Assembly (NCBI GenBank): GCA_002746935.1
Contig: PDRW01000038.1
Coordinates: 21,286-85,285, forward strand
DNA: 64,000 nucleotides
Direction: 5' to 3'
DNA from: Rhodobacterales bacterium
GTDB lineage: Bacteria; Pseudomonadota; Alphaproteobacteria; Rhodobacterales; Rhodobacteraceae
The translations under genes and the position numbers were made by a program. Of this stretch, positions 1 to 64,000 are shown piece by piece (position 1 is the first letter of the stretch; every line of letters starts with the position of its first letter). The notes beneath the pieces are model-generated. The model was not told the DNA's origin. It was given only the letters and a program-made list of their open reading frames with translations, and ran no database searches.

Positions 1-36
1 CCGCCGCCTTCATGGCGCCCGCCGCAGGGCGCGGGC

Positions 37-495
37 TCAGCCGAGTCGTGCCTTCACCAGCGGGCCAACGGTGCCGAAATCCATCCGGCCGGTATATTTG
101 CCCTTGAGCTCGCCCATGACCCGCCCCATGTCGCGGATCGTCTCGGCGCCGACCGCGGCCACCGCCGCCTCGATCGCGGCTTCCACCTCTTCGCCCGACA
201 GGGGCCTGGGCAGAAATTCCTCGATGATCCCGACTTCCGCGCGTTCCTTTTCGGCAAGCTCGAGCCGCCCGCCCTCCTCGTAGACCCGCGCGCTCTCCTG
301 GCGCTGTTTCACCATCTTGCCGAGAATTGCCAGGATCTCGTCATCGGTCACCTGCGCCTCCTCGCCTTCACCGCGCTTGGCGATGTCGCGATCCTTGATC
401 GCGGCGGTGATCAGCCGGAGGGTCGAGAGGCGCGCGGCCTCCTTCTGTTTCATCGCGGTCTTCAGGGCGTCGTTCAGCCGGGTGCGCATGTCCAT
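37..495 (-). CDS. GatB/YqeY domain-containing protein
   Basis: A 152-residue protein matching the full usual length of the stand-alone YqeY family (about 150 aa). The start MDMRTRLNDALKTAMKQK and the following LRLITAAIKDRDIAKRGEG are typical, as is the C-terminal GRVMGELKGKYTGRMDFG that resembles the tRNA-binding tail of GatB. Its cellular role is not settled: the fold is shared with the GatB amidotransferase subunit, but no catalytic domain is present. It is divergent from carA with 178 nt between them, an arrangement I associate with Rhodobacterales. The 36 bases before its stop codon at the window edge carry nothing I recognise. Confidence 0.93.
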   Translation of the reverse strand: MDMRTRLNDALKTAMKQKEAARLSTLRLITAAIKDRDIAKRGEGEEAQVTDDEILAILGKMVKQRQESARVYEEGGRLELAEKERAEVGIIEEFLPRPLSGEEVEAAIEAAVAAVGAETIRDMGRVMGELKGKYTGRMDFGTVGPLVKARLG

Positions 496-673
496 CGGTC
501 AGGCCTCGGAAGTTGCTGTCGGAGCCCCGCCTTACCCGCTCGGGGGCGCGCGCACAAGCGTGCCCTTCGCCCTGGCGCTCATCCCTTCGCCGGCAAGGCC
601 GCGATCGCACCGCTTGACCCTCCCCCCCGGCGCTCTTAGAAAACCGCCAGTCTGGCCATCCGGGGGGAAGCAG

Positions 674-1849
674 ATGCCGCACAGCAAATCGCCCAAACCG
701 ACCGCCTGTCTTGCGCTCGCAGATGGCACGGTGTTCACCGGCACAGGCTTCGGGGCCGTGGGCGAAACCACGGCGGAGCTCTGCTTCAACACCGCGATGA
801 CCGGTTATCAGGAAATCATGACCGATCCCTCCTATGCAGGTCAGGTGGTGACCTTCACCTTTCCCCATATCGGCAACACCGGGGTGACCCCGGAGGATGA
901 CGAGGCCGGCGAAGCGGTGGCCGGGGGCATGGTGGTGAAATGGGATCCGACGGCGCCCTCGAACTGGCGCGCCACCGAAGCGCTGACCGGCTGGCTCGCC
1001 GGACAGGGCCGCATCGGCATCGGCGGTGTCGACACCCGCCGTCTTACCCGTGCGATCCGCCATCAGGGCGCGCCGCATGTGGCGCTGGCGCATGACCCGG
1101 AGGGGAATTTCGACATCGAGGCGCTGGTCGCCAGGGCCCGCGCCTTCCCGGGGCTGGTCGGGCTCGACCTCGCCAAAGAGGTCACCTGCCGCGCCCCCTA
1201 CCGCTGGGACGAGATGCGCTGGGCCTGGCCTGACGGCTGTCCGCGTCTCGACCGGCCGAAACACAGGGTGGTGGCGATCGACTATGGCGCCAAGCGCAAC
1301 ATCCTGCGCGCGCTGGCCTCGGCCGGCTGCGATGTGACCGTCCTGCCCGCCACCGCCACCGCGGAAGAAATCAGGGCGCTGAACCCCGACGGCGTGTTCC
1401 TCTCCAACGGCCCGGGCGACCCGGCCGCCACCGGCGAATATGCGGTGCCGATGATCCGGGGCTTGCTCGAGGATGAAGAACTGCCGCTCTTCGGCATCTG
1501 CCTCGGCCACCAGATGCTCGCCCTCGCGCTCGGGGCGAAAACGGTCAAGATGAGCCACGGCCACCACGGCGCCAACCACCCGGTGAAGGACCACACCACC
1601 GGCAAGGTCGAAATCACCTCGATGAACCACGGCTTCACCGTCGACAGCCAGTCGCTCCCCGAAGGCGTGACCGAGACCCATGTGAGCCTGTTCGATGGCA
1701 CCAACTGCGGCATTGCGTTGAAAGACCGCCCGGTCTTCTCGGTGCAATACCACCCGGAGGCGAGCCCGGGGCCGATGGACAGCTTCTATCTGTTCGAGCG
1801 TTTCGCCGCCGCGATGGCGGCGCGCGGTCGGACGGCCCGGCCCGCGTAA
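674..1849 (+). CDS. carA: Carbamoyl-phosphate synthase small (glutaminase) subunit
   Basis: 391 residues. It hydrolyses glutamine and passes ammonia to CarB for carbamoyl phosphate synthesis (pyrimidines and arginine). The N-terminal CarA domain (about residues 10-150, [14 protein letters not shown] and [15 protein letters not shown]) is followed by a class I glutamine amidotransferase domain with the nucleophile elbow [14 protein letters not shown] (Cys) and the YHPEASPGP segment carrying the His-Glu pair. The open frame continues upstream, but the ATG at 674 ([18 protein letters not shown]) gives the family length; upstream codons show no CarA similarity. carB is not in the window. An open antisense frame across the gene is a composition artefact. 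Confidence 0.96.
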
Positions 1850-2048
1850 AGGCGCCGAGCCGGAAACCCGGGCCCCCCCCGGCGGCCTCGTCGACCCCAG
1901 GGATCTGGCGGCCCCGGCGGCCCCGGGGATCCGGACGGGCGCGGAAACCGGGCCACGCCATGGTGGACAGCGCCCGCGCCCGCCACTAAACCCCCCACAA
2001 ACGCCACGCGCGCCCCGCGCGGCCTACAGACACACCGGAACAAGACCC

Positions 2049-4700
2049 ATGGCCAGCCTGAACGACATCCGCTCCACTTTCCTCGGCTTTTTCGAAAGAA
2101 ACGGCCACCGCGTCGTCGACAGCTCGCCGCTGGTGCCGCGCAACGACCCGACGCTGATGTTCACCAATTCCGGCATGGTCCAGTTCAAGAACCTGTTCAC
2201 CGGGATCGAACACCGCGATTACGTCCGCGCCACCACCTCGCAGAAATGCGTCCGCGCCGGCGGCAAGCACAACGACCTCGACAACGTCGGCTATACCGCC
2301 CGCCACCACACCTTCTTCGAGATGCTCGGCAATTTCTCCTTCGGCGATTACTTCAAGGCCGATGCGATCCCCTTCGCCTGGGAGCTGATCACCCGCGATT
2401 TCGGCATCGACCCGGCGAAGCTGCTCACCACCGTCTACCACACCGACGACGAGGCCTTCGAGATCTGGAAGAAGGTCGGTGTGCCCGAAGACCGGATCAT
2501 CCGCATCGCGACCCATGACAATTTCTGGCAGATGGGCCCCACCGGCCCCTGCGGCCCCTGCACCGAAATCTTCTACGACCACGGCGAACACATCCCGGGC
2601 GGCCCCCCGGGCAGCCCGGAGGAAGACGGCGACCGGTTCATCGAGATCTGGAACATCGTGTTCATGCAGAACGAGCAGTTCGAGGATGGCACGATGGTGC
2701 CGCTCGAGATGCAGTCGATCGACACCGGCATGGGGCTCGAGCGGATCGGCGCGCTGCTTCAGGGCAGCCATGACAATTACGACACCGACCTGTTCCGGGC
2801 GCTGATCGAGGCCTCGGCCCATGTGACCAGTTCCGAGCCCTATGGCGCCGACAATGTCCACCACCGGGTGATCGCCGACCATCTGCGCTCGACCTCCTTC
2901 CTGATGGCCGACGGGGTGATGCCCTCGAACGAGGGCCGCGGCTATGTGCTGCGCCGGATCATGCGCCGCGCCATGCGCCATGCCCATCTGGCGGGCGCGA
3001 AAGACCCGGTGATGCACCGGCTGGTGCCGGAGCTGGTCCGCCAGATGGGGCAGGCCTATCCCGAACTCGGCCGGGCTCAGGCGCTGATCGAGGAAACCCT
3101 GCTCACCGAAGAGACCCGCTTCAAGGCCACGCTCGACCGCGGCCTTCGCCTGCTCGACGAGGCGCTGGACGAGCTCCCCGAAGGCGCCGATCTGCCGGGC
3201 GAGACCGCGTTCAAGCTTTATGATACCTACGGCTTCCCGCTCGACCTCACCCAGGACGCGCTGCGCGAGAAGGCCCGCGGGGTCGACACCGCGGGCTTCG
3301 ACGCCGCCATGGCCGAGCAGAAGGCCAAGGCCCGCGCCGCCTGGGCCGGGTCCGGCGAGGCGGCCGATGCGGCGATCTGGTTCGACATCGCCGAGGACAA
3401 GGGCACCACCGAGTTTCTCGGCTACGACACCGAGAAGGCCGAGGGCCAGGTTCTGGCGCTGGTCAAGGACGGCGCCCTTGTCGACGCCGCCACCAAAGGC
3501 ACGACGGTGCAGATCGTCGTCAACCAGACGCCGTTCTATGCCGAGGCCGGCGGTCAGGTGGGCGATACCGGCTTCATCAGGACCGCGACCGGCGAGGCGA
3601 AAGTGACCGATACGAAGAAGGTCGCCGAGGTGTTTCTGCATCTGGCCGAGGTGGTCGAGGGGCAGATCGAGGCGGGGCAGGGGGCGGAACTGGTGGTCGA
3701 CCATCTGCGCCGGACCGCGATCCGCGCCAACCATTCCGCCACCCATCTGCTCAACGAGGCGCTGCGTCAGGAGCTTGGCGAGCACGTCGCCCAGCGCGGC
3801 TCGCTCAACGCCCCCGACCGGCTGCGTTTCGACTTTTCGCACAACAAGGCGCTGACGCCCCGGCAGCTCGAAAACATCGCCATGGAGGTCAACGCCTATA
3901 TCCGCCAGAACGCCCCCGTCGAGACCCGGGTGATGACCCCGGAGGCGGCGCGCGAGATCGGGGCGCAGGCGCTGTTCGGCGAGAAATACGGCGACGAGGT
4001 CCGGGTGGTGTCGATGGGCGTGGCGCCCACCGGCAAGGGCACCGGCGGCGAGACCTATTCGATCGAGCTTTGCGGCGGCACCCATGTGACGCGCACCGGC
4101 GACATTGGCCTGTTCGTGCTGCTCGGCGACAGCGCTTCGGCGGCCGGGGTGCGGCGGGTCGAGGCGCTGACCGGCAAGGCGGCCTTCGCCTATCTGGAAG
4201 GCGAAGCGCGCCGGGTGGCGGCGCTTGCGGGGCTGCTGAAGGCGCAGCCGGGCGATCTGGTCGACCGGGTGAGGGCGCTGATGGAGGAGCGCAAGGCGCT
4301 GGAGGCGGAGGTGACGCATCTGCGCCGCGAACTGGCGCTCTCCGGCGGGGCCAAGGAGGCGGCGAAGCCGAAGGAGATCGGCGGGGTGGCGTTCCTCGCG
4401 CAGGTGCTCACGGGCGTCTCCGGCAAGGATCTGCCGCCGCTGATCGACGAGCACAAGGCCGCGATGGGCTCGGGCGCGGTGCTGCTGATCGCCGACACCG
4501 GCGGCAAGGCGGCGGTGGCCGCGGGGGTGACCGACGATCTGACCGGGCGGCTCTCGGCGGTCGACATGGTGCGCGCCGCGGTGGCGGAGCTTGGCGGCAA
4601 GGGCGGCGGCGGACGGCCCGACATGGCCCAGGGCGGCGGCAAGGATGTTTCCGCGGCCGGGGCCGCGGTGGACGCAGTAGAAGCGCTGCTGCGCGGCTGA
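2049..4700 (+). CDS. alaS: Alanyl-tRNA synthetase
   Basis: 883 residues, the standard full length. It charges tRNA-Ala in the cytoplasm. The class II catalytic domain is at the N terminus ([18 protein letters not shown], then GTGHEREI-like region around the [16 protein letters not shown] segment). The editing domain carries the zinc-type HxxxH motif in [14 protein letters not shown] and the downstream Cys-His pair in [15 protein letters not shown]. The C-Ala domain ends in a glycine-rich stretch ([16 protein letters not shown]). It follows carA by 199 nt on the same strand with no clear terminator, so read-through is possible. Start chosen at the ATG that gives [11 protein letters not shown], the conserved beginning. 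Confidence 0.98.
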
Positions 4701-4857
4701 TCCGCTGCCCGGGAAGGAGCGGCGCGGCATGCGCCGCCGCCGGCGGGTGGGGCAATACCCTGCTTGTGCCGGATGCCGGAGCCGGCAAGCCGCCTCCGTC
4801 AGGCGGAAACGGGCAAAAGGTGCAGGGGGGCCCACGGGCAGGGGTCATCCCGTGCGG

Positions 4858-5020
4858 CCGGACGCTCAGGGCCGCTCTCGTTCAGGTCCGGGCGGTTCGG
4901 GCCGCTCTCGTTGGGGCCGCGCGTTCCGACCTGGGCGGTTCAGGCCCGGTCTCGTTCCGACCCGGGCGCTCAGGCCCGCTCTCGTTCAGACCTTCGTTCC
5001 GACCCGGGCGTTCAGGCGCC
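4858..5020. repeat. Degenerate tandem repeat, about 30-nt unit, ~5 copies
   Basis: Between alaS and the AraC gene, units resembling GCGCTCAGGCCCGCTCTCG followed by TTCCGACCCGG recur about five times with substitutions and small length changes. The last unit runs into the stop codon of the AraC gene at 5012. The array is not a coding sequence of either flanking gene. It looks like a minisatellite produced by slippage; no terminator is obvious in it. Confidence 0.75.
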
Positions 5021-5821
5021 GCGGCGGAACTGCGACGGGGTGCGGCCGGTGTGCTGGGTGAAGGCGCGGGTGAAATAAGCGGGCGAGGCAAAGCCCAGCG
5101 CCGCGGCAATATCCTTCACTGGCATATGCGTCTCGGTCAGCAGGCGGCGGGCCTCGTAATGCACCCGGTCGGCGAGGATCGCCGAGGCGGGCCGCCCGCA
5201 GGCCTTGTTGCAGACCCGGCTGAGATGGGTCGGCGTGACCCCGAGCGCGGCGGCATAGTCGCGCACCGTCTTCGAGGAATGAAACTCCTTTTCCACCAGC
5301 GCGGTAAAGGCGGCGGCGAGCCGGGTGGTGGCGTCTTCCTTCTGCTCCTCGACCTCATGGGTCTGAAGCTGGCGCTCGATCCACACCGACAGCAGCCCGG
5401 CATGGCTCATCAGCGCCCGGTCGGAGGCGGTGGAGCCGCCGTTTTCAAGCTCGTACTGGATCGCCTCGATCAGCCGGTTGAGCTCGATATGCTGTTCGGG
5501 ATCGGTGAGGCGCAGGTGCACCGGCTCTTCCGGCAGATCGAGCTGCTCCTCGATCCCGGCGGGGAACACCACGATCACCCCGGCGACGGATGACGACATC
5601 TCGAAGCCGTGCATGGTGCCGGCGGGCACGAAGATGGCGTTATGCGCGGTATAGCCGTTGGTGCGGCCGTTGACGGTGATCCGTCCCTGGCCGCGGGTGA
5701 ACCACAGCAGCACCGGCGCGCCGTAGCTGCGCATGGCTTCGGTGCGCCACCGCCCGCCCCTGGCCAGGCGGCCGAGCGGCAGGACACGGAACGGAGAAGT
5801 GAATTCGGTGACGCGAGACAT
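5012..5821 (-). CDS. AraC-family transcriptional regulator
   Basis: 269 residues from ATG at 5821 (MSRVTEFTSPFRVLPLGRL). The N-terminal half looks like a cupin-type ligand domain (GQGRITVNGRTNGYTAHNAI, FVPAGTMHGFEM). The C-terminal 100 residues are a double helix-turn-helix AraC domain: DYAAALGVTPTHLSRVCNKA and VKDIAAALGFASPAYFTRAF, ending HTGRTPSQFRRGA. Family members bind a small ligand and activate a nearby promoter; the ligand is not deducible. The open frame extends 100 codons upstream but without similarity. The ribosome-binding site is weak, and the leader has three copies of a short ACGGTGCTTGG-like repeat (5823-5860). No obvious target operon adjoins it. Confidence 0.9.
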   Translation of the reverse strand: MSRVTEFTSPFRVLPLGRLARGGRWRTEAMRSYGAPVLLWFTRGQGRITVNGRTNGYTAHNAIFVPAGTMHGFEMSSSVAGVIVVFPAGIEEQLDLPEEPVHLRLTDPEQHIELNRLIEAIQYELENGGSTASDRALMSHAGLLSVWIERQLQTHEVEEQKEDATTRLAAAFTALVEKEFHSSKTVRDYAAALGVTPTHLSRVCNKACGRPASAILADRVHYEARRLLTETHMPVKDIAAALGFASPAYFTRAFTQHTGRTPSQFRRGA

Positions 5822-5947
5822 GACTACGGTGCTTGGGCTACGGTGCTTGGTTAAGGTGCTTGCGGTGGTGTTTGTGGTGGTGCCTGGTCTGAAAAATCTG
5901 CGAGTGCCCTTCCCGGATAGTCGATTCTCCGAAAACTGTCGCTTGAC

Positions 5948-5981
5948 TTGTCCACATGGCGAACGGCTTTTCTGTGGATAA
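5948..5981. promoter_or_regulatory. Pair of DnaA-box sequences in the 350-nt AraC/miaA gap
   Basis: TTGTCCACA (5948-5956, one mismatch to TTATCCACA) and TGTGGATAA (5973-5981, the exact complement of the consensus box) lie 16 nt apart in inverted orientation. The gap 5822-6171 is poorer in GC than its surroundings, especially 6140-6172 (run AAAATATTTT). No hemE, rho or dnaA gene, which often flank alphaproteobacterial origins, is present, so I read this as a DnaA-binding or chance site rather than an origin. Nothing else is recognisable in the gap. Confidence 0.45.
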
Positions 5982-6171
5982 GCTGTGATCTGGCGGAACT
6001 GTCGCCCGATAGACACGTATCCGGCCAAAAACAGACATCTGACCCGCCGGAACCGCTTCAGCCACGGAATGCCGGTCACAAAACCGGCTGTTGCATGAAC
6101 CGACCCGGGGCGCAGAGCCACCGTGCTGCGAAAACGTTCGAATCAGACTATCCCCCTATATGCAAAATATT

Positions 6172-7059
6172 TTAGACACCGAATCCCGCCTCGACAACAT
6201 TCCAGTCGCGCATCCTGCCGCGAAACCAGGTTCTCTGCCGCTTCGCGTAGCGCCGGGAGGCGGTGATCGCGCGGGTCCGGGCGGTCTCAAGGTCGGTTTC
6301 GCCCCGCAGATATGCGATCAGGTCGCGCGCGCCGATGGCCTTGGCGGAAGGAAGCGCCGGCGACCAGCCGGGCAGATTGGCGCGGGCTTCCTCGAGCGCG
6401 CCGGCGGCGAGCATGGCATCGAAACGCGCGGCGATCCGGGCGTTGAGCCAGTCGCGCCCGGCGGCGACCAGCAACGGCTGGGCCCGGGCGAGCGGCAGGA
6501 GCGGCGGGGGCGTGTCGTCCTGCCAGGCGGCGAGCCCGCGCCCGGTGCTGCGCTGCACCTCCCAGGCGCGCTGGACCCGGGCGGGGTTCAGCCGGTCGAT
6601 CCGGGCGGCGGTGGCGGGGTCGAGTTCGGCCAGCAGGGCGGCGCGGCCCTCACCGGCCATGCGCGCATCGGCTTCGGCGCGCACCTGCGGCGGGGTCGGC
6701 GGGATCCCGGCAAGCCCTGTGGTGAGAGCCGAGAAGAACAGCCCCGTTCCGCCGACGATGATCGGACGCGCCGGCCCGGCGAGCAGCGGAGCAACCTCCC
6801 GCAGCCAGTGGCCCACCGAATAGGCGGCGTCGCCCGGGACATGCCCGTAAAGCGCATGCGGCGCCTGCGCCTCCTCGTCGGGCGAAGGCCGGGCGGTGAG
6901 AATGCGCCAGTTGGCGAAGACCTGAAGCGCGTCGGCATTGACGACGGTGCCGCCCTGGCGGGCGGCGATGGCGAGCGCCAGCGCCGACTTGCCGCTGGCG
7001 GTGGGCCCGGCGATCAGCACCGGGCGGTCGGGGGTGAGGGTAGTCAGGATCCTGTCCAT
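6172..7059 (-). CDS. miaA: tRNA dimethylallyltransferase
   Basis: 295 residues from ATG at 7059 ([20 protein letters not shown]). It transfers the dimethylallyl group to adenosine 37 of tRNAs reading UNN codons. The P-loop is [15 protein letters not shown]; then come the [18 protein letters not shown] region (usually DSMQVYRGLDIGTAKP) and the [14 protein letters not shown] segment. The C-terminal region ends with [15 protein letters not shown], a MiaA hallmark. Thirty-two upstream codons are also open but lie over a gene fragment and are not conserved. Length is a little short of the common 300-310, within family range. Confidence 0.95.
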
Positions 7060-7129
7060 GGCCCGCAGGATGGTCTGGCCGGGCGGCGGGTGCAAGCGGC
7101 GCAAGGGGGCGGTGACCGGCAGCGGACAT

Positions 7130-7282
7130 GATTGGACCGTACTCCCAAGCCTCAAACGGACGGCTCACCAACCCGGGCCGGCCGGCCCCGAGGTCAAGCA
7201 TGTGGGCGAGATACAGCAGCTTTTGTAGCACAAGATCGGGATCCCTGCCGCGCAGGTCCCAGATCGTCTTTGCCGCTCTCAT
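7130..7282 (-). pseudogene. 5' fragment of a Panacea/SocA-type (DUF4065) antitoxin gene
   Basis: The reading frame starting at 7282 gives about 51 residues (starting MRAAKTIWDLRGRDPD) that include LVLQKLLYLAHMLDLG and [11 protein letters not shown]. These match the N-terminal hallmark of Panacea/DUF4065 proteins (LQKLLYxAxxxxL, then F/IEAWxYGP). Intact members are about 150-200 residues. Here similarity stops after GPI at 7130 and the frame runs into miaA leader sequence, so the rest of the gene has been lost. The toxin partner is not visible. It is probably a remnant of a toxin-antitoxin or phage-linked locus inserted beside miaA. Confidence 0.65.
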
Positions 7283-7387
7283 TGTGCTTATGGTCTACAC
7301 CTGTTCGTTTCGAAGATAGCACATGTTTCCCGGATTTGCACCTTGGCGCTCGTTCGAATGGTTTTGGCAGCCTTTGATGGCCGGACC

Positions 7388-7840
7388 CTACAAGTCGTTG
7401 CATTCCCCGGCAGCGGGGGCATGCTTCACCGACCGGATGAACCCATCCTTCACTTGGAATTCAACCACCACACCAACATTTGGATAGGTCGCCGACTGGA
7501 TGCACTTCCCGCGCACCTGCATGGCGCTGGTGTCGCGCAGATCCTCGAAATTGGTCTGCCACCTCGCATCGTCGTGAGAGTAGGGTTTGGTGATGATATT
7601 GCCGATCATCTTGGCGTTGATTTCAAATTCGAGCCCCGTCCCGACCATGCATTCCGGATCATCGAATGTCAGTGTCCGCGTGTTGGCTTTGATGGAATGG
7701 AGATAGGTGTCCGGGGCTGAGCTCTGGTGATACCAGCACTTGTCGCCGTTTTCGTTGTAAATGAAGCCCTTGGCTGGGTGGTCCGCGTTTGCTCCCGTCG
7801 CGATGATCATGGTCAGCGCGGCTATCGTCAGTTTCTTCAT
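7388..7840 (-). CDS. Small secreted protein with four cysteines, unknown function
   Basis: 150 residues from ATG at 7840, preceded by AGGGAAACCT. The N terminus MKKLTIAALTMIIATGANA is a clear Sec signal peptide with cleavage after ANA; the mature part has four Cys (GDKCWYH, DPECMVG, RGKCIQ, AGECNDL) that could form two disulfides, implying a periplasmic or secreted fold. I do not recognise the family. Base composition is visibly lower in GC than the neighbours, and it sits next to an antitoxin remnant, both consistent with transfer. No partner gene is on its strand nearby. Confidence 0.8.
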   Translation of the reverse strand: MKKLTIAALTMIIATGANADHPAKGFIYNENGDKCWYHQSSAPDTYLHSIKANTRTLTFDDPECMVGTGLEFEINAKMIGNIITKPYSHDDARWQTNFEDLRDTSAMQVRGKCIQSATYPNVGVVVEFQVKDGFIRSVKHAPAAGECNDL

Positions 7841-8392
7841 AGGTTTCCCTGCGTTTTGCCTGCGATGTTCCGGACACAGCCTGAGCACGTCAAGGATTCG
7901 CTGAAACCTTGCCGGCCGGGTGGCCTCACGGCACGGGGCGCGCGGTCTGGCGGCAGAAGGCTCCATTTGTCCGCAAGACCGGTCTTCCAACAGGCCGCAC
8001 AGGCACCGGTTCCCCTCATCTGCACAGGCTTCTGACCCTCTTTCGGCCAAACAACGGGGGAACAGGCCATGGTGCGTTCGGGAGCCGGGCGATGAAAGCC
8101 TCATTCCGCCGCGTCGCAACCCGCGACGGGAAACATCACCCGGCTTCATGGCGATGATCAAGGATGATCAAGCTGGCACCGTTCAGACCATGGATCGGGT
8201 TTCATGAGGCGTGATCGGAAGATGTCTGGCGCCCCCTGCCAATCATCCCCAACGAGGGCGGTTGCGGCACCGGGAAGGTTTCGCATCCGGCCGGGGCCGT
8301 CACTTCCGGCGGCCGCTGCGCCGCGATGCACCGGAACCCTGCATCGCCCCCGGACAACCGGTGTTTGCCTGCGACACCACCGCCGGGCGGGC
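7841..8392. other. Intergenic stretch without a recognised gene
   Basis: About 550 nt between the secreted protein and the SufA-like gene. Several short frames are open on both strands, but none shows a family motif, a good ribosome-binding site and consistent codon use together. No tRNA or strong terminator hairpin was found. It may be decayed accessory DNA linked to the antitoxin remnant. Confidence 0.6.
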
Positions 8393-8779
8393 TCATTTGA
8401 GCGACGGCACCCCGCCTGCCGGGGGTGTCAGCGTTTCGTCGAACTTGACCGACTCGCCGCAGCCGCAGGCCTCGACCACATTGGGGTTGTGAAACTCGAA
8501 GCCGGATTCGAGCAGCGAGGTCTTGTAGTCGATCTCGGTGCCGAACAGGAACATCTGTGCCATCGGCGCGATCATCACCCGGGCGCCATCCTGTTCGACC
8601 ACCTCGTCGGCCGGGTCGATCTCGGTCACATAGTCCATGGTGTATTCCATCCCCGCGCAGCCCCCTTTCCTGACCCCGATGCGCAGCCCCTTGCAGTCGT
8701 CGCGCGACATCAGCCGGGCGATCTGTGCCGCGGCCGCGGGGGTGAGGGTGACGGCCTGTTTGCCGGGGATCGAAAACAT
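8393..8779 (-). CDS. sufA: HesB/IscA-family iron-sulfur carrier (SufA/ErpA-like)
   Basis: 128 residues from ATG at 8779 (MFSIPGKQAVTLTPAAAAQI). A-type carriers receive Fe-S clusters from the scaffold and deliver them to apoproteins. The three cluster-binding cysteines are present: GGCAGMEYTMDY, then EACGCGESVKF near the C terminus, the usual C-x(n)-CGCG arrangement. A GTG nine codons upstream is possible but unneeded. It lies 112 nt downstream of the SufT-like gene on the same strand, as at the end of many Rhodobacterales suf operons; however no sufBCDS precedes them here. Symbol is by family; ErpA would be equally defensible. Confidence 0.88.
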   Translation of the reverse strand: MFSIPGKQAVTLTPAAAAQIARLMSRDDCKGLRIGVRKGGCAGMEYTMDYVTEIDPADEVVEQDGARVMIAPMAQMFLFGTEIDYKTSLLESGFEFHNPNVVEACGCGESVKFDETLTPPAGGVPSLK

Positions 8780-8891
8780 CGGGCGCACTCCTGGCGGTTC
8801 CTGCACGGCCCGGGGGCTGCCGGGCTCACATGCCTTAACCTAGTCGCTCGGGCATTTCCGCTCAAGAGCCGCCCCGGCGCTCACCCGGGCC

Positions 8892-9254
8892 TCACATGAA
8901 GCCAAGCTCCAGCCGGGCGTCGTCCGACATCATGTCCATGCCCCAGGGCGGATCCCAGGTGATCTCGACATTGACCTGCGAGACCCCGGGCACCGTCCCG
9001 ATCGCCTCCTGCAACCAGCCCGGCATGTCGCCCGCAACCGGGCAGCCCGGTGCGGTCAGCGTCATGATCACGCTCACCACGCCCGCGTCGTCGATCTCGA
9101 TCGTGTAGACCAGCCCGAGGTCGAAGATATTGACCGGGATTTCCGGGTCATAGACCGTGCGACAGGCCTCGACCACCTGATCGTAGAGCGGATGGTCGAT
9201 TGTCGAGGACTTTATGATCGGAACGCCCTCCAGATACGGGGTTTCGGTGGTCAT
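8892..9254 (-). CDS. sufT: SUF-associated DUF59/MIP18 protein (SufT-like)
   Basis: 120 residues, a normal length. The MIP18 (DUF59) core is clear: [20 protein letters not shown], then [20 protein letters not shown] with the family Cys, and [20 protein letters not shown]. Such proteins help Fe-S cluster maturation or delivery. The gene is divergent from tgt (246 nt apart) and upstream of the SufA-like gene, so the two probably form a short transcript. In related genomes this pair usually closes a full sufBCDS operon; here the upstream partner is missing, so either the operon has been split or the rest lies elsewhere. Confidence 0.88.
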
Positions 9255-9500
9255 CGCGCCGCTCCCATCTGGCTGTGGTTAAACCTGAGCGTTCATATAA
9301 GGATCGGCCCGGTGCTGTCCAGACCCGTCCCCGTCCCGGAGCGGGACGGGCTCCGGGCGGGGAAAGCTGCGGGGTGCAATGCGCAAGCGCTCTTGCCGGG
9401 GCCGGGCTTTTGCGCCAAACCCGGCCGGAACCGGCGGGACCGGACCGGGCATGCGATGTGTCTGCGAGGGAACCGCGATCCGCCGCAACCGGGGGCCGAC

Positions 9501-10631
9501 ATGACCGACCGCTTCTCTTTTGCGCTTCAGGCAACCGATGGCGCCGCGCGTACCGGGGTGATCTCGACGCCGCGTGGCAAGATCCGCACCCCCGCCTTCA
9601 TGCCGGTCGGCACCGCGGCCACGGTGAAGGCGATGATGCCCGAGAGCGTGGCGGCGACGGGGGCCGACATCCTGCTCGGCAACACCTACCACCTGATGCT
9701 GCGCCCCGGGGCCGAACGGGTGGCGCGGCTGGGCGGGCTGCACCGGTTCATGAACTGGGCGGGGCCGATCCTCACCGATTCCGGCGGGTTTCAGGTGATG
9801 AGCCTCGCGGAACTGCGCAAGCTGACCGAAAACGGCGTGACCTTCCGCAGCCATATCGACGGCGCGCGCCATGAACTGACGCCGGAACGCTCGATGGAAA
9901 TCCAGAAGCTGCTCGGCTCCGACATCGTCATGGCCTTCGATGAATGCCCGGCGCTGCCGGCGGCGGAGGAGGTGGTCGAACATTCCATGCGGCTCAGCAT
10001 GCGCTGGGCGGCGCGGTCGCGTGAGGCCTTCGGCGACCGGCCGGGGCATGCGCTGTTCGGCATCCAGCAGGGCGGGGTGACGCAGGCCTTGCGCGCCGAA
10101 AGCGCCGGGGCGCTGCGTGCGATCGGGTTTGACGGCTATGCCATCGGCGGGCTCGCGGTGGGCGAGGGGCAGGAGGCGATGTTCGGGGTGCTCGATTATG
10201 CGCCGGGGATGCTGCCCGAGGACCGTCCGCGCTATCTCATGGGGGTGGGCAAGCCGGACGATATTCTCGGCGCGGTGAAGCGCGGCGTGGACATGATGGA
10301 TTGCGTGCTGCCGTCGCGTTCCGGGCGGACCGGACAGGCCTGGACGCGGCGCGGTCAGGTCAACATCAAGAATGCCCGCCATGCCGACGACCCGCGCCCG
10401 CTCGACGAGCACTGCACCTGTCCGGCCTGTCGGAACTATTCGCGCGCCTATCTGCATCATGTCTTCCGCGCCAGGGAGATCATTTCGTCGATGCTGCTGA
10501 CCTGGCACAATCTGCATTACTATCAGGAACTTATGAGCGGCATGCGGGAGGCGATCGCAACGGGGCGGTTTGCCGCCTTTGAAGCCGGGTTCCACCGGGC
10601 GCGCGCCGAGGGGGATATCGAGCCGCTGTAG
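9501..10631 (+). CDS. tgt: tRNA-guanine transglycosylase (queuosine pathway)
   Basis: 376 residues. It exchanges G34 for preQ1 in tRNAs with GUN anticodons. Signature segments are [50 protein letters not shown] (catalytic Asp in DSGGFQ), [11 protein letters not shown] and [13 protein letters not shown]. The zinc site is the C-x-C-x2-C set in [17 protein letters not shown] with the downstream His. The start is ATG 9501 ([14 protein letters not shown]); over 100 upstream open codons lack similarity. queA, the next queuosine step, is 38 kb away in the same window. Confidence 0.97.
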
Positions 10632-10660
10632 CCGGCCCCCGGCGCCGCGCCGGCGCCGCG

Positions 10661-10740
10661 CCGGCGCCTCACCCCCAGCGCCGGGCCGGCGCCTCACCCC
10701 CCCCCGGCGCCGCACCGGCGCCTCACCCCCAGCGCCGGGC
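10661..10740. repeat. GC-rich direct repeat after tgt
   Basis: A 26-bp unit (start CCGGCGCCTCACCCCCAGCG) occurs exactly at 10661-10686 and 10715-10740, with a variant between them; the preceding bases 10640-10660 are stacked GGCGCCGCGCC blocks. The array fills the space between the convergent ends of tgt and the next gene and may fold strongly in RNA. It is not a canonical terminator because no T run follows. Confidence 0.75.
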
Positions 10741-10747
10741 CGGTATC

Positions 10748-11296
10748 TCAGCTCTCGGCGCGTACGACCCGCATGATAAACACCGTGCCGGGGGTTTCGT
10801 CCTGACTGAACAGCGGATCAACGGGTTTGCCTTCGACGTCGAGATACAGCATGAAGCCCGGGCCGCCGAAGGGGCGGGACGCGGTAAACCTGTTATCGCC
10901 CGCGACCTCCCATTGCGGTTCCCAGTCGAGGTAGTGTTTCATCGCCGAACTGACCGAGACCCAGCCGACGTCGACCGGGCCAAGTCCGGCAAAGGACAAT
11001 GCCGCCACGTTTTCGGCGATGATGCCACCGGCGAGATGGCGCGGAATGCGCAGGATTTCGATGCCGTCCGGGGTCATGCCGCTCTGAAACCCGGGCACCC
11101 CGGCAAAGGCGCCGATGAACGACCCCTCGCGCGCGAGCTGTCCGAGCAGGGCAGGGACGATCTTCGCGGGAAGAAATTTGTCGATCCCGGCCTCGCCCGT
11201 CGGCTCCCCGGACGGCCCGTCGGGCTGAGGTGAAACGGGGGGCGGGGCAGTTTCGGGCGCTTTTGCTTTGGCGCGGTGGCGGGCAAAGTTGAACAT
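10748..11296 (-). CDS. Hypothetical protein
   Basis: 182 residues from ATG at 11296, preceded by AGGATCCAC (MFNFARHRAKAKAPETAPPP). Residues 10-40 are a Pro/Glu-rich linker; the remainder is a compact-looking domain (DKFLPAKIVPALLGQLAREG, GLGPVDVGWVSVSSAMKHYL, GGPGFMLYLDVEGKPVDPLF). No signal peptide or membrane segment is evident and I do not recognise the family. It is convergent with tgt. Codon use is typical for the window, so it is probably a real, lineage-restricted gene. Confidence 0.65.
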   Translation of the reverse strand: MFNFARHRAKAKAPETAPPPVSPQPDGPSGEPTGEAGIDKFLPAKIVPALLGQLAREGSFIGAFAGVPGFQSGMTPDGIEILRIPRHLAGGIIAENVAALSFAGLGPVDVGWVSVSSAMKHYLDWEPQWEVAGDNRFTASRPFGGPGFMLYLDVEGKPVDPLFSQDETPGTVFIMRVVRAES

Positions 11297-11641
11297 GTGG
11301 ATCCTGTCTTTGGCGCTTTGGGATCGCTGAAGCATGGATCGCAACAATGTCGGAACTTTGACTGAAACCGGACGATTTCAACTGCCTGTCAGGGTGGGCG
11401 ACGGCCTGTTGTGATGTCAGGCCCAATACAGGCTTGCGGTGCGGGCTTGCGGTGCGGGGCTTTGCTTGCGGTCTTGCGGTCGGGGGCCTGCCCGGTGCGC
11501 GCGGGGCTTTTGCCGGGCCCGCAGCGCTGCCCGCACCTCCCCGGGCCTGCCGCTCTACCCGGCAAGGGTCCGCACCCGCGGGGGGCTGCCGCTCCCCGGG
11601 TGCCGTCCGCGCCCCCGTTGCACCCGGAGGTGTCCCGGGGC
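11297..11641. other. Repeat-rich intergenic stretch
   Basis: 345 nt without a convincing gene. It holds a 13-bp direct repeat GGCTTGCGGTGCG (11431-11443 and 11444-11456) followed by degenerate copies (CTTGCGGT). Frames are open in several phases only because of the base composition. Confidence 0.55.
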
Positions 11642-12679
11642 TCAGGACGCCTGCCGCCAGCTTCGCGCGCTCCCGGGCGCCCTGCCGTCATCGCTGTCAT
11701 CGCTGTCATCGCGTTCGGTGCTTTCGGTGCTGTCAGCCGCGTCACGCGCCGCATCCGCCCGCCATTCGGCGAAGGCTGTCTGCACGGTGTCGGCTTTGGC
11801 GCAGGCCGTGGGCACAGTGCGGTCTGCCTGCTCCCCGGCGGTCTCCCCGGCGGTGCGGTGTTCGATACTGGCGAGGCGGCGGTCGAGCAGCCGGCCGGGG
11901 GAATCGTCGAGCCAGGCGAGAACCGCGGTGCCGAGCGCCATCTGCGGGAAGGTGTGGCTGAACAGAACCAGCCTCCGGTCGCCCAGATCCGCAAAGAAAA
12001 TCTCGCTCATGCCGGCCTGGGTCACGCCATGCCGGGTTTCTTCGCGGGCGCTGAGGCGGATGTGAAAGGGCGGGTCGGCTTCGAGAATGTGCAGGCTGGT
12101 GACACGGGCGGCATCGCGGCAGCCTCGGGAGACGGGCTGCCCCGGGCCGGGGGCTGAGGCGTGGGCTGAAGCCGGGGCTGTGCTGGCGCCCTCCACCGCC
12201 GCGCAATCGGGATCGCCACAGCGCGGCCCCGTGCCGGGAGCAGGCACCAGCCCGTACCACAACCGGAAAATGTCGGCCCGGGATCCGGCGCGGACCTTGA
12301 AACGGGGTGCGGTGAGGACGGGACCGGGCAGGCTCAGGAGCCCGTACCTGAGCCAGCGGGCAATCCCGGCCAGACAGATCCAGGCGGCAAGGGCGGTCAG
12401 CGGGTCGTCGCCGGCGCCAGGCCCGGGCCGGTTGCCGGGCAGGGCGGGCGCCAGCAGGAGCAGTGCAAGCCAGGCCATCGCCCCGGCTTCGGCAAGGCTG
12501 CGCGCCCGGGGAAAGGCGAGCGCGAGCGCGGCGGATGCCAGGCCGGCAAGCGGCACGAAAACCCATCCGGGCAGGCCGCCGGGCGCGCCCGCAACCGCCA
12601 CGCCAAGGGTGCACAGCGCCATCACCAGCGAAATCCGGCGGCGTTCGCGCGAGACTCGGCGCAGCAGTTGCACGGGCAT
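11642..12679 (-). CDS. Membrane-anchored hypothetical protein with repeat-rich linkers
   Basis: 345 residues from ATG at 12679 (MPVQLLRRVSRERRRISLVM), after GAGGGGTGCC. Two to three hydrophobic segments in residues 17-85 (LVMALCTLGVAVAGAPGG, GLASAALALAF, GAMAWLALLLLAPAL) and a fourth near 100 suggest an N-terminal membrane anchor with a soluble C-terminal region (FHIRLSAREETRHGVTQAG, EIFFADLGDRRLVLFSHTFP). An Ala/Ser/Pro linker and an Asp/Ser tail (DDSDDSDDG, from three copies of TCATCGCTG on the plus strand) come from short tandem repeats. I do not recognise the family. Lon is divergent from it. Confidence 0.6.
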   Translation of the reverse strand: MPVQLLRRVSRERRRISLVMALCTLGVAVAGAPGGLPGWVFVPLAGLASAALALAFPRARSLAEAGAMAWLALLLLAPALPGNRPGPGAGDDPLTALAAWICLAGIARWLRYGLLSLPGPVLTAPRFKVRAGSRADIFRLWYGLVPAPGTGPRCGDPDCAAVEGASTAPASAHASAPGPGQPVSRGCRDAARVTSLHILEADPPFHIRLSAREETRHGVTQAGMSEIFFADLGDRRLVLFSHTFPQMALGTAVLAWLDDSPGRLLDRRLASIEHRTAGETAGEQADRTVPTACAKADTVQTAFAEWRADAARDAADSTESTERDDSDDSDDGRAPGSARSWRQAS

Positions 12680-12969
12680 GGCACCCCTCGTTCGTTCGAT
12701 TCATGTTCCTGATATGCCCCGAACAGTTAAGGTCCGGTTTCCCCCTGCACAAAATCTGCCTTCCGCGGTGCATTTCCCGCCGGAAACCCGGCAAAACCGG
12801 CCCCCGGAGCCGCTCCCCCCTTGCCGCGGGGCGCCGCTGGGGGCAGAATGCCGCGCGGGCGAGCGGTTGAAACCCGGGTGGGCGCACCCCACTTGTCATC
12901 CGCGAAGAAAGGAGCGGGCCTGTGCCGCCAGAGAGGGGCCGGGCTGGCTGCCAGCACGAGGAAATACGA

Positions 12970-15387
12970 ATGACCGAGCAAACCCCCGAGCAAATCCCCA
13001 CGTCGCATCCGGTGCTTCCGCTCCGCGACATCGTGGTGTTTCCGCATATGATCGTGCCGCTTTTTGTCGGCCGCGAGAAGAGCGTGAAGGCGCTCGAGGA
13101 GGTCATGGCGGACGACAGGCAGATCCTGCTGGCCAGTCAGATCGACCCCGGGCTCGACAATCCCGACACCGATGCGATCTACCGTGTCGGCGTGCTGGCC
13201 AATGTGCTGCAATTGCTGAAATTGCCCGACGGTACGGTGAAGGTGCTGGTCGAGGGCCAGCGCCGGGTGAAGATCACCGACTTCATCGACAATCCGCGGT
13301 TTTTCGAGGCCCATGCGGTGGTGCTCGAGGAGGCCCTGGGCGATCCGGCGAGCGCCGAGGCGCTGACGCGCTCGGTCAACGAGGAATTCGAGCGTTACGC
13401 GAAGGTCAAGAAGAACATCCCCGAAGAAGCGCTGGCGGCGGTCTCCGAGACCCATGAGCCGGCGCGGCTGGCCGATCTCGTGGCCGGTCATCTCGGCGTC
13501 GAGGTGGGCCAGAAACAGGAATTGCTGGAAACCCTCGTGGTCGCCGAGCGGCTGGAGAAGGTCTACGGGCTGATGCAGGGCGAAATGTCGGTGCTTCAGG
13601 TCGAAAAGAAGATCAAGACCCGCGTGAAGAGCCAGATGGAGCGGACCCAGCGCGAATACTACCTCAACGAACAGATGAAGGCGATCCAGAAGGAACTCGG
13701 CGAAAACGACGAGGGCCAGAACGAGGTCGCCGAGTTGGAACGCAAGATCGCCGAGACCAAACTCTCCAGGGAGGCGCGCGAGAAGGCCGAGGGCGAGCTG
13801 AAGAAGCTCAGGAACATGTCGCCGATGTCGGCCGAAGCCACGGTGGTGCGCAATTACCTCGACTGGATGCTGTCGATCCCCTGGGGCAAGAAGACCCGGG
13901 TGAAGAAGGATCTGAACGCCGCGCAGAAGGTGCTCGATGCCGACCATTACGGGCTCGAAAAGGTCAAGGAACGCATCGTCGAATATCTCGCGGTGCAGCA
14001 GCGGTCGAAAAAGCTCAAGGGCCCGATCCTCTGCCTTGTTGGCCCGCCGGGTGTCGGCAAGACCTCGCTGGGCAAATCGGTGGCCCGCGCCACCGGGCGC
14101 GAATTCATCCGCATCTCGCTTGGCGGGGTGCGCGACGAGAGCGAAATCCGCGGCCACCGGCGCACCTATATCGGTTCGATGCCGGGCAAGATCATTCAGG
14201 CGCTGAAAAAGGCCAAGTCTACCAACCCGCTGATATTGCTCGATGAAATCGACAAGATGGGGCATGATTTCCGCGGCGACCCGGCCTCGGCCATGCTCGA
14301 GGTGCTCGACCCGGAGCAGAACAACACCTTCGTCGACCACTACCTCGAAGTGGAATACGACCTCTCCAACGTGATGTTCCTCACCACCGCCAACAGCTAC
14401 ACCATGCCCGGGCCGCTGCTCGACCGGATGGAGATCATCCCGCTCGCGGGCTACACCGAGGACGAAAAGCGCGAGATCGCCCGCCAGCATCTGATCGCCA
14501 AACAGGTGAAGAACCACGGGCTGAAGCCGGGTGAATTCGAGCTCACCGAAGAGGGGCTCACCGGCATCATCCGCTATTACACCCGCGAGGCCGGGGTGCG
14601 GAACCTCGAACGCGAGATCGCCAAATGCGCCCGCAAGGCGGTGACGCAGATCGTCCGCGGCGAGACCGACGCGGTCACCGTCACCAAAGAGGTGCTGGAA
14701 GACTTTCTGGGGGTGAAGAAATTCCGCTACGGCCTTGCCGAGAAGGAAGATCAGGTGGGCGTGGTCACCGGCCTCGCCTGGACCTCCGTGGGCGGCGATC
14801 TGCTCTCCATCGAGGCGCTCAGGCTGCCCGGCAAGGGCCGGATGAAGACCACTGGCAAGCTCGGCGAGGTGATGAAGGAATCGATCGACGCGGCCTCGTC
14901 CTTCGTGCGCTCGATCGCGCCCGAGATCGGCGTGAAGCCGCCGCGCTTCGAGAAATGGGACATCCACGTCCATGTGCCCGAAGGCGCGACGCCCAAGGAC
15001 GGGCCCTCGGCGGGCATCGCCATGGTGACCTCCATCGTCTCGGTGCTGACGCAGATCCCGGTCCGCAAGGACATCGCCATGACCGGTGAAGTCACCCTGC
15101 GCGGCAATGTGCTGCCCATCGGGGGCCTGAAGGAGAAGCTGCTGGCGGCGCTGCGGGGCGGCATCGAGACGGTGCTGATCCCGGAGGAAAACGAGAAAGA
15201 CCTCGCCGAGATCCCCGACAATGTGAAACAGGGGCTGACCATCGTGCCCGTCGGCCATGTGCGCGACGTGCTCGACCGCGCTCTGGTGCGCCAGCCCGAG
15301 CCGGTGGAATGGGACGAGGCCGCCGAGGAAGCCGCCGCGCTTGCCAGGGCGGGTGAGGCGGCCAAGGCCGCGCCGGTCGCCCACTGA
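12970..15387 (+). CDS. lon: ATP-dependent Lon protease (LonA)
   Basis: 805 residues, normal for LonA. It degrades misfolded and regulatory proteins in the cytoplasm. The LAN substrate domain comes first ([20 protein letters not shown]). The AAA+ module has Walker [16 protein letters not shown] and Walker B in [11 protein letters not shown]. The protease domain has the Ser-Lys dyad: serine in [11 protein letters not shown] and lysine in [13 protein letters not shown]. Start at ATG 12970 ([20 protein letters not shown]), with AGGAAATACGA upstream; the sixteen open codons before it are not conserved. A 290-nt leader separates it from a divergent gene. clpX/hupB, often near lon, are not in the window. 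Confidence 0.98.
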
Positions 15388-15547
15388 GGCCCGGGCGGGG
15401 GGCTGCGTTGCCCGGCGGGGACGTGCAGGCCCCCCGGCTGTCGCCCGGGCGCGCCGATTGCCGCCTCCCGCCGCGCGCGGACTGCGGGCCATGACCCGCC
15501 ACTGCAAGCTTCGGCAAAAAAGCCGCCCCGACAGGCCAAAGACCCCC

Positions 15548-15576
15548 TTGCAGACAACACCGGGGGGAGATACAAG
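15548..15576 (+). promoter_or_regulatory. Sigma-70-type promoter for tRNA-Val
   Basis: TTGCAG (15548-15553), a 17-nt spacer, then TACAAG (15571-15576). The mature tRNA begins 11 nt after the -10 element, a spacing expected for a tRNA promoter. Prediction from sequence only. Confidence 0.55.
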
Positions 15577-15587
15577 CCGCGGGCGTC

Positions 15588-15662
15588 GGGTGATTAGCTC
15601 AGTGGTAGAGCGCTTCGTTCACATCGAAGATGTCGGGGGTTCAAATCCCTCATCACCCACCA
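15588..15662 (+). tRNA. tRNA-Val (anticodon CAC)
   Basis: 75 nt with encoded CCA. The acceptor arms GGGTGAT (15588-15594) and ATCACCC (15652-15658) pair perfectly, followed by discriminator A and CCA. The D arm contains TAGCTCAGTGGTAGAGC, the anticodon stem CTTCG/CGAAG encloses loop TTCACAT with anticodon CAC at 15620-15622, and the T arm has GGTTCAAATCC. It reads GUG codons. Confidence 0.97.
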
Positions 15663-15813
15663 TCCCCCCTGCGGGTTAGACGAGTTGAGCGGGTCCGGCG
15701 GTTGGGGTGCAGGGGCCGTCCATGCTCTGGGCCAGTGTTGCCAGATGCCCCGGCGGCTTCGGCCCGCCCCCTTGCCACCGCCCCACCACCCCGTGCCACA
15801 TGAGGAGCCCGCC

Positions 15814-16386
15814 ATGTATCCCGAGCTGATCGTCATCCGTCACGGCCAGACCCGATGGAACCTCGAAGGCCGTTGGCAGGGCTGGCGCGATTCGCCGCTG
15901 ACGGCGCGGGGCGAAGAGCAGGCCCGGGCGATGGCGGAGATCCTGAGCCGCGAGGGCATCACCGCCGCCACCCACAAGGCTTTCGTCAGCCCGCTGGGGC
16001 GCGCCCGGGCGACGGCGCGGCTGGTGCTGGGCGAGGACTGGGCCGCGACCCCCGACGACAGGCTGCGCGAGATCGGCGTCGGCGGCTGGGAGGGCTGGCT
16101 GGTCAGCGACATCGAAAAGGCCGCCGGTCAGCCGGACGATGCCGCCCCCTTCGCCTTTTACGACGCCGCCCCCGGCGGGGAGGGGATCCCCGCGCTGCAT
16201 GACCGGGTGCGGGATTTCCTCGACAGCCTCACCGGCCCCTCGGTGCTGATCACCCACGGCATCTGCTCGCGGATGATCCGCACCCTCGCCACGGGCCGGA
16301 CTCTCGACCGGTTCGACGAATTGCCGGGCGGGCAGGGGGTGGTGTTCCGGGTTCGCGACGGCGGCCACGAGATGCTCACCGCCTGA
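15814..16386 (+). CDS. Histidine phosphatase (phosphoglycerate mutase-like) family protein
   Basis: 190 residues from ATG at 15814 with GAGGAG upstream. The catalytic RHG motif is at the N terminus (LIVIRHGQTRWNLEGRWQGW), the second catalytic acid region follows (EIGVGGWEGW), and the second His lies in VLITHGICSRMIRT. Family members include phosphoglycerate mutase, alpha-ribazole phosphatase and general phosphatases; the short length argues for a phosphatase rather than a glycolytic mutase. The gene stands alone after tRNA-Val and is convergent with the YbdK gene. Confidence 0.9.
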   Translation: MYPELIVIRHGQTRWNLEGRWQGWRDSPLTARGEEQARAMAEILSREGITAATHKAFVSPLGRARATARLVLGEDWAATPDDRLREIGVGGWEGWLVSDIEKAAGQPDDAAPFAFYDAAPGGEGIPALHDRVRDFLDSLTGPSVLITHGICSRMIRTLATGRTLDRFDELPGGQGVVFRVRDGGHEMLTA

Positions 16387-16498
16387 GGCCCTGACCGTCT
16401 GAGGTCGCGGCCCGCCTGAGACCGTTGCCCGCCGGTCCCTGACCCCGGGTCACGGCCTCCCGCGACAGCCCCGGTTGCAGCCGCCGCTACAGCCCCCG

Positions 16499-17626
16499 CT
16501 ACAGCCCTTCGTGAAATTCCGCCATCAGGTGGCGCACCACCGACCGCAGGGCTTCGTCCACCGGCAAATCGGCCTCGATCGCATCGGCATAGACCCGGCG
16601 CTGGCGGTCGGCGGAATTGCCGTCCCGGATGATCTGCCGCGCACCCTCGACCTCGGCGACACAGCCGAGGGCCTCGGCGTCTTCATGCAGCAGGTCGATG
16701 AGCTCTTCCACAAGGTCAGAGAACGGCACCAGCGCGCGCTGGCCGAGGTCGATCAACCCGTTGTTGATGCCGTAGCGCATGGCGTGCCAGCGGTTTTCCT
16801 CAAGCAGGAAATTGTCGTAGATCCGCCAGCGGCGGTTTTGCGATTTCAGCCGCCACAGGAAGCGGGTGAGCGACTGGATCAGCGCCGCGAGGGTGAGCGT
16901 GGTGTCGATCCGGGGGCTGACGTCGCAGATCCGCGCTTCCAGCGTCGGGAAACGGGCGGAGGGGCGCAGATCCCACCAGATCTTCGACGAATCCTCAATG
17001 AGCCCGAGACCGACGATGGCCTCCACCGTGCGTTCATAGGCCGACCATGAGGTGAATTGCGGCGGCAGGCCGGTGCGGGGGAGGTTGTCGAAGATCGTCA
17101 GCCGGTAGGAGGCCAGCCCGGTGTCTTCGCCCTGCCAGAACGGCGACGACGCCGACAGCGCCAGAAGATGCGGCAGGAAATAGGAGAGCTGGTTGAGAAT
17201 GTCGATCCGGTCTTCCTCGTCCGGCAGGCCGACATGCACATGCATCCCCGAGATCAGCAGCCGCCGGGCGACGCCGCCGAGCGTGCGGCGCAGCTCGTTG
17301 TAGCGTTCGCGGTCGGTATGGTGCTGGTCGCGCCAGGCCGAGAACGGGTGGCAGGAGGCGGCGATCGGGGCGAGGCCGAAGGCCTCGGCCTGGGTCGCGA
17401 CGGTGCGGCGGAGCTTTTTCAGATCCGCCCGTGCCTCGGTGATGTTCCGGCAGACATGGGTGCCGATCTCGATCTGGCATTGCAGGAACTCGGGGCTGAC
17501 CTGTTCGTCGAGCTCTGCCTTGCAGGCGTCCATCAGCCCTTCCGGGGCGACGACGAGATCGAGGGTCTGTTTGTCGACGAGGAGGTATTCTTCCTCGATT
17601 CCAATGGTGAAGTCCGGGAGTCTCAT
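16499..17626 (-). CDS. YbdK-type carboxylate-amine ligase (GCS2 family)
   Basis: 375 residues from ATG at 17626 ([20 protein letters not shown]). The [10 protein letters not shown] motif supplies metal-binding glutamates of the glutamate-cysteine ligase 2 fold; other landmarks are [18 protein letters not shown] and [20 protein letters not shown]. coli YbdK has weak gamma-glutamyl-cysteine ligase activity, but the natural substrate in this family is uncertain, and GshA-type function should not be assumed. The gene follows a terminator behind mmsA and so is probably transcribed separately. Confidence 0.9.
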
Positions 17627-17696
17627 GGCCCCAGCCTGCGATGAAATGCCGCGTGAGGCAAGCGTGTTGGCGGGCGCGGCCCTCTCCCGCAAGATG

Positions 17697-17728
17697 AAAA
17701 CCGCCCCCGAAAGGGCGGTTTCCGTTTT
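17697..17728 (-). terminator. Intrinsic terminator after mmsA
   Basis: Arms AACCGCCC (17699-17706) and GGGCGGTT (17713-17720) with a six-base loop, flanked by AAAA on one side and TCCGTTTT on the other, so it could work in both directions. It lies downstream of the mmsA stop on the minus strand, the only gene ending towards it. Confidence 0.75.
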
Positions 17729-17801
17729 ACGTCAGGTGAAAGCTGCCGTCACCCCGAAGGGGACCGCGGACAGGCTGGCGCCTGCCCCCCGGGACCGTGG
17801 G

Positions 17802-19301
17802 TCAGTCCATCGCCTTGAAGGCGGTCTCGGTGCCGTGGGCGATATGCTGGAACCAGCGCGCCGTCACCGTCTTGGTGCGGGTGTAGAAGCGGAAGGCATC
17901 GGCCCCGTACTGGTTGAGATCGCCGAAGCCCGATTTCTTCCAGCCGCCGAAGCTGTAGTAGCTGAGCGGCACCGGGATCGGGAAGTTGATGCCGACCATG
18001 CCGACATTGACCCGGGAGGCGAAGTCGCGGGCGATCTCGCCGTCGGCGGTGAAGATCGCGGTGCCGTTGCCATATTCGTGGCTCATCACCAGTTGCAGCG
18101 CTTCTTCGTAGTTCTCGGTGCGCACCATCGACAGCACCGGCCCGAAGATCTCTTCCTTGTAGATGTCCATCTCGGGGGTGACGTTGTCGAACAGCGTCGG
18201 GCCGACGAAGAAGCCGCCCTCCGAGCCCTTGACGGTGAAGTTGCGCCCGTCGGTGACGGCGGTGGCGCCCTGCTCGATGCCGGAGGTGATCAGCCCTTCG
18301 ACGCGTTCCTTGGCCATCGGGGTGACCAGCGGGCCGAAGTCGAGATCTTCACCGGCGGTGTAGGGGCCGACCTTCAGCGCGGCGATGCGCGGCTTCATCA
18401 GCTCGATCAGCTTGTCGGCGGTCTCCTTGCCCACCGGCACCGCCACCGAGATCGCCATGCAGCGTTCGCCCGCGGCACCGTAACCGGCACCCACCAGCGC
18501 GTCGGCGGCCTTTTCGAGGTCGGCGTCGGGCATGATGATCATGTGGTTCTTGGCCCCACCGAAGCACTGGGCGCGCTTCCCGTTCTCGGCCGCGCGGTGG
18601 TAGATGTAATGCGCGATCGGGGTCGAGCCGACAAAGCCCACCGCCTGAACGGTCTCGCTCTCGAGAATGCCGTCGACCGCTTCCTTGTCGCCATGGACCA
18701 CCTGCAACACGCCGTCGGGCAGCCCGGCTTCCTTGATCAGCTCGGCGAGCATGATCGCGGTGGTCGGGGTGCGCTCGGAGGGCTTCAGGATCATCGCGTT
18801 ACCGGCGGAAAGCGCGGGCGCCATCTTCCACAGCGGGATCATCGCGGGGAAGTTGAACGGGGTGATCCCCGCCACCACGCCCAGCGGCTGGCGCATGGAA
18901 TAGAGGTCGATGCCGGGGCCGCCGGAATCGGTGAACTCGCCCTTGAGCATCGACGGCGCGCCCATGCAGACCTCGACCACCTCAAGACCGCGCTGCACGT
19001 CGCCGCGGGCGTCGGGCAGGGTCTTGCCGTGTTCGCGCGCCAGCGTGTCGGCGAGCTTGTCCATGTTCTCGTTGATCAACTGGGCGAATTTCATCATCAC
19101 CCGGGCGCGGCGCTGCGGGTTGACCTTGGCCCAGCCCACCTGCGCCTCGGCGGCACGGGCGATGGCATGGTCGAGTTCCGCGCGGCTCGCCAGCGGCACC
19201 TTGCCCTGCACCTCGCCGGTGGCCGGGTTGTAGATGTCGGCAAAACGGCCGGACGTGCCCTTGACGCGCTTGCCGTCGATCCAGTGTTCGAGTTCGTACA
19301 T
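17802..19301 (-). CDS. mmsA: CoA-acylating methylmalonate-semialdehyde dehydrogenase
   Basis: 499 residues, the family's usual length. It converts methylmalonate semialdehyde or malonate semialdehyde to propionyl- or acetyl-CoA in valine, inositol and beta-alanine breakdown. Landmarks: ELEHWIDGKRVKGTSGRFAD at the N terminus, GITPFNFPAMIPLWKMAPAL, GSTPIAHYIYHRAAENGKR, the catalytic Cys in GAAGERCMAISVAVPVG, and EEIFGPVLSMVRTENYEEAL. The start is ATG 19301 (MYELEHW) after GGAGGAAACC. It is divergent from a LysR gene across a repeat-bearing 292-nt gap, so control by that regulator is likely. mmsB, often next to it, is absent here. Confidence 0.95.
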   Translation of the reverse strand: MYELEHWIDGKRVKGTSGRFADIYNPATGEVQGKVPLASRAELDHAIARAAEAQVGWAKVNPQRRARVMMKFAQLINENMDKLADTLAREHGKTLPDARGDVQRGLEVVEVCMGAPSMLKGEFTDSGGPGIDLYSMRQPLGVVAGITPFNFPAMIPLWKMAPALSAGNAMILKPSERTPTTAIMLAELIKEAGLPDGVLQVVHGDKEAVDGILESETVQAVGFVGSTPIAHYIYHRAAENGKRAQCFGGAKNHMIIMPDADLEKAADALVGAGYGAAGERCMAISVAVPVGKETADKLIELMKPRIAALKVGPYTAGEDLDFGPLVTPMAKERVEGLITSGIEQGATAVTDGRNFTVKGSEGGFFVGPTLFDNVTPEMDIYKEEIFGPVLSMVRTENYEEALQLVMSHEYGNGTAIFTADGEIARDFASRVNVGMVGINFPIPVPLSYYSFGGWKKSGFGDLNQYGADAFRFYTRTKTVTARWFQHIAHGTETAFKAMD

Positions 19302-19352
19302 GGTTTCCTCCTCTGCGGCGCGCATGCCGGTCCCGAATGGCCCGATCGTGAC

Positions 19353-19449
19353 TTGCGCGCATGATCGTGTTGAGTTGCGCGCATGTTAGCCTTGCAATAA
19401 TGCCGGATAAAGAGGCAATGTTCCAAAGGCGCTTTGCAATAATGCAAAG
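19353..19449. promoter_or_regulatory. Repeated operator-like sites between mmsA and the LysR gene
   Basis: Two direct copies of TTGCGCGCATG (19353-19363 and 19375-19385) and two copies of TTGCAATAATGC (19392-19403 and 19434-19445) lie close to the mmsA start. The second of the latter sits in a perfect inverted repeat CTTTGCA-ATAA-TGCAAAG (19432-19449), of the size and form bound by LysR-type regulators. Between 19490 and 19560 are further short tandem units (CTGAAGACGCACC twice at 19521-19546). Confidence 0.6.
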
Positions 19450-19593
19450 GCGGCGCGGGCGCGGGAAATCCGCCAGAGGTGGCGAGGGTGGCGCCCTGAG
19501 CCGGGGGCGAGGGTGGCGCCCTGAAGACGCACCCTGAAGACGCACCCTGAAGCTGGGCCCGGAAGACGCGCCCCCAAAACGGCAGGAGGCCCG

Positions 19594-20490
19594 ATGGACC
19601 CGGACTGGGACGATCTCAAGGTGTTTCTCGCGGTGGCCCGGGGCGGCAGCCTGTCGGCCGCGGCGCGGGGCCTGAAACGCGACCCGGCCACCGTCGGCCG
19701 CCGCATTGCCCGGCTCGAAGAGGCCTTCGGCGCGGCGCTGTTCGTGCGCACCCCGACGGGCTACGGGCTGACCGAGGCCGGCGGCCGGCTGCGCACCCAT
19801 GCCGAAGCCGCCGAACAGGCGGTGGCCCGGGGATCGGAGGCGCTGCGGGGCCGTCCGGGTCAGCTCACCGGGCAGGTCCGCATCGGCGCCCCCGACGGCG
19901 CCGCGGCCTATCTGCTGCCGCGCGTCTGCGCCGCGATCCGGGCCCAGCACCCGGGCCTCGAATTGCAGGTGGTGGCGCTGCCCGGCCCGGTGAACCTCTC
20001 GCGCCGCGAGGCGGATTTCGCCATCACCGTCACCCCGCCCACCGCCGGACGTCTCACGGTGCAGAAGATCGCCGATTACCGCCTCCACCTCGCGGCGCAT
20101 CGCGACTACCTCGCCCGCGCCCCGCAGATCCGCAGCCTCGCGGATCTGAAACACCACCCCATTGTCGGCTACATCTCCGACATGATCTTCGACAAGGCGC
20201 TCGACTATCTCTCCGAACTGCCGGTGGCCGGGACCGGCCTCGCCTCCAACGCCGCCTCGGTGCAGCTCGGCTTTCTGCGCGAAGCCGCCGGGGTGGGCAT
20301 CGCCCATGATTTCGCGCTCCCCAGCGTGCCGGAACTGGTGAAAGTCCTGCCCGAACGCTTCTCGGTGACGCGCAGCTACCACCTGGTGCGCCACGCCGGC
20401 GACGGGCGGATCGAGCGCCTGGCGCGGGTGGGCGAATTGCTGCGCAGCGGCATCCGCGCCGAGGTGGCCCGGCTCGAAGCCCTGACTTGA
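19594..20490 (+). CDS. LysR-family transcriptional regulator
   Basis: 298 residues. The N-terminal winged helix-turn-helix is MDPDWDDLKVFLAVARGGSL, SAAARGLKRDPATVGRRIAR; residues 90-290 form the effector-binding domain (LTGQVRIGAPDGAAAYLLPR). It is transcribed away from mmsA, the usual layout for a LysR activator of the adjacent gene, so valine/propionate-related control is an inference from position only. The start after AGGAGGCCCG is well supported. Confidence 0.92.
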   Translation: MDPDWDDLKVFLAVARGGSLSAAARGLKRDPATVGRRIARLEEAFGAALFVRTPTGYGLTEAGGRLRTHAEAAEQAVARGSEALRGRPGQLTGQVRIGAPDGAAAYLLPRVCAAIRAQHPGLELQVVALPGPVNLSRREADFAITVTPPTAGRLTVQKIADYRLHLAAHRDYLARAPQIRSLADLKHHPIVGYISDMIFDKALDYLSELPVAGTGLASNAASVQLGFLREAAGVGIAHDFALPSVPELVKVLPERFSVTRSYHLVRHAGDGRIERLARVGELLRSGIRAEVARLEALT

Positions 20491-20607
20491 CAACCGCCAC
20501 CGGGGTCGCGACCCTCCCCGGACCGGCAAGCAGGAAACGGCCGGACAGGCCGCAAGACCCGTGCCCGGCCATGCCCGGGGCACCAGCCAGCGACAGGGAG
20601 ACCCGCG

Positions 20608-21045
20608 ATGCTCATCAGCCAGATCCTGAAGGACAAACCGATCCGCGACGTGCTTCGGATCGCCCCCGGCGCCACCGTCGGCGAAGCCGCCGCGCTGCTG
20701 TCGCAAAGAAAGATCGGCGGTCTGATCGTCTGCGAAGAGGCGGCCGCCACGCCAGAGGGCATCGTCACCGAACGCGACATCGTGCGCGAGCTCGGCACCT
20801 GCGGTCCGGTCTGCCTTGTCGAAAAGGTCGAAACGATCATGACCCGCGATCCGGTCAGCTGCGCCCCCTCCGACCGCGCCATTCAGGTGCTTCGGGTGAT
20901 GACCGAGAAACGCTTCCGCCACATGCCGGTGCTCGACGAAGGCCGAATGGTCGGGCTGGTCTCGATCGGCGACGTGGTCAAGGCGCGGCTCGACGAGTTG
21001 GGGACGCAGGCCGAGGCGCTGAAGAACATGATCATGGGCTACTGA
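20608..21045 (+). CDS. CBS-domain protein
   Basis: 145 residues containing a CBS pair and nothing else: first repeat RIAPGATVGEAAALLSQRKI with IVTERDIVRELG, second MTRDPVSCAPSDRAIQVLRV with FRHMPVLDEGRMVGLVSIGDVV. CBS pairs bind adenine nucleotides and act as regulatory or sensor modules. Stand-alone versions like this are common in alphaproteobacteria without a defined partner. ATG at 20608 follows AGGGAGACCCGCG. It lies between the LysR gene and coaD on the same strand. Confidence 0.92.
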   Translation: MLISQILKDKPIRDVLRIAPGATVGEAAALLSQRKIGGLIVCEEAAATPEGIVTERDIVRELGTCGPVCLVEKVETIMTRDPVSCAPSDRAIQVLRVMTEKRFRHMPVLDEGRMVGLVSIGDVVKARLDELGTQAEALKNMIMGY

Positions 21046-21197
21046 CCCCCGGACTCAGGCACCGGGTGGGCACCGGGGCGGAGCGGGGGGCAGGGCGGGT
21101 GAAGCCGCGCAGTCCGCGGGCTTCGCCGCAGCGCAGAAAACCCTTGCAATCGCCCGCGCAATATCGTTGCGTGCCGCGGCAACCAAGGAGAACGTCC

Positions 21198-21692
21198 ATG
21201 CGCATCGGCCTCTACCCGGGAACCTTCGATCCCGTCACCCTCGGTCATCTCGACATCATCGAGCGGGCCTGTGCGCTGGTCGACCGGCTGGTCATCGGCG
21301 TGGCGATCAACCGCGACAAGGGCCCGCTGTTCGACCTCGAGGAACGGGTCGCCATGGTCACCGCCGAGACCGATACGATTGCGGCGCGCGCCGGCTGCGA
21401 GATCGTCGTCCACCCGTTCGAAAACCTGCTGATCGACTGCGCCAACGACGTCGGCGCACAGATCCTGGTGCGCGGCCTGCGTGCGGTGTCGGATTTCGAA
21501 TATGAATACCAGATGGTCGGCATGAACCGCGCGCTCGACAGCTCGGTCGAAACCGTCTTCCTGATGGCCGAAGCCCGCTTCCAGCCGATCGCCTCGAAAC
21601 TGGTGAAGGAAATCTGCCGCCTTGGCGGCGATGTGTCGAAATTCGTCCCCCCCGAGGTCGAAACCGCGCTGGTCCGCCGGTTCCACGGCTGA
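21198..21692 (+). CDS. coaD: Phosphopantetheine adenylyltransferase
   Basis: 164 residues, the standard length. It makes dephospho-CoA from phosphopantetheine and ATP. The nucleotidyltransferase signature is TFDPVTLGHLDIIERA (T-x-GH motif), followed by the substrate pocket region LVRGLRAVSDFEYEYQMVGM and the QPIASKLVKEICRLGGDVS segment. ATG at 21198 is preceded by AAGGAG. A possible -35 (TTGCAA) lies 50 nt upstream but I cannot fix a -10. Confidence 0.97.
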   Translation: MRIGLYPGTFDPVTLGHLDIIERACALVDRLVIGVAINRDKGPLFDLEERVAMVTAETDTIAARAGCEIVVHPFENLLIDCANDVGAQILVRGLRAVSDFEYEYQMVGMNRALDSSVETVFLMAEARFQPIASKLVKEICRLGGDVSKFVPPEVETALVRRFHG

Positions 21693-21787
21693 GGCTCAGG
21701 TAAAACCGGCGCCAGACCGGCCCCCATCCCCATTCCCGGCGGCACAGCCCGCGGCCCCGCCCCCGCGCTGCCCCGGCTCGCGCCCCG

Positions 21788-21839
21788 CCTCTTTTTTTGG
21801 CCGAAATACTCCGGGGGTCCGGGGGCAGCGCCCCCGGCC
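21788..21839 (+). repeat. Dispersed hairpin repeat, copy 1
   Basis: Sequence CTTTTTTTGGCCGAAATACT then CCGGGGGTCCGGGGGCAGCG and CCCCCGG. The core hairpin is CCGGGGG-CAGCG-CCCCCGG. It lies between the convergent ends of coaD and gap. Related copies are at 30587, 44737, 48601, 48679 and 60262. I recall similar elements as frequent in Rhodobacterales genomes. Confidence 0.85.
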
Positions 21840-21917
21840 ACGGCTCTGGCCGTCAGTGCGGCCTTTGACACTCAATCCGGCCCAAGCGGCCCAAGCGGCC
21901 CGAACGGCCCCAAACAA

Positions 21918-21943
21918 ACGGCCCGGGGTCACCCCCGGGCCGT
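21918..21943 (-). terminator. Intrinsic terminator of gap
   Basis: Perfect 11-bp arms ACGGCCCGGGG (21918-21928) and CCCCGGGCCGT (21933-21943) with a 4-base loop; on the minus strand the stem is followed by TTTGTTTGGGG. It begins 24 nt past the gap stop codon. Confidence 0.88.
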
Positions 21944-21966
21944 CCTGCCTCAAACCCATGAAAGGA

Positions 21967-22968
21967 TCAGAGGTATTTGCCCATCTCGACCGCGGTATCG
22001 AGCATGCGGTTCGAGAAGCCCCATTCGTTGTCATACCACGTCAGGATGCGGACGAAGTTGCCGTCCATCACCTTGGTCTGGTCGAGGTGGAAGGTCGAGG
22101 AATTCGGGTTGTGGTTGAAGTCGATCGACACGTTCGGCAGGTCGGTGTAGCCCAGAACGCCCTTGAGCGGGCCGTTCGCGGCGGCCTTGACCGCTTCGTT
22201 GATCTCTTCGACGCTGGTGGCCCTGGTGGCTTCGAAAGTGAGGTCGACCACCGAGACGTTCGGGGTCGGCACCCGGATCGCCACGCCGTCGAGCTTGCCG
22301 TTGAGCTCGGGCAGCACCAGACCCACGGCCTTGGCGGCGCCGGTCGAGGTCGGAATCATCGACATCGCCGCGGCCCGCGCCCGGTAGAGATCCTTGTGCA
22401 TCGTGTCGAGCGTCGGCTGGTCGCCGGTGTAGCTGTGGATCGTGGTCATGAAGCCGCGGGTGATGCCGACGGTGTCATGCAGCACTTTCGCCACCGGGGC
22501 GAGGCAGTTGGTGGTGCAGGACGCATTCGACACCACGAGGTCGTCGGCGGTCAGGGTGTCATGGTTGACCCCGTAGACGATGGTCTTGTCGGCATTGGCG
22601 GCCGGGGCCGAGCACAGTACGCGCTTGGCGCCATTCTCGAGGTGAACGGAGGCCTTTTCCTTCGAGTTGAAGATGCCGGTGCATTCCAGGACGATGTCGA
22701 CGTCGCCCCAGGGCAGCTCGGCGGGGTTGCGCACCGCAGTCACTTTCATCGGGCCGGCGCCGGCGTCGATGGTGTTGCCGTCGACCTTCACCTGATTGGG
22801 GAACCGGCCGTGGACGCTGTCGAACTGCAGCAGATGGGCGTTGGTTTCGACCGGGCCGAGGTCGTTGATGGCGACCACTTCAACGTCCTTGCGACCGCCT
22901 TCGTGCAGCGCGCGCAGAACCAGGCGACCGATACGTCCGAAACCGTTGATTGCGACCTTGACCGTCAT
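21967..22968 (-). CDS. gap: Type I glyceraldehyde-3-phosphate dehydrogenase
   Basis: 333 residues. It is NAD-linked and catalyses the phosphorylating oxidation of glyceraldehyde-3-phosphate. The Rossmann start is [20 protein letters not shown]; the catalytic Cys lies in [17 protein letters not shown]; other landmarks are [20 protein letters not shown] and the C-terminal [19 protein letters not shown]. The start is ATG 22968; upstream open codons are not conserved. A good -35 (TTGACT on the minus strand, 23053-23058 region) precedes it. A 47-codon gene lies upstream on the same strand. Confidence 0.97.
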
Positions 22969-23106
22969 GATGTTTTCCCTTGTCTGGTGGATGGCGCGAG
23001 CAGGAGACCGTGCCGGTGTTGTTGCGGGCAATCTTTGTTACCTGCGGCAAATAGTCAAGCAAAAGCCCTGCATGACCGGTATGCAGCCCTGCGTCCGCTC
23101 GCCGGT

Positions 23107-23250
23107 TCAGCGCCAGAAGGCGAGCCATTCGGTGAATTCGAGCCCCTTGCGGCCGAGGAACACCGGCAGATTGCCGTCGAAAGCGCAGGCATCCACCGCG
23201 AAGACACCGATGACGGCAAGGGCGAGAAACAGGGCAATCCGGTTGGTCAT
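23107..23250 (-). CDS. Small membrane protein upstream of gap
   Basis: 47 codons from ATG at 23250 to TGA at 23107. It reads MTNRIALFLALAVIGVFAVD, then ACAFDGNLPVFLGRKGLEF and TEWLAFWR. An N-terminal hydrophobic helix is followed by a short polar segment ending in a conserved-looking EWLAFWR tail. I recall very similar tiny proteins next to gap in Roseobacter-type genomes, sometimes mislabelled as GAPDH. Function unknown; the location suggests co-expression with gap, from which it is separated by 138 nt. Too short for most gene callers. Confidence 0.75.
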   Translation of the reverse strand: MTNRIALFLALAVIGVFAVDACAFDGNLPVFLGRKGLEFTEWLAFWR

Positions 23251-23479
23251 GGGGGGTTGTCCCGCAGGGGGGTGCCGAGGGCAAGGGGAAATGGCGTGCG
23301 GCTCGCCGGAGGCGGGGACAGAGGCCGCAAGGACCGGGGCGGCCGCAGCGCCCGGGAAGCGCGACCGGGCTTCGCGGGCGCTGCCCGTCGAAACATCGGC
23401 CCGGGAGGTGCGCCCGTGGCTGGAGCACGCCCGCGTTCAGTCACAGTCACGCCACGCGCTCCAGCGCCATCGTGTGGAT

Positions 23480-23620
23480 CGGTACCGGAAAGTCAGACTG
23501 GTGACCAATCCGCTGGAGCGCATCAACAGGCAGCTCAGACGGCGTACCGAGGTCACCGGCGGTCACCGGCGTCTTTCCGAACCGGGAGGCCGTGATCCGA
23601 TTCGAGCGTTATGCGAAAAA
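23480..23620 (+). pseudogene. Remnant of an IS256-family transposase
   Basis: The frame gives VTNPLERINRQLRRRTEVTG, and after a frame change VTGVFPNREAVIRF. Together these match the C-terminal catalytic-region hallmark of IS256/MULE-type transposases (TNPLERLNKEIKRRTxVVGIFPN). The frame change is explained by a perfect 10-bp duplication GGTCACCGGC at 23551-23560 and 23561-23570. No N-terminal two thirds of the transposase and no terminal repeats were found, so this is dead debris. Confidence 0.7.
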
Positions 23621-23625
23621 CCTGA

Positions 23626-23672
23626 ATCACCTAACGCTGCCTGAAATCAAAGATTTCAACGCGTTAGGTGAT
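23626..23672. other. 47-nt nested palindrome beside the IS remnant
   Basis: Perfect 12-bp outer arms ATCACCTAACGC (23626-23637) and GCGTTAGGTGAT (23661-23672) enclose a second inverted repeat TGAAATC-AAA-GATTTCA. The DNA is much less GC-rich than its surroundings. It could be a terminal-repeat scrap or a transcribed hairpin; no T run follows it. The rest of 23673-24040 shows no gene, only short repeats such as CACAGGCCCCC (twice). Confidence 0.7.
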
Positions 23673-24040
23673 ACTCTTTGTATCAGATATTTCGTCAAAC
23701 GCCCGAAATGGCCACAGGCAGAAGGCGGACTCCCCCGGGGACATCCGGCACAGCGTGCTGCGATCGGCGCCATCCCTGAGGCGGGCAAAGCTGTTGGGCG
23801 CCCGCATGACGCCGGCGGCAACGCTTTTCCTCTCTCGGGATCGGTGGCCTGGGTTTCGCATGAGGCGATGCACAGGCCCCCATCTTGCCGGCGCCCGTCC
23901 ACAGGCCCCCGTCTGCCCCCGTCTTCAGGGGCTTCGCGACAGCAGGTTGCCGCGTGTTGCCGCGTCGGGAAAGGGTCTGCCGAAGCGGCGGGGCGCCGTG
24001 GCGCGACTGGGCGGGCCGGCGGGAAAGTGGCGAAAACGCA

Positions 24041-24061
24041 GGTCCGGACAAGCCCCGGACC
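24041..24061 (-). terminator. Probable terminator of the beta-barrel gene
   Basis: Arms GGTCCGG (24041-24047) and CCGGACC (24055-24061); on the minus strand the stem is followed by TGCGTTTTCG. It starts about 24 nt after the stop of the outer-membrane protein gene. Confidence 0.5.
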
Positions 24062-24084
24062 CGCGAAAGCCGCAAACGCAAAGC

Positions 24085-24789
24085 TCAGAATTTGAAGGTC
24101 ACGCCCAGTTCGAGGGCGGTGAAATCGGTTTTCAGGTCGTCGACAACCATACCAAAATCAACCGTATAGTCTTCGCCTGCAAAGTCATAGCGCATCAGCG
24201 CACCACGCAGATTGATCCGGTCGGTGATTTTCTGCTCCAGACCCAGACCAAAGACATAGCCGTTTTGCGTCTTCTCGTCAGGATAAACAGTCCCGGACGA
24301 ACTTTCGGTATAACCCGTCACCTCGGCACGTGCGATCCCCGCCGTGCCATAGATCAGCGTGCGGTCAGTGGCCAGCCAGCCAAGACGCCCGCGCAGCGCG
24401 GCAACAGAGTCGATATCGACACCACAATTCCAATTGATGTTGTGGCAGAGCTCGACCCCGGTGATATCGGTCTTCTGATAGCTCAGCTCGGCGCCGTAAA
24501 CCATCTGGCCGCTCTGGCCGTTCCAGCCCAGCAGAAGCCCATAGCCGGTCCCATCCAGATCCCCTTCGCCGTCGCCCGGGAAAGGGTTCCCGGTGAAGGG
24601 GTAGATTCCGTCATAGCTGCCATTGGCCTTCATCCCGGTCGCGCCGACATAAAAGCCGCTCCAGTCGGGCGCGGGCGGGGTCAGCAGGCCGAGGGCGTGC
24701 GGCTCGGGCGCGGGGGCCAGATTGCCGGCAAGGGCAGGGGTTGCAAGGGCGATGAGGGAAAGGGCGGCCAGGGTGGGCGTGAGTTTCAT
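24085..24789 (-). CDS. Outer-membrane beta-barrel protein (Omp25/RopB-like)
   Basis: 234 residues from ATG at 24789 (MKLTPTLAALSLIALATPAL). A signal peptide ending ALA-G is followed by a short Pro-rich linker and DWSGFYVGATGMKANGSYDG, the usual opening strand of Omp25/RopB-type eight-stranded barrels. Alternating strands continue (YGLLLGWNGQSGQMVYGAEL, LRGRLGWLATDRTLIYGTAG) to a C-terminal ALELGVTFKF with the terminal Phe needed for barrel insertion. Role: surface protein, no specific function known. The 243-nt leader contains an AT-rich block (24845-24890) fit for a promoter shared with the divergent methyltransferase gene. Confidence 0.85.
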   Translation of the reverse strand: MKLTPTLAALSLIALATPALAGNLAPAPEPHALGLLTPPAPDWSGFYVGATGMKANGSYDGIYPFTGNPFPGDGEGDLDGTGYGLLLGWNGQSGQMVYGAELSYQKTDITGVELCHNINWNCGVDIDSVAALRGRLGWLATDRTLIYGTAGIARAEVTGYTESSSGTVYPDEKTQNGYVFGLGLEQKITDRINLRGALMRYDFAGEDYTVDFGMVVDDLKTDFTALELGVTFKF

Positions 24790-25032
24790 GGTGTTTGTCT
24801 CCATCTGCGGTGGGGCAACGAACACTGGTAAACACGGGAACTTTACGATTCGATCATCAATATAATAGCATTTACTTACAAATCTCCAACGTAAACGGTC
24901 CGTTTCCGGCCGACCCGGTCTCTGGTGTTGCGCAGATGTCGTTTTTTCCCCTCAACCGCCGTTTGCGATGGGAATTGTGCCCGGTTGCAGGGTATCACGG
25001 CATCGGGACAAGGTTTGCCGGAGGACAGCGAC

Positions 25033-26577
25033 ATGGCCGAAGAACGCAGCCGGCGCAGGGGACGCGGTGGCGGAGGGGCGGCGCGGCGGGCGGCGCGGAG
25101 CGCAAGCGGTCCGGTGGTGGTGCCGCGGATCACCCGCAACATCCCCGATTTCGAGCCGCTCAGCGCCGAAGCGCTGGAGATCATCGAGGCCAATGCCGAA
25201 ACCGTGCTCGAGGAAATCGGCGTCGCGGTGGTCGACAACCCGGCAGCGCTTGCCCGCTGGAAGGAGGCGGGTGCGGATGTGACCGGCGAGCGGGTGCATA
25301 TTCCGCGCGGGCTGGCGCGCAAGCTCTGCGCCACGGCGCCCGCGCGTTTCACCCAGCACGCCCGCAACCCGGCCAACAGTGTCGAGATCGGCGGCCGCGA
25401 TCTGGTGCTGGCGCCGGTCTACGGCCCGCCCTTCGTGCGCGATGCCGCGGGCGGGCGGCGTTATGCGACGATGGCGGATTTCAACAATTTCGTCCGCCTC
25501 GGGCAGATGTCGAAATGGCTGCACCATTCGGGCGGCACCGTCTGCGAGCCGACCGACGTGCCGGTCAACAAGCGCCATCTCGACATGCTGCTTGCCCATA
25601 TGACCCTGTCGGACAAGCCCTTCATGGGCTCGGTCACCGAGCCCTGCCGGGCGGAGGATTCGGTGGAGATGGCGAAGATCCTGTTCGGCGCCGACTTCGT
25701 CGACCAGAACCCGGTCATGGTCAATCTGATCAACATCAACTCGCCGCTGACCTTCGATGCCACCATGATGGGGGCGCTTGAGGTCTATGCGCTGGCCGGA
25801 CAGGCCTGCATCATCTCGCCCTTCATCGTCGGTGGCGCGATGGCGCCGGTGAGCGTTGCCGGGACGCTGACACAGGTCTGCGCCGAGGTGATGGCGGGGG
25901 TGGCCTACAGCCAGCTCATCCGCCCCGGCGCGCCGGTGATCTTCGGCGCCTTCGTGACCTCGATCGACATGAACTCCGGGGCACCCACCTTCGGCACGCC
26001 GGAAGCCGCGCAGATCACCCTCGGCGCGGGCCAGATTGCCCGCCGCCTCGGGCTGCCCTTCCGCTCGGGGGGCAGTTTCACCGGTTCGAAACTGCCCGAT
26101 GCGCAGGCGGGCTACGAGACCGCCAACACCCTGCAACTCGCGCTTCAGGCGGGGGTCAATTTCATGCTGCATTCCTGCGGCTGGCTCGAAGGCGGGCTGG
26201 TGACGAGTTTCGAGAAATTCGTCATTGATGCCGACCAGCTCGGCGCGCTGCACAAGATGGCGGCCGGCATTGCCGTGGACGAGGACGCGCTGGCGCTGGA
26301 CGCGATCCGCGAGGTGGGGCCGGGGGGGCATTATCTCGGCTGTGCCCATACCCAGGCGCATTTCCGCACCGCCTTCTGGCGCTCGGAGGTGTTCGACTAC
26401 AAGCCCTTCGAGACCTGGGAGGAAGAGGGCGCGCGCGACACCCAGACGCTGGCCTCCGAACGGGTGGCGAAGCTGCTCGCGGACTATGTCGAACCGCCGA
26501 TCGACCCGGCCGTGCGCGAGGCGCTGGAGGCCTATGTGGCGGAGAAGAAGGCCTCGATGCCCGATGCGTTCAGCTAG
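25033..26577 (+). CDS. MttB-family (trimethylamine methyltransferase-like) protein, non-pyrrolysine
   Basis: 514 residues from ATG 25033. After a basic Gly/Arg-rich start, the TIM-barrel methyltransferase is complete (RITRNIPDFEPLSAEALEII, HHSGGTVCEPTDVPVNKRHL, FMLHSCGWLEGGLVTSFEKF, GGHYLGCAHTQAHFRTAFWR). There is no in-frame amber codon, so it belongs to the non-Pyl branch, some members of which demethylate glycine betaine or other quaternary amines with a corrinoid protein. No corrinoid protein, MtgA-type methyltransferase or transporter is adjacent, so the substrate is open. The C-terminal EVFDYKPFETWEEEGARDTQ is typical of Roseobacter homologues. Confidence 0.88.
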   Translation: MAEERSRRRGRGGGGAARRAARSASGPVVVPRITRNIPDFEPLSAEALEIIEANAETVLEEIGVAVVDNPAALARWKEAGADVTGERVHIPRGLARKLCATAPARFTQHARNPANSVEIGGRDLVLAPVYGPPFVRDAAGGRRYATMADFNNFVRLGQMSKWLHHSGGTVCEPTDVPVNKRHLDMLLAHMTLSDKPFMGSVTEPCRAEDSVEMAKILFGADFVDQNPVMVNLININSPLTFDATMMGALEVYALAGQACIISPFIVGGAMAPVSVAGTLTQVCAEVMAGVAYSQLIRPGAPVIFGAFVTSIDMNSGAPTFGTPEAAQITLGAGQIARRLGLPFRSGGSFTGSKLPDAQAGYETANTLQLALQAGVNFMLHSCGWLEGGLVTSFEKFVIDADQLGALHKMAAGIAVDEDALALDAIREVGPGGHYLGCAHTQAHFRTAFWRSEVFDYKPFETWEEEGARDTQTLASERVAKLLADYVEPPIDPAVREALEAYVAEKKASMPDAFS

Positions 26578-26672
26578 AGCTTGCCTGGCGCAAATCGGCC
26601 CCGGTTCGCGCCTTCCGGGATGTGAAACAAACGCCAGGGCAGGTGGTGTGAATGCGAATGAGCGAAGGCGTG

Positions 26673-26708
26673 TTCCGGGGCCAATTCCGGGGCCAATTCC
26701 GGGGCCAA
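26673..26708. repeat. Three tandem copies of TTCCGGGGCCAA
   Basis: Exact 12-bp units at 26673-26684, 26685-26696 and 26697-26708, in the 186-nt gap after the methyltransferase gene. Copy number is likely to vary by slippage. Confidence 0.85.
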
Positions 26709-26763
26709 AGCGGGGTTGCCTGTCCGGCTGTGATGGCCATTTCACTGCGCGGCGGGGGCATCA

Positions 26764-27177
26764 TTGACTGACTGGACTGATTTTCTTCAGAGCCCTGAAG
26801 CAGACCAGGCCCGGTTCCTGCTGGATACGGCAATGGCCGCATGGGCGCGCCGGCCGGAAGACGACATGGCAGGCAAGGTCCGTGACTATCTGGCATTGGG
26901 CCATGTGGTGCTTGACGGAAACCACAGCAAACTGCCCGAGCTCATGCGTTTTCTTGAAGATCCGGAAATGACGGATGATTTTGCGGCCTTTCATGAGCGT
27001 GTTCAGAACGATGCGACCGCTTGTGCGGCTTTGGACCTCGCGGCCTATGCTTGTGGGTTCGTCTCCAGAATGATGGCCAGGGTGTCGGGCCATGGCCCGC
27101 TGCCCGACACGGTTCTGGAATCCCTTCCCGAGATTTATGAGTATTATCGGGATCGCGCGGAGTTTCTGGGGGTTTGA
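26764..27177 (+). CDS. Hypothetical small acidic protein
   Basis: 137 residues starting at a TTG codon (LTDWTDFLQSPEADQARFLL read with initiator Met). No ATG offers a better start. It is predicted mostly helical and acidic (MTDDFAAFHERVQNDATACA, ACGFVSRMMARVSGHGPLPD, ESLPEIYEYYRDRAEFLGV), with no signal peptide. The general look resembles small helical immunity-type proteins, but I would not assign it. Lower GC than the neighbours suggests acquisition. It has no toxin or other partner alongside. Confidence 0.65.
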   Translation: MTDWTDFLQSPEADQARFLLDTAMAAWARRPEDDMAGKVRDYLALGHVVLDGNHSKLPELMRFLEDPEMTDDFAAFHERVQNDATACAALDLAAYACGFVSRMMARVSGHGPLPDTVLESLPEIYEYYRDRAEFLGV

Positions 27178-27353
27178 CCGGTCCGGCCCCGGGCTTGCCC
27201 CCCCGAACGGCCGTTTGACCCGGACCACAGCTGCGTCAGGACGTGTCATGTTGACGGCCTGCGCAGACGCGGTGTTTGCAGGCTGCATCCGACAGGCCGG
27301 ACGGGTATCTCCGGCACGACCGGGCCAGTCCTTGCCTGAAATCCAGGCAGAAT

Positions 27354-27650
27354 TCAGGCGGCCTGCCCGGCCGGAGACAGGGCGTGGGCTTCGGCCATGA
27401 GCGCGATCAGAAGCGCGATGTGACGCGCCGGCGAATAGGCCGCGCCGCCCGATTTGCGGGCATGGTTGAGGCGGTCTTCCTCTTCGAGCAGGTGTGGCAG
27501 CGCCTTGCCCGGCGCGGGCGTTGCGGGCAGTTGCATCAGACGGCGCAGATCGCGCTCGCGGTCATAGTCTGCAAGGCCGAAGCGGGCGGCGCGGATCAGA
27601 AGTTTCGGGCGGCGAAGCCCGGCGAGAGGGGTTTGGGCGGGATCTTTCAT
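27354..27650 (-). CDS. DUF6477 family protein
   Basis: 98 residues from ATG at 27650 after AAAGGAGCCGAC. The stretch LAGLRRPKLLIRAARFGLAD with YDRERDLRRLMQLPATPAPG is what I recall of the Rhodobacterales DUF6477 family. Soluble, cytoplasmic, Arg-rich, function unknown. It is divergent from the DUF6456 gene across 236 nt that contain relatively AT-rich promoter-like DNA (27745-27800); the two families often neighbour each other. Confidence 0.78.
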   Translation of the reverse strand: MKDPAQTPLAGLRRPKLLIRAARFGLADYDRERDLRRLMQLPATPAPGKALPHLLEEEDRLNHARKSGGAAYSPARHIALLIALMAEAHALSPAGQAA

Positions 27651-27886
27651 GTCGGCTCCTTTGGTGAGTCGGCAGCGATCATCACACAACCCAAGCGGGT
27701 GTTGCGCCACCTTGGCAAGCAGCGCGCGGCGGGTGTCGCAAGAGGTAATAATCTGAAATTCATGTTTAATTTGTCACGCTCGGTTAACCATTCGGTAACC
27801 AGTTGGGGATCATTGTGACGCTCAAGACTCGCCCTGTGGTTGTCTGCCAGCAACCCTTCGGGCGAGCATTCCGTTTTGGGGATGTC

Positions 27887-29026
27887 ATGGAAACCTGTTG
27901 CGCAGACGTCGCGCGGCCAGAGGCGGCCGTGCCGCCGGACTGGGTGCCCAAGCCGGTCCGGGCCTATCTCGCCCATACCGAGGCGGGCATGTCCATCCGT
28001 GCGCTGGCACGCCGTGCCGGGGTCCATCCCTCAACGGTATTGCGGCAAGTGCGCCGCTGCGAATTGCTGCGCGACGACCCGCTCGCCGACGCGGCGCTCA
28101 CCCGGTTGGGACGTTTCTGGCAGGAACGCTGCGTTCTTCGTCCGGACCAGACCAACAATCAGGATCCGCTGCCTATGCTTGCCCCGATGGAAGACGATCT
28201 GCGCATCGCGCGCGACTCGCTGCGTGTATTGCGCGCAATGCTTGAACCCGAAACCCTGCTGGTGATTGCCGACGGCGTGGAAGACGCCGTGGTGGTGCAC
28301 AATTCCGGCGACGGCCGCCCGGAACGCCGGGCCGTACTGACCCGCGACGTGGCCGAGACGCTGGCGCTCAGAGGCTTCATCGAGGGCAGCACCAAAGGGC
28401 GGATTTCGCGCTATGTCATTACCGCGGGCGGGCGGGCCGAGGCGCGCCGGCTGATGGCCGAGAGTGAATCGCGCCGGGCTTCGGCGCGCGGCAATGCCGA
28501 AGACACCGACGTGATCGACGCGGGCGGGATGTTTCTTGCGCCGGAGCGCCGCCGGCAAGGGCAAAAGGCGCGCAGCGCCGGGGCGGAAACGCCGCTGTCG
28601 GTGCTGGCGCGCCGCAAACGCGGCTCTGGCGGGGCCTGGCTCACCCCGGAGCTGGTGGCCGCGGGCATGCGCTTCCGCGAGACCTGGGAGATCGCCCAGA
28701 TCGGCGGCGAACTCACCCGCGACTGGGGCAAGCTGATGGCCGGGCGGGTGTCGTCCGGTCACGCCCGGGTCGCGGCCCATGCCGGGAGCGCCGCGACCCG
28801 GCGGCTGGAAGCCGAACAGGATCTGGCCGCGGCCATCAATGCGCTCGGTCCCGATCTGGCCGAAACCGTCGTCATGGCGGTCTGCCGGGAACAGGGCATG
28901 GAAGACATCGAAGAGCGCCTCGACTATCCGGCGCGTTCCGGCAAGATCGTGTTGCGCATCGCCCTGGCCACGCTCCTGCGGCACTACGCCGAAACCGGAG
29001 CGGACGGCTACGATCTGGTCTATTGA
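27887..29026 (+). CDS. DUF6456 helix-turn-helix protein
   Basis: 379 residues from ATG 27887 (METCCADVARPEAAVPPDWV). A helix-turn-helix is visible near residues 30-60 (GMSIRALARRAGVHPSTVLR QVRR read in two parts: GMSIRALARRAGVHPS, TVLRQVRR). The central part has RRAVLTRDVAETLALRGFIE and a winged-helix-like SRYVITAGGRAEARRL. The C-terminal DUF6456 domain spans about 250-379 (GGAWLTPELVAAGMRFRETW, DWGKLMAGRVSSGH, AETVVMAVCREQGMEDIEER). It is probably a DNA-binding regulator; targets unknown. Twenty-eight further codons upstream are open (27803) and the true start could lie there. Confidence 0.8.
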   Translation: METCCADVARPEAAVPPDWVPKPVRAYLAHTEAGMSIRALARRAGVHPSTVLRQVRRCELLRDDPLADAALTRLGRFWQERCVLRPDQTNNQDPLPMLAPMEDDLRIARDSLRVLRAMLEPETLLVIADGVEDAVVVHNSGDGRPERRAVLTRDVAETLALRGFIEGSTKGRISRYVITAGGRAEARRLMAESESRRASARGNAEDTDVIDAGGMFLAPERRRQGQKARSAGAETPLSVLARRKRGSGGAWLTPELVAAGMRFRETWEIAQIGGELTRDWGKLMAGRVSSGHARVAAHAGSAATRRLEAEQDLAAAINALGPDLAETVVMAVCREQGMEDIEERLDYPARSGKIVLRIALATLLRHYAETGADGYDLVY

Positions 29027-29237
29027 GCCCTGGCGGGGCCGGTTGCGGAACGCCGCCCGACCGATGGGCCCGGCCCCGCCTTGGAAAGGTGACCACGCGG
29101 TCGTTTGCGGTGCCCCCGACAGCGGAGGCGCAGGACGGCGCCGCAGCCCCGTTTCCGCAGCCCCGTTTCCCATGTGTTGTCCGGCGTCGGTCCGGGGCGT
29201 TTGCTGCGGCTTTCCGGGCGTTTTACCCTGCCATAAC

Positions 29238-29321
29238 AATATGTTGAACGACATATTCAAATTCCATTATTCCGGAATTCCGGACTAATGGAATACCGGG
29301 CTTCAGGGCTTCAGGGCTTCA
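29238..29321. promoter_or_regulatory. Palindromes and 8-bp repeats in the phoR leader
   Basis: The 455-nt gap before phoR contains AATATGT-6-ACATATT (29238-29257), then ATTCCATTA (29261-29269) paired with TAATGGAAT (29286-29294) around TTCCGGAATTCCGGA, then three copies of GGGCTTCA (29298-29321). The palindromes are AT-rich islands in GC-rich DNA and may be protein-binding sites or a promoter. They do not match the PHO box found before pstS. Confidence 0.5.
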
Positions 29322-29481
29322 GGGCTTTGAGGCCCGTGGGCAGCCCTGTGCTCAGCCCGGCGCCGGACAGGCTCCGGCACCGCAAGAGGGGTGGTTCCTG
29401 CCGCATTCCGCATCCCGTCGCGCGCCGGGCAGCCCTTGCAACGGGGCTCACAACAGGGGTTTACAACCGGGGCTGAGCTGC

Positions 29482-30552
29482 ATGAAGCTCCCGGCGCCGC
29501 TGAAGGAGCCCGCGCCGATGACCCCGCAGGACATACTCACCGCCGTTCCGCTGCCCTGCGCCCATGTGGCCGCCGACGGGCGGATCCGTGCGATCAACGA
29601 GCCGCTGGCGCGGATGTTCGGCGCTGAAATCCGTGGCCGCCACTACGTCACCGCCTTCCGCCAGCCGGCGCTGCTCGACCGGATCGAGCGGGCGCTGGAG
29701 GAAAGGGAACGGACCAGCGGCACCTATATCGGCCAGCAGGCGGGGCGCGACACCACCCATGAGGTGACGATTTCGCCGATCGCCGGGGGCGGGCGGGCGC
29801 CGGGCGTAGTGGTCTGTTTCGAGGACATCACCCATCTCGCCGAGGCCGGGGAACGGCGGTCGGAATTCGTTGCCAATGTGAGCCACGAGCTGCGCACACC
29901 GCTGACCGCCATCACCGGTTTCATCGAGACCCTGCGCGGCCCGGCGCGCGACGATCCGGCGGCGCGCGAGCGGTTTCTGGTCATCATGGAGCGCGAGGCG
30001 CGGCGGATGAACCGGCTGGTGGACGATCTGTTGTCGCTGTCGCGGGTCGAGGATGTGGAGCGGGTGCGGCCGCTGGATATGGTCGATGTGGCGGCGCTGG
30101 TGGAGGCGGCGGCCTCGGGGCTGGCGCCGCAGGCGGCGCTGCGCGGGGTGCGGGTCGAGGTCACCGGCTGCGAGGAGGAACAGCTGGCCCCGGGCGACGC
30201 CGACCAGCTCACCCAGGTTTTCACCAATCTGGTTGAAAACGCGATCAAATACGGCCGCGAAGGCGGGCGGGTGCAGGTGCGGCTTGAGCGGCTGCGCGGC
30301 ACCGCGGTGCTCAAGGGGGCGGGGCTTCGGCTGTCGGTCAGGGACGACGGCGAGGGCATCGACCCGCGCCATCTCGCCCGTCTCACCGAACGGTTCTACC
30401 GGGTCGATTCGCACCGGTCGCGCGGCATGGGCGGCACCGGGCTGGGGCTGGCGATCGTCAAGCATATCGTCAACCGCCACCGCGGGCGGCTGCGGATCGA
30501 GAGCGTGCCGGGCGCGGGGTCGACCTTTGCCGTGTTTCTGCCGCTGGCGTGA
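29482..30552 (+). CDS. phoR: Phosphate regulon sensor histidine kinase PhoR
   Basis: 356 residues. A PAS domain (residues about 15-115: LPCAHVAADGRIRAINEPLA) is followed by the dimerisation and phospho-acceptor motif FVANVSHELRTPLTAITGFI (His) and an HATPase with N box VFTNLVENAIKYG, G1 VRDDGEGID and G2 GMGGTGLGLAIVKHIV. No transmembrane segment is visible; the N-terminal membrane helices of E. coli PhoR are missing, as in several alphaproteobacterial homologues. It sits upstream of pstSCAB-phoU-phoB, which fixes its role. ATG at 29482 gives MKLPAPLKEPAPM; the Met at 29518 is an alternative start. Confidence 0.92.
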   Translation: MKLPAPLKEPAPMTPQDILTAVPLPCAHVAADGRIRAINEPLARMFGAEIRGRHYVTAFRQPALLDRIERALEERERTSGTYIGQQAGRDTTHEVTISPIAGGGRAPGVVVCFEDITHLAEAGERRSEFVANVSHELRTPLTAITGFIETLRGPARDDPAARERFLVIMEREARRMNRLVDDLLSLSRVEDVERVRPLDMVDVAALVEAAASGLAPQAALRGVRVEVTGCEEEQLAPGDADQLTQVFTNLVENAIKYGREGGRVQVRLERLRGTAVLKGAGLRLSVRDDGEGIDPRHLARLTERFYRVDSHRSRGMGGTGLGLAIVKHIVNRHRGRLRIESVPGAGSTFAVFLPLA

Positions 30553-30586
30553 GCGGGGCGGGGCGGGCTGGCTTTCATGCTGTGTT

Positions 30587-30610
30587 GAGTATTTTCCCAG
30601 GAAAAAGGGG
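30587..30610 (-). repeat. Dispersed hairpin repeat, partial copy 2
   Basis: GAGTATTTTCCCAGGAAAAA GGGG matches the conserved A/T arm of the repeat family in the minus orientation, but the GC-rich hairpin half is absent. It lies 35 nt after the phoR stop. Confidence 0.7.
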
Positions 30611-30742
30611 GATTCGGGGCCGGGGTGGCCCGCGCGGCGGTTTGGCGGGCGGTTTGACGGTGGGGGCAGCGCTTTTCCTCGGGGCGGTTTCTGTACCTGC
30701 AAGGCCCAGGCTCGTGACAATCCCAGGGCCATCCGGGGGATT

Positions 30743-30775
30743 TGTTACAAAGCTGTTACACCCCTGGCCTAGAAA
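30743..30775 (+). promoter_or_regulatory. PHO box and -10 element of pstS
   Basis: Two exact direct repeats TGTTACA (30743-30749 and 30754-30760) separated by four bases form the PhoB-binding layout known from E. coli (CTGTCAT-N4-CTGTCAT; alphaproteobacterial versions often read TGTTACA/TGTAACA). Ten bases downstream is TAGAAA (30770-30775), placed as the -10 of a PhoB-activated promoter in which the PHO box replaces the -35. The pstS start follows 90 nt later. Confidence 0.8.
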
Positions 30776-30865
30776 TCTGGTGCGCGGCGCCACGGCCTGC
30801 GCCGCCGGACGCCCGCAAGGCGGCCGCGCCGATGACACCCGATGACACAGCCTCAGGAGACAGAC

Positions 30866-31897
30866 ATGTCCTTCGTCAAACTGACCGCCTCGACGCTGGC
30901 GATTGCCGCCGTTTCGGCCACCGCCGCCGCGGCCCGTGACCAGGTTCAGGTCGCCGGTTCATCCACCGTGCTGCCCTATGCCTCCATCGTGGCCGAAGCC
31001 TTCGGCGAAAACTTCGACTTTCCCACCCCGGTGGTGGAATCGGGCGGCTCTTCGGCGGGGCTGAAGAAGTTCTGTCAGGGGGTTGGCGAAGAGACCATCG
31101 ACATCGCCAATGCCTCGCGCCGGATCCGCGACAAGGAGATCAAGGCCTGTGCCGAAGCGGGGGTGACCGGGATCATCGAGGTGCGGATCGGCTATGACGG
31201 CATCGTCTTTGCCTCGCAGCTTGACGGGCCGGCCTATACCGCCTTCACCCAGGCGGATATTTTCAACGCGCTGGCGCCGAAGGTGATGGTGGACGGCGCG
31301 CTGGTCGACAACCCGCACCGGAAATGGTCGGACGTCAACCCCGACCTTCCGGCGGAAGACATCCTTGCCTTCATCCCCGGCACCAAGCACGGCACCCGGG
31401 AAGTGTTCGAGGAGAAGGTGATTGCCGCCGGCTGCGAGGCCACCGGCGCTTTCGAGGCGATGAAGGCGGCGGGGATGTCGGAGGACGAGGCCGAGGATGC
31501 CTGTCTCGAGGTTCACAGCGACGGCCGGTCGGTGGATATTGACGGCGATTACACCGAGACCCTCGCCTCGATCGACGCCAATGCTCATGCCATCGGGGTG
31601 TTCGGCCTCGCCTTCTACGAGAACAACACCGACAAGCTCAAGGTCGCCACCATGGCCGGTGTCGAGCCCACTACCGAGACCATCGCGTCGGGGGATTATC
31701 CGGTGTCGCGGCCGTTGTTCTTCTATGTGAAAAAGGCCCATATCGGCGTGGTGCCGGGGGTGAAGGATTATGCCGAATTCTTCATCTCCGACGATATGGC
31801 GGGGCCTGACGGGCCGCTGGCGGAATACGGGCTGGTCTCGGACCCGGAGCTTCTGGCGACCCAGGAGGCGGTCGCCGCGGAAGAGACCATGAAGTAG
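30866..31897 (+). CDS. pstS: Phosphate ABC transporter substrate-binding protein
   Basis: 343 residues from ATG 30866 after AGGAGACAGAC. The signal peptide is MSFVKLTASTLAIAAVSATA with cleavage near AAA-RDQV; the phosphate-binding start of the mature protein is VQVAGSSTVLPYASIVAEAF, and ESGGSSAGLKKFCQGVGEET carries further binding residues. It is the periplasmic receptor of the PstSCAB importer. Relatives of this length with the insertion KVMVDGALVDNPHRKWSDVN are common in Rhodobacterales. Behind a PHO box, so induced by phosphate limitation. Confidence 0.95.
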   Translation: MSFVKLTASTLAIAAVSATAAAARDQVQVAGSSTVLPYASIVAEAFGENFDFPTPVVESGGSSAGLKKFCQGVGEETIDIANASRRIRDKEIKACAEAGVTGIIEVRIGYDGIVFASQLDGPAYTAFTQADIFNALAPKVMVDGALVDNPHRKWSDVNPDLPAEDILAFIPGTKHGTREVFEEKVIAAGCEATGAFEAMKAAGMSEDEAEDACLEVHSDGRSVDIDGDYTETLASIDANAHAIGVFGLAFYENNTDKLKVATMAGVEPTTETIASGDYPVSRPLFFYVKKAHIGVVPGVKDYAEFFISDDMAGPDGPLAEYGLVSDPELLATQEAVAAEETMK

Positions 31898-31905
31898 GCT
31901 TTTCC

Positions 31906-31950
31906 GGGCAATGCGGGGGCGGTGCGCACCGGCGCGCTCCCGCATTGCCC
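31906..31950 (+). terminator. Hairpin between pstS and pstC (partial terminator or mRNA stabiliser)
   Basis: Perfect 12-bp arms GGGCAATGCGGG (31906-31917) and CCCGCATTGCCC (31939-31950), followed by GCCGGTTGTTCTTC. It lies 9 nt after the pstS stop and 33 nt before pstC. Such hairpins commonly keep binding-protein mRNA levels above those of the membrane subunits. Confidence 0.75.
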
Positions 31951-31982
31951 GCCGGTTGTTCTTCATCTGAACGGGGGCGCAT

Positions 31983-33512
31983 ATGTCGCCATTCTGGCTT
32001 CTCCTCAGCGTTTTCCTGCTGGCGGTCATCGGTTTCGTGCTCGGGCGCCGGCGCGCGCTCGCGAGCGTCGACGATCCGCGCAAGCTGCATTCCCGCCCGG
32101 CCTATTACGGCGCTCACCTCGCCATGCTGACCTTCGTGCCGGCGGTGCTGCTGCTCGGGGCCTGGCTGGTGGCGCAGCCGCTGGCCATCGACCGGGTGGT
32201 CGCGGGCAACCTCCCCGAAAGCGTCCGGGCCGATACGGGGGCCGATACGGGGGCCGATACAGGGGCCGATACGGGGGCGGATACGGGGGCCGACAAGGGG
32301 GCGCTCAGCCTCATCATGTCGGATGTGCAAAGGGTCGCCCACGGGCTCGATACGGCGGTGGCCCGCGGCGTGCTGAGCCGGGCCGAGGCGCGCGCGCTTG
32401 ACGCCGGCACCGACGACATTCGCGGGCTGCTCGGCGGCATCGGGGTGGCGCTTGGCGCGGAGGTGAAGCCGGAGGTTCTGGCGGCGGCGCAGAGCTACCG
32501 GCGGCTGGCGAAGAGTGGCGCGTGGGCGATGAGCCTCGTGGTGCTGGCGCTGGCGCTGGCGGGGCTGGGCTGGGCCTGGCGCCGCACCGACGGCCGATTG
32601 CGCGCCCGCAACCGGGTCGAGGCCGGGATCCTCTGGCTGCTGATCGCGGCGGCCACGGTGGCGATCCTGACCACCGTGGGCATCGTGCTGTCGCTGCTGT
32701 TCAACGCCATCGAGTTCTTCCGGCTCTATCCGGCGGGGGCGTTTTTCACCTCGCTGGAATGGGCGCCGAGTTTCTCCGGGCGGGGCGGGGCCTCGGAGCT
32801 CGGGATCCTGCCGCTTCTCTGGGGTACCTTCTACATCTCGCTGATCGCGCTGCTGGTGGCGGTGCCGATCGGGCTTTATGCCGCCGTCTATCTCTCGGAA
32901 TACGCGAGCCCAAGGCTGCGCAGCTTTGCCAAGCCGCTTCTGGAGGTGCTCGCGGGGATTCCGACCATTGTTTATGGCCTGTTCGCGCTGCTCACCGTGG
33001 GGCCGCTGCTGCTCGGCGTTTTCGGCAACGAGGGGCTGGGCTGGATGAGCGGGGGCAGGGCGGTGATGACCGCGGGGATCACCATGGGGGTGATGCTCAT
33101 TCCCTTCGTCTCGTCGCTTTCCGACGACATCATCAACGCGGTGCCGCAGGCGCTGCGCGACGGCTCCTACGGGCTCGGGGCGACGCGCTCGGAGACCGTG
33201 CGCCATGTGATCCTGCCGGCGGCGCTGCCGGGCATCGTCGGTGCGGTGCTGCTGGCGGCCTCGCGGGCCATCGGCGAGACCATGATCGTGGTGATGGGGG
33301 CGGGGGCCGCGGCGCGGATGAGCCTCAACCCGTTCGAGGCGATGACCACCGTGACCGCGAAGATCGTCAGCCAGCTCACCGGCGACAGCGATTTCGCCTC
33401 GCCCGAGGCGCTGGTGGCCTTCGCCCTGGGGATGACGCTGTTTGTCGTCACCCTCGGGCTCAACGTGCTCGCGCTCTATATCGTGCGCAAATACCGGGAG
33501 CAGTACGAATGA
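31983..33512 (+). CDS. pstC: Phosphate ABC transporter permease PstC (large form)
   Basis: 509 residues, longer than the ~320 of E. coli PstC because of the N-terminal extension normal for alphaproteobacteria (MSPFWLLLSVFLLAVIGFVL, then a periplasmic or loop region to about 170). The permease core is intact: YISLIALLVAVPIGLYAAVY, LLEVLAGIPTIVYGLFALLT and the EAA-type loop YGLGATRSETVRHVILPAAL. Residues about 83-106 are a repeat of ADTG encoded by six 12-bp units, absent from relatives as far as I recall. Its stop overlaps the pstA start (ATGA). Confidence 0.93.
   Translation: MSPFWLLLSVFLLAVIGFVLGRRRALASVDDPRKLHSRPAYYGAHLAMLTFVPAVLLLGAWLVAQPLAIDRVVAGNLPESVRADTGADTGADTGADTGADTGADKGALSLIMSDVQRVAHGLDTAVARGVLSRAEARALDAGTDDIRGLLGGIGVALGAEVKPEVLAAAQSYRRLAKSGAWAMSLVVLALALAGLGWAWRRTDGRLRARNRVEAGILWLLIAAATVAILTTVGIVLSLLFNAIEFFRLYPAGAFFTSLEWAPSFSGRGGASELGILPLLWGTFYISLIALLVAVPIGLYAAVYLSEYASPRLRSFAKPLLEVLAGIPTIVYGLFALLTVGPLLLGVFGNEGLGWMSGGRAVMTAGITMGVMLIPFVSSLSDDIINAVPQALRDGSYGLGATRSETVRHVILPAALPGIVGAVLLAASRAIGETMIVVMGAGAAARMSLNPFEAMTTVTAKIVSQLTGDSDFASPEALVAFALGMTLFVVTLGLNVLALYIVRKYREQYE
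32229..32300 (+). repeat. In-frame 12-bp VNTR in pstC
   Basis: Six tandem units of GCCGATACGGGG with a few substitutions, coding for (Ala-Asp-Thr-Gly) repeats and ending Ala-Asp-Lys-Gly. Because the unit is a multiple of three, copy-number change alters loop length but keeps the frame. Confidence 0.92.
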
Positions 33513-34653
33513 CCGACGCGCCCCAGACGCCCGAAACCGGTGCCCCGCCGCGCCGCACCCGCTCGCTCTATGACACCGACGCCCGCACCCGTCGCCGCAA
33601 CGCCGCCGAGACGCGGTTCCGCGCCTATGGCATCGCCGCCATTGCCACCGGGCTGGTGTTCCTCGTGGTGCTGCTGGCCTCGATCGTCTGGAACGGGCTG
33701 CCCGCCTTCACCCAGACCTACATCACCTTGCAGGTCGAGCTGCCCGAGGAGAAGCTCGACAAGTCCGGCACCCGCGACCTTGAAGTGATGAAGAAGGTTT
33801 CCACCTTCGGCTACAACCCGCTGCTGGACGCGGCGCTGGCGCAGGCGCTGGCGGAGAACGGCATCGAGAACCCGTTCCCCAAGGCCAAGGCGCTGCGCAA
33901 GATGCTCTCGGCCTCGGCCGCGGCGGAGCTGCGTGAAGCGGTGCTGGCGGATCCGGGGCTGGTCGGACAGAGTGTCAGCTTCCGCCTGCTGGCCTCCAGC
34001 CGGGTCGACGGCTACCTCAAGGGCCGGGTGACCCGGGACGCGCTGGCCCGCGACAAGAACCTCGATCCGGCGCATCTCGATCTGGTCGACGCGCTGCGCG
34101 ACGCGGGCGTGGTGCGGAAAACGTTCAACTGGGGCTTCATCTTCGGCGCCGACGCCTCCGAGAGCCGCCCCGAAGCCGCCGGGATCGGGGTGTCGATGCT
34201 GGGGTCGCTGTTCATGATGCTGGTGGTGCTGGCGCTGGCGCTGCCGATCGGCGTGGCGGCCTCGATCTATCTGTGCCGCCCTCGATCCGCGAGGCGGCGC
34301 TGGGCGTCGGCGCCTCGAAGATGCAGACGGTGTTTCACCATGTGCTGCCGCTGGCGATGCCCGGCATCCTCACCGGCACCATCATCGGCCTTGCGCAGGC
34401 CCTCGGCGAGACCGCGCCGCTGCTTCTGATCGGCATGGTGGGCTTCATCGCCTCCAACGCGCCCGACACGCTCGCCGGCGGCTTTCTCGCGCCCAACTCG
34501 GCCATGCCCGCGCAGATCTACGAATGGGCCAAACGCGCCGACCCGGCCTATTACGAACGCGCCTGGGGCGGGATAATCGTCCTGCTGCTGTTCCTGCTGG
34601 CGATGAACGTGGTTGCGGTGATCCTGCGCCGCCGTTTCGAGCGCCGCTGGTAA
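33509..34653 (+). pseudogene. pstA: Phosphate ABC transporter permease PstA, internally deleted and frameshifted
   Basis: The first part reads normally from ATG 33509 (MTDAPQTPETGAPPRRTRSL), through a membrane helix (IATGLVFLVVLLASIVWNGL) and the long alphaproteobacterial periplasmic loop, to VLALALPIGVAASIYL at 34273. In intact PstA the next ~70 residues form two membrane helices and lead to the EAA-loop motif AVPPSIREAALGVGASK. Here VPPSIREAALGVGASKMQTV follows at once, in a different frame (34273 onward), and continues to the normal C terminus ([14 protein letters not shown], stop 34653). The first frame ends after a nonsense tail at about 34429. So a piece was lost and the frame broken. 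Either a true null allele or an assembly/sequencing error in the junction. Confidence 0.9.
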
Positions 34654-34672
34654 GGGCAGGGGGCCCAGGCAT

Positions 34673-35470
34673 ATGAACGACACAATCGAAGGACGCACCC
34701 CGGTGGAGCACAGTGAAATGAAATTCCAGGCCCGCGGCGTGCAGGTGTTCTACGGCGACACCCACGCCATCAAGGATGTGAATGTCGACATCCTCGACAA
34801 GACCGTCACCGCCTTCATCGGGCCTTCGGGCTGCGGCAAGACCACCTTTCTGCGCTGCCTCAACCGGATGAACGACACCATCCCGATCTGCCGGGTGGAG
34901 GGCGATATCCGCCTCGACGGCGAGGACATCAACCACTCCGACGTGGACCCGGTGCAGCTGCGTGCCCGCGTCGGCATGGTGTTCCAGAAGCCGAACCCGT
35001 TTCCGAAGTCGATCTACGACAACATCGCCTATGGGCCGCGCATCCACGGGCTGGCGCGGGGCAAGGCGGAGCTCGACGACATCGTCGAGCAATCCCTGCG
35101 CCGCGGCGCGCTCTGGGACGAGGTGAAAGACCGCCTGAACGCCCCCGGCACCGGGCTTTCCGGCGGCCAGCAGCAGCGGCTGTGCATTGCCCGGGCCATT
35201 GCCACCGCGCCGGAAGTGCTGCTGATGGACGAGCCCTGTTCGGCGCTCGACCCGATCGCCACCGCCCAGGTGGAAGAGCTGATCGACGAGCTGAGGCAGA
35301 ATTATTCGGTGGTGATCGTCACCCATTCGATGCAGCAGGCGGCGCGGGTCAGCCAGAAGACCGCCTTCTTCCACCTCGGCAGCCTGGTGGAATATGACGA
35401 CACCACCACCATCTTCACCAACCCGCGCGACCCGCGGACCGAAAGCTACATCACCGGCCGGATCGGCTGA
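34673..35470 (+). CDS. pstB: Phosphate ABC transporter ATPase
   Basis: 265 residues. Walker [21 protein letters not shown] loop [20 protein letters not shown], signature [16 protein letters not shown], Walker [16 protein letters not shown] and the switch His in [14 protein letters not shown]. The KPNPFPxSIYDN motif is specific to PstB. ATG at 34673 lies 20 nt after the pstA stop; a second Met ([14 protein letters not shown], residue 16) is an alternative start. The C-terminal [16 protein letters not shown] is normal. It appears intact although its partner PstA is broken. Confidence 0.96.
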
Positions 35471-35519
35471 GGGGCAGGGGCCGGAAGAGGCAGAGAAGAG
35501 CCCAGAGGAGGCCACAACC

Positions 35520-36254
35520 ATGAACGACCGCAGCCAGCATATCGCCGCCGCCTTCGACCGCGACCTCGAAGAGATCCAGGCCAAGCTGATGAAGATGGGG
35601 GGGCTCGCGGAACAGAACATCCGCCAGGGTGCCAAGGCGCTCAAGAGCCGCGACCTCGACCTTGCCGACAAGGTGCGGCTTGCCGACCTTGAGATCGACA
35701 AGCTGGAAGAGCAGATCACCCTCGACTGCGCCCGGGTCTTCGCCACCCGCCAGCCGATCGCGTCGGATCTGCGTACCGTGCTCACGGTGATGAAGATCGC
35801 CACCAATCTCGAACGCATCGGCGACTACGCCAAGAACATGGCCAAGCGCACCCCGGTGCTCGCCCGGCTGAGCCCGATCGAGGGCGCGGCGGGGGCGGTG
35901 AAACGCATGGCCAAGGAAGTGCGGCTGATGCTCTCGGACGTGCTCGACGCCTTCATCCGCCGCGACGCGGACCTCGCCGAACAGGTCCGCCACCGCGATC
36001 TTGAAATCGACCAGATGTACAACGCGCTGTTTCGCGAATTTCTCACCTTCATGATGGAGGATCCGCGCAACATCACCGCCTGCATGCATCTGCACTTCAT
36101 CGCCAAGAACATCGAACGCGCCGGCGATCAGGTGACCTCCATCGCCGACCAGGTGATCTATCTCGCCACCGGCGAATTGCCCGAAGAAAGCCGCCCGAAG
36201 GACACCACCTCCGCCTATGACGTGCAGGAGGGTTTTCGGGAATCGGATGAATGA
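35520..36254 (+). CDS. phoU: Phosphate signalling complex protein PhoU
   Basis: 244 residues from ATG 35520 (MNDRSQHIAAAFDRDLEEIQ), after AGAGGAGGCC. Two PhoU three-helix repeats carry the metal-binding (E/D)xxxD motifs: DLRTVLTVMKIATNLERIGD YAKN (read as LTVMKIATNLERIGDYAKN) and MHLHFIAKNIERAGDQVTSI. PhoU represses the Pho regulon by coupling PstSCAB to PhoR. Its stop overlaps the phoB start by four bases. Confidence 0.96.
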   Translation: MNDRSQHIAAAFDRDLEEIQAKLMKMGGLAEQNIRQGAKALKSRDLDLADKVRLADLEIDKLEEQITLDCARVFATRQPIASDLRTVLTVMKIATNLERIGDYAKNMAKRTPVLARLSPIEGAAGAVKRMAKEVRLMLSDVLDAFIRRDADLAEQVRHRDLEIDQMYNALFREFLTFMMEDPRNITACMHLHFIAKNIERAGDQVTSIADQVIYLATGELPEESRPKDTTSAYDVQEGFRESDE

Positions 36255-36940
36255 CCGCCGGAAAGCCGCTGGTGCTGCTGGTCGAGGACGAACCGGCGCA
36301 GCTTGAAGTGCTGCGCTACAATCTCGACGCCGAGGGCTATGAGGTTGCCACCGCCGAAACCGGCGACGAGGCACTGCTGCTCGCCGACGAGCTCCGGCCC
36401 GATCTCGTGCTGCTTGACTGGATGCTGCCGGGGGTGAGTGGGATCGAGGTGCTGAGGCGCTTGAAGAACCGCCGCCAAAGCGCTGAAATTCCTGTCATAA
36501 TGGTTTCCGCCAGGACCGAGGAAATGGACCGGGTGCGCGGTCTCGAAACCGGTGCGGACGATTACATGGTGAAGCCTTATTCGGTCAACGAGCTGATGGC
36601 CCGGATTCGCACCCAGCTGCGCCGCACGAGGCCGGCGGCGGTGGGCGGGCAGGTGGCGTTCGATGACATCCTGCTTGACGGCACCACCCACCGGGTGACC
36701 CGCGCGGGTGCGGATATCCGCCTCGGACCGATCGAGTTCCGGCTGCTCGCGACCTTCATGGAAACGCCCGGACGGGTCTGGACCCGCGAACAATTGCTCG
36801 ACCGGGTCTGGGGCCGCGAAGCGCTGGTCGACACCCGCACGGTCGATGTCCATGTGGGCCGTCTGCGCAAGGCGCTGCGCCAGACGGGAGGAGACGACCC
36901 GCTGCGCACCGTGCGCGGCACCGGCTATGCGCTCGGGTGA
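36251..36940 (+). CDS. phoB: Phosphate regulon response regulator PhoB
   Basis: 229 residues. The receiver domain has the acidic pair VLLVEDEPAQLEVL, the phospho-acceptor Asp in PDLVLLDWMLPGVSG and the Lys in DDYMVKPYS. The C-terminal OmpR-type winged helix includes RLGPIEFRLLATFMETPGRV, WTREQLLDRVWGREALVDTR and TVDVHVGRLRKALR. It binds the PHO box found before pstS. Translationally coupled to phoU (ATGA). Convergent with nirV. Confidence 0.96.
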   Translation: MTAGKPLVLLVEDEPAQLEVLRYNLDAEGYEVATAETGDEALLLADELRPDLVLLDWMLPGVSGIEVLRRLKNRRQSAEIPVIMVSARTEEMDRVRGLETGADDYMVKPYSVNELMARIRTQLRRTRPAAVGGQVAFDDILLDGTTHRVTRAGADIRLGPIEFRLLATFMETPGRVWTREQLLDRVWGREALVDTRTVDVHVGRLRKALRQTGGDDPLRTVRGTGYALG

Positions 36941-37106
36941 GCTCCGGGGGTTATCGGGGGGAGCACCGTGTGGATCACGGGGGTCGGGAGGTTTCGGCGG
37001 TAGGTAAAGTCGCATAATCGGTATTATGTAACATATACCGCAGGCGCAGGTGAACGCCCCAAACGCCCCCGCTGTAAACCCGACCGTAATGCGTCCCCGA
37101 ACCCTT

Positions 37107-37850
37107 TCAGTGGAACAACAGCGCGTCGGGCACCCGCTTTTCGGTGGCGAGGCGCATTCCCAGATGCGGCGGCGGCGCCCCGACCGCGCAGCCGCCCCGG
37201 GCGGGATCGCGGACAAGAAACGGGATCACGGCCTCATGTTCGCCCTGAACCACAAAGGCCGGACAGGCCTCGGGCGTCGTACCGCTCTGGTAGCAGTCCT
37301 GGGTCCATTCCCAGACATTGCCGTTGAGATCCTGAACGCCTTCCGTGGTTTCGGCCCAGGATCCCCGGGGCCGCAAGCGCCGGTCCACAAGGTTTTCCAC
37401 CAGATAGGTCGACGCCCATGTCAGGCTGGGATCGGTGAAGATCGGGTCCGGCTTTTCAGGCATCACCGGGGCGGCCAGCTCGGACCATTCTTCGGCGGTC
37501 ATCAGCCGGAACCGGTGCCGCGCCTTCTCGCTGATCCAGGCCAGATATTCGCTGACATCGGCATAGGACAGGTTGGTCGCGGGCCAGTCTTCGCCCTTGT
37601 CGAAGGTCGGCGGGCGCAGGTGCTGGGTGCAGCCGCCTTCATCGTAACAGCGGTTCCATTCGGCCAGCGACACCTCGCGGCGCGCCACCCAGAGCGGCTT
37701 GCCGCCCACTTCGGCCACGGCCACCATCTCGGGCATATAGGCGGGATCGGGGCCGCGCATCGCAAGGAAGGCGCCGGCCCCGGCGCCCCCCACCCCGAGC
37801 AGAACGGCCACGATGGCAATGCGTTTTGCGGTTTTCGGGGAAAGGGGCAT
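37107..37850 (-). CDS. nirV: NirV-like formylglycine-generating-enzyme-family protein
   Basis: 247 residues from ATG 37850. An N-terminal membrane anchor (RIAIVAVLLGVGGAGAGAFL) is followed by an SUMF1/FGE-type C-lectin-like domain (LWVARREVSLAEWNRCYDEG, WPATNLSYADVSEYLAWISE, GVQDLNGNVWEWTQDCYQSG, GMRLATEKR). NirV proteins follow nirK in many denitrifiers; their exact role in nitrite reductase function is unknown. Its start is 27 nt after the nirK stop, so it is in the same operon. The 166-nt gap towards phoB holds an AT-rich hairpin (CGGTAT 37019-37024 with ATACCG 37035-37040). Confidence 0.88.
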   Translation of the reverse strand: MPLSPKTAKRIAIVAVLLGVGGAGAGAFLAMRGPDPAYMPEMVAVAEVGGKPLWVARREVSLAEWNRCYDEGGCTQHLRPPTFDKGEDWPATNLSYADVSEYLAWISEKARHRFRLMTAEEWSELAAPVMPEKPDPIFTDPSLTWASTYLVENLVDRRLRPRGSWAETTEGVQDLNGNVWEWTQDCYQSGTTPEACPAFVVQGEHEAVIPFLVRDPARGGCAVGAPPPHLGMRLATEKRVPDALLFH

Positions 37851-37877
37851 TTTGCTGACCTCTCGTCAGAGCGTGGT

Positions 37878-39101
37878 TCACCGCGGGGCGACGACCTGTT
37901 CCATCAGGCTGTTGTCCCAGTCGCCTTCGACAACGAAATGCGCGGTGGCGCCCAGAATGGATGCCTCGATCAGGTTGTGGTTCACATAGGCGTAAACCCC
38001 GGGCTGACGCAGCGTGTACATCGCGGCAATGGCGCTGCCGCCCGGCACGAACCAGGTTTCCATGTTGGTCAGCGGCGCATCATGGAACGAGGCCGGCCAC
38101 ATGTAATCCGCATGCCCGCCGATCAGGTGCGGTCGCGAATCGCGGTTCGACTGGTTGTGGATCATCAGCACGGTGTCGCCGACCTTGAACTTCAGCGCCC
38201 CTTCCCCGGTGAGCGCGCCGACCGAACCGTTGAACACGCAATGCGAGGGGATCAGCCCGGCCATTGTCTCCAGATAATCCGCATAATCGTCGCCCGCGGC
38301 TTCATAGACCTTGTAATCGCCGTTTTCATCTTTCGGCAGGTAGTAATCCTGCTCGCCGATATAGGCGATCTTGTCATAATGCAGCGGGTTGCCGTCCTTG
38401 TCCTTCAGCCCGTCGCGCGGCAGCACCATCAGGCCACCGTTCATCCCGTGGGTGACGTGATAGGGGATCATCGCCCCACCCGGCGCGCAGTGATAGGTGA
38501 AGCACCCGGCCCGGGTCGCCTTCCAGCGCAGCACGGTTTCCTCGCCGGGCAGAACATGGGTCAGCCCGCCGCCACCCAGAGCGCCGGTCGAGGCATGGAA
38601 GTCGATGTTGTGCTCCATGTTCGAGTCTTCGCTGTTGCGCAGGGTCAGCTCGATATAGTCGCCTTCGTGGCAGATGATCAGCGGACCGGGAACCGAGCCG
38701 TTATAGGTCAGCGCCCAGACGGATGCCCCGGTGTCGTCATCGACCACCATCAGCTTTTCCTGGATCTCCATGGTGATCTCGATGATCTTCGGCTTGCCGG
38801 TGGCGACCTGTTCATGCTCGGGGGCGAAGGGCGGCGCGACCAGCTCCATCTTCACCCGCTCGTAGCCCGACAGATCCGCAGGCTTGGCGGTTGTGGCGGC
38901 GACCTGTTTTCCGGCGACCTTGTGAAGCTGGCGCGACACGGCATCGGCGGTGCGCGTCTGAGGCCCACGCCCTGCCGCCTGTGCGCCGGAGCCGGCCACC
39001 ATCGCGCCGGCGCCACTCGCGGCGGCGGCACCCGCAACAAGCGAGCCACGCAATACGTCGCGGCGGCTGGTGACGAGATGGGGATTGACGACTTTCTTCA
39101 T
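37878..39101 (-). CDS. nirK: Copper-containing nitrite reductase
   Basis: 407 residues from ATG 39101 after AGGAGGAAACAC. It reduces nitrite to nitric oxide in the periplasm. A Tat signal ([20 protein letters not shown]) leads two cupredoxin domains. Ligands are visible: type 1/type 2 copper His in [12 protein letters not shown], the adjacent Cys-His bridge [20 protein letters not shown] with the following [11 protein letters not shown] Met, and the catalytic His region [16 protein letters not shown] of domain 2. The N-terminal region is longer than in AniA types. Operon order is pseudoazurin-nirK-nirV, all on the minus strand. Confidence 0.96.
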
Positions 39102-39171
39102 GTGTTTCCTCCTGTTGGACCATGCGCATGTCACACCGGTACCGTTTGCCGGCAGCCTGGCCGCCGGCACA

Positions 39172-39187
39172 TGTCAGGGGTGTGACA
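39172..39187. promoter_or_regulatory. Inverted repeat in the nirK leader
   Basis: TGTCA (39172-39176) and TGACA (39183-39187) separated by six bases, about 70-85 nt upstream of the nirK ATG. Half-sites of this kind are used by Crp/Fnr-family proteins, but the sequence does not match the NnrR consensus TTGN8CAA. Suggestive only. Confidence 0.4.
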
Positions 39188-39191
39188 ATAT

Positions 39192-39258
39192 CGGAAAAGG
39201 TGCCCGGGAGCTTACTCCCGGGGCGCGGGCTTTCCCGGGCGCATCACCGCGCCCGGGA
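39192..39258 (-). terminator. Tandem hairpins between pseudoazurin and nirK
   Basis: On the minus strand, TCCCGGGCGC/GCGCCCGGGA (39233-39242 with 39249-39258) is followed by CCCGGGAG/CTCCCGGG (39203-39210 with 39215-39222) and then CACCTTTTCC. They start 16 nt beyond the pseudoazurin stop and probably end most pseudoazurin transcripts before nirK. Confidence 0.7.
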
Positions 39259-39274
39259 TGGCGTGTTTGCCAGA

Positions 39275-39712
39275 TTACTGGCTCAGGTTCTCAAGCTGCG
39301 CCTCGAAGCGCTTCATGGCCTTCTTCGGGATCTTGCCGCCGAGGAAGTCTTCCGGGGCGGCGCCGTCGCCCACGGCAATGGTCATCACCATGCCCATGGC
39401 GAAGTGCGGCTTGCACTTGATCCCGTAGAAACCCTCGGTGTTGAAGGTCACCTCGACTTCTTCATTGATCTTGCCGGTGAAGGTTTCGCCGCCCTCGGGG
39501 ACCATGCCCTTCATCGTTTCGGCGCTGTGACCCTTGTCGGTGGCGACAAACTTGACCGTGTCGCCGGGGGCGATGCGCAGGAAGTCGGGCTCGTACACCA
39601 TTGCCCCGGCATCGCCTTTGTTGAGCATCTGCACTTCAAACGTTTCGGCCCAGGCCGGCGCCGCGAGCGCCACCGCCACCGCGGTCGCGGCTGTCAACTT
39701 ACGAAACATCAT
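39275..39712 (-). CDS. Pseudoazurin (blue copper electron donor)
   Basis: 145 residues. The start is ATG 39712 or the next codon (MMFRKLTAATAVAVALAAPA, signal peptide, cleavage after AWA). The cupredoxin copper ligands are present: His in DKGHSAETMKGM and Cys-His-Met in GIKCKPHFAMGMV. The start AETFEVQMLNKGDAGAMVYE is typical of mature pseudoazurin. It carries electrons to NirK in the periplasm. Encoded upstream of nirK on the same strand and divergent from the NnrR-type gene. Confidence 0.95.
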   Translation of the reverse strand: MMFRKLTAATAVAVALAAPAWAETFEVQMLNKGDAGAMVYEPDFLRIAPGDTVKFVATDKGHSAETMKGMVPEGGETFTGKINEEVEVTFNTEGFYGIKCKPHFAMGMVMTIAVGDGAAPEDFLGGKIPKKAMKRFEAQLENLSQ

Positions 39713-39733
39713 GATCTCCCTATATGAGTATGC

Positions 39734-39788
39734 GTAACGTTGATACCACGTTACACCGGCAAGATACGCGAATATTGTTCTGCCGCAA
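39734..39788. promoter_or_regulatory. FNR/NnrR-type box and a second palindrome in the pseudoazurin/nnrR gap
   Basis: TTGTTCTGCCGCAA (39775-39788) fits TTG-N8-CAA, the consensus of NnrR/DNR/FNR sites controlling nir genes. A second palindrome, GTAACG-9-CGTTAC (39734-39754), lies nearer to the pseudoazurin start. The gap is 154 nt and serves two divergent genes. Confidence 0.7.
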
Positions 39789-39866
39789 CGTTCATCGCAA
39801 AAAGTGGTCTGGTGTGGGTCAAAACTGGCTGGTAATTTGCCCGTGAGTGCCTCCGAAAGCCCGACG

Positions 39867-40568
39867 ATGACACGACCTGACCCAGTTTTGTTGCGCGATC
39901 TGCCGGCCTTTGCCTCTCTCGACACCGATCAGATCCGGGCGATTCTCGATCTGGCCACGCCGCGGCAGCTGCGCGACGGGGCTCCGGTCTTCCATGAGGG
40001 CCATGACGCGGAGCTTTTCTTCCTGCTGCTCGACGGCCATGTGCGCGTTGTGCGGGCCAACGCGGATGGCCAGCAGATCATCGTGCTGTATCTGCATTCG
40101 GGATCGCTGATCGGGATCGCTGTGGCGCTCGGGCGCGACACCTACCCGGCCACCGCCATCGCCGCGGGCGATGTCTCGGTTCTTGCCTGGCCAAGCACGC
40201 TCTGGGAGGTGTTTGCCGCGCAATATCCCGGTTTCGCCCGCAGCGCCTATGCCACGGTCGGCACGCGGATCGGAGAGATGACCACCAACATGCTGGAAAC
40301 GGCGACGCAGCAGGTCGAGCGGCGCGTCGCCTGCGCGCTGGAGCGGATCCTGCGGCAATCGGGCCGCAGGGAGGCCGGTGGCATTGTCATCGAAATGCCG
40401 ATCACCCGCCAGAACATCGCCGACATGACCGGCGCGACACTGCACACGATCAGCCGTCTGCTGAGCGCCTGGGAGCGCGACGGGCTTATCAGGAGCGCCC
40501 GCCGCCGGATTACCGTCACCGACCCGGCGGGGCTTGCGCGGCTGTCGGGGGGGCTTTCGGGGCGCTGA
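39867..40568 (+). CDS. nnrR: Crp/Fnr-family regulator, NnrR type
   Basis: 233 residues from ATG 39867 (MTRPDPVLLRDLPAFASLDT). The cNMP-like sensor domain (FHEGHDAELFFLLLDGHVRV) is followed by the dimerisation helix and a Crp-type HTH (ITRQNIADMTGATLHTISRL, LSAWERDGLIRSARRRITVT). It lacks the N-terminal cysteine cluster of FNR, so it is not an oxygen-sensing Fe-S type; NnrR/DNR proteins respond to NO. Position beside pseudoazurin-nirK makes that role likely. Which subgroup cannot be fixed without a tree. Confidence 0.85.
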   Translation: MTRPDPVLLRDLPAFASLDTDQIRAILDLATPRQLRDGAPVFHEGHDAELFFLLLDGHVRVVRANADGQQIIVLYLHSGSLIGIAVALGRDTYPATAIAAGDVSVLAWPSTLWEVFAAQYPGFARSAYATVGTRIGEMTTNMLETATQQVERRVACALERILRQSGRREAGGIVIEMPITRQNIADMTGATLHTISRLLSAWERDGLIRSARRRITVTDPAGLARLSGGLSGR

Positions 40569-40628
40569 GTCCGTCCTGAGGCCGCCCTGACGCGGGGGGC
40601 CTGACGCCGGGAAGCGGCCCCAAGACAA

Positions 40629-40664
40629 AGGGGGCAGCGCAAGCGCCCTGCCCCCTCGTTCTTC
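40629..40664 (+). terminator. Terminator after nnrR
   Basis: Arms AGGGGGCAG and CTGCCCCCT, with an inner CGC/GCG pair, followed by CGTTCTTC. It lies between the convergent nnrR and tsf and could serve both. Confidence 0.7.
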
Positions 40665-40726
40665 AGGCTCTCTGTGGCCGGACTTTCTGGCGGTTTCCCG
40701 CGATGCGCCGGCCTCAGCCCTTCGCC

Positions 40727-41602
40727 TCAGCCCTTCGCCATCGAGGCGACTTCGGCGGCGAAATCGTCTTCGCGCTTCTCGAGCCCTTCGCCCACCGCCA
40801 TGCGGATGAAGCCGAGGATCTCGGTGCCGGCCTCTTCGGCGGCCTTGGCGACCGTGAGGTCCGGGTTGATGACGAAATTCTGCCCGAGCAGCGTGACCTC
40901 GGAGAGGAATTTCTTCATCCGGCCTTCGATCATCTTCTCGATCACCGCTTCCGGCTTGCCGGATTCCTTCGCGATGTCGATCTGCACCTGACGCTCATGG
41001 GCGAGCAGGTTCGGGTCGAGGTCGGCTTCGCCGAGCGAGGCCGGGTTGGCGGCGGCCACATGCATCGCGACCTGCTTGCCGAAGGCCTCGTTGTCGCCCT
41101 TGAGCGCGACCAGCACGCCGATCTTGCCCATGCCGTCGGCGGCGGCGTTGTGGACATAGGTGGCCACGGTGTCGCCCGCGATGCTGGCCATGCGGCGCAG
41201 CGACATGTTCTCGCCGATCTTGGCGATCTTGTCGGTCAGCACCTCCGTCACGGTCTTGCCCTCGAGCGCGGCGCCGGCCAGCGCCTCGACATCGGCCACG
41301 CCGAGCGCGGCTTTGGTGATGCCGCCGACCATCTGCTGGAATTCGGCGTTCTTGGCGACGAAATCGGTCTCGGCATTGACCTCGACGGCCACGCCCTTGC
41401 CGCCCTCGACGGCGACGCCGACGAGACCTTCGGCGGCCACGCGGCCGGATTTCTTGGCGGCGGTGGCGAGGCCCTTGGTGCGCAGCCAGTCGACCGCGGC
41501 GTCCATGTCGCCTTCGGTTTCCACCAGCGCCTTCTTGGCGTCCATCATGCCGGCGCCGGTCATTTCGCGCAGTTGTTTCACGAGTGCAGCGGTGATTGCC
41601 AT
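40727..41602 (-). CDS. tsf: Translation elongation factor Ts
   Basis: 291 residues from ATG 41602 ([20 protein letters not shown]). It exchanges GDP for GTP on EF-Tu. The EF-Ts signatures [20 protein letters not shown] and [20 protein letters not shown] are both present, followed by two core subdomains and the C-terminal [20 protein letters not shown]. It follows rpsB after 132 nt, the near-universal rpsB-tsf order; a possible attenuator hairpin GGGATCGC/GCGATCCC (41686-41717) lies between them. Confidence 0.97.
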
Positions 41603-41734
41603 GTCGGCTCTCCTTCGGGAATTCTGTGGAATTTCAGCCCGGGACGCCAAAGCGCCCGCGGCTGGATATGCAGGGATATACAGACGGGATCGCAAAGGCC
41701 CCTGCCCTCGCGATCCCGGGGTCGAACGGTCGGC

Positions 41735-42541
<807 letters not shown>

Positions 42542-42715
42542 GATGGTTTCCTTTCCGGTTTGCGCCTCGGCGGGGCCATCAGGACGTGCGTCCCAACCGG
42601 CGGACCGGGCGGGGATGTCTCTCCCGCCGGGCCCAGGCCCTGCCTGTGAAGTGTCGCGCACATAACCCAGGCGCCACCCTATTGCAACCCCCGCCCCGGC
42701 TTGCCAAACAGGGGC

Positions 42716-43618
42716 ATGACCCGCGCCAGCCAGACCCCCGACATTCTCTGCATCGGTTCCGTCCTGTGGGACGTGATCGGACGCGCGCATCTTTCGATGC
42801 GTCTCGGCAACGACGTGCCCGGCCGCATCACCCGCGGCCCCGGCGGGGTGGCGATGAACATCGCCATGGGGCTCAGGCACTTCGGGCTGCGGCCGGTGCT
42901 GCTGAGCGCCATCGGGCAGGATGCGGAGGGCGACGAGCTGATCGCCGCCTGCAACCGCCTGGGGCTGGTCACCGGGCATGTCTTCCGCCCCGGCGATCTG
43001 CCGACCGACCGCTATATGGCCATCGAATCGAGCGAAGGTCTGGTTGCGGCCATCGCCGATGCCCATACGCTGGAAGCCGCCGGCAAGCGCATCCTGCGCC
43101 CCCTCGAGGCCGGGCCGCTCGGCACGCCGGAGGCGCCCTGGCGGGGGTTTGCCGCCATCGACGGCAACCTGACCGAAACGCTGCTGCGCGAGATCGCCAC
43201 CGGTCCCGCGCTGGCCGGGGCCGATCTGCGCGTTGCCCCCGCAAGCCCCGGCAAGGCGCGGCGGCTCCGGCCGCTGATCGGCCACCCGGCGGCGACCTTC
43301 TACGTCAACCTCGAAGAGGCGGGGCTGATTCTCGGGTCCGCCTTCGCCTCCGCCGAAAGCGCCGCCCGGGCGCTGGTGGCCGCAGGTGTGGCCCGGGCGC
43401 TGGTGACCAATGGCGCCGGGCTTGCGGCCGAAGCCACGCCCGGGGGTACCTGCACCGCGGTTCCGCGCCAGGTGGCGCAGATGCGCGTGACCGGCGCGGG
43501 CGACACCTTCATGGCCGCCCATATCGCCGCCCAGGCCCGGGGCGCCGCCGGGGCCGACGCGCTGGAGACCGCCGTGAACGCTGCCGCCACCTATGTTTCC
43601 GGGCACGACCCGGCCTGA
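42716..43618 (+). CDS. psuK: PfkB-family kinase, probable pseudouridine kinase
   Basis: 300 residues from ATG 42716 ([20 protein letters not shown]). PfkB landmarks are [20 protein letters not shown] and the catalytic motif [19 protein letters not shown] (Asp base). The family phosphorylates sugars or nucleosides; the immediate downstream psuG identifies the substrate as pseudouridine. The C-terminal part is short but ends normally. A TTG five codons upstream is also in frame. Gap to psuG is 69 nt. Confidence 0.88.
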
Positions 43619-43687
43619 CCGCCCTTCCCTCTCCTTTCCCCGGCCCGATGCCAGTGCTGATGCCGGGATTTGCACAGGTTCAAGATC

Positions 43688-44596
43688 ATGATCGACATCA
43701 CCTATTCCCCCGAAGCCGCCGCCGCCAGGGCCGACGGCGCCCCGCTGGTCGCGCTCGAAAGCACGATCATCACCCATGGCATGCCCTGGCCGCAGAATGT
43801 CGAGACCGCCCGGGCGGTGGAGCAGGTGGTGCGCGACACCGGCGCCACCCCCGCCACCATCGCGGTTCTGGAAGGCCGGCTGCACGTCGGCCTCACCGGG
43901 GCCGAACTCGACCGCCTCGGACAGGCCGACGGCGTCGCCAAGCTCTCTCGCGCCGATTTCGCCGCCTGCCTCGCCACCGGCGGCACCGGCGCCACCACCG
44001 TCGCCGCCACCATGATCGCCGCCCGGCTCGCGGGCATCCATGTCTTCGCCACCGGCGGCATCGGCGGGGTGCATCGCGGCGCGGACCAGAGCTTCGACAT
44101 CTCCGCCGATCTTGCCGAGCTGGCCCAGACCCCGGTGACGGTGGTGGCCGCCGGGCCGAAGGCGATCCTCGACATCCCCAAGACCCTCGAAGTGCTGGAG
44201 ACCAACGGCGTGCCGGTGATCGCCTTCGGACAGGACGAGATCCCTGCCTTCTGGTCGCGTGCCTCCGGGCTCAGGGCGCCCCTGCGCATGGACAGCCCAA
44301 AGGACATCGCCCGCGCCGCCAGGCTGCGCGCCGCGCTCGGCCTGCCCGGTGGCCAGCTTGTCGCCAATCCGATCCCGAAAGAGGCGGAAATCCCCGCCGA
44401 ACTCCTCGCCCCGGTGATCGCCGATGCCCTCGCCGCCGCCGAGGCGCAAGGCATCAGCGCCAAGGCGGTCACCCCCTTCCTGCTCGACCGGATCTATCAC
44501 GCCACCGGCGGCGCCTCGCTCACCGCCAATATCGCGCTGGTGAAGAACAACGCCCGGCTGGCGGCCGAAATCGCGAAGAGCTTCGCCGAAGCCTGA
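43688..44596 (+). CDS. psuG: Pseudouridine-5'-phosphate glycosidase
   Basis: 302 residues from ATG 43688 ([20 protein letters not shown]). It splits pseudouridine 5'-phosphate to uracil and ribose 5-phosphate, finishing the degradation begun by PsuK. Conserved segments are [20 protein letters not shown] (catalytic Glu), [40 protein letters not shown] and [15 protein letters not shown] (the Schiff-base Lys region), and [13 protein letters not shown]. The family's typical length. Confidence 0.95.
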
Positions 44597-44736
44597 TCTG
44601 GGGGGCTGAAACGGCGCCACGACCAGCCCCCCGCCGTCCGCTCGTATCAGCCCGGCCCGCCCCGCTCCCGCCGCCCCCTTACAGCCCGCACCCGGGCCGG
44701 TTGTCGCGCGTGGCAAACCCGGCCCTGCCCCCGCAC

Positions 44737-44787
44737 TCCTTTTTCCTGGGGCAAATACTCCGGGGGTCCGGGGGCAGCGCCCCCGGG
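44737..44787 (+). repeat. Dispersed hairpin repeat, copy 3
   Basis: TCCTTTTTCCTGGGGCAAAT, ACTCCGGGGGTCCGGGGGCA, GCGCCCCCGGG, near-identical to copy 1 and in the same orientation. It lies in the 341-nt gap between psuG and the DUF502 gene, which otherwise shows nothing recognisable. Confidence 0.88.
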
Positions 44788-44937
44788 CGGCCGCTGCCTT
44801 TGCGCAGGCCGTTTCAATCCATCCCACCGCCGCGCCACAGGCCGGACAAACCGGCGCGTCGGGCGGTGACGCGCGGTTGTGGCTCCGGCCCAAACCCCCT
44901 ACATACGGTCGGACGCAACTCCGGCTGGCCTGAACAC

Positions 44938-45804
44938 ATGGATCTGAAAGACCTCAATCGCCTCTCGGACGAGGCCGACCACCACCGCGGGCATTCCCGC
45001 CTGCGCCGCTGGCTGCTGCGTCCGATCACCGGGTTCCGCAACAACTTTCTCGCGGGGCTGGTGGTGGTGGTGCCGATCGCCTTCACCATCTGGCTGATCT
45101 GGACCTTCGTCGGCTGGATCGACAGCTGGGTCATGCCCTTCGTGCCGGGCTATTATCACCCCGATGCGCTGGTGGACCGCTGGTTCGGGAAGAGCGAATG
45201 GTTCATCGCCCTGTTCGGCGAAAACGTCCATGTCAACGTGCGCGGCGTCGGCGTGGTGGTGTTCCTGATCTTCACCGCGCTCATCGGCTGGATCGCCAAG
45301 GGGGTCATCGGGCGCAGCCTGCTGGCCTGGGGCGAAAGCATGGTCGACCGGATGCCGGTGGTGCGCTCGCTCTATTCGGGGGTCAAGCAGATCGCCGAGA
45401 CGGTGTTTGCCCAGCAGGAGTCGAAATTCGACACCGCCTGTCTGGTGGAATACCCGCGCAAGGGGATCTGGGCGATCGCCTTCATCTCCACCAGTGCCAA
45501 GGGCGAAATCGACGACGCGATCCCGGTGGAGGAGCCGGTGATCTCGGTGTTTCTGCCGACCACGCCGAACCCGACCTCGGGGTTTCTGCTGTTCGTGCCC
45601 GAACACTCGGTGATCGTGCTCGACATGACCGTGGAAGACGCCGCCAAGCTGGTGATCTCGGCGGGGCTGGTCTACCCGAACGGCAAGGACGCGAAAGAGG
45701 CCGTTGAGAGCGCGGATGTGAGCGCTGCCGGCTCCGGCCCCGGCAGCCCTGACGGCGACGACGGAGCGCAGCCCCGGCCCGGTTCCGGCGCGCCCCGCCA
45801 ATAA
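44938..45804 (+). CDS. DUF502 inner-membrane protein
   Basis: 288 residues from ATG 44938 ([20 protein letters not shown]). Two membrane helices ([20 protein letters not shown] and [20 protein letters not shown]) precede the conserved DUF502 segment ([40 protein letters not shown]). Function is unknown in bacteria; plant homologues (LCV/COV family) are membrane proteins in vascular patterning. The tail from 260 is low-complexity Gly/Ser/Pro. Overlapping transcription with the LysE gene is likely (31-nt gap). Confidence 0.9.
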
Positions 45805-45834
45805 TCGCCCCATGATTGCCCCCGTGATTGCCCC

Positions 45835-46470
45835 ATGATCGCCCCCATGATTGCCCCGGCGCTGACCGGCTTTTTCACCGGTTTCTTCACTGGCCTCAGC
45901 CTGATCCTCGCCATCGGCGCGCAAAACGCCTTTGTCCTGCGCCAGGGGCTGCTGCGCCAGCATGTCTTTGCGCTGGCGCTGTTCTGCGCCGCCTCCGATG
46001 CGGCGCTGATCGCCGCCGGGGTCGCCGGTTTCGACGCGCTCACCGCGCGCTGGCCCGGCCTGCCGCTGATCATGAGCCTTTCCGGCGCCGTCTTCCTCAT
46101 CGCCTACGGGGCGACCCGCCTCCACGCGGCGTGGAAAGGCGGCCACCGCCTCGGCGAAGCCCGTGCCGCGCAAAGCCTCCGCCGCACCCTGGCCACCGCC
46201 GCCGCTTTCACCTGGCTGAACCCGCATGTCTATCTCGACACGCTGGGGCTGATCGGCGCGGTCTCGACCGGTTTTGCCCCCGGCGCCGAGCGGGTCGCTT
46301 TCGCGGCGGGGGCGGTGACGGCGAGCTTCAGCTTCTTCTTTGGCCTTGCCTACGGGGCGCGGCTGCTCGCCCCGGTGATGCGCTCCGAACGGGCCTGGCG
46401 CCTGCTCGACGCCGGCATCGGGCTGACGATGCTGGCCATCGCCGCGAAGCTGGTTCTGGCCGTGCTGTAA
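45835..46470 (+). CDS. LysE/ArgO-family amino-acid exporter
   Basis: 211 residues with about six membrane helices. The opening TGFFTGLSLILAIGAQNAFV LRQG carries the family's NAF(V/L)LRQG hallmark, and TWLNPHVYLDTLGLIGAVST is the LysE/ArgO WLNPHVYLDT motif. It exports basic amino acids in characterised members. The start is uncertain: ATG 45835 or 45847, because the leader is a slippage-prone tandem of ATGATTGCCCC-like units (45806-45855) that encodes Met-Ile-Ala-Pro. No LysR-type regulator is next to it, unlike the argP/lysG layouts. Confidence 0.9.
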   Translation: MIAPMIAPALTGFFTGFFTGLSLILAIGAQNAFVLRQGLLRQHVFALALFCAASDAALIAAGVAGFDALTARWPGLPLIMSLSGAVFLIAYGATRLHAAWKGGHRLGEARAAQSLRRTLATAAAFTWLNPHVYLDTLGLIGAVSTGFAPGAERVAFAAGAVTASFSFFFGLAYGARLLAPVMRSERAWRLLDAGIGLTMLAIAAKLVLAVL

Positions 46471-46552
46471 CCGCGGACCCTGCCGCAGGCGAGACAACGC
46501 CCCCGCTCCCCGGGTGTGGCCACCGCCTCTTGTCCCCCGCAGAAAAACCCTC

Positions 46553-46628
46553 AAAAAAAACGCCGGCACAAGGCCGGCGTCCAGTCATTGAGGCAGGTTT
46601 CATACAGGCAAGAAACCTATCGAGCAGT
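46553..46628 (-). ncRNA. Candidate trans-acting small RNA
   Basis: A stand-alone transcription unit on the minus strand inside the 272-nt gap between two plus-strand genes. A well-spaced promoter (46635-46663) would start a transcript near 46628. About 76 nt later comes a textbook terminator: CGCCGGC/GCCGGCG (46573-46579 with 46561-46567) and eight T residues (46553-46560 as A on the plus strand). Inside is a second hairpin AGGTTTC/GAAACCT (46595-46601 with 46612-46618). No minus-strand gene ends here that could own the terminator. The only frame is a short peptide (MGSLLDRFLACMKPASMTG) with no similarity I know. Not 6S, SRP or tmRNA by sequence. Confidence 0.6.
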
Positions 46629-46634
46629 GACCCC

Positions 46635-46663
46635 ATGTTAGCCCTTCGGCTCCGGCTTTCCAA
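46635..46663 (-). promoter_or_regulatory. Promoter of the candidate small RNA
   Basis: On the minus strand TTGGAA (46658-46663), exactly 17 nt, then TAACAT (46635-46640): four of six and four of six matches to sigma-70 elements with optimal spacing. The CTTGGAA/CTAACAT form also recalls alphaproteobacterial RpoH promoters. Confidence 0.55.
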
Positions 46664-46742
46664 GCTAAAAGTTTGAAATGCCCGGGCCCGCTCTCTACCA
46701 TTACGGTACCCGAAACGCGGATCGTGGAGGATCCTTGCCAAA

Positions 46743-48578
46743 ATGCGACCCAGCCCTGTTCAGCGCCTGCCCCGGCGAATCCGAAGAATTATTGGCTTTC
46801 TGGCGGTTTTTTCGGCCATTCTGAGCCTGCCCGCGACCGCCGGACCGTCCCACGGCATCGCCATGTACGGCGCGCCCGCACTGCCGGCGGATTTCACTCA
46901 CCTGCCCCAGGCCAACCCCGATGCGCCCAGGGGCGGGCGGATCGTTTTTGCCGAATCGGGGAGCTTCGATTCGCTCCACCCGGTCATTCAGAAAGGCCGC
47001 GCGCCCTGGCAATTGCACTACATGCTGTTCGAAACCCTGATGGGCCGCAGCTATGACGAGCCCTTCACCCTCTACGGGCTCCTGGCCGAGACGGTCGAAA
47101 CCGCGCCCGACCGCTCCTGGGTCGAATTCACGCTCCGCGAGGAGGCGCGGTTCTCCGACGGCAGCCCGGTGACGATTGAAGACGTGATGTGGTCTTACGA
47201 GACCCTCGGCACCCAGGGCCATCCGCGCTACGCCGGGGCCTGGGACAAGGTCGCCGCGATGGAGCAGACCGGTCCGCGCAAGCTCCGCTTCACCTTCAAC
47301 GAGCCCGACCGGGAACTGGCGCTGCTGATGGGCATGCGGCCGATCCTCAAGAAGGCGCAATGGGAGGGGGTCGATTTCACCGAAAGCGGGGTCGACATCC
47401 TGCCGATCGGCTCTTCGCCTTACGTGATCGACGATTTCGAGACCGGCCGCTATCTGGTGCTGAAACGCAACCCCGATTACTGGGGCGCCGATCTGCCCTT
47501 CATGCGCGGCCAGGCCAATCTCGACGAGATCCGCTTCGAGTATTACGGCGACGGCGATGTGGTGTTCGAAGCCTTCAAGGCGGGCGAGGCCTCGACCTAC
47601 CGCGAGACCAACCAGAAGAAATGGGAAACCCAATATGACTTTCCCGCGGTGCGGGCGGGCGATGTGGTGCTTTCCGACATTCCGCACCAGCGCCCCACCG
47701 GCATCAACGGTTTCGTGATGAACACCCGCAAGCCGCAATTCGCCGACTGGCGGGTGCGTGAGGCGATGATTCAGGCATTCAACTTCGAATTCATCAACGC
47801 CACGCTGAACGGCGGCAGCCTGCCCAGGATCCGGAGCTATTTCGACAATTCGGTGCTCGGCGCCGAGATCGCGGCCCCCGCGAAGGGACGGGTCGCCGAG
47901 CTGCTCGCGCCTTTCGCCGAAAACCTGCTGCCGGGCACGCTTGAAGGCTATGCACTCCCCGTCTCCGACGGCTCCGAGCGCAACCGCAAGGGCATCGCCC
48001 GGGCGATGGAGCTGATGGAGGCCGCCGGTTACCACATTGAAAACGGGGTGATGACGGGCCCCGACGGCGTGCCCTTCACCTTCGAAATCCTGGTCAGCCA
48101 GAACGCCACCGAGAGCCGCAACATCATCGACATCTACGTCGCGGCGCTTGCCCGCCTCGGGATCACCCCGAGCGTCACGGCGGTGGATTCGGCCGCCTAC
48201 AAGGAGCGCACCCAGACGTTCGATTTCGACATGGCGCCCTATACGCGCGGCCTGTCGCTCAGCCCCGGCAACGAGCAGAAGCTCTACTGGGGCGCCGAGA
48301 TGGCCGACGTGGAAGGCTCGCGCAACTGGATGGGGGTGCAGGATCCGGCGATCGACGCGATGATCGAGGCAATGCTCACCGCGGGTTCGCAGGAAGACTT
48401 CGTCGCCGCCACCAGGGCGCTCGACCGGCTGCTGACCGCGGGGCGCTATGTGATCCCGATCTGGTATGCGGACGTTTCCCACATTGCCCATGTCAGAGAA
48501 CTGCATTTCCCCGAACATGTTCCGATGTATGGCGACTGGCTCGGCTATCAGCCGGAGCTGTGGTGGTGGGAAGAGTGA
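46743..48578 (+). CDS. Extracellular solute-binding protein, peptide/YejA type
   Basis: 611 residues. A signal peptide (RRIIGFLAVFSAILSLPATA) is followed by HGIAMYGAPALPADFTHLPQ ANPDAPRGG, the hallmark start of YejA-like family 5 binding proteins, and EEARFSDGSPVTIEDVMWSY. Family members bind oligopeptides, microcin C-like or murein peptides for an ABC importer. Here no yejB/E/F genes adjoin it: upstream is the small-RNA candidate and LysE, downstream is convergent queA. So it is an orphan receptor in this window. The C terminus WLGYQPELWWWEE is normal. Confidence 0.92.
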   Translation: MRPSPVQRLPRRIRRIIGFLAVFSAILSLPATAGPSHGIAMYGAPALPADFTHLPQANPDAPRGGRIVFAESGSFDSLHPVIQKGRAPWQLHYMLFETLMGRSYDEPFTLYGLLAETVETAPDRSWVEFTLREEARFSDGSPVTIEDVMWSYETLGTQGHPRYAGAWDKVAAMEQTGPRKLRFTFNEPDRELALLMGMRPILKKAQWEGVDFTESGVDILPIGSSPYVIDDFETGRYLVLKRNPDYWGADLPFMRGQANLDEIRFEYYGDGDVVFEAFKAGEASTYRETNQKKWETQYDFPAVRAGDVVLSDIPHQRPTGINGFVMNTRKPQFADWRVREAMIQAFNFEFINATLNGGSLPRIRSYFDNSVLGAEIAAPAKGRVAELLAPFAENLLPGTLEGYALPVSDGSERNRKGIARAMELMEAAGYHIENGVMTGPDGVPFTFEILVSQNATESRNIIDIYVAALARLGITPSVTAVDSAAYKERTQTFDFDMAPYTRGLSLSPGNEQKLYWGAEMADVEGSRNWMGVQDPAIDAMIEAMLTAGSQEDFVAATRALDRLLTAGRYVIPIWYADVSHIAHVRELHFPEHVPMYGDWLGYQPELWWWEE

Positions 48579-48600
48579 TTGCGCCCTGCCCCACAACGCG

Positions 48601-48626
48601 GAGTATTTCAACCAGAAAAAGAGGCG
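48601..48626 (-). repeat. Dispersed hairpin repeat, partial copy 4
   Basis: GAGTATTTCAACCAGAAAAA GAGGCG is the A/T arm of the element in the minus orientation, immediately after the binding-protein stop; the GC-rich hairpin half is missing. It faces copy 5, forming an inverted pair in the gap. Confidence 0.75.
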
Positions 48627-48678
48627 CGTGTTTTGTCACCGGGCTGTGCACAAACCGTCGCCGATACGTGCACACGCG

Positions 48679-48737
48679 CCCCTTTTTCCTGGGACAAATA
48701 CTCCACGGGGGTCCGGGGGTGTGAAACCCCCGGGCCT
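48679..48737 (+). repeat. Dispersed hairpin repeat, copy 5 (variant loop)
   Basis: CCCCTTTTTCCTGGGACAAA, TACTCCACGGGGGTCCGGGG, GTGTGAAACCCCCGGGCC. The stem CCGGGGG/CCCCCGG is kept while the loop reads TGTGAAA instead of CAGCG. It lies at the convergent ends of the binding-protein gene and queA and touches the queA stop region. Confidence 0.85.
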
Positions 48738-48743
48738 GCCCGT

Positions 48744-49850
48744 TCACGCCTCCCCGGGCATCAGCAGTGACGCGTCACCATAGCTGAAGAACCGATACTC
48801 CCGGGCAATCGCATGGGCATAGACCTCACGCATCCGCCCGAAACCCATCAGCGCCGAGACCAGCATCATCAGCGTCGATTTCGGCAGGTGGAAATTGGTG
48901 ATCAGCGCGTCGGTGACCTGAAAGCGGAAGCCCGGGCGGATGAAGATGTCGGTTTCGCCCCGCCATGGCGCGATCCGGCCGGCGCGTGCGGCGCTTTCGA
49001 TCAGCCGGAGCGCGGTGGTGCCCACCGGGATGATCCGGCCGCCGGCGGCTTTGGTGGCGGCGATTTCGGCCGCGGCGGCCTCGGTCACCTCGCCCCATTC
49101 CGCATGCATCCGGTGGGTCGAGAGGTCTTCGACCTTCACCGGCAGGAAGGTTCCCGCGCCCACATGGAGGGTGACGCGGGTGGTCTCCACGCCGCGCGCG
49201 GCGAGCGCGGCCATCAGTGCTGCGTCGAAATGCAGCGACGCGGTGGGCGCGGCGACGGCGCCGGGGCGGGCGGCCCAGATGGTCTGGTAATCTTCGCGGT
49301 CCTGCACATCGGCGCGGCGTTTCCCGGCGATATAGGGCGGCAGGGGCATTTCGCCGGCGGCGGCAAGCGCCGCGTCGAAGGCCTCGCCAGAGAGGTTGAA
49401 GCCGAGCAGGGCCTCGCCCTCTGCGGTGCGGCCTTCGAACCGGGCGCGCAGCCCGGCGGGAAAGGCGATCTCCTCGCCCGGCTTCAGCTTGCGCAGGGGC
49501 TTCACCAGCGCTGTCCAGGCGCCGGAGGTACCGGGAGCGAGCAGGGTCGCTTCGATGGCGGCTTCGGCCATCCCGCGCCGCCGCACCCCGCGCAGCCGTG
49601 CCGGGATCACCCTTGTGTCGTTCAGCACCAGCCGGTCGCCGGAGCGCAGGAAGCCCGGCAGGTCGATGGCCTGGGCATCGGTGATCTGCCCGCGCGTGGC
49701 CACCAGCATCCGCGCCGAGGAGCGGGGCCGCGCGGGACGGGTCGCGATCAGGCTTTCGGGCAGGTCGAAATCGTAATCCGCAAGCCTTGTGCCTTCGGCC
49801 TCCGCGGCTGGCTCCGTTTCGGGCGTCGTTTCGGGCGTCGTTTCGGGCAT
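48744..49850 (-). CDS. queA: S-adenosylmethionine:tRNA ribosyltransferase-isomerase
   Basis: 368 residues from ATG 49850. It builds epoxyqueuosine from preQ1-tRNA using the ribosyl part of SAM. Family signatures: [20 protein letters not shown] near the start, [69 protein letters not shown] and [19 protein letters not shown]. The first 20 residues ([20 protein letters not shown]) are a tandem-repeat extension made of TTTCGGGCGTCG units; the conserved protein begins at LADYDFDLP. The start is 10 nt after the stop of the AsmA-like gene. Confidence 0.95.
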
Positions 49851-49860
49851 TGGCCGGGCC

Positions 49861-52800
49861 TCACTGGCCGGGCGCCTCTGTCGCACCCGGGGTTTCGGGC
49901 GGTGCGCGGCGGAAGATTTCCCGCAGCGCGCCGGGTGTGAGGATCGACAACGGGTTGATCTTGACCTCGGGGGCGCCGGCCTCACCCTTGAGGGTAAAGT
50001 TGAAACCCACCAGCCCCTCACCGTCGCGCGGGGCAAACATCCGTCCGATCTTGTTGAGGATGTAGAGTGGTGACAACACCCCCTGCATGTCGATCCGGTC
50101 GCCGGTCATGTCATAATATCCGTCGAGCGACAAGCCCATGGACGGCCCGACCGCGGCGGCACGGTAGAGGGTGAGCGAGCCGGGGCCGAGGCGGAACCGT
50201 CCGGTGACCTCCGAGAAACGGATGCCCTCGCCCTGCAACTGGTCGAGCAGGCCGACCACCGAGACCGCCGAGAGCATTTCGGCGAGCGCCGGGGCGTTGT
50301 GCACGCTGATATCGGCAAGGGAGAATTCGCCCTCATAGATACCGGCCCCCGCGACCGGCGCGAGAATCAGTTCGAGCCGGCCGCCGCTTGCGCGTTCGAA
50401 GAGCCCGGCGGCTTTCAGCACCTGGCCGGCGCGGCCGCCGGCGATGCGGACCGCCGTGCCCTCGCCGGTCTGGGCGATGGTGCCGGTCAGCTGGTTGCCT
50501 TTTGGCAGCTCGCCCGCGAAGGTGCCCGAAAGCCCGCCCGCGAGATCCAGATCGGCGCGCAGGTTGCCGAAGCGGATATTGTCGCTGACGATCAGCCGGT
50601 CGAGCGCAAGCGTCAGCGGCTGGCGGGGGCCCGTCTGGCCGGACCCCGCGCCCGCACCGGTGCCGTCATCGAATGCGGTCCTGCGCAGATCGACGCTGCC
50701 CCCCTCGACAGCAATGGCCGGAGGCAGGCCGGAGCCGCGCCCGGCAAGGCGCACCGTGGCGTCGCTCAGCCAGCCGCCGAGATCGACCTTTTCGAATGCC
50801 GCCTCGCCAAGTCCGCCGTCCTCGGCGGGCGCGATCCGGCCGGTCGCCGAGAGCCCCGGGGCAAACAGCGCGAGCGACGTCACCTCCGGCCGGTCGCCGA
50901 GACGCGCTTCGATTTCCAGGGTTCCGATGTCTTCCGGCGCCTTGCGCCAGCCGGTGCCGGGAATGCGCATCCCGAGCCCGCCGAGGGCGGATCTGAGTGT
51001 CAGCAGCGGCGTTTCGCCAGGCCCGCCCAGATCAATTTCGAACCGCGCGCGGGTCTTGCCCGAAACCATCCCGGCCAGATCGGCCATGCCGAACTCGCCG
51101 AGCGCTGCGGGGGTGATGTCGAGCGTTCCGGTGACGGAAGCGGGAAGGCTGGTGCCGTTGACCAGCGGCAGCATCCAGCTGCCTTCGGCGGTGGCGCGGC
51201 CGATGCGCACCTTTCCGTCGATCCCGATCCCGCTGTTGCTGGCGTGCAGCGTGAGGCTTTCGGCGGTCAGCAGCTTGTCTTCGATCAGCGCGCCGGAGGA
51301 AACCTCCGTCAGCGTGGCGGCGATGTCGTAGCCCACCCGCCCGGGCGTGCCCCCGGCCCCGGTGGACAGGGGCACGGAAAGCTGTCCCTCTGCGCGGACA
51401 TTTCCCTGCGCGATGTCCGCGCCGGAACGGTTTCCGGCATCGCTGAACAGGCCGAAAGGCTCGCCCGCGAGGAGCGAGAGCACCCCGGGCACCGGGCCGG
51501 AAAGCCTGAGCGCAAGATCGCCATATTCCGCCTCCTCTCCGGCACCCTCCCCGGCACCCTCTCCGGCCCCGCCCCCGCCATGCGGCACCTGGAAGGTGGT
51601 CCCCGAAAGGTCGATCCGGCTGTTGTCGGGGGCGGTCATCCCGGCGCTCTCGGCAACGATGCTGACAAGGTCCGGCGCGAGGGTCACATAGCTGCGGGCA
51701 AGCTCTGCCGGGGGCATTCCCGCCACCGGGGTGACGCGCGCCTCTTCAACGCCGAAGGTGCCGTTCATCGTCAGATCGCCATCGGCGGGTTTGCGGAAGG
51801 CGAGCGTGGCCCCCACCAGCTGCCCGCCGTCGATGTTTCCGGCCACCCAGGCGCGGGTTTCCGGCGCGGTGGAGACCGGCCAGAGCGCCAGCACCTCGCG
51901 GCGGCTGGCGCGCGCCACGGCGGCATCGAGCGACAGCCACCACCCCGCGCCATCGGCACCGAGCCTGCCGGACGCCTGATAGCGGTGTGGCCCGCGGATC
52001 GCGACGATCTGCCCGAAGTCGATCTGAAACGGGGCCAGCCGGACGCGGATGTCGGCGGTGCCGCTGTCGATCTCCACCGGCGCGGCGAAAAGGTCGCGCG
52101 GGGTGAGCGTGGCGTGCGGGATCTGCACCTGACCGATCAGCGAATTCGGCCAGCCGCCGCGGAACTCGTCAAGGTAGACATGGCCCTCCGCCCGCAGCTG
52201 TCCCATCTCGGTGCGGACCGACGCGCCGGCGAAGTCGATCCGCTGGCGGACGGGATCGAAGTCTATGTAGATCTCCGCCCCGTCGAACTGGGCGGGGGGC
52301 GTGCCCGGGGCGGGCACCAGGGCACCGGCGTCGATCCTGAGCGCACCGGCGAGGTTTTCCAGCGCCCCCCCCTTGTCCAGCGTGGTGCGCAGCGCGCCGG
52401 AGATCGGCGCGTCGATCACGCTCAGAAAGGCCATCACCGGGCTTTGGGCGGCGATGTCGCGGGCGGCGGTGTTGTCGAACCGCAGCGAAAGGTTCGCCTC
52501 GGAACTCCCCCGGTCGGAGCGGAAGGCGAATTCGGTCGAGGCCAGATCTTCGGTGCCGTTGAACACGTTGAAGCGGATCGTGGTGTCGATGAAGGCGGGT
52601 TTGGGTTCGAACATCACCAGACCGTCAGTCACCTGCCAGACCCGGCCGGAGCGGGCGTCTTCGAGCGTCACCGTGAGGTCGGTGGCGCTGAGCCGGACCA
52701 CGTTTTCCATCGGACCGCTGGCGAACAGCGCGTCGATCTTGTCGAGCAGCGCGGCGAGGCTGCCGGTGGTCCCGGCGGAACCGGCGGCGCTGGACTTGCG

Positions 52801-53328
52801 GCCAAATGCAAGGTCGAAGGTACCGTTGGCGAGGCGGCGCAGCGTGACCTGCGCGCCCTGCAACTCGATACGCCCGGGCCGGATCCGGCCCCGGAGCGCC
52901 GCGCGGCGGCTGAAACTGCCCTCCACCGCATTGATCTGCGCCAGGGTGAGCCCGCTGCCGTCGCGCAGGGACACATCCACCAGCCGCACCCGCGGCCGCC
53001 CGCCGCGGGTCAGCCCCAGCTCGACCCGGCTGAGTGAGACCGAACCCGAGGGCAGCGATGCGTTCAGCTCGTCGCGGACCCGTTCGGTGACCCATTCGGG
53101 CAGCACCACCACCCGCCCGGTGAAGGCCATGGAACTCAGCACGAGGAAAAGCGCAAGGCCAAACACCGCCACCAGCGACCAGAGCGACAGATGAAACCCC
53201 CACCGCCGCCGCCTGGCCCTCTGCCCGGGGGCCGGAGGCGGGGTCATGCCGGGGGCCGCGCTCTCCCCCGGGGGGGCGCCTGCGGGCCCGGCCTGCGGGC
53301 TCTCTGTGCGGATGAAAGCGTCACTCAT
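49861..53328 (-). CDS. AsmA/YhdP-like giant envelope protein (DUF3971)
   Basis: 1155 residues from ATG 53328 ([20 protein letters not shown]). One membrane anchor near residues 43-68 ([20 protein letters not shown]) is followed by a very long periplasmic beta-rich region of DUF3971/AsmA-C type ([70 protein letters not shown]). YhdP and related AsmA-like proteins act in phospholipid traffic to the outer membrane. It precedes queA by 10 nt, so the two are one transcript, though their functions look unrelated. Alternating hydrophobic residues throughout agree with a bridge-like protein. Confidence 0.85.
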
Positions 53329-53434
53329 CGTGCCCGGCGCGGTTCTTGCCTGATCCCAGAAATGCGTTCCGGCTTTCCCCGGGCGGTCTGCCGCCGTAAA
53401 ACCGGTTGAGCCATGGTGACCAGAGAGGCACGAA

Positions 53435-53938
53435 ATGTCCACCGAACTCGTACAGCCCGGCATGGAAGCGCCGGGTTTCACCCTGCCGCGCGATGGCGGC
53501 GCGCCGGTTTCGCTCGCCGGTTTGGCGGGCCGCCGGGTGGTGCTGTTCTTCTACCCCAGGGCATCGACCCCCGGCTGCACCACCGAAGCCTGCGATTTCA
53601 CCGCCAGGGCAGCGGATTTCGAGGCCGCCGGTGCCGTGCTGCTGGGCATATCCAAAGACAGTGTGAAACGGCAGGAAAACTTCGCCGCGAGGCACGGCCT
53701 CACCATGGCGCTGCTGTCGGATGCCGAAAGCGACACCTGCGAGCGCTATGGGGTCTGGACGGAAAAGAAGATCTTTGGCCGCAGCTACATGGGGATCGTG
53801 CGCAGCACCGTGCTGATCGGACCCGACGGCGTGGTTGAAAAGGTCTGGTCCAACGTGCGGGTGAAGGGCCACGCGGCCGAGGTGCTGGCGGCTGTTCAGG
53901 CGGCGGGTCGGGCGGCGGTGGACAACGCTCCCCGGTGA
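53435..53938 (+). CDS. bcp: Thioredoxin-dependent thiol peroxidase (BCP/PrxQ)
   Basis: 167 residues. Catalytic peroxidatic Cys in STPGCTTEACDFT with a second Cys five residues on, the PrxQ atypical 2-Cys arrangement. Other landmarks are VVLFFYPRASTPGCTTEACD, GISKDSVKRQENFAARHGL and RSTVLIGPDGVVEKVW. It detoxifies hydroperoxides using thioredoxin. ATG 53435 follows AGAGGCACGAA. Divergent from the AsmA-like gene with 106 nt between. Confidence 0.95.
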   Translation: MSTELVQPGMEAPGFTLPRDGGAPVSLAGLAGRRVVLFFYPRASTPGCTTEACDFTARAADFEAAGAVLLGISKDSVKRQENFAARHGLTMALLSDAESDTCERYGVWTEKKIFGRSYMGIVRSTVLIGPDGVVEKVWSNVRVKGHAAEVLAAVQAAGRAAVDNAPR

Positions 53939-54341
53939 GTTTCGGCCCCGTCTGGCGCGCGGCAGGGTCCGCAGGTGCGGGAGGCTGTTGTTTCCATGTG
54001 TTTCCATGGGTGCGACAATTCGCCCGCCGGCCACGCCTTCTCCCCCCCCGCGCCCTGCCACAAACCGCCGGGGTTCGGCCCGCAAGCCTTGCCCGGGCCC
54101 CGGCCTCCGGCCCGTCACCCATCGCTGACAGAAAGCCACGGCAACCGGGAGTGTTTCTCTGATCGAAACGATTGCGTGCCCACCGGCGGTTTATCGCTTT
54201 CCGGCCAGGGCCCGGAGAGTGACGCCGCGCCCCAGCTTGCCTCCCCTCGTCCCCTCCGGTAAGCAGGGGGCCAGGCGCGGGGGCACCCGGGGGCAACGGG
54301 GCGCGCCGGAATGAACTGGGGCAACAGGGCTGGACCTGGCG
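53939..54341. other. Non-coding stretch between bcp and the M23 gene
   Basis: 403 nt. It contains a direct repeat TGTTTCCATG (near 53988-54007) and a less GC-rich patch at 54145-54200 that may carry the promoter of the M23-bactofilin unit. No gene, tRNA or clear terminator was seen. Confidence 0.5.
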
Positions 54342-55658
54342 GTGAAACGAGTCTTCAACCGATTGAACCACGCGTTTGAGCGCAATTTCCCCGAACAGCG
54401 GGTGTTTCTGCGTTCGGAAGCCGGCACGCGCTTCGTGATCGTGCCACCGGTGATGCAGGTGACCGGCTGGTTCGTCTCCGCCGCTTTCGTGGCCTGGGCG
54501 ATCATCGCCACCGCGGTGCTGATGATGGATTCGATCGGCTCGGGCTCGCTGCGCGATCAGGCCGCGCGCGATCAGGCATTTTACGAGCAGAGGTTGCAGC
54601 TTCTTGCCGCCGAACGCGATGCCTCGGCCAGTGAAGCCGCCGCCGCGCAGGCGCGTTTCGCCCAGGCAATGGCGCGGATTTCAACAATGCAATCGGAGCT
54701 TCTGGCCTCCGAGGAGCGGCGGCTGGAATTCGAGGCCGGGCTCACCAAGATCCAGCAGAATCTGAGCGACGCCATGAGCGAACGCGACCAGGCCCGTGCC
54801 GCGCTTGAAGCGATGCTCGCCGAGACCGGCGGGACCGGGCTTGCGCCATCCGGCGAGAGCGTGCCCACCGGCGCCGACGCTGCCGTGGCTTTTCTGACCG
54901 CGGCGCTTGAAGAAACCGCCCTCGAGCGCGATGCCCAGGCCGAGGCCGCCGCCGAGGCGGAAGCCCATGCCGAAAACCTGGTTTTCGAACAGCGCCTGCG
55001 CGACGAGCGCAACGACCAGATCTTCCGCCAGCTCGAAGACGCGGTGACCGTCTCGCTGGAACCGCTCGACAAGATGTTCGCCGCCTCCGGCATGTCGACC
55101 GACGAGATCCTCGACACCGTGCGCAGCGGCTATTCCGGCCAGGGCGGGCCGCTGATGCCGCTTGTGTTCTCCTCGAAGGGCGCCGACACCGATGCCGACA
55201 CGCTGCGCGCCAACGAGATTCTCGACGCGCTCGACCGCATGAACCTCTACCGCATCGCCGCCGAGAAGCTGCCGTTCGGCATGCCGGTGCAGGGCCGTTT
55301 CCGCTATACGTCGGGGTTCGGCAGGCGCTGGGGCCGGCTTCATGCGGGCACCGACATGGCCGGTCCCGTCGGCACCCCGATCGTCGCTCCGGCCGACGGG
55401 GTGGTGACCGAGGCCGGCTGGGTGTCGGGATACGGACGTCTGATCAAGATCCGGCACGATTTCGGAATTGAAACACGCTACGGTCATCTTTCTGCCATCA
55501 AGGTCCGAAAAGGACAAAGAGTCTCGCGCGGGGAGCGAATTGGTGATATGGGTAATTCCGGCAGATCGACCGGCCCCCACCTGCATTACGAAATCCGCGT
55601 GGACGGCAAGCCAATCGACCCGATGATCTACATCAAGGCAGGGAAACATGTTTTCTAA
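54342..55658 (+). CDS. Membrane-anchored coiled-coil M23 peptidase
   Basis: 438 residues starting at GTG 54342 (MKRVFNRLNHAFERNFPEQR). One membrane helix (GWFVSAAFVAWAIIATAVLM) is followed by a long coiled coil (about residues 75-230, rich in Ala/Glu) and a C-terminal LytM/M23 domain with zinc ligands in GRLHAGTDMAGPVGTPIVAP (HxxxD) and STGPHLHYEIRVDG (HLH). It cleaves peptidoglycan peptide cross-links in the periplasm. The same plan is seen in LmdC of Hyphomicrobium, which pairs with the bactofilin BacA. The bactofilin gene overlaps its end by 11 nt. Confidence 0.93.
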   Translation: MKRVFNRLNHAFERNFPEQRVFLRSEAGTRFVIVPPVMQVTGWFVSAAFVAWAIIATAVLMMDSIGSGSLRDQAARDQAFYEQRLQLLAAERDASASEAAAAQARFAQAMARISTMQSELLASEERRLEFEAGLTKIQQNLSDAMSERDQARAALEAMLAETGGTGLAPSGESVPTGADAAVAFLTAALEETALERDAQAEAAAEAEAHAENLVFEQRLRDERNDQIFRQLEDAVTVSLEPLDKMFAASGMSTDEILDTVRSGYSGQGGPLMPLVFSSKGADTDADTLRANEILDALDRMNLYRIAAEKLPFGMPVQGRFRYTSGFGRRWGRLHAGTDMAGPVGTPIVAPADGVVTEAGWVSGYGRLIKIRHDFGIETRYGHLSAIKVRKGQRVSRGERIGDMGNSGRSTGPHLHYEIRVDGKPIDPMIYIKAGKHVF

Positions 55659-56148
55659 AAGCAGGATCAATGAACCCGGACCGAAGCAGGCCGGAGAACC
55701 CGAGACCAAGCCGGGCGCGGCTGGCAGTGCCAAGCCGGGCGGCGCCATGTCCGCACCGACGCCCCCGAGCGCCCCGAAACCCAAGGCCCCGGCCTCGATG
55801 CTGTCGGCCGACCTCGTGGTCAAGGGCAACATGAAATCCACCGGCGATATCGTCATCGAAGGCACGGTGGAAGGCGACATCCGCGCCCATATGCTGACCG
55901 TCGGCGAAACCGCCACCGTCAAGGGCGAAGTCGTCGGCGATGACGTGGTGGTCAACGGCCGCATCATCGGCCGGTTGCGGGGGCTGAAAGTCCGCCTCAC
56001 CGCCACCGCGCGGGTTGAGGGCGATATCGTGCACAAGACCATCGCCATCGAATCGGGTGCCCATTTCGAGGGTTCGGTGCAGCGTCAGGAAGACCCGCTC
56101 ACCAATGCGGGCAAGAAGGTCAGCCCTCCCCCCAAGGCTGAGGCCTGA
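55648..56148 (+). CDS. Bactofilin
   Basis: 166 residues. After a disordered Pro/Lys-rich N terminus (about 45 residues), the beta-helical DUF583 domain spans ASMLSADLVVKGNMKSTGDI, VIEGTVEGDIRAHMLTVGET, ATVKGEVVGDDVVVNGRIIG and on to GAHFEGSVQRQ. Bactofilins polymerise without nucleotide at the membrane and position cell-wall enzymes. Translationally coupled to the M23 gene, which makes a BacA/LmdC-like shape module likely. Followed by a strong terminator. Confidence 0.93.
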   Translation: MFSKSRINEPGPKQAGEPETKPGAAGSAKPGGAMSAPTPPSAPKPKAPASMLSADLVVKGNMKSTGDIVIEGTVEGDIRAHMLTVGETATVKGEVVGDDVVVNGRIIGRLRGLKVRLTATARVEGDIVHKTIAIESGAHFEGSVQRQEDPLTNAGKKVSPPPKAEA

Positions 56149-56212
56149 TCCGGAGACCTCCGCAGGCTGGCCCTCACCGGCCCCTCACCGGCCTTGCCAC
56201 CGCAATCTCAGG

Positions 56213-56242
56213 CCGCCCGGCACCGGGCGGTTTGTTTGCTTT
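56213..56242 (+). terminator. Terminator of the M23-bactofilin operon
   Basis: Perfect CCGCCCGG (56213-56220) and CCGGGCGG (56223-56230) around a two-base loop (extended loop in RNA), followed by TTTGTTTGCTTT. It lies 65 nt after the bactofilin stop. Confidence 0.85.
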
Positions 56243-56430
56243 GGCACCCCTGTGGCACCCCTGTTGCCCGGGCCCCGGAAACAGGGGCCGGACGATCCGC
56301 CCGCGCTCCGGGCAGCGTCGCCGCGCGGCGACGCTTCACGCGGGCGCGCGCCCGCGTCTTTCCCGGTAGCAGTCGCTGTGCGTTTCAGAGCCTCCCGGCC
56401 GGCCGGCCCGCGCCGCCTCGGTCCTCGGCC

Positions 56431-57555
56431 TCAGTCTTCGGCCCTGGCCTCGGCGCGGGACTTGCCCGCCACATCCAGCGCCAGCGTCGCGGCCATGAAG
56501 GCGTCAAGATCGCCATCGAGCACGCCTTGCGTGTCGGAGGTCTCGTGATTGGTGCGCAGATCCTTCACCATCTGGTAGGGCTGGAGAACATAGGAACGGA
56601 TCTGGTTGCCCCAGCCCGCGTCGCCCTTGGCCTCGTGCAGCGCGTTGACTTCGGCGTTGCGCCGGTCGAGCTCCAGCTGGTAGAGTCGCGATTTCAGCGC
56701 CTTCATGGCGATGTCGCGGTTCTGGTGCTGGGATTTCTCGGAAGATGTCACCACGATCCCGGTGGGCATATGGGTGATCCGCACCGCCGAGTCGGTGGTG
56801 TTCACATGCTGGCCGCCCGCGCCCGAGGAGCGGTAGGTGTCGATGCGGATATCGGCGGGGTTGACCTCGATCTCGATATTGTCGTCGACCACCGGATAGG
56901 CGCCGACCGCGGCGAAGCTCGTCTCGCGGGTGCCCTTGCCGAAGGGCGAGATGCGCACCAGGCGGTGGGTGCCGCTCTCGGACTTCAGCCAGCCATAGGC
57001 GTTGTGGCCCTTGATCTGGTAGGTGACCGACTTGATGCCCGCCTCGGTGCCCGGCGTCTCTTCCTGCAATTCCACCGCGAAGCCGCGCTTCTCGGCCCAG
57101 CGGGTATACATCCGCGCCAGCATCGCCGCCCAGTCGCAGGCTTCGGTGCCGCCGGCGCCGGACTTGATCTCGAGGAAGGCGTCGTTGGCGTCGGTCTCGC
57201 CGTTCAGCAGCGCCTCGAGCTCGGCGGCGGCGGCCTTTTCCGCCAGCGCGGAGATGGCGGCCTCGGCCTCGGCGACGACCTCGTCGTCGCCCTCCGCCTC
57301 GCCCATCCCGATCAGCTCCACATTGTCGGACAGCTCCTGCGCCATGGCCCGGTAGCCCTCCATCGCCTCGACCAGCGCCTGGCGCTCGCGCATCAGCTTC
57401 TGCGCCCGGGCCGGATCGTTCCACAGCTCGGGGTCTTCGGTCATGGCATTGAGTTCTTCGAGCCGGTGATCGGCACTGTCCATGCCGATCCGGGTTTCGA
57501 GGAGCTTCAGCGAGGCTTCGACGGCCTCGACGATCTTCTGGGTTTCCGCACGCAT
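56431..57555 (-). CDS. prfB: Peptide chain release factor 2
   Basis: 374 residues from ATG 57555 (MRAETQKIVEAVEASLKLLE). It terminates translation at UGA and UAA. The stop-codon tripeptide is SPF (RISPFGKGTRETSFAAV) and the peptidyl-tRNA hydrolysis motif GGQ is in RSSGAGGQHVNTTDSAVRI. There is no in-frame UGA near codon 26, so the programmed frameshift that controls E. coli prfB is absent. Divergent from the beta-glucosidase gene. Confidence 0.97.
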   Translation of the reverse strand: MRAETQKIVEAVEASLKLLETRIGMDSADHRLEELNAMTEDPELWNDPARAQKLMRERQALVEAMEGYRAMAQELSDNVELIGMGEAEGDDEVVAEAEAAISALAEKAAAAELEALLNGETDANDAFLEIKSGAGGTEACDWAAMLARMYTRWAEKRGFAVELQEETPGTEAGIKSVTYQIKGHNAYGWLKSESGTHRLVRISPFGKGTRETSFAAVGAYPVVDDNIEIEVNPADIRIDTYRSSGAGGQHVNTTDSAVRITHMPTGIVVTSSEKSQHQNRDIAMKALKSRLYQLELDRRNAEVNALHEAKGDAGWGNQIRSYVLQPYQMVKDLRTNHETSDTQGVLDGDLDAFMAATLALDVAGKSRAEARAED

Positions 57556-57785
57556 CGGACGCGGCCCTCGCTGGTGATAAGGTGGCCTCCCGGGATGTAG
57601 CCCGGGGCCGGCGCCAAGGCAAGCCGGTGCACGCACGGGGTACGGCCGCGCGGGCAAACCGCCGGCAAACCGCCTGCCCCTTTGACCCCGCCCCCCGGCG
57701 GCTCTAGGCTGCGCAAAGCCGCCCGGACTGCCCGGACGGTGCGCCACCATCCGGCCACACATCCGGCCACAACGGAGCCAGCCCC

Positions 57786-59114
57786 ATGCCCCTCACCACG
57801 ACCCGCGCAGATTTTCCCGACGGCTTCCTGTTCGGCGCCGCCACCGCCGCCACCCAGATCGAAGGCTCGTCCTTCGGCGGCGCGGGCCCCTCGCATTGGG
57901 ATACGTTCGCCGCCACCCCCGGCAACACCGACAAGGGCGACAACCCGGCCGTGGCCTGCGGAAGCTATACCCGTCTCGACGAAGACCTCGACCTGCTCGA
58001 AGGCGCCCATCTCGACGCCTACCGGTTTTCGCTCAACTGGAGCCGGGTGCTGCCCGAAGGCCGCGGGGCGGCAAACCCGGAAGGGCTCGATTATTACGAA
58101 CGTCTGGTCGATGGCGCGCTCGAACGCGGGCTGAAGCCGATGGCCACGCTCTATCACTGGGACATGCCCGCCGCGCTCGCCGATCTCGGCGGCTGGCGCA
58201 ACCGCGACGTGGCCGAATGGTTTGCCGATTACGCCGAAGTGGTGATCAGGCGGCTCGGCGACCGGCTGTTCAGCACCGCCACGATCAACGAGCCCTGGTG
58301 CGTGTCCTATCTGTCGCATTTCCTCGGGGTCCACGCCCCCGGCCTGCGCGACATCCGCGCCACCGCCCGTGCGATGCATTTCGTGCTGCTGGCGCATGGC
58401 AAGGGCATCGGGCGGATGCGGGCGCTGGGGCAGAAAAACCTCGGTATCGTGCTGAACCACGAAGACATCACCCCCGCCGACGACAGTCCCGAAGCCGCCG
58501 CTGCCGCCGCCCGCGAAGACGCCACCTACAACCGCTGGTTCCTCGAAGGTGTCTTCCGCGGCAGCTATCCGGCCGAAGCCCTCGAAGGGCTCGGCCCCCA
58601 CATGCCCCGGGGCTGGCAGGACGACATGGCCACGATCTCGGCGCCGCTCGACTGGATCGGCAGCAATTACTACACCCGTTCGCTGATCGCCCCCGCCGAC
58701 GGTCCCTGGCCCGCGACCACCCATGTCGCCGGTCCCCTGCCGAAAACCGAAATGGGCTGGGAGATCTTCCCCGAAGGGCTCACCAATGTGCTCGAACGGG
58801 TCCGGGCCCATGCCGGCGGCATTCCGCAATACATGAGTGAAAACGGCATGGCGGCGCCGGATGTGGTCGCCAATGGCGAAGTGGCCGATGCCGACCGCAT
58901 CGCCTATATCGACGCGCATTTCCGCGCCGCGCTCAAGGCGATCGAGGCCGGCGTGCCGCTCAAGGGCTTCATCATCTGGACCCTGATCGACAATTTCGAA
59001 TGGGCGGTGGGTTATGACAAACGCTTCGGCATTGTGCGGGTCGATTTCGACACCCTTGAACGAACGCCGAAGGCTTCGTATCACGCCCTGAAAGCCGCCC
59101 TCGCCCGGGACTGA
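57786..59114 (+). CDS. GH1 beta-glucosidase
   Basis: 442 residues. Glycoside hydrolase family 1 fold with acid/base Glu in FSTATINEPWCVSYL and nucleophile Glu in PQYMSENGMAAP. The start FPDGFLFGAATAATQIEG is the family's N-terminal signature, and WTLIDNFEWAVGYDKRFGIV closes the barrel. No signal peptide: it acts in the cytoplasm on imported beta-glucosides such as cellobiose. Glucokinase follows 61 nt downstream and would trap the released glucose. No sugar ABC transporter is in the window. Confidence 0.95.
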   Translation: MPLTTTRADFPDGFLFGAATAATQIEGSSFGGAGPSHWDTFAATPGNTDKGDNPAVACGSYTRLDEDLDLLEGAHLDAYRFSLNWSRVLPEGRGAANPEGLDYYERLVDGALERGLKPMATLYHWDMPAALADLGGWRNRDVAEWFADYAEVVIRRLGDRLFSTATINEPWCVSYLSHFLGVHAPGLRDIRATARAMHFVLLAHGKGIGRMRALGQKNLGIVLNHEDITPADDSPEAAAAAAREDATYNRWFLEGVFRGSYPAEALEGLGPHMPRGWQDDMATISAPLDWIGSNYYTRSLIAPADGPWPATTHVAGPLPKTEMGWEIFPEGLTNVLERVRAHAGGIPQYMSENGMAAPDVVANGEVADADRIAYIDAHFRAALKAIEAGVPLKGFIIWTLIDNFEWAVGYDKRFGIVRVDFDTLERTPKASYHALKAALARD

Positions 59115-59175
59115 CCCGAGGCCAGCAGCCCGCCCCGGCGCCTGGCGCAGAATGCACCTCCGAAGGAGTTCGCCC

Positions 59176-60159
59176 ATGCCCGCACCCAACACCTATTCGC
59201 TGCTCGCCGATATCGGCGGCACCAACACCCGCGTGGCTCTCGCCGAGGGCACGAGGCTTTTGCCGGAATCGGTGCGGAAGTTCCGCAATGCCGATTACCC
59301 GGGGCTCGGCGCGGTGCTGGAACGCTATCTCGACGCCAACGGCAACCCCGATTGCGCCGGGGCCTGCGTCGCCGGCGCGGGTCCGGTGAGCGACGGCACG
59401 CTGACGCTCACCAACCTCGACTGGAGCATCGACGGCGACATCGTCGCCCGCGCCGCCAGGGCCGAAAAGGTCGCGGTGCTCAACGATCTGCAAGCCCAGG
59501 GTCACGCGCTCGGCCATCTGCCGGACAGCGCGCTCACCCGGGTCGTGGACAGTGCCGACAGCCCCCACAGGCGAGGCCCGGAGGCGACCATGCTGGTGAT
59601 CGGCATCGGCACCGGGTTCAATTGCGCGCCGGTCTACCAGACCCCCGGCGGCCGCCTGGTGCCGCCGGCCGAGGCCGGCCACGCCAACCTGCCGATCCGC
59701 TCCGAAGTGGAGCTGGAACTGTGCCGGGCGCTGGAAGACGCCCACGGCTTTCCCTCCATCGAGGAAGTGCTGTCGGGGCGCGGCCTGAAACATCTCGACG
59801 CCTTCTTCGCCCGCCGCGCCGGCGAACCGCGTGAACTCACCTCCGACCAGATCATCGCCGCCGCCACCGCCGGCGACGATCCGATCGCGAAAGACGCGCT
59901 CAGCGAATTCATCCGCATCTTCGGCACCGTCACCGGCAACCTCGCGCTGATCCACCTGCCCTTCGGCGGCATCTACCTCATCGGCGGCATGGCCCGCGCG
60001 GTGACGCCGTGGTTCGAAACCATGGGCTACGGCGACGCCCTCCGTGACAAGGGACGGTTCGCGGGCTTCATGCGGAATTTTTCGGTGAGTGTGGTCGACG
60101 ACGATTATGCCGCCCTGACCGGCTGCGCGCATCACCTCGATGGCCTGATCAGAGCCTGA
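59176..60159 (+). CDS. glk: Glucokinase
   Basis: 327 residues from ATG 59176 (MPAPNTYSLLADIGGTNTRV), with AAGGAG upstream. Proteobacterial glucokinase (Glk) type, not ROK: phosphate-1 motif LLADIGGTNTRVALAE, catalytic Asp in KVAVLNDLQAQGHAL, GIGTGFNCAPVY and the glucose-binding EAGHANLPIR. It phosphorylates glucose to glucose 6-phosphate. Placed after the beta-glucosidase in a probable two-gene unit. Confidence 0.95.
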   Translation: MPAPNTYSLLADIGGTNTRVALAEGTRLLPESVRKFRNADYPGLGAVLERYLDANGNPDCAGACVAGAGPVSDGTLTLTNLDWSIDGDIVARAARAEKVAVLNDLQAQGHALGHLPDSALTRVVDSADSPHRRGPEATMLVIGIGTGFNCAPVYQTPGGRLVPPAEAGHANLPIRSEVELELCRALEDAHGFPSIEEVLSGRGLKHLDAFFARRAGEPRELTSDQIIAAATAGDDPIAKDALSEFIRIFGTVTGNLALIHLPFGGIYLIGGMARAVTPWFETMGYGDALRDKGRFAGFMRNFSVSVVDDDYAALTGCAHHLDGLIRA

Positions 60160-60261
60160 TACTTGCCGGCTGCGCGGCAGATTGTATCACGGACGGGAAC
60201 AATTCCATCACCGGGACCATCACCGGGAGCGGCCTGACGGCCGCCGCCTGCGGCGGGCAAG

Positions 60262-60312
60262 CCCGGGGGCGCTGCCCCCGGACCCCCGGAGTATTTGACC
60301 CAGGAAAAAGAA
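60262..60312 (-). repeat. Dispersed hairpin repeat, copy 6
   Basis: CCCGGGGGCGCTGCCCCCGG, ACCCCCGGAGTATTTGACCC, AGGAAAAAGAA, the reverse complement of copies 1 and 3 with few changes. It lies in the gap where glk and the SufB-like gene converge. Confidence 0.88.
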
Positions 60313-60408
60313 CCTGAGGCGGAGGAAGCCGCAGCCCCGGTCAGAACTCCTGGCCGGCGAGCCGAGCCACGACCTGGCCCTCCTGCGGCTCTTCTGCGGC
60401 CCGCCCCG

Positions 60409-61533
60409 CTACATCCCGCCGGATTTCGCCTGGGCGATCATCTGAGCGATGCGCGCTTTCAGCGCCTTCGGAACAGCCTTGCTGTCGAGCGACAGGAAGC
60501 CCTGCACGATCAGATCGCGCGCCGCATCTTCCTCCATGCCCGCGGCCATCAGGTAGTTGAGCTTTTCGGTGTCGATCATGCCGACCGAGGCTTCGTGGCT
60601 CAGCTGCGACCCTTCGGCCTTCGCCTGAAGCGATGGTACCGCGACGATCTCGCCCGCCGCGCCGAGCTTCAGCCCGTCGCAGCCGAGAAAGCCCTGGGTG
60701 CCGCCCACATCGCCCACCAGCAGTGCGTTGTTGACGATCCGCCCGCCCGCCGAGACCATCCGCGTCAGGTCTTCCGACCGCGCCCCCGCGCCCGTCAGGT
60801 GGGTTTCGGTGTGGTTGATCCGCTCGGTGCCCTCGGGCGCGAAGCAGATCGCCTGCGACACCTCAACCGCCGCCTCCTCCAGGATCGTGTGCGAATGGCT
60901 CACATGGTGGCGGATCGGCGCCAGGGCGATCGACATCGAGGTGTCCTGCGCGCCCTTCTCCATCCGCGAATAATTGTAGGAATGGATCTCCATCCCCGGC
61001 CCCCAATGCTCGATCGACACCGACCGGCAGCGCGACCCGGGCCGCATGTAGGTCTCGTGCAGCGAGATGTGGCGCCCGCGATGCACCTCGGAGGGCGCCG
61101 CCGCGCCCGAGACCATTTCGACCTCGGCGCCTTCGTCGATCAGGGTGATGTCATGGGTGAACTGGCGCACCTGCGGGGTTTCCATCAGGCTGAAGGTCTG
61201 CACCGGCAGGCGGACCTTCGCGCCCGGTTTGACCCAGACGAAATGCCCCAGCGGGTCGTGCATGTGCTCGGCGATCATGGCGATATGCTCGTTCGCATCC
61301 GCATCGACCAGGCCGAACATCAGATCCTGCACGAACTCGAACGTCGTGAGCGCCTCGTTCAGCGGCATGATCACCACGCCATCGTCGTTGGTCTCGGCCA
61401 GCCTGACCTCGGCATCTGTCAGGATCGCCGTGGCCGCGCGCTTCGACATGTCGTCAAAGCCGACTTCGATCAGCGCCTCGCGTTCGGCGTTGGTGATGGT
61501 CGTGGCGTCGGTTCTGGCATGCGTGTCTGTCAT
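60409..61533 (-). CDS. SufB/SufD-family Fe-S scaffold, archaeal/SMS type
   Basis: 374 residues, shorter than proteobacterial SufB (~490) or SufD (~420). The C-terminal half shows the family's beta-helix and the pattern I recall from archaeal SmsB/SufB: HRGRHISLHETYMRPGSRCR with HWGPGMEIHSYNYSRMEKGA, then GGTQGFLGCDGLKLG, and AEGSQLSHEASVGMIDTEKL NYLMAAG. The Cys in FLGCDG and Glu in SHEASVG occupy the positions of cluster-building residues. It probably assembles Fe-S clusters with the ATPase encoded 15 nt upstream. Less likely it is a degenerate SufD. The canonical sufBCDS set is not in the window. Confidence 0.82.
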   Translation of the reverse strand: MTDTHARTDATTITNAEREALIEVGFDDMSKRAATAILTDAEVRLAETNDDGVVIMPLNEALTTFEFVQDLMFGLVDADANEHIAMIAEHMHDPLGHFVWVKPGAKVRLPVQTFSLMETPQVRQFTHDITLIDEGAEVEMVSGAAAPSEVHRGRHISLHETYMRPGSRCRSVSIEHWGPGMEIHSYNYSRMEKGAQDTSMSIALAPIRHHVSHSHTILEEAAVEVSQAICFAPEGTERINHTETHLTGAGARSEDLTRMVSAGGRIVNNALLVGDVGGTQGFLGCDGLKLGAAGEIVAVPSLQAKAEGSQLSHEASVGMIDTEKLNYLMAAGMEEDAARDLIVQGFLSLDSKAVPKALKARIAQMIAQAKSGGM

Positions 61534-61548
61534 CGCTTCGTCTCCTGT

Positions 61549-62280
61549 TCAGCCCGCTTGCGGGACCGTGTAGCCGTGATGCTGGATATGGCTGAACAGG
61601 GCCGCCGGATCGCCGGAATGCACCAGGCGTCCGTCGTTCAGCACATGCGCCCGCGCCGCATTCACATGCGACAGGATCAGCCCGGTGTGGGTAATCACCA
61701 GACCGGCACGCGGCCGCCCCTTTGCATCGGGCGCGGCCACCAGGTCGCGGATCGCCTGACCGATGGCGCGCACATGTTCGAGGTCCACCCCGCTTTCGGG
61801 CTCGTCGAACAGCATCAGCCGCGGGTCTTGCAGCACCAGTTTCAGCACCTCCCAGCGCTTGATCTCGCCGCCCGAGAAGCCGACGTTCATGTCGCGCGAG
61901 ATGAAGTCATGAAGATCGAGCTTCGCCGCCGCCTCGGCCAGCCGCGCCTCTGCCCCCAGCGATTGCGCAAAGGCGGTGACGGTGACGCCGTTGAGGCTCG
62001 GCGGGCGCTGAAACGCCATGCCGATCCCGGCCGCGGCCCGCGCGCGCAAGTCGAGGTCGCGGATGTCCTCGCCATCGACGAGGATGCTGCCGGAGGTCAC
62101 CTTCCAGGGCGGCAGCCCCATGATCGCCGCCAGCAGGCTCGACTTGCCCGACCCGTTCGGCCCCAGAAGCACATGGGTCTCGCCCGGCATCACCCGCAGC
62201 GATATGCCGTCCACGACGGTCTTGCCGCCCACCCAGACGCTCACGTCACGCAACTCGAGAATGGCTGTTTCAGACCGCAT
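61549..62280 (-). CDS. SufC-family Fe-S assembly ATPase, archaeal/SMS type
   Basis: 243 residues from ATG 62280 after AAGGAGGAAGAC. Walker A GPNGSGKSSLLAAIMG, signature MNVGFSGGEIKRWEVLKLV and Walker B with LMLFDEPESGVDLEHV. SufC of E. coli reads ILDESDSGLD at that site, while archaeal and clostridial SmsC reads DEPDSGVD, so this protein sides with the latter. SufC ATP hydrolysis drives rearrangement of the SufB scaffold. Co-transcribed with the SufB-like gene (15-nt gap). The gene leader (62281-62400) has an 11-bp tandem GCAACCCGGAC. Confidence 0.87.
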   Translation of the reverse strand: MRSETAILELRDVSVWVGGKTVVDGISLRVMPGETHVLLGPNGSGKSSLLAAIMGLPPWKVTSGSILVDGEDIRDLDLRARAAAGIGMAFQRPPSLNGVTVTAFAQSLGAEARLAEAAAKLDLHDFISRDMNVGFSGGEIKRWEVLKLVLQDPRLMLFDEPESGVDLEHVRAIGQAIRDLVAAPDAKGRPRAGLVITHTGLILSHVNAARAHVLNDGRLVHSGDPAALFSHIQHHGYTVPQAG

Positions 62281-62881
62281 GTCTTCCTCCTTGCGGTGTT
62301 CGCACACCGCCTTTCGGGCCACGCCCCAGGCGCAACCCGGACGCAACCCGGACGCAACCCCGCTGACACCCGATGATCCCGGCAAACCCGGAACCGGAAA
62401 CACGCCCCAACGCCGGGGCAGTTCAAGCCACAACCCGCCCACGACCCGCAGCGTCCACTCGCACCAATTATATTCGGATTACTCCCTTGTCGTCGTTGAT
62501 TCAGATCATGCGCCGGCTTCGCCGAACTATAGGGACACGATGAAAACCTTTGATAGATATATGAATTCCTTCATATCTGGCAGATCAGAGGCGGTCAGAA
62601 AAGCGCTTGGAGGCCGAAACGCGGTTTGCGGATCCAGCCGTCCTTCGGCATGCCAACACCCGTCAGCAGGGCGAACGGGATGAGACCTTCGCCAGTTCGG
62701 CACAGGCGCGCAGATGCCCCCGGCCGACGGCGATCAATGCGGCCAGAGAGCGCCCGGCCGCTGCCGTCCTGTCTGGCGCATCCGTGCGATACCGAGGGTG
62801 CGGCGGGCAGCCCGGCCCGGGTGTCTGGACATGCGGGGCGAATGCGTGGCTAATGGGCGCACGTGCGAAGGGGAAGCGGCA
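62281..62881. other. 600-nt gap with repeats, a low-GC island and a possible small ORF
   Basis: Two copies plus a partial third of GCAACCCGGAC at 62332-62361. From about 62460 to 62585 the GC content falls sharply; within it ATATGAA-TTCC-TTCATAT (62559-62576) is a perfect palindrome. A 47-codon ORF (62540-62683, MKTFDRYMNSFISGRSEAVR KALGGR...) has a weak AGGG upstream, but no similarity is recognised. The rest, 62690-62880, shows nothing. Confidence 0.5.
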
Positions 62882-63391
62882 ATGGCGGTTGAGGTGAAAA
62901 GCCGGTTCGACAGGCTCGCGGAGCGGCTCGAACTCAAGGCCTTCGGGATGATCTACGGGTCGATCACCGTGCTGGCGACGGTGCTGGCCTTCGGGCATTC
63001 GGCGGAAGATCCGGTCAGAACCGCGCTGATCCTGTTCGGCTCGGTCCTTGCGATGACACTGGCGAAGGCCTTCGCACAGGTGTCGTCAGATGCGGTGCGC
63101 GACCGCCGCAGGCCGGGCCGGGCCGATTTCAGGCAAGCCTGGCACCACACCGCGCCGACGCTTGCCGCCGCCAACGTGCCGGCGCTGATGATCGCGGGCG
63201 CCGCCACCGGGCTCTACGACATCCACAGGGCGCTGGTGCTGTCGCAGCTCTATGCGATTGTCGTGCTGGTGCTTTTTGGCTACAGCATCGGCTGGGTGAT
63301 CTACCGCCGGGTCTGGCCGGCAGCGCTCAACGGCGCCTTCACCGGCGCGATCGGACTGGGGCTGGCGCTGCTGAAATATGTCATGCACTGA
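62882..63391 (+). CDS. Hypothetical four-helix inner-membrane protein
   Basis: 169 residues from ATG 62882 (MAVEVKSRFDRLAERLELKA) after GGGGAAGCGGCA. Hydrophobic spans near 22-40, 47-63, 97-112 (VPALMIAGAATGLYD), 117-138 (QLYAIVVLVLFGYSIGWVIY) and a C-terminal LNGAFTGAIGLGLALLKYVM predict four to five membrane helices. No motif I can name. It precedes the GDPD membrane-domain gene by 33 nt on the same strand, so the two may be co-transcribed. Confidence 0.75.
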   Translation: MAVEVKSRFDRLAERLELKAFGMIYGSITVLATVLAFGHSAEDPVRTALILFGSVLAMTLAKAFAQVSSDAVRDRRRPGRADFRQAWHHTAPTLAAANVPALMIAGAATGLYDIHRALVLSQLYAIVVLVLFGYSIGWVIYRRVWPAALNGAFTGAIGLGLALLKYVMH

Positions 63392-63424
63392 CCGCTGGCG
63401 GACAGGCAGGAGCGGAGGACAGTC

Positions 63425-64000
63425 ATGAACAGGATCATTGCGCGGGCCTGGGGCGCGCGGGGGGCGATCTTCGCCATTCACCTTGTGATGAGCGTGTTGG
63501 CGGTGGCGGTGGTGACGCCGCTGGTCGGGCTTTCGGTGCGGCTCGGCGTGTCTTTCTCGGGCAACGCGGCGCTGACCGATCAGGACATCGCCCGTTTCCT
63601 GCTGTCGCCCGTGGGCATGGTCGTGCTGATCGCCGTGGCGGCCATCATGCTGACGGCGGGCATCCTCGAACTGGCGGCGCTGCTGAGCGCCCTGCGCGAC
63701 GGTCCCGGGGTCGCCGGACGGCTCGCCCGCACGCTGCCCGCGCTGCTCACCTTCGCGGCGCTGCTGGTGGTGCGGGTGCTGGCCGTGGTGCTGCCCTTCG
63801 CGGCGGCGATCGCGCTGATCGTCTTCAGCCATATCGGCGCCTATGACATCAATTACTATCTCTCCAAACTCCCGCCTGAATTCATCCGCGCCATCCTGCT
63901 CTCGGCGCCTTTGCTGCTGGTGGCCATCGGCTGGCTCATCTGGCTGCTCGCGGGCTGGGTGATGGCGCTGCCGCTGGTGCTCTCGGGGCAGAAGGCGCGC
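63425..64000 (+). CDS. Glycerophosphodiester phosphodiesterase membrane-domain protein (partial)
   Basis: First 192 codons of a gene that runs off the window. Multiple membrane helices carry the two signature stretches of the GPDPase_memb domain: ALTDQDIARFLLSPVGMVVL and GAYDINYYLSKLPPEF. In full-length relatives this N-terminal domain precedes a GDPD catalytic domain that hydrolyses glycerophosphodiesters to glycerol 3-phosphate; that part lies beyond 64000 and cannot be confirmed. ATG 63425 follows GGAGGACAGTC. Confidence 0.85.
   Translation, partial: MNRIIARAWGARGAIFAIHLVMSVLAVAVVTPLVGLSVRLGVSFSGNAALTDQDIARFLLSPVGMVVLIAVAAIMLTAGILELAALLSALRDGPGVAGRLARTLPALLTFAALLVVRVLAVVLPFAAAIALIVFSHIGAYDINYYLSKLPPEFIRAILLSAPLLLVAIGWLIWLLAGWVMALPLVLSGQKAR

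Follow-up and report, generated by a model that had tools for sequence, protein, structure and literature searches.

A pair of adjacent genes in a Rhodobacterales contig raises the question of whether a two-gene iron-sulfur (Fe-S) scaffold of the archaeal SMS type works in an alphaproteobacterium, whether the pair is instead a divergent copy of the host SUF proteins, and where on such a scaffold a cluster would be built. The DNA under study is a stretch of 64,000 nucleotides, referred to here as the window, considered together with related loci from other genomes and plasmids.

The smsC-smsB operon and its surroundings

The pair forms a two-gene smsC-smsB operon, listed below with the elements that surround it.

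60409-61533, minus strand: smsB-like scaffold, 374 aa, SufBD core, with C285, H313, and E314 and with Ala at the Cys254 equivalent
61549-62280, minus strand: smsC-like ABC ATPase, 243 aa, with Walker A GPNGSGKS, DEPESGVD, and zero cysteines
62286-62292, minus strand: smsC Shine-Dalgarno sequence AAGGAGG, read from the printed upstream sequence
62496-62509, no strand: tentative Fnr-type box TTGATTCAGATCAT, one mismatch to TTGATNNNNATCAA, centred 222 bp before smsC
62559-62576, no strand: tentative inverted repeat ATATGAA-4-TTCATAT ahead of smsC, a putative element
60263-60311, no strand: short, dispersed repeat lying between glk and smsB, at which congener synteny stops

Both open reading frames exist exactly where the preliminary description had placed them, with a gap of 15 bases from smsC to smsB. 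The ATG at 62280 is taken as the smsC start because AAGGAGG lies five bases upstream; a 297-aa GTG reading of the gene is unsupported. Alignments and trees cover ten representative carriers, with G335, NZ_CP015419 (L060), and NZ_CP015422 omitted as near-copies. The smsC-smsB order is kept at 10/10 loci with gaps of 14-34 bases. Of four pairs compared, three give a dN/dS of 0.07-0.14 and one gives 0.30-0.36. Given the low ratios, both genes look selected.

None of the annotated or read neighbours of smsCB is a suf partner (SufD, SufS, SufE/SufU, or SufA), with the Phaeovulum contig spanning 3.4 kb, and no linked desulfurase gene was found among them. In this two-component organization the pair resembles SMS, as exemplified by SmsC2B2 of M. 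jannaschii (MJ0035/MJ0034), and differs from bacterial SUF (SufBC2D with SufS-SufE), with which it shares an ABC ATPase and a SufBD-core scaffold.

Affiliation of the scaffold and the ATPase

SmsB matches Pfam SUFBD_core with 79.6 bits (cut-off 27). Its closest solved relative by sequence is M. mazei SufB/SmsB (4DN7; E 1.6e-51 over residues 12-371, 29% identity), which scores 178.9 bits against at most 50.3 for E. coli SufB or SufD. The scaffolds form one clade (100/99) that is joined to 4DN7 at 100/100 in a second tree, from which MJ0034 and E. eligens SufD were left out because of their long branches. In the larger tree the clade groups with MJ0034, itself on a long branch, at 99/97. Placement with proteobacterial SufB is rejected (p-AU 1.6e-87), as is placement with SufD (p-AU 4.7e-4), and the scaffold thus lies outside both clades and with archaeal SmsB, for which the trees hold two references only (M. 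mazei 4DN7 and MJ0034). By alignment and phylogeny, the window SmsB is a member of the SmsB lineage of methanoarchaea. For 4DN7 itself, the similarity to some firmicute SufB (31% identity, E to 9e-48) is almost as high as that to the scaffold clade (31-32%, E 3e-53 and 3e-54).

Scaffold length agrees with this placement, being 365-374 aa in all ten representatives, and most SmsB are reported to be short, under about 420 residues (PMC12442378). SmsB of T. kodakarensis SmsB2C2 belongs to a longer clade of 430-450 aa; a C/H/E ligand set has been proposed in it too, and the likeness is drawn from the description in PMC12442378 alone.

The affiliation of the ATPase is less clear. The ten ATPases form a separate clade (100/99), and in a tree without Methanosarcina SmsC neither grouping with MJ0035 (p-AU 0.205) nor grouping with proteobacterial SufC (p-AU 0.453) is rejected. 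Thermus SufC scores 141.3 bits, E. coli SufC 138.2, and MJ0035 104.2, and the best score among solved structures is that of a SufC. The preliminary description had called both proteins an SMS-type pair and named phylogeny as the check; the scaffold bears this out, whereas the tree leaves the ATPase undecided. Its quoted blocks are present (DEPESGVD in SmsC; LHETYM, FLGCDG, and LSHEASVG in the scaffold), and DEPESGVD occurs in all ten ATPases of the clade. Contrary to what had been supposed, the motif is not diagnostic of SMS, because DEP occurs in two ABC ATPases unrelated to the clade as well.

The SufC-compatible ATPase and the label "SufD family" given by PLSDB to 5/6 plasmid records would suit a fast-evolving duplicate of host SufB or SufD and SufC. 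Such an origin is very unlikely in view of the rejected SufB and SufD placements and the far higher score to M. mazei. The SufD label is also at odds with the residues themselves: Cys at 405 and Glu at 434 are missing in 9/9 SufD rows, and 10/10 scaffolds have both.

Host SUF, mobility, and neighbourhood

Canonical SufB and SufD are present in 6/6 other carrier genomes checked (one of them, G335, a doubtful carrier). The window assembly has a single SufBD match, and its best PF00266 match reaches 157.7 bits versus 423-471 in nine other genomes searched, as might be expected if the pair had replaced SUF as the sole Fe-S scaffold of the genome. That reading is hardly credible: the syntenic region that would hold suf is missing, together with its flanks, from the window assembly, which is 83.9% complete, although a congener has most of it intact, and the six other carriers keep both SUF scaffolds. 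Because the surrounding stretch is also missing from an incomplete assembly, the absence of SUF looks like an assembly gap, and true loss was rejected. The search for sufBCDS thus failed in the window assembly itself and succeeded, for SufB and SufD, in the six other genomes. On both grounds, smsCB is an accessory system and no replacement for SUF.

The family is rare. It occurs in 6/394 same-family genomes, in 0/6 congeners, and in 6/72,556 plasmid records. One of the six genomes, G335, was rejected as an independent carrier and is probably mis-binned, because its 3.3-kb contig is 100% DNA-identical to that of G244 yet the SufB DNA of the two is only 81% identical; it is outside the trees but inside the counts for same-family carriers, SufB/SufD coexistence, NnrS, and Photo_RC. 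The pair is therefore, as originally suspected, no normal Rhodobacterales paralogue, and the suggested transfer fits its patchy, partly plasmid-borne distribution. smsCB seems to be mobile within the Alphaproteobacteria, with plasmids as one vehicle; the direction of transfer is inferred.

Viral carriage was considered and rejected. No relative was found in viral_contigs with the A1 alignment and two peptide patterns (42 pattern matches, none confirmed), and 18 records in the phage collection reach 20.6-25.9% identity. Three of these are named SufB, two "iron-sulfur cluster assembly protein," and the rest are unannotated. The one record inspected, an unannotated gut scaffold, has SufC- and SufB-type ORFs; by reading, SufD-like and desulfurase-like ORFs are present on it too.

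A role in low-oxygen Fe-S supply had been proposed on the strength of nir genes in the window. These genes are real: nirK (444.6 bits, cut-off 296.3) and pseudoazurin (140.9 bits, cut-off 109.85) occupy 37878-40568 together with a Crp/Fnr-type regulator, some 20 kb from smsCB. In the plasmid neighbourhoods, a Crp/Fnr regulator and an annotated NnrS precede smsCB in Rhodovulum, and cytochrome bd genes and cydD lie near it in Sphingomonas. A tie to low oxygen or NO is suggested by some neighbourhoods only; both genome-level tests are negative, with NnrS in 4/7 carriers versus 19/35 non-carriers and the reaction-centre family Photo_RC in 2/7 versus 10/35, and an association with NO or phototrophy was rejected as evidence at that level. 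Assembly quality differs between the groups: 4/7 carriers fall below 90% completeness, whereas 27/35 non-carriers reach 90% or more with contamination no higher than 5%, and absent genes therefore bias these counts against carriers.

The Fnr-type box is similarly local. Within 500 bases upstream of smsC, a site with at most one mismatch occurs in the window alone; sites with two mismatches number one in L071 and two in L062 (Novosphingobium), and none with at most two is found in L032, L033, L059, L060, L061, L063, L072, or L073. For L037, this search covered 46 upstream bases. The chance rate is ~0.014 per 300 bases from the window's own three matches and ~0.0025 from shuffles, and the box at 62496-62509 may act on the divergent gene rather than on smsC. 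General control by Fnr was rejected; the window box is tentative and not conserved in the other loci.

Retained residues and the proposed mechanism

Cys285, His313, and Glu314 of SmsB correspond to C405, H433, and E434 of E. coli SufB, are retained in 10/10 scaffolds, and are invariant across the ten representatives and M. mazei. In E. coli, C405 and E434 together with SufD H360 are described as the likely cluster ligands, and Cys254 as the essential persulfide acceptor (PMC5571166). The Cys254 equivalent, present in 4DN7, MJ0034, and 14/14 SufB rows, is Ala, Ser, or Asn in 10/10 scaffolds. The pair thus has the cluster residues of the SufB side without its persulfide acceptor. Equivalents of SufB C254, C405, and E434 and SufD H360 are reported to be highly conserved in archaeal homologues (PMC12584684), and the scaffolds depart from this set at C254. 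Another cysteine, C169, is found in 8/10 scaffolds by alignment count and may represent a sulfur acceptor at a shifted position.

The ATPase also lacks a site. A C-terminal CxxC motif, reported in 292/415 archaeal SmsC, helps hold a [4Fe-4S] cluster in methanogen SmsC (C239-x-x-C242 in M. jannaschii; PMC12192291), and it is described for a part only of the homologues from bacteria and non-methanogens (PMC12584684). It is absent from 10/10 SmsC of the clade, the one in the window being free of cysteine altogether. The SmsB phylogeny and the two-gene operon recall classical SMS, which in Methanocaldococcus carries the cluster on cysteines at the SmsC C-terminus; for the window protein, the cysteine-free sequence already contradicts that reading and leaves it highly improbable. 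Judged by its sequence, the pair is not mechanistically classical SMS, and the methanogen mechanism is not conserved.

An accessory two-protein scaffold that is fed by sulfide, assembles its cluster where two SmsB chains meet, and works beside SUF has about an even chance of being correct. In this proposal, in which stoichiometry, cluster site, sulfur source, and physiological role are all inferred, SmsB and SmsC would most probably assemble as SmsB2C2. On ATP-driven closure of the SmsC dimer, the interface between the two SmsB chains would part, and a nascent cluster would be held there by Cys285, His313, and Glu314 from both chains. Sulfur would probably be taken as sulfide and not from SufSE, because Cys254 is gone and no linked desulfurase gene was found; M. 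jannaschii SMS is reported to use sulfide and to rescue E. coli only without oxygen (PMC12192291). The system would act beside normal SUF, perhaps when low oxygen, NO, or iron limitation damages clusters.

The retained residues need not bind a cluster, since the Cys and His residues tested in Methanothermococcus SufB are reported to be dispensable, with the cluster on SufC (PMC12584684). Instead of building clusters de novo, the pair may carry or repair them or have a regulatory function, or it may mix with canonical SufC/SufD to retune SUF or serve one client. This possibility, a somewhat doubtful one, draws on the SufB and SufD of the six other carriers, on the joint absence of Cys254 and the SmsC CxxC, and on the M. 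acetivorans sufCB pairs, which are reported to be deletable with Fe-S content unchanged (PMC10500019); the invariance of C285, H313, and E314 and the presence of both genes together at 10/10 loci speak against it. An extension of the sulfide-fed scaffold is likewise offered tentatively: a mobile SmsB2C2 lacking both the persulfide entry of SUF and the cluster site on the SMS ATPase would constitute a third mode of Fe-S assembly, using free sulfide and the SmsB-SmsB interface solely, as a back-up for SUF under low-oxygen or nitrosative stress in facultative aerobes.

The site of cluster building on SufB-type scaffolds is disputed, with E. coli genetics pointing to the SufB-SufD interface and methanogen work to SmsC. 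Because the variant keeps the interface residues without the SmsC motif, one purified complex could separate both models. A parallel is provided by the fused, methanoarchaeal-type SufCB reported among the eukaryotes Blastocystis, Pygsuia, and Stygiella, distant lineages in which it is found in some cases beside another Fe-S system, a likeness by description only (PMC6857552). The operon suggests that scaffolds of the SMS lineage also occur outside anaerobes and can be carried by plasmids into bacteria already equipped with SUF.

Gene organization and scaffold affiliation

The pair forms a compact minus-strand operon of two ORFs, smsC then smsB:

61549-62280, minus strand: smsC, ATG start with AAGGAGG five bases upstream
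60409-61533, minus strand: smsB, 15 bases after smsC

The sequence motifs cited in the preliminary description are present at the locus and conserved. The smsB product contains a SufBD core (79.6 bits, cut-off 27), and the NCBIfam SmsB, SufB, and SufD models score it at 119.8, 111.1, and 57.5 bits, far below the respective cut-offs of 650, 346.4, and 222; it is therefore claimed by no curated NCBIfam model. The SufC model gives smsC 177 bits (cut-off 212.8). Both genes look selected, with dN/dS values of 0.07–0.14 for the paired genes in three pairs and 0.30–0.36 for the window against the carrier genome G342.

In a 35-row tree, the scaffolds of ten representative carriers (hereafter members) constitute one clade (100/100) that joins 4DN7, the Methanosarcina mazei SufB structure (PMC5571166), at 97/88 and then Methanocaldococcus jannaschii MJ0034 (99/97), apart from SufB and SufD. 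The program issued a long-branch warning for this tree, MJ0034 foremost; once MJ0034 and a long SufD row are removed, the scaffold clade and 4DN7 group at 100/100. Constraining the clade with proteobacterial SufB is 70.8 log units worse (p-AU 1.6e-87) and with SufD 44.9 log units worse (p-AU 4.7e-4), while placing 4DN7 with SufB instead costs 44.8 log units (p-AU 2.3e-4). The proposed kinship with archaeal SmsB is thus supported and the SufB and SufD placements are rejected, with two archaeal scaffold references in the trees. Against plasmids, 4DN7 matches the scaffold clade best (31–32%, E 3e-54 and 3e-53), with some firmicute SufB close behind (31%, E to 9e-48). With two archaeal sequences and a long clade stem of about 1.5 changes per column, the trees do not point to a particular donor. 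The closest relatives of the window scaffold in the alignment are sequences from a Parvularcula MAG and G342 (71% each). Its sister relation to the former (98/98 in one tree, 90/73 in the other) fits transfer among Alphaproteobacteria, unless the Parvularcula contig is mis-binned.

Candidate cluster and sulfur residues and the ATPase

Numbered by E. coli SufB, the equivalents of C405, H433, and E434 are retained in all ten member scaffolds. The C254 position, in contrast, is Ala, Ser, or Asn in every member, whereas 4DN7, MJ0034, and 14/14 SufB rows keep the Cys. In E. coli, C254 is described as essential for accepting persulfide from SufE, with C405, E434, and SufD H360 as likely cluster ligands (PMC5571166). 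Equivalents of these four residues are reported to be highly conserved in archaeal homologues, and the SufB residues tested in Methanothermococcus to be unneeded for cluster binding (PMC12584684); the C/H/E set at the corresponding positions of T. kodakarensis SmsB (C357, H385, and E386) is proposed as ligands (PMC12442378). A cysteine at position 169, counted in 8/10 members of the alignment, might serve as a displaced acceptor. PLSDB labels the scaffold "SufD family", which its residues do not support: the Cys405 and Glu434 equivalents are both present in 10/10 members and both absent from 9/9 SufD rows.

The cluster site of SmsC is assigned to C218, C239, and C242 in M. jannaschii (PMC12192291) and to C218, C237, and C240 in Methanothermococcus (PMC12584684), whereas a CxxC counterpart is absent from all ten member SmsC proteins. 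These have none to two scattered cysteines (zero in the window SmsC).

In the ATPase tree, the member sequences group on their own (100/99), apart from proteobacterial SufC (a clade at 98/99), but neither an archaeal (p-AU 0.205) nor a proteobacterial affiliation (p-AU 0.453) is rejected. The window ATPase scores 141.3 bits with Thermus SufC, 138.2 with E. coli SufC, and 104.2 with M. jannaschii MJ0035; an archaeal origin is therefore not favoured for the ATPase. DEPESGVD, on which the preliminary description relied as an SMS marker, occurs in 10/10 members, and the 17 SufC rows comprise 14 with DETDSGLD, one with DEIDSGLD, E. coli with DESDSGLD, and one misread by the pattern. DEP also begins the motif of MJ0035 (DEPDSGID) and of two unrelated ABC ATPases, so it looks less like a marker than like the state usual among ABC ATPases.

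Distribution, insertion site, and coexistence with SUF

The family boundary is sharp in the compared sequence set (members 406 to 822 bits, next sequence 90). Among 394 same-family genomes there are 6 carriers, the window genome included, each from a different genus; of the 346 with completeness of 90% or more and contamination of 5% or less, 2 are carriers. The window genome is the sole match in a class-wide sample (n = 385); the phylum-wide sample yields 8/398 matches, seven canonical-type at 22–25% identity and the window genome. A second alphaproteobacterial family yields 0/390 carriers in a search run without a positive control. Two named contigs carry the pair in a scan reaching close relatives only, from Phaeovulum vinaykumarii (a species placed by NCBI in Paracoccaceae, Rhodobacterales) and the Parvularcula MAG, as do 6/72,556 plasmid records: Rhodovulum (4), Novosphingobium pentaromativorans US6-1, and Sphingomonas panacis. 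G282 is identified as the Phaeovulum genome, since its matches share contig numbers and coordinates with those of G425, the genome of locus L033. A 3.3-kb contig of G335 (C44) is 100% identical in DNA to the G244 locus while the SufB DNA of the two genomes is 81% identical, and is thus probably mis-binned.

None of six genomes of the window's genus shows the pair, two of them being only 73–74% complete. The window is syntenic with congeners over 53000-60160 (pieces at 72–83%); beyond glucokinase, all that still matches the congeners is a dispersed repeat, present in several copies, and a handful of isolated stretches below 100 bases:

60263-60311: short dispersed repeat between glk and smsB; the six congeners searched hold numerous similar copies

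By sequence reading of three congeners, a chemotaxis-like gene set occupies this site in both G001 and G004, and G005 has unrelated genes. GC across smsCB is 0.64–0.68, like the flanks, and falls to 0.60 immediately before smsC. The site is therefore variable, and the pair was likely acquired from a similar high-GC genome. It lies about 2 kb from the contig end at which the window stops.

All six other carrier genomes (one, G335, through a probably mis-binned contig) have three SufBD matches, namely canonical SufB, SufD, and the present scaffold. The window genome has a single match, the present scaffold, and its best class-V aminotransferase match reaches 157.7 bits versus 423–471 in nine other genomes. 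When a 20-kb stretch around suf from one congener is compared with a second congener, about 16 kb align at 80–82%. In the window genome, the same stretch finds three pieces at 68–72% identity, scattered over different contigs, plus three matches below 60 bases. Since the entire suf neighbourhood is missing from an assembly 83.9% complete, its absence points to an assembly gap rather than SUF loss. An A-type Fe-S carrier of the TIGR00049 family lies at window 8393-8779 (best match SufA, below the SufA model cut-off).

Gene neighbourhoods and a proposed mechanism

On the R. sulfidophilum DSM 2351 plasmid, a divergent Crp/Fnr-type regulator is followed by annotated pseudoazurin, annotated NnrS, smsC, and smsB. 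The pseudoazurin is a weak model match (21.5 bits, cut-off 109.85), and its counterpart is "hypothetical" in DSM 1374 and unlisted in MB263. In the window, the following genes lie about 20 kb from smsCB:

37107-40568: nirK, FGE-sulfatase-domain protein (which we take, by position, to be NirV-like), pseudoazurin, and Crp/Fnr-type regulator

This regulator is 55% identical to that near smsCB on the Rhodovulum plasmid. On the Sphingomonas plasmid, the genes upstream of smsC, with one gene between, encode cytochrome bd and include cydD along with another ABC gene; on the Novosphingobium plasmid, the upstream genes encode a PAS sensor and two response regulators. No low-oxygen genes were seen adjoining the pair in G126 and G244 by sequence reading. 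The suggested low-oxygen role agrees with some neighbourhoods (Rhodovulum, Sphingomonas, the nir genes of the window). Across genomes, carriers show no enrichment of NnrS or reaction-centre genes; a low-oxygen/NO role is thus a hypothesis.

Other neighbours include molybdate transporter genes directly 3′ of smsB on the same strand in G342 (L071, about 6900-9500; modA by model, 85.2 bits against 62.5, on a fragment; modB and modC by reading) and, in the Parvularcula MAG contig (L032, 3188-4348), a di-heme MbnH/MauG-like gene, below model cut-offs, that shares four bases with the smsC start. A Halomicrobium plasmid (L077, 3662-5497) has sufB beside a CGCGG rSAM-modified RiPP gene, with sufC and sufD unlisted in the 9-kb stretch of an incomplete PLSDB gene table.

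Archaeal SmsB kinship, retained interface residues, a lost persulfide acceptor, no ATPase CxxC, and coexisting SufB and SufD form the observed base of a proposed mechanism. An SmsB2C2 complex would hold the nascent cluster at the SmsB–SmsB interface, which ATP-driven SmsC dimerisation may open, by analogy with what is proposed for SUF (PMC5571166). Sulfide would be the sulfur feed, as in M. jannaschii SMS, reported to be sulfide-fed in E. coli with rescue only without oxygen (PMC12192291). Caution comes from M. acetivorans, whose sufCB pairs are described as dispensable (PMC10500019), and from the SufB residues of Methanothermococcus mentioned above.

The literature matches listed (titles and abstract openings, most subscription journals outside) contain no description of an SMS-type pair in Alphaproteobacteria; reported transfers of methanoarchaeal SufCB are a precedent for movement of such pairs into other lineages (PMC6857552). 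By scaffold phylogeny the pair belongs to the SMS lineage, but, judged from its residues, it is not classical SMS by mechanism; with SufB and SufD present in all six other carrier genomes, it is taken to be accessory, not the sole scaffold system.
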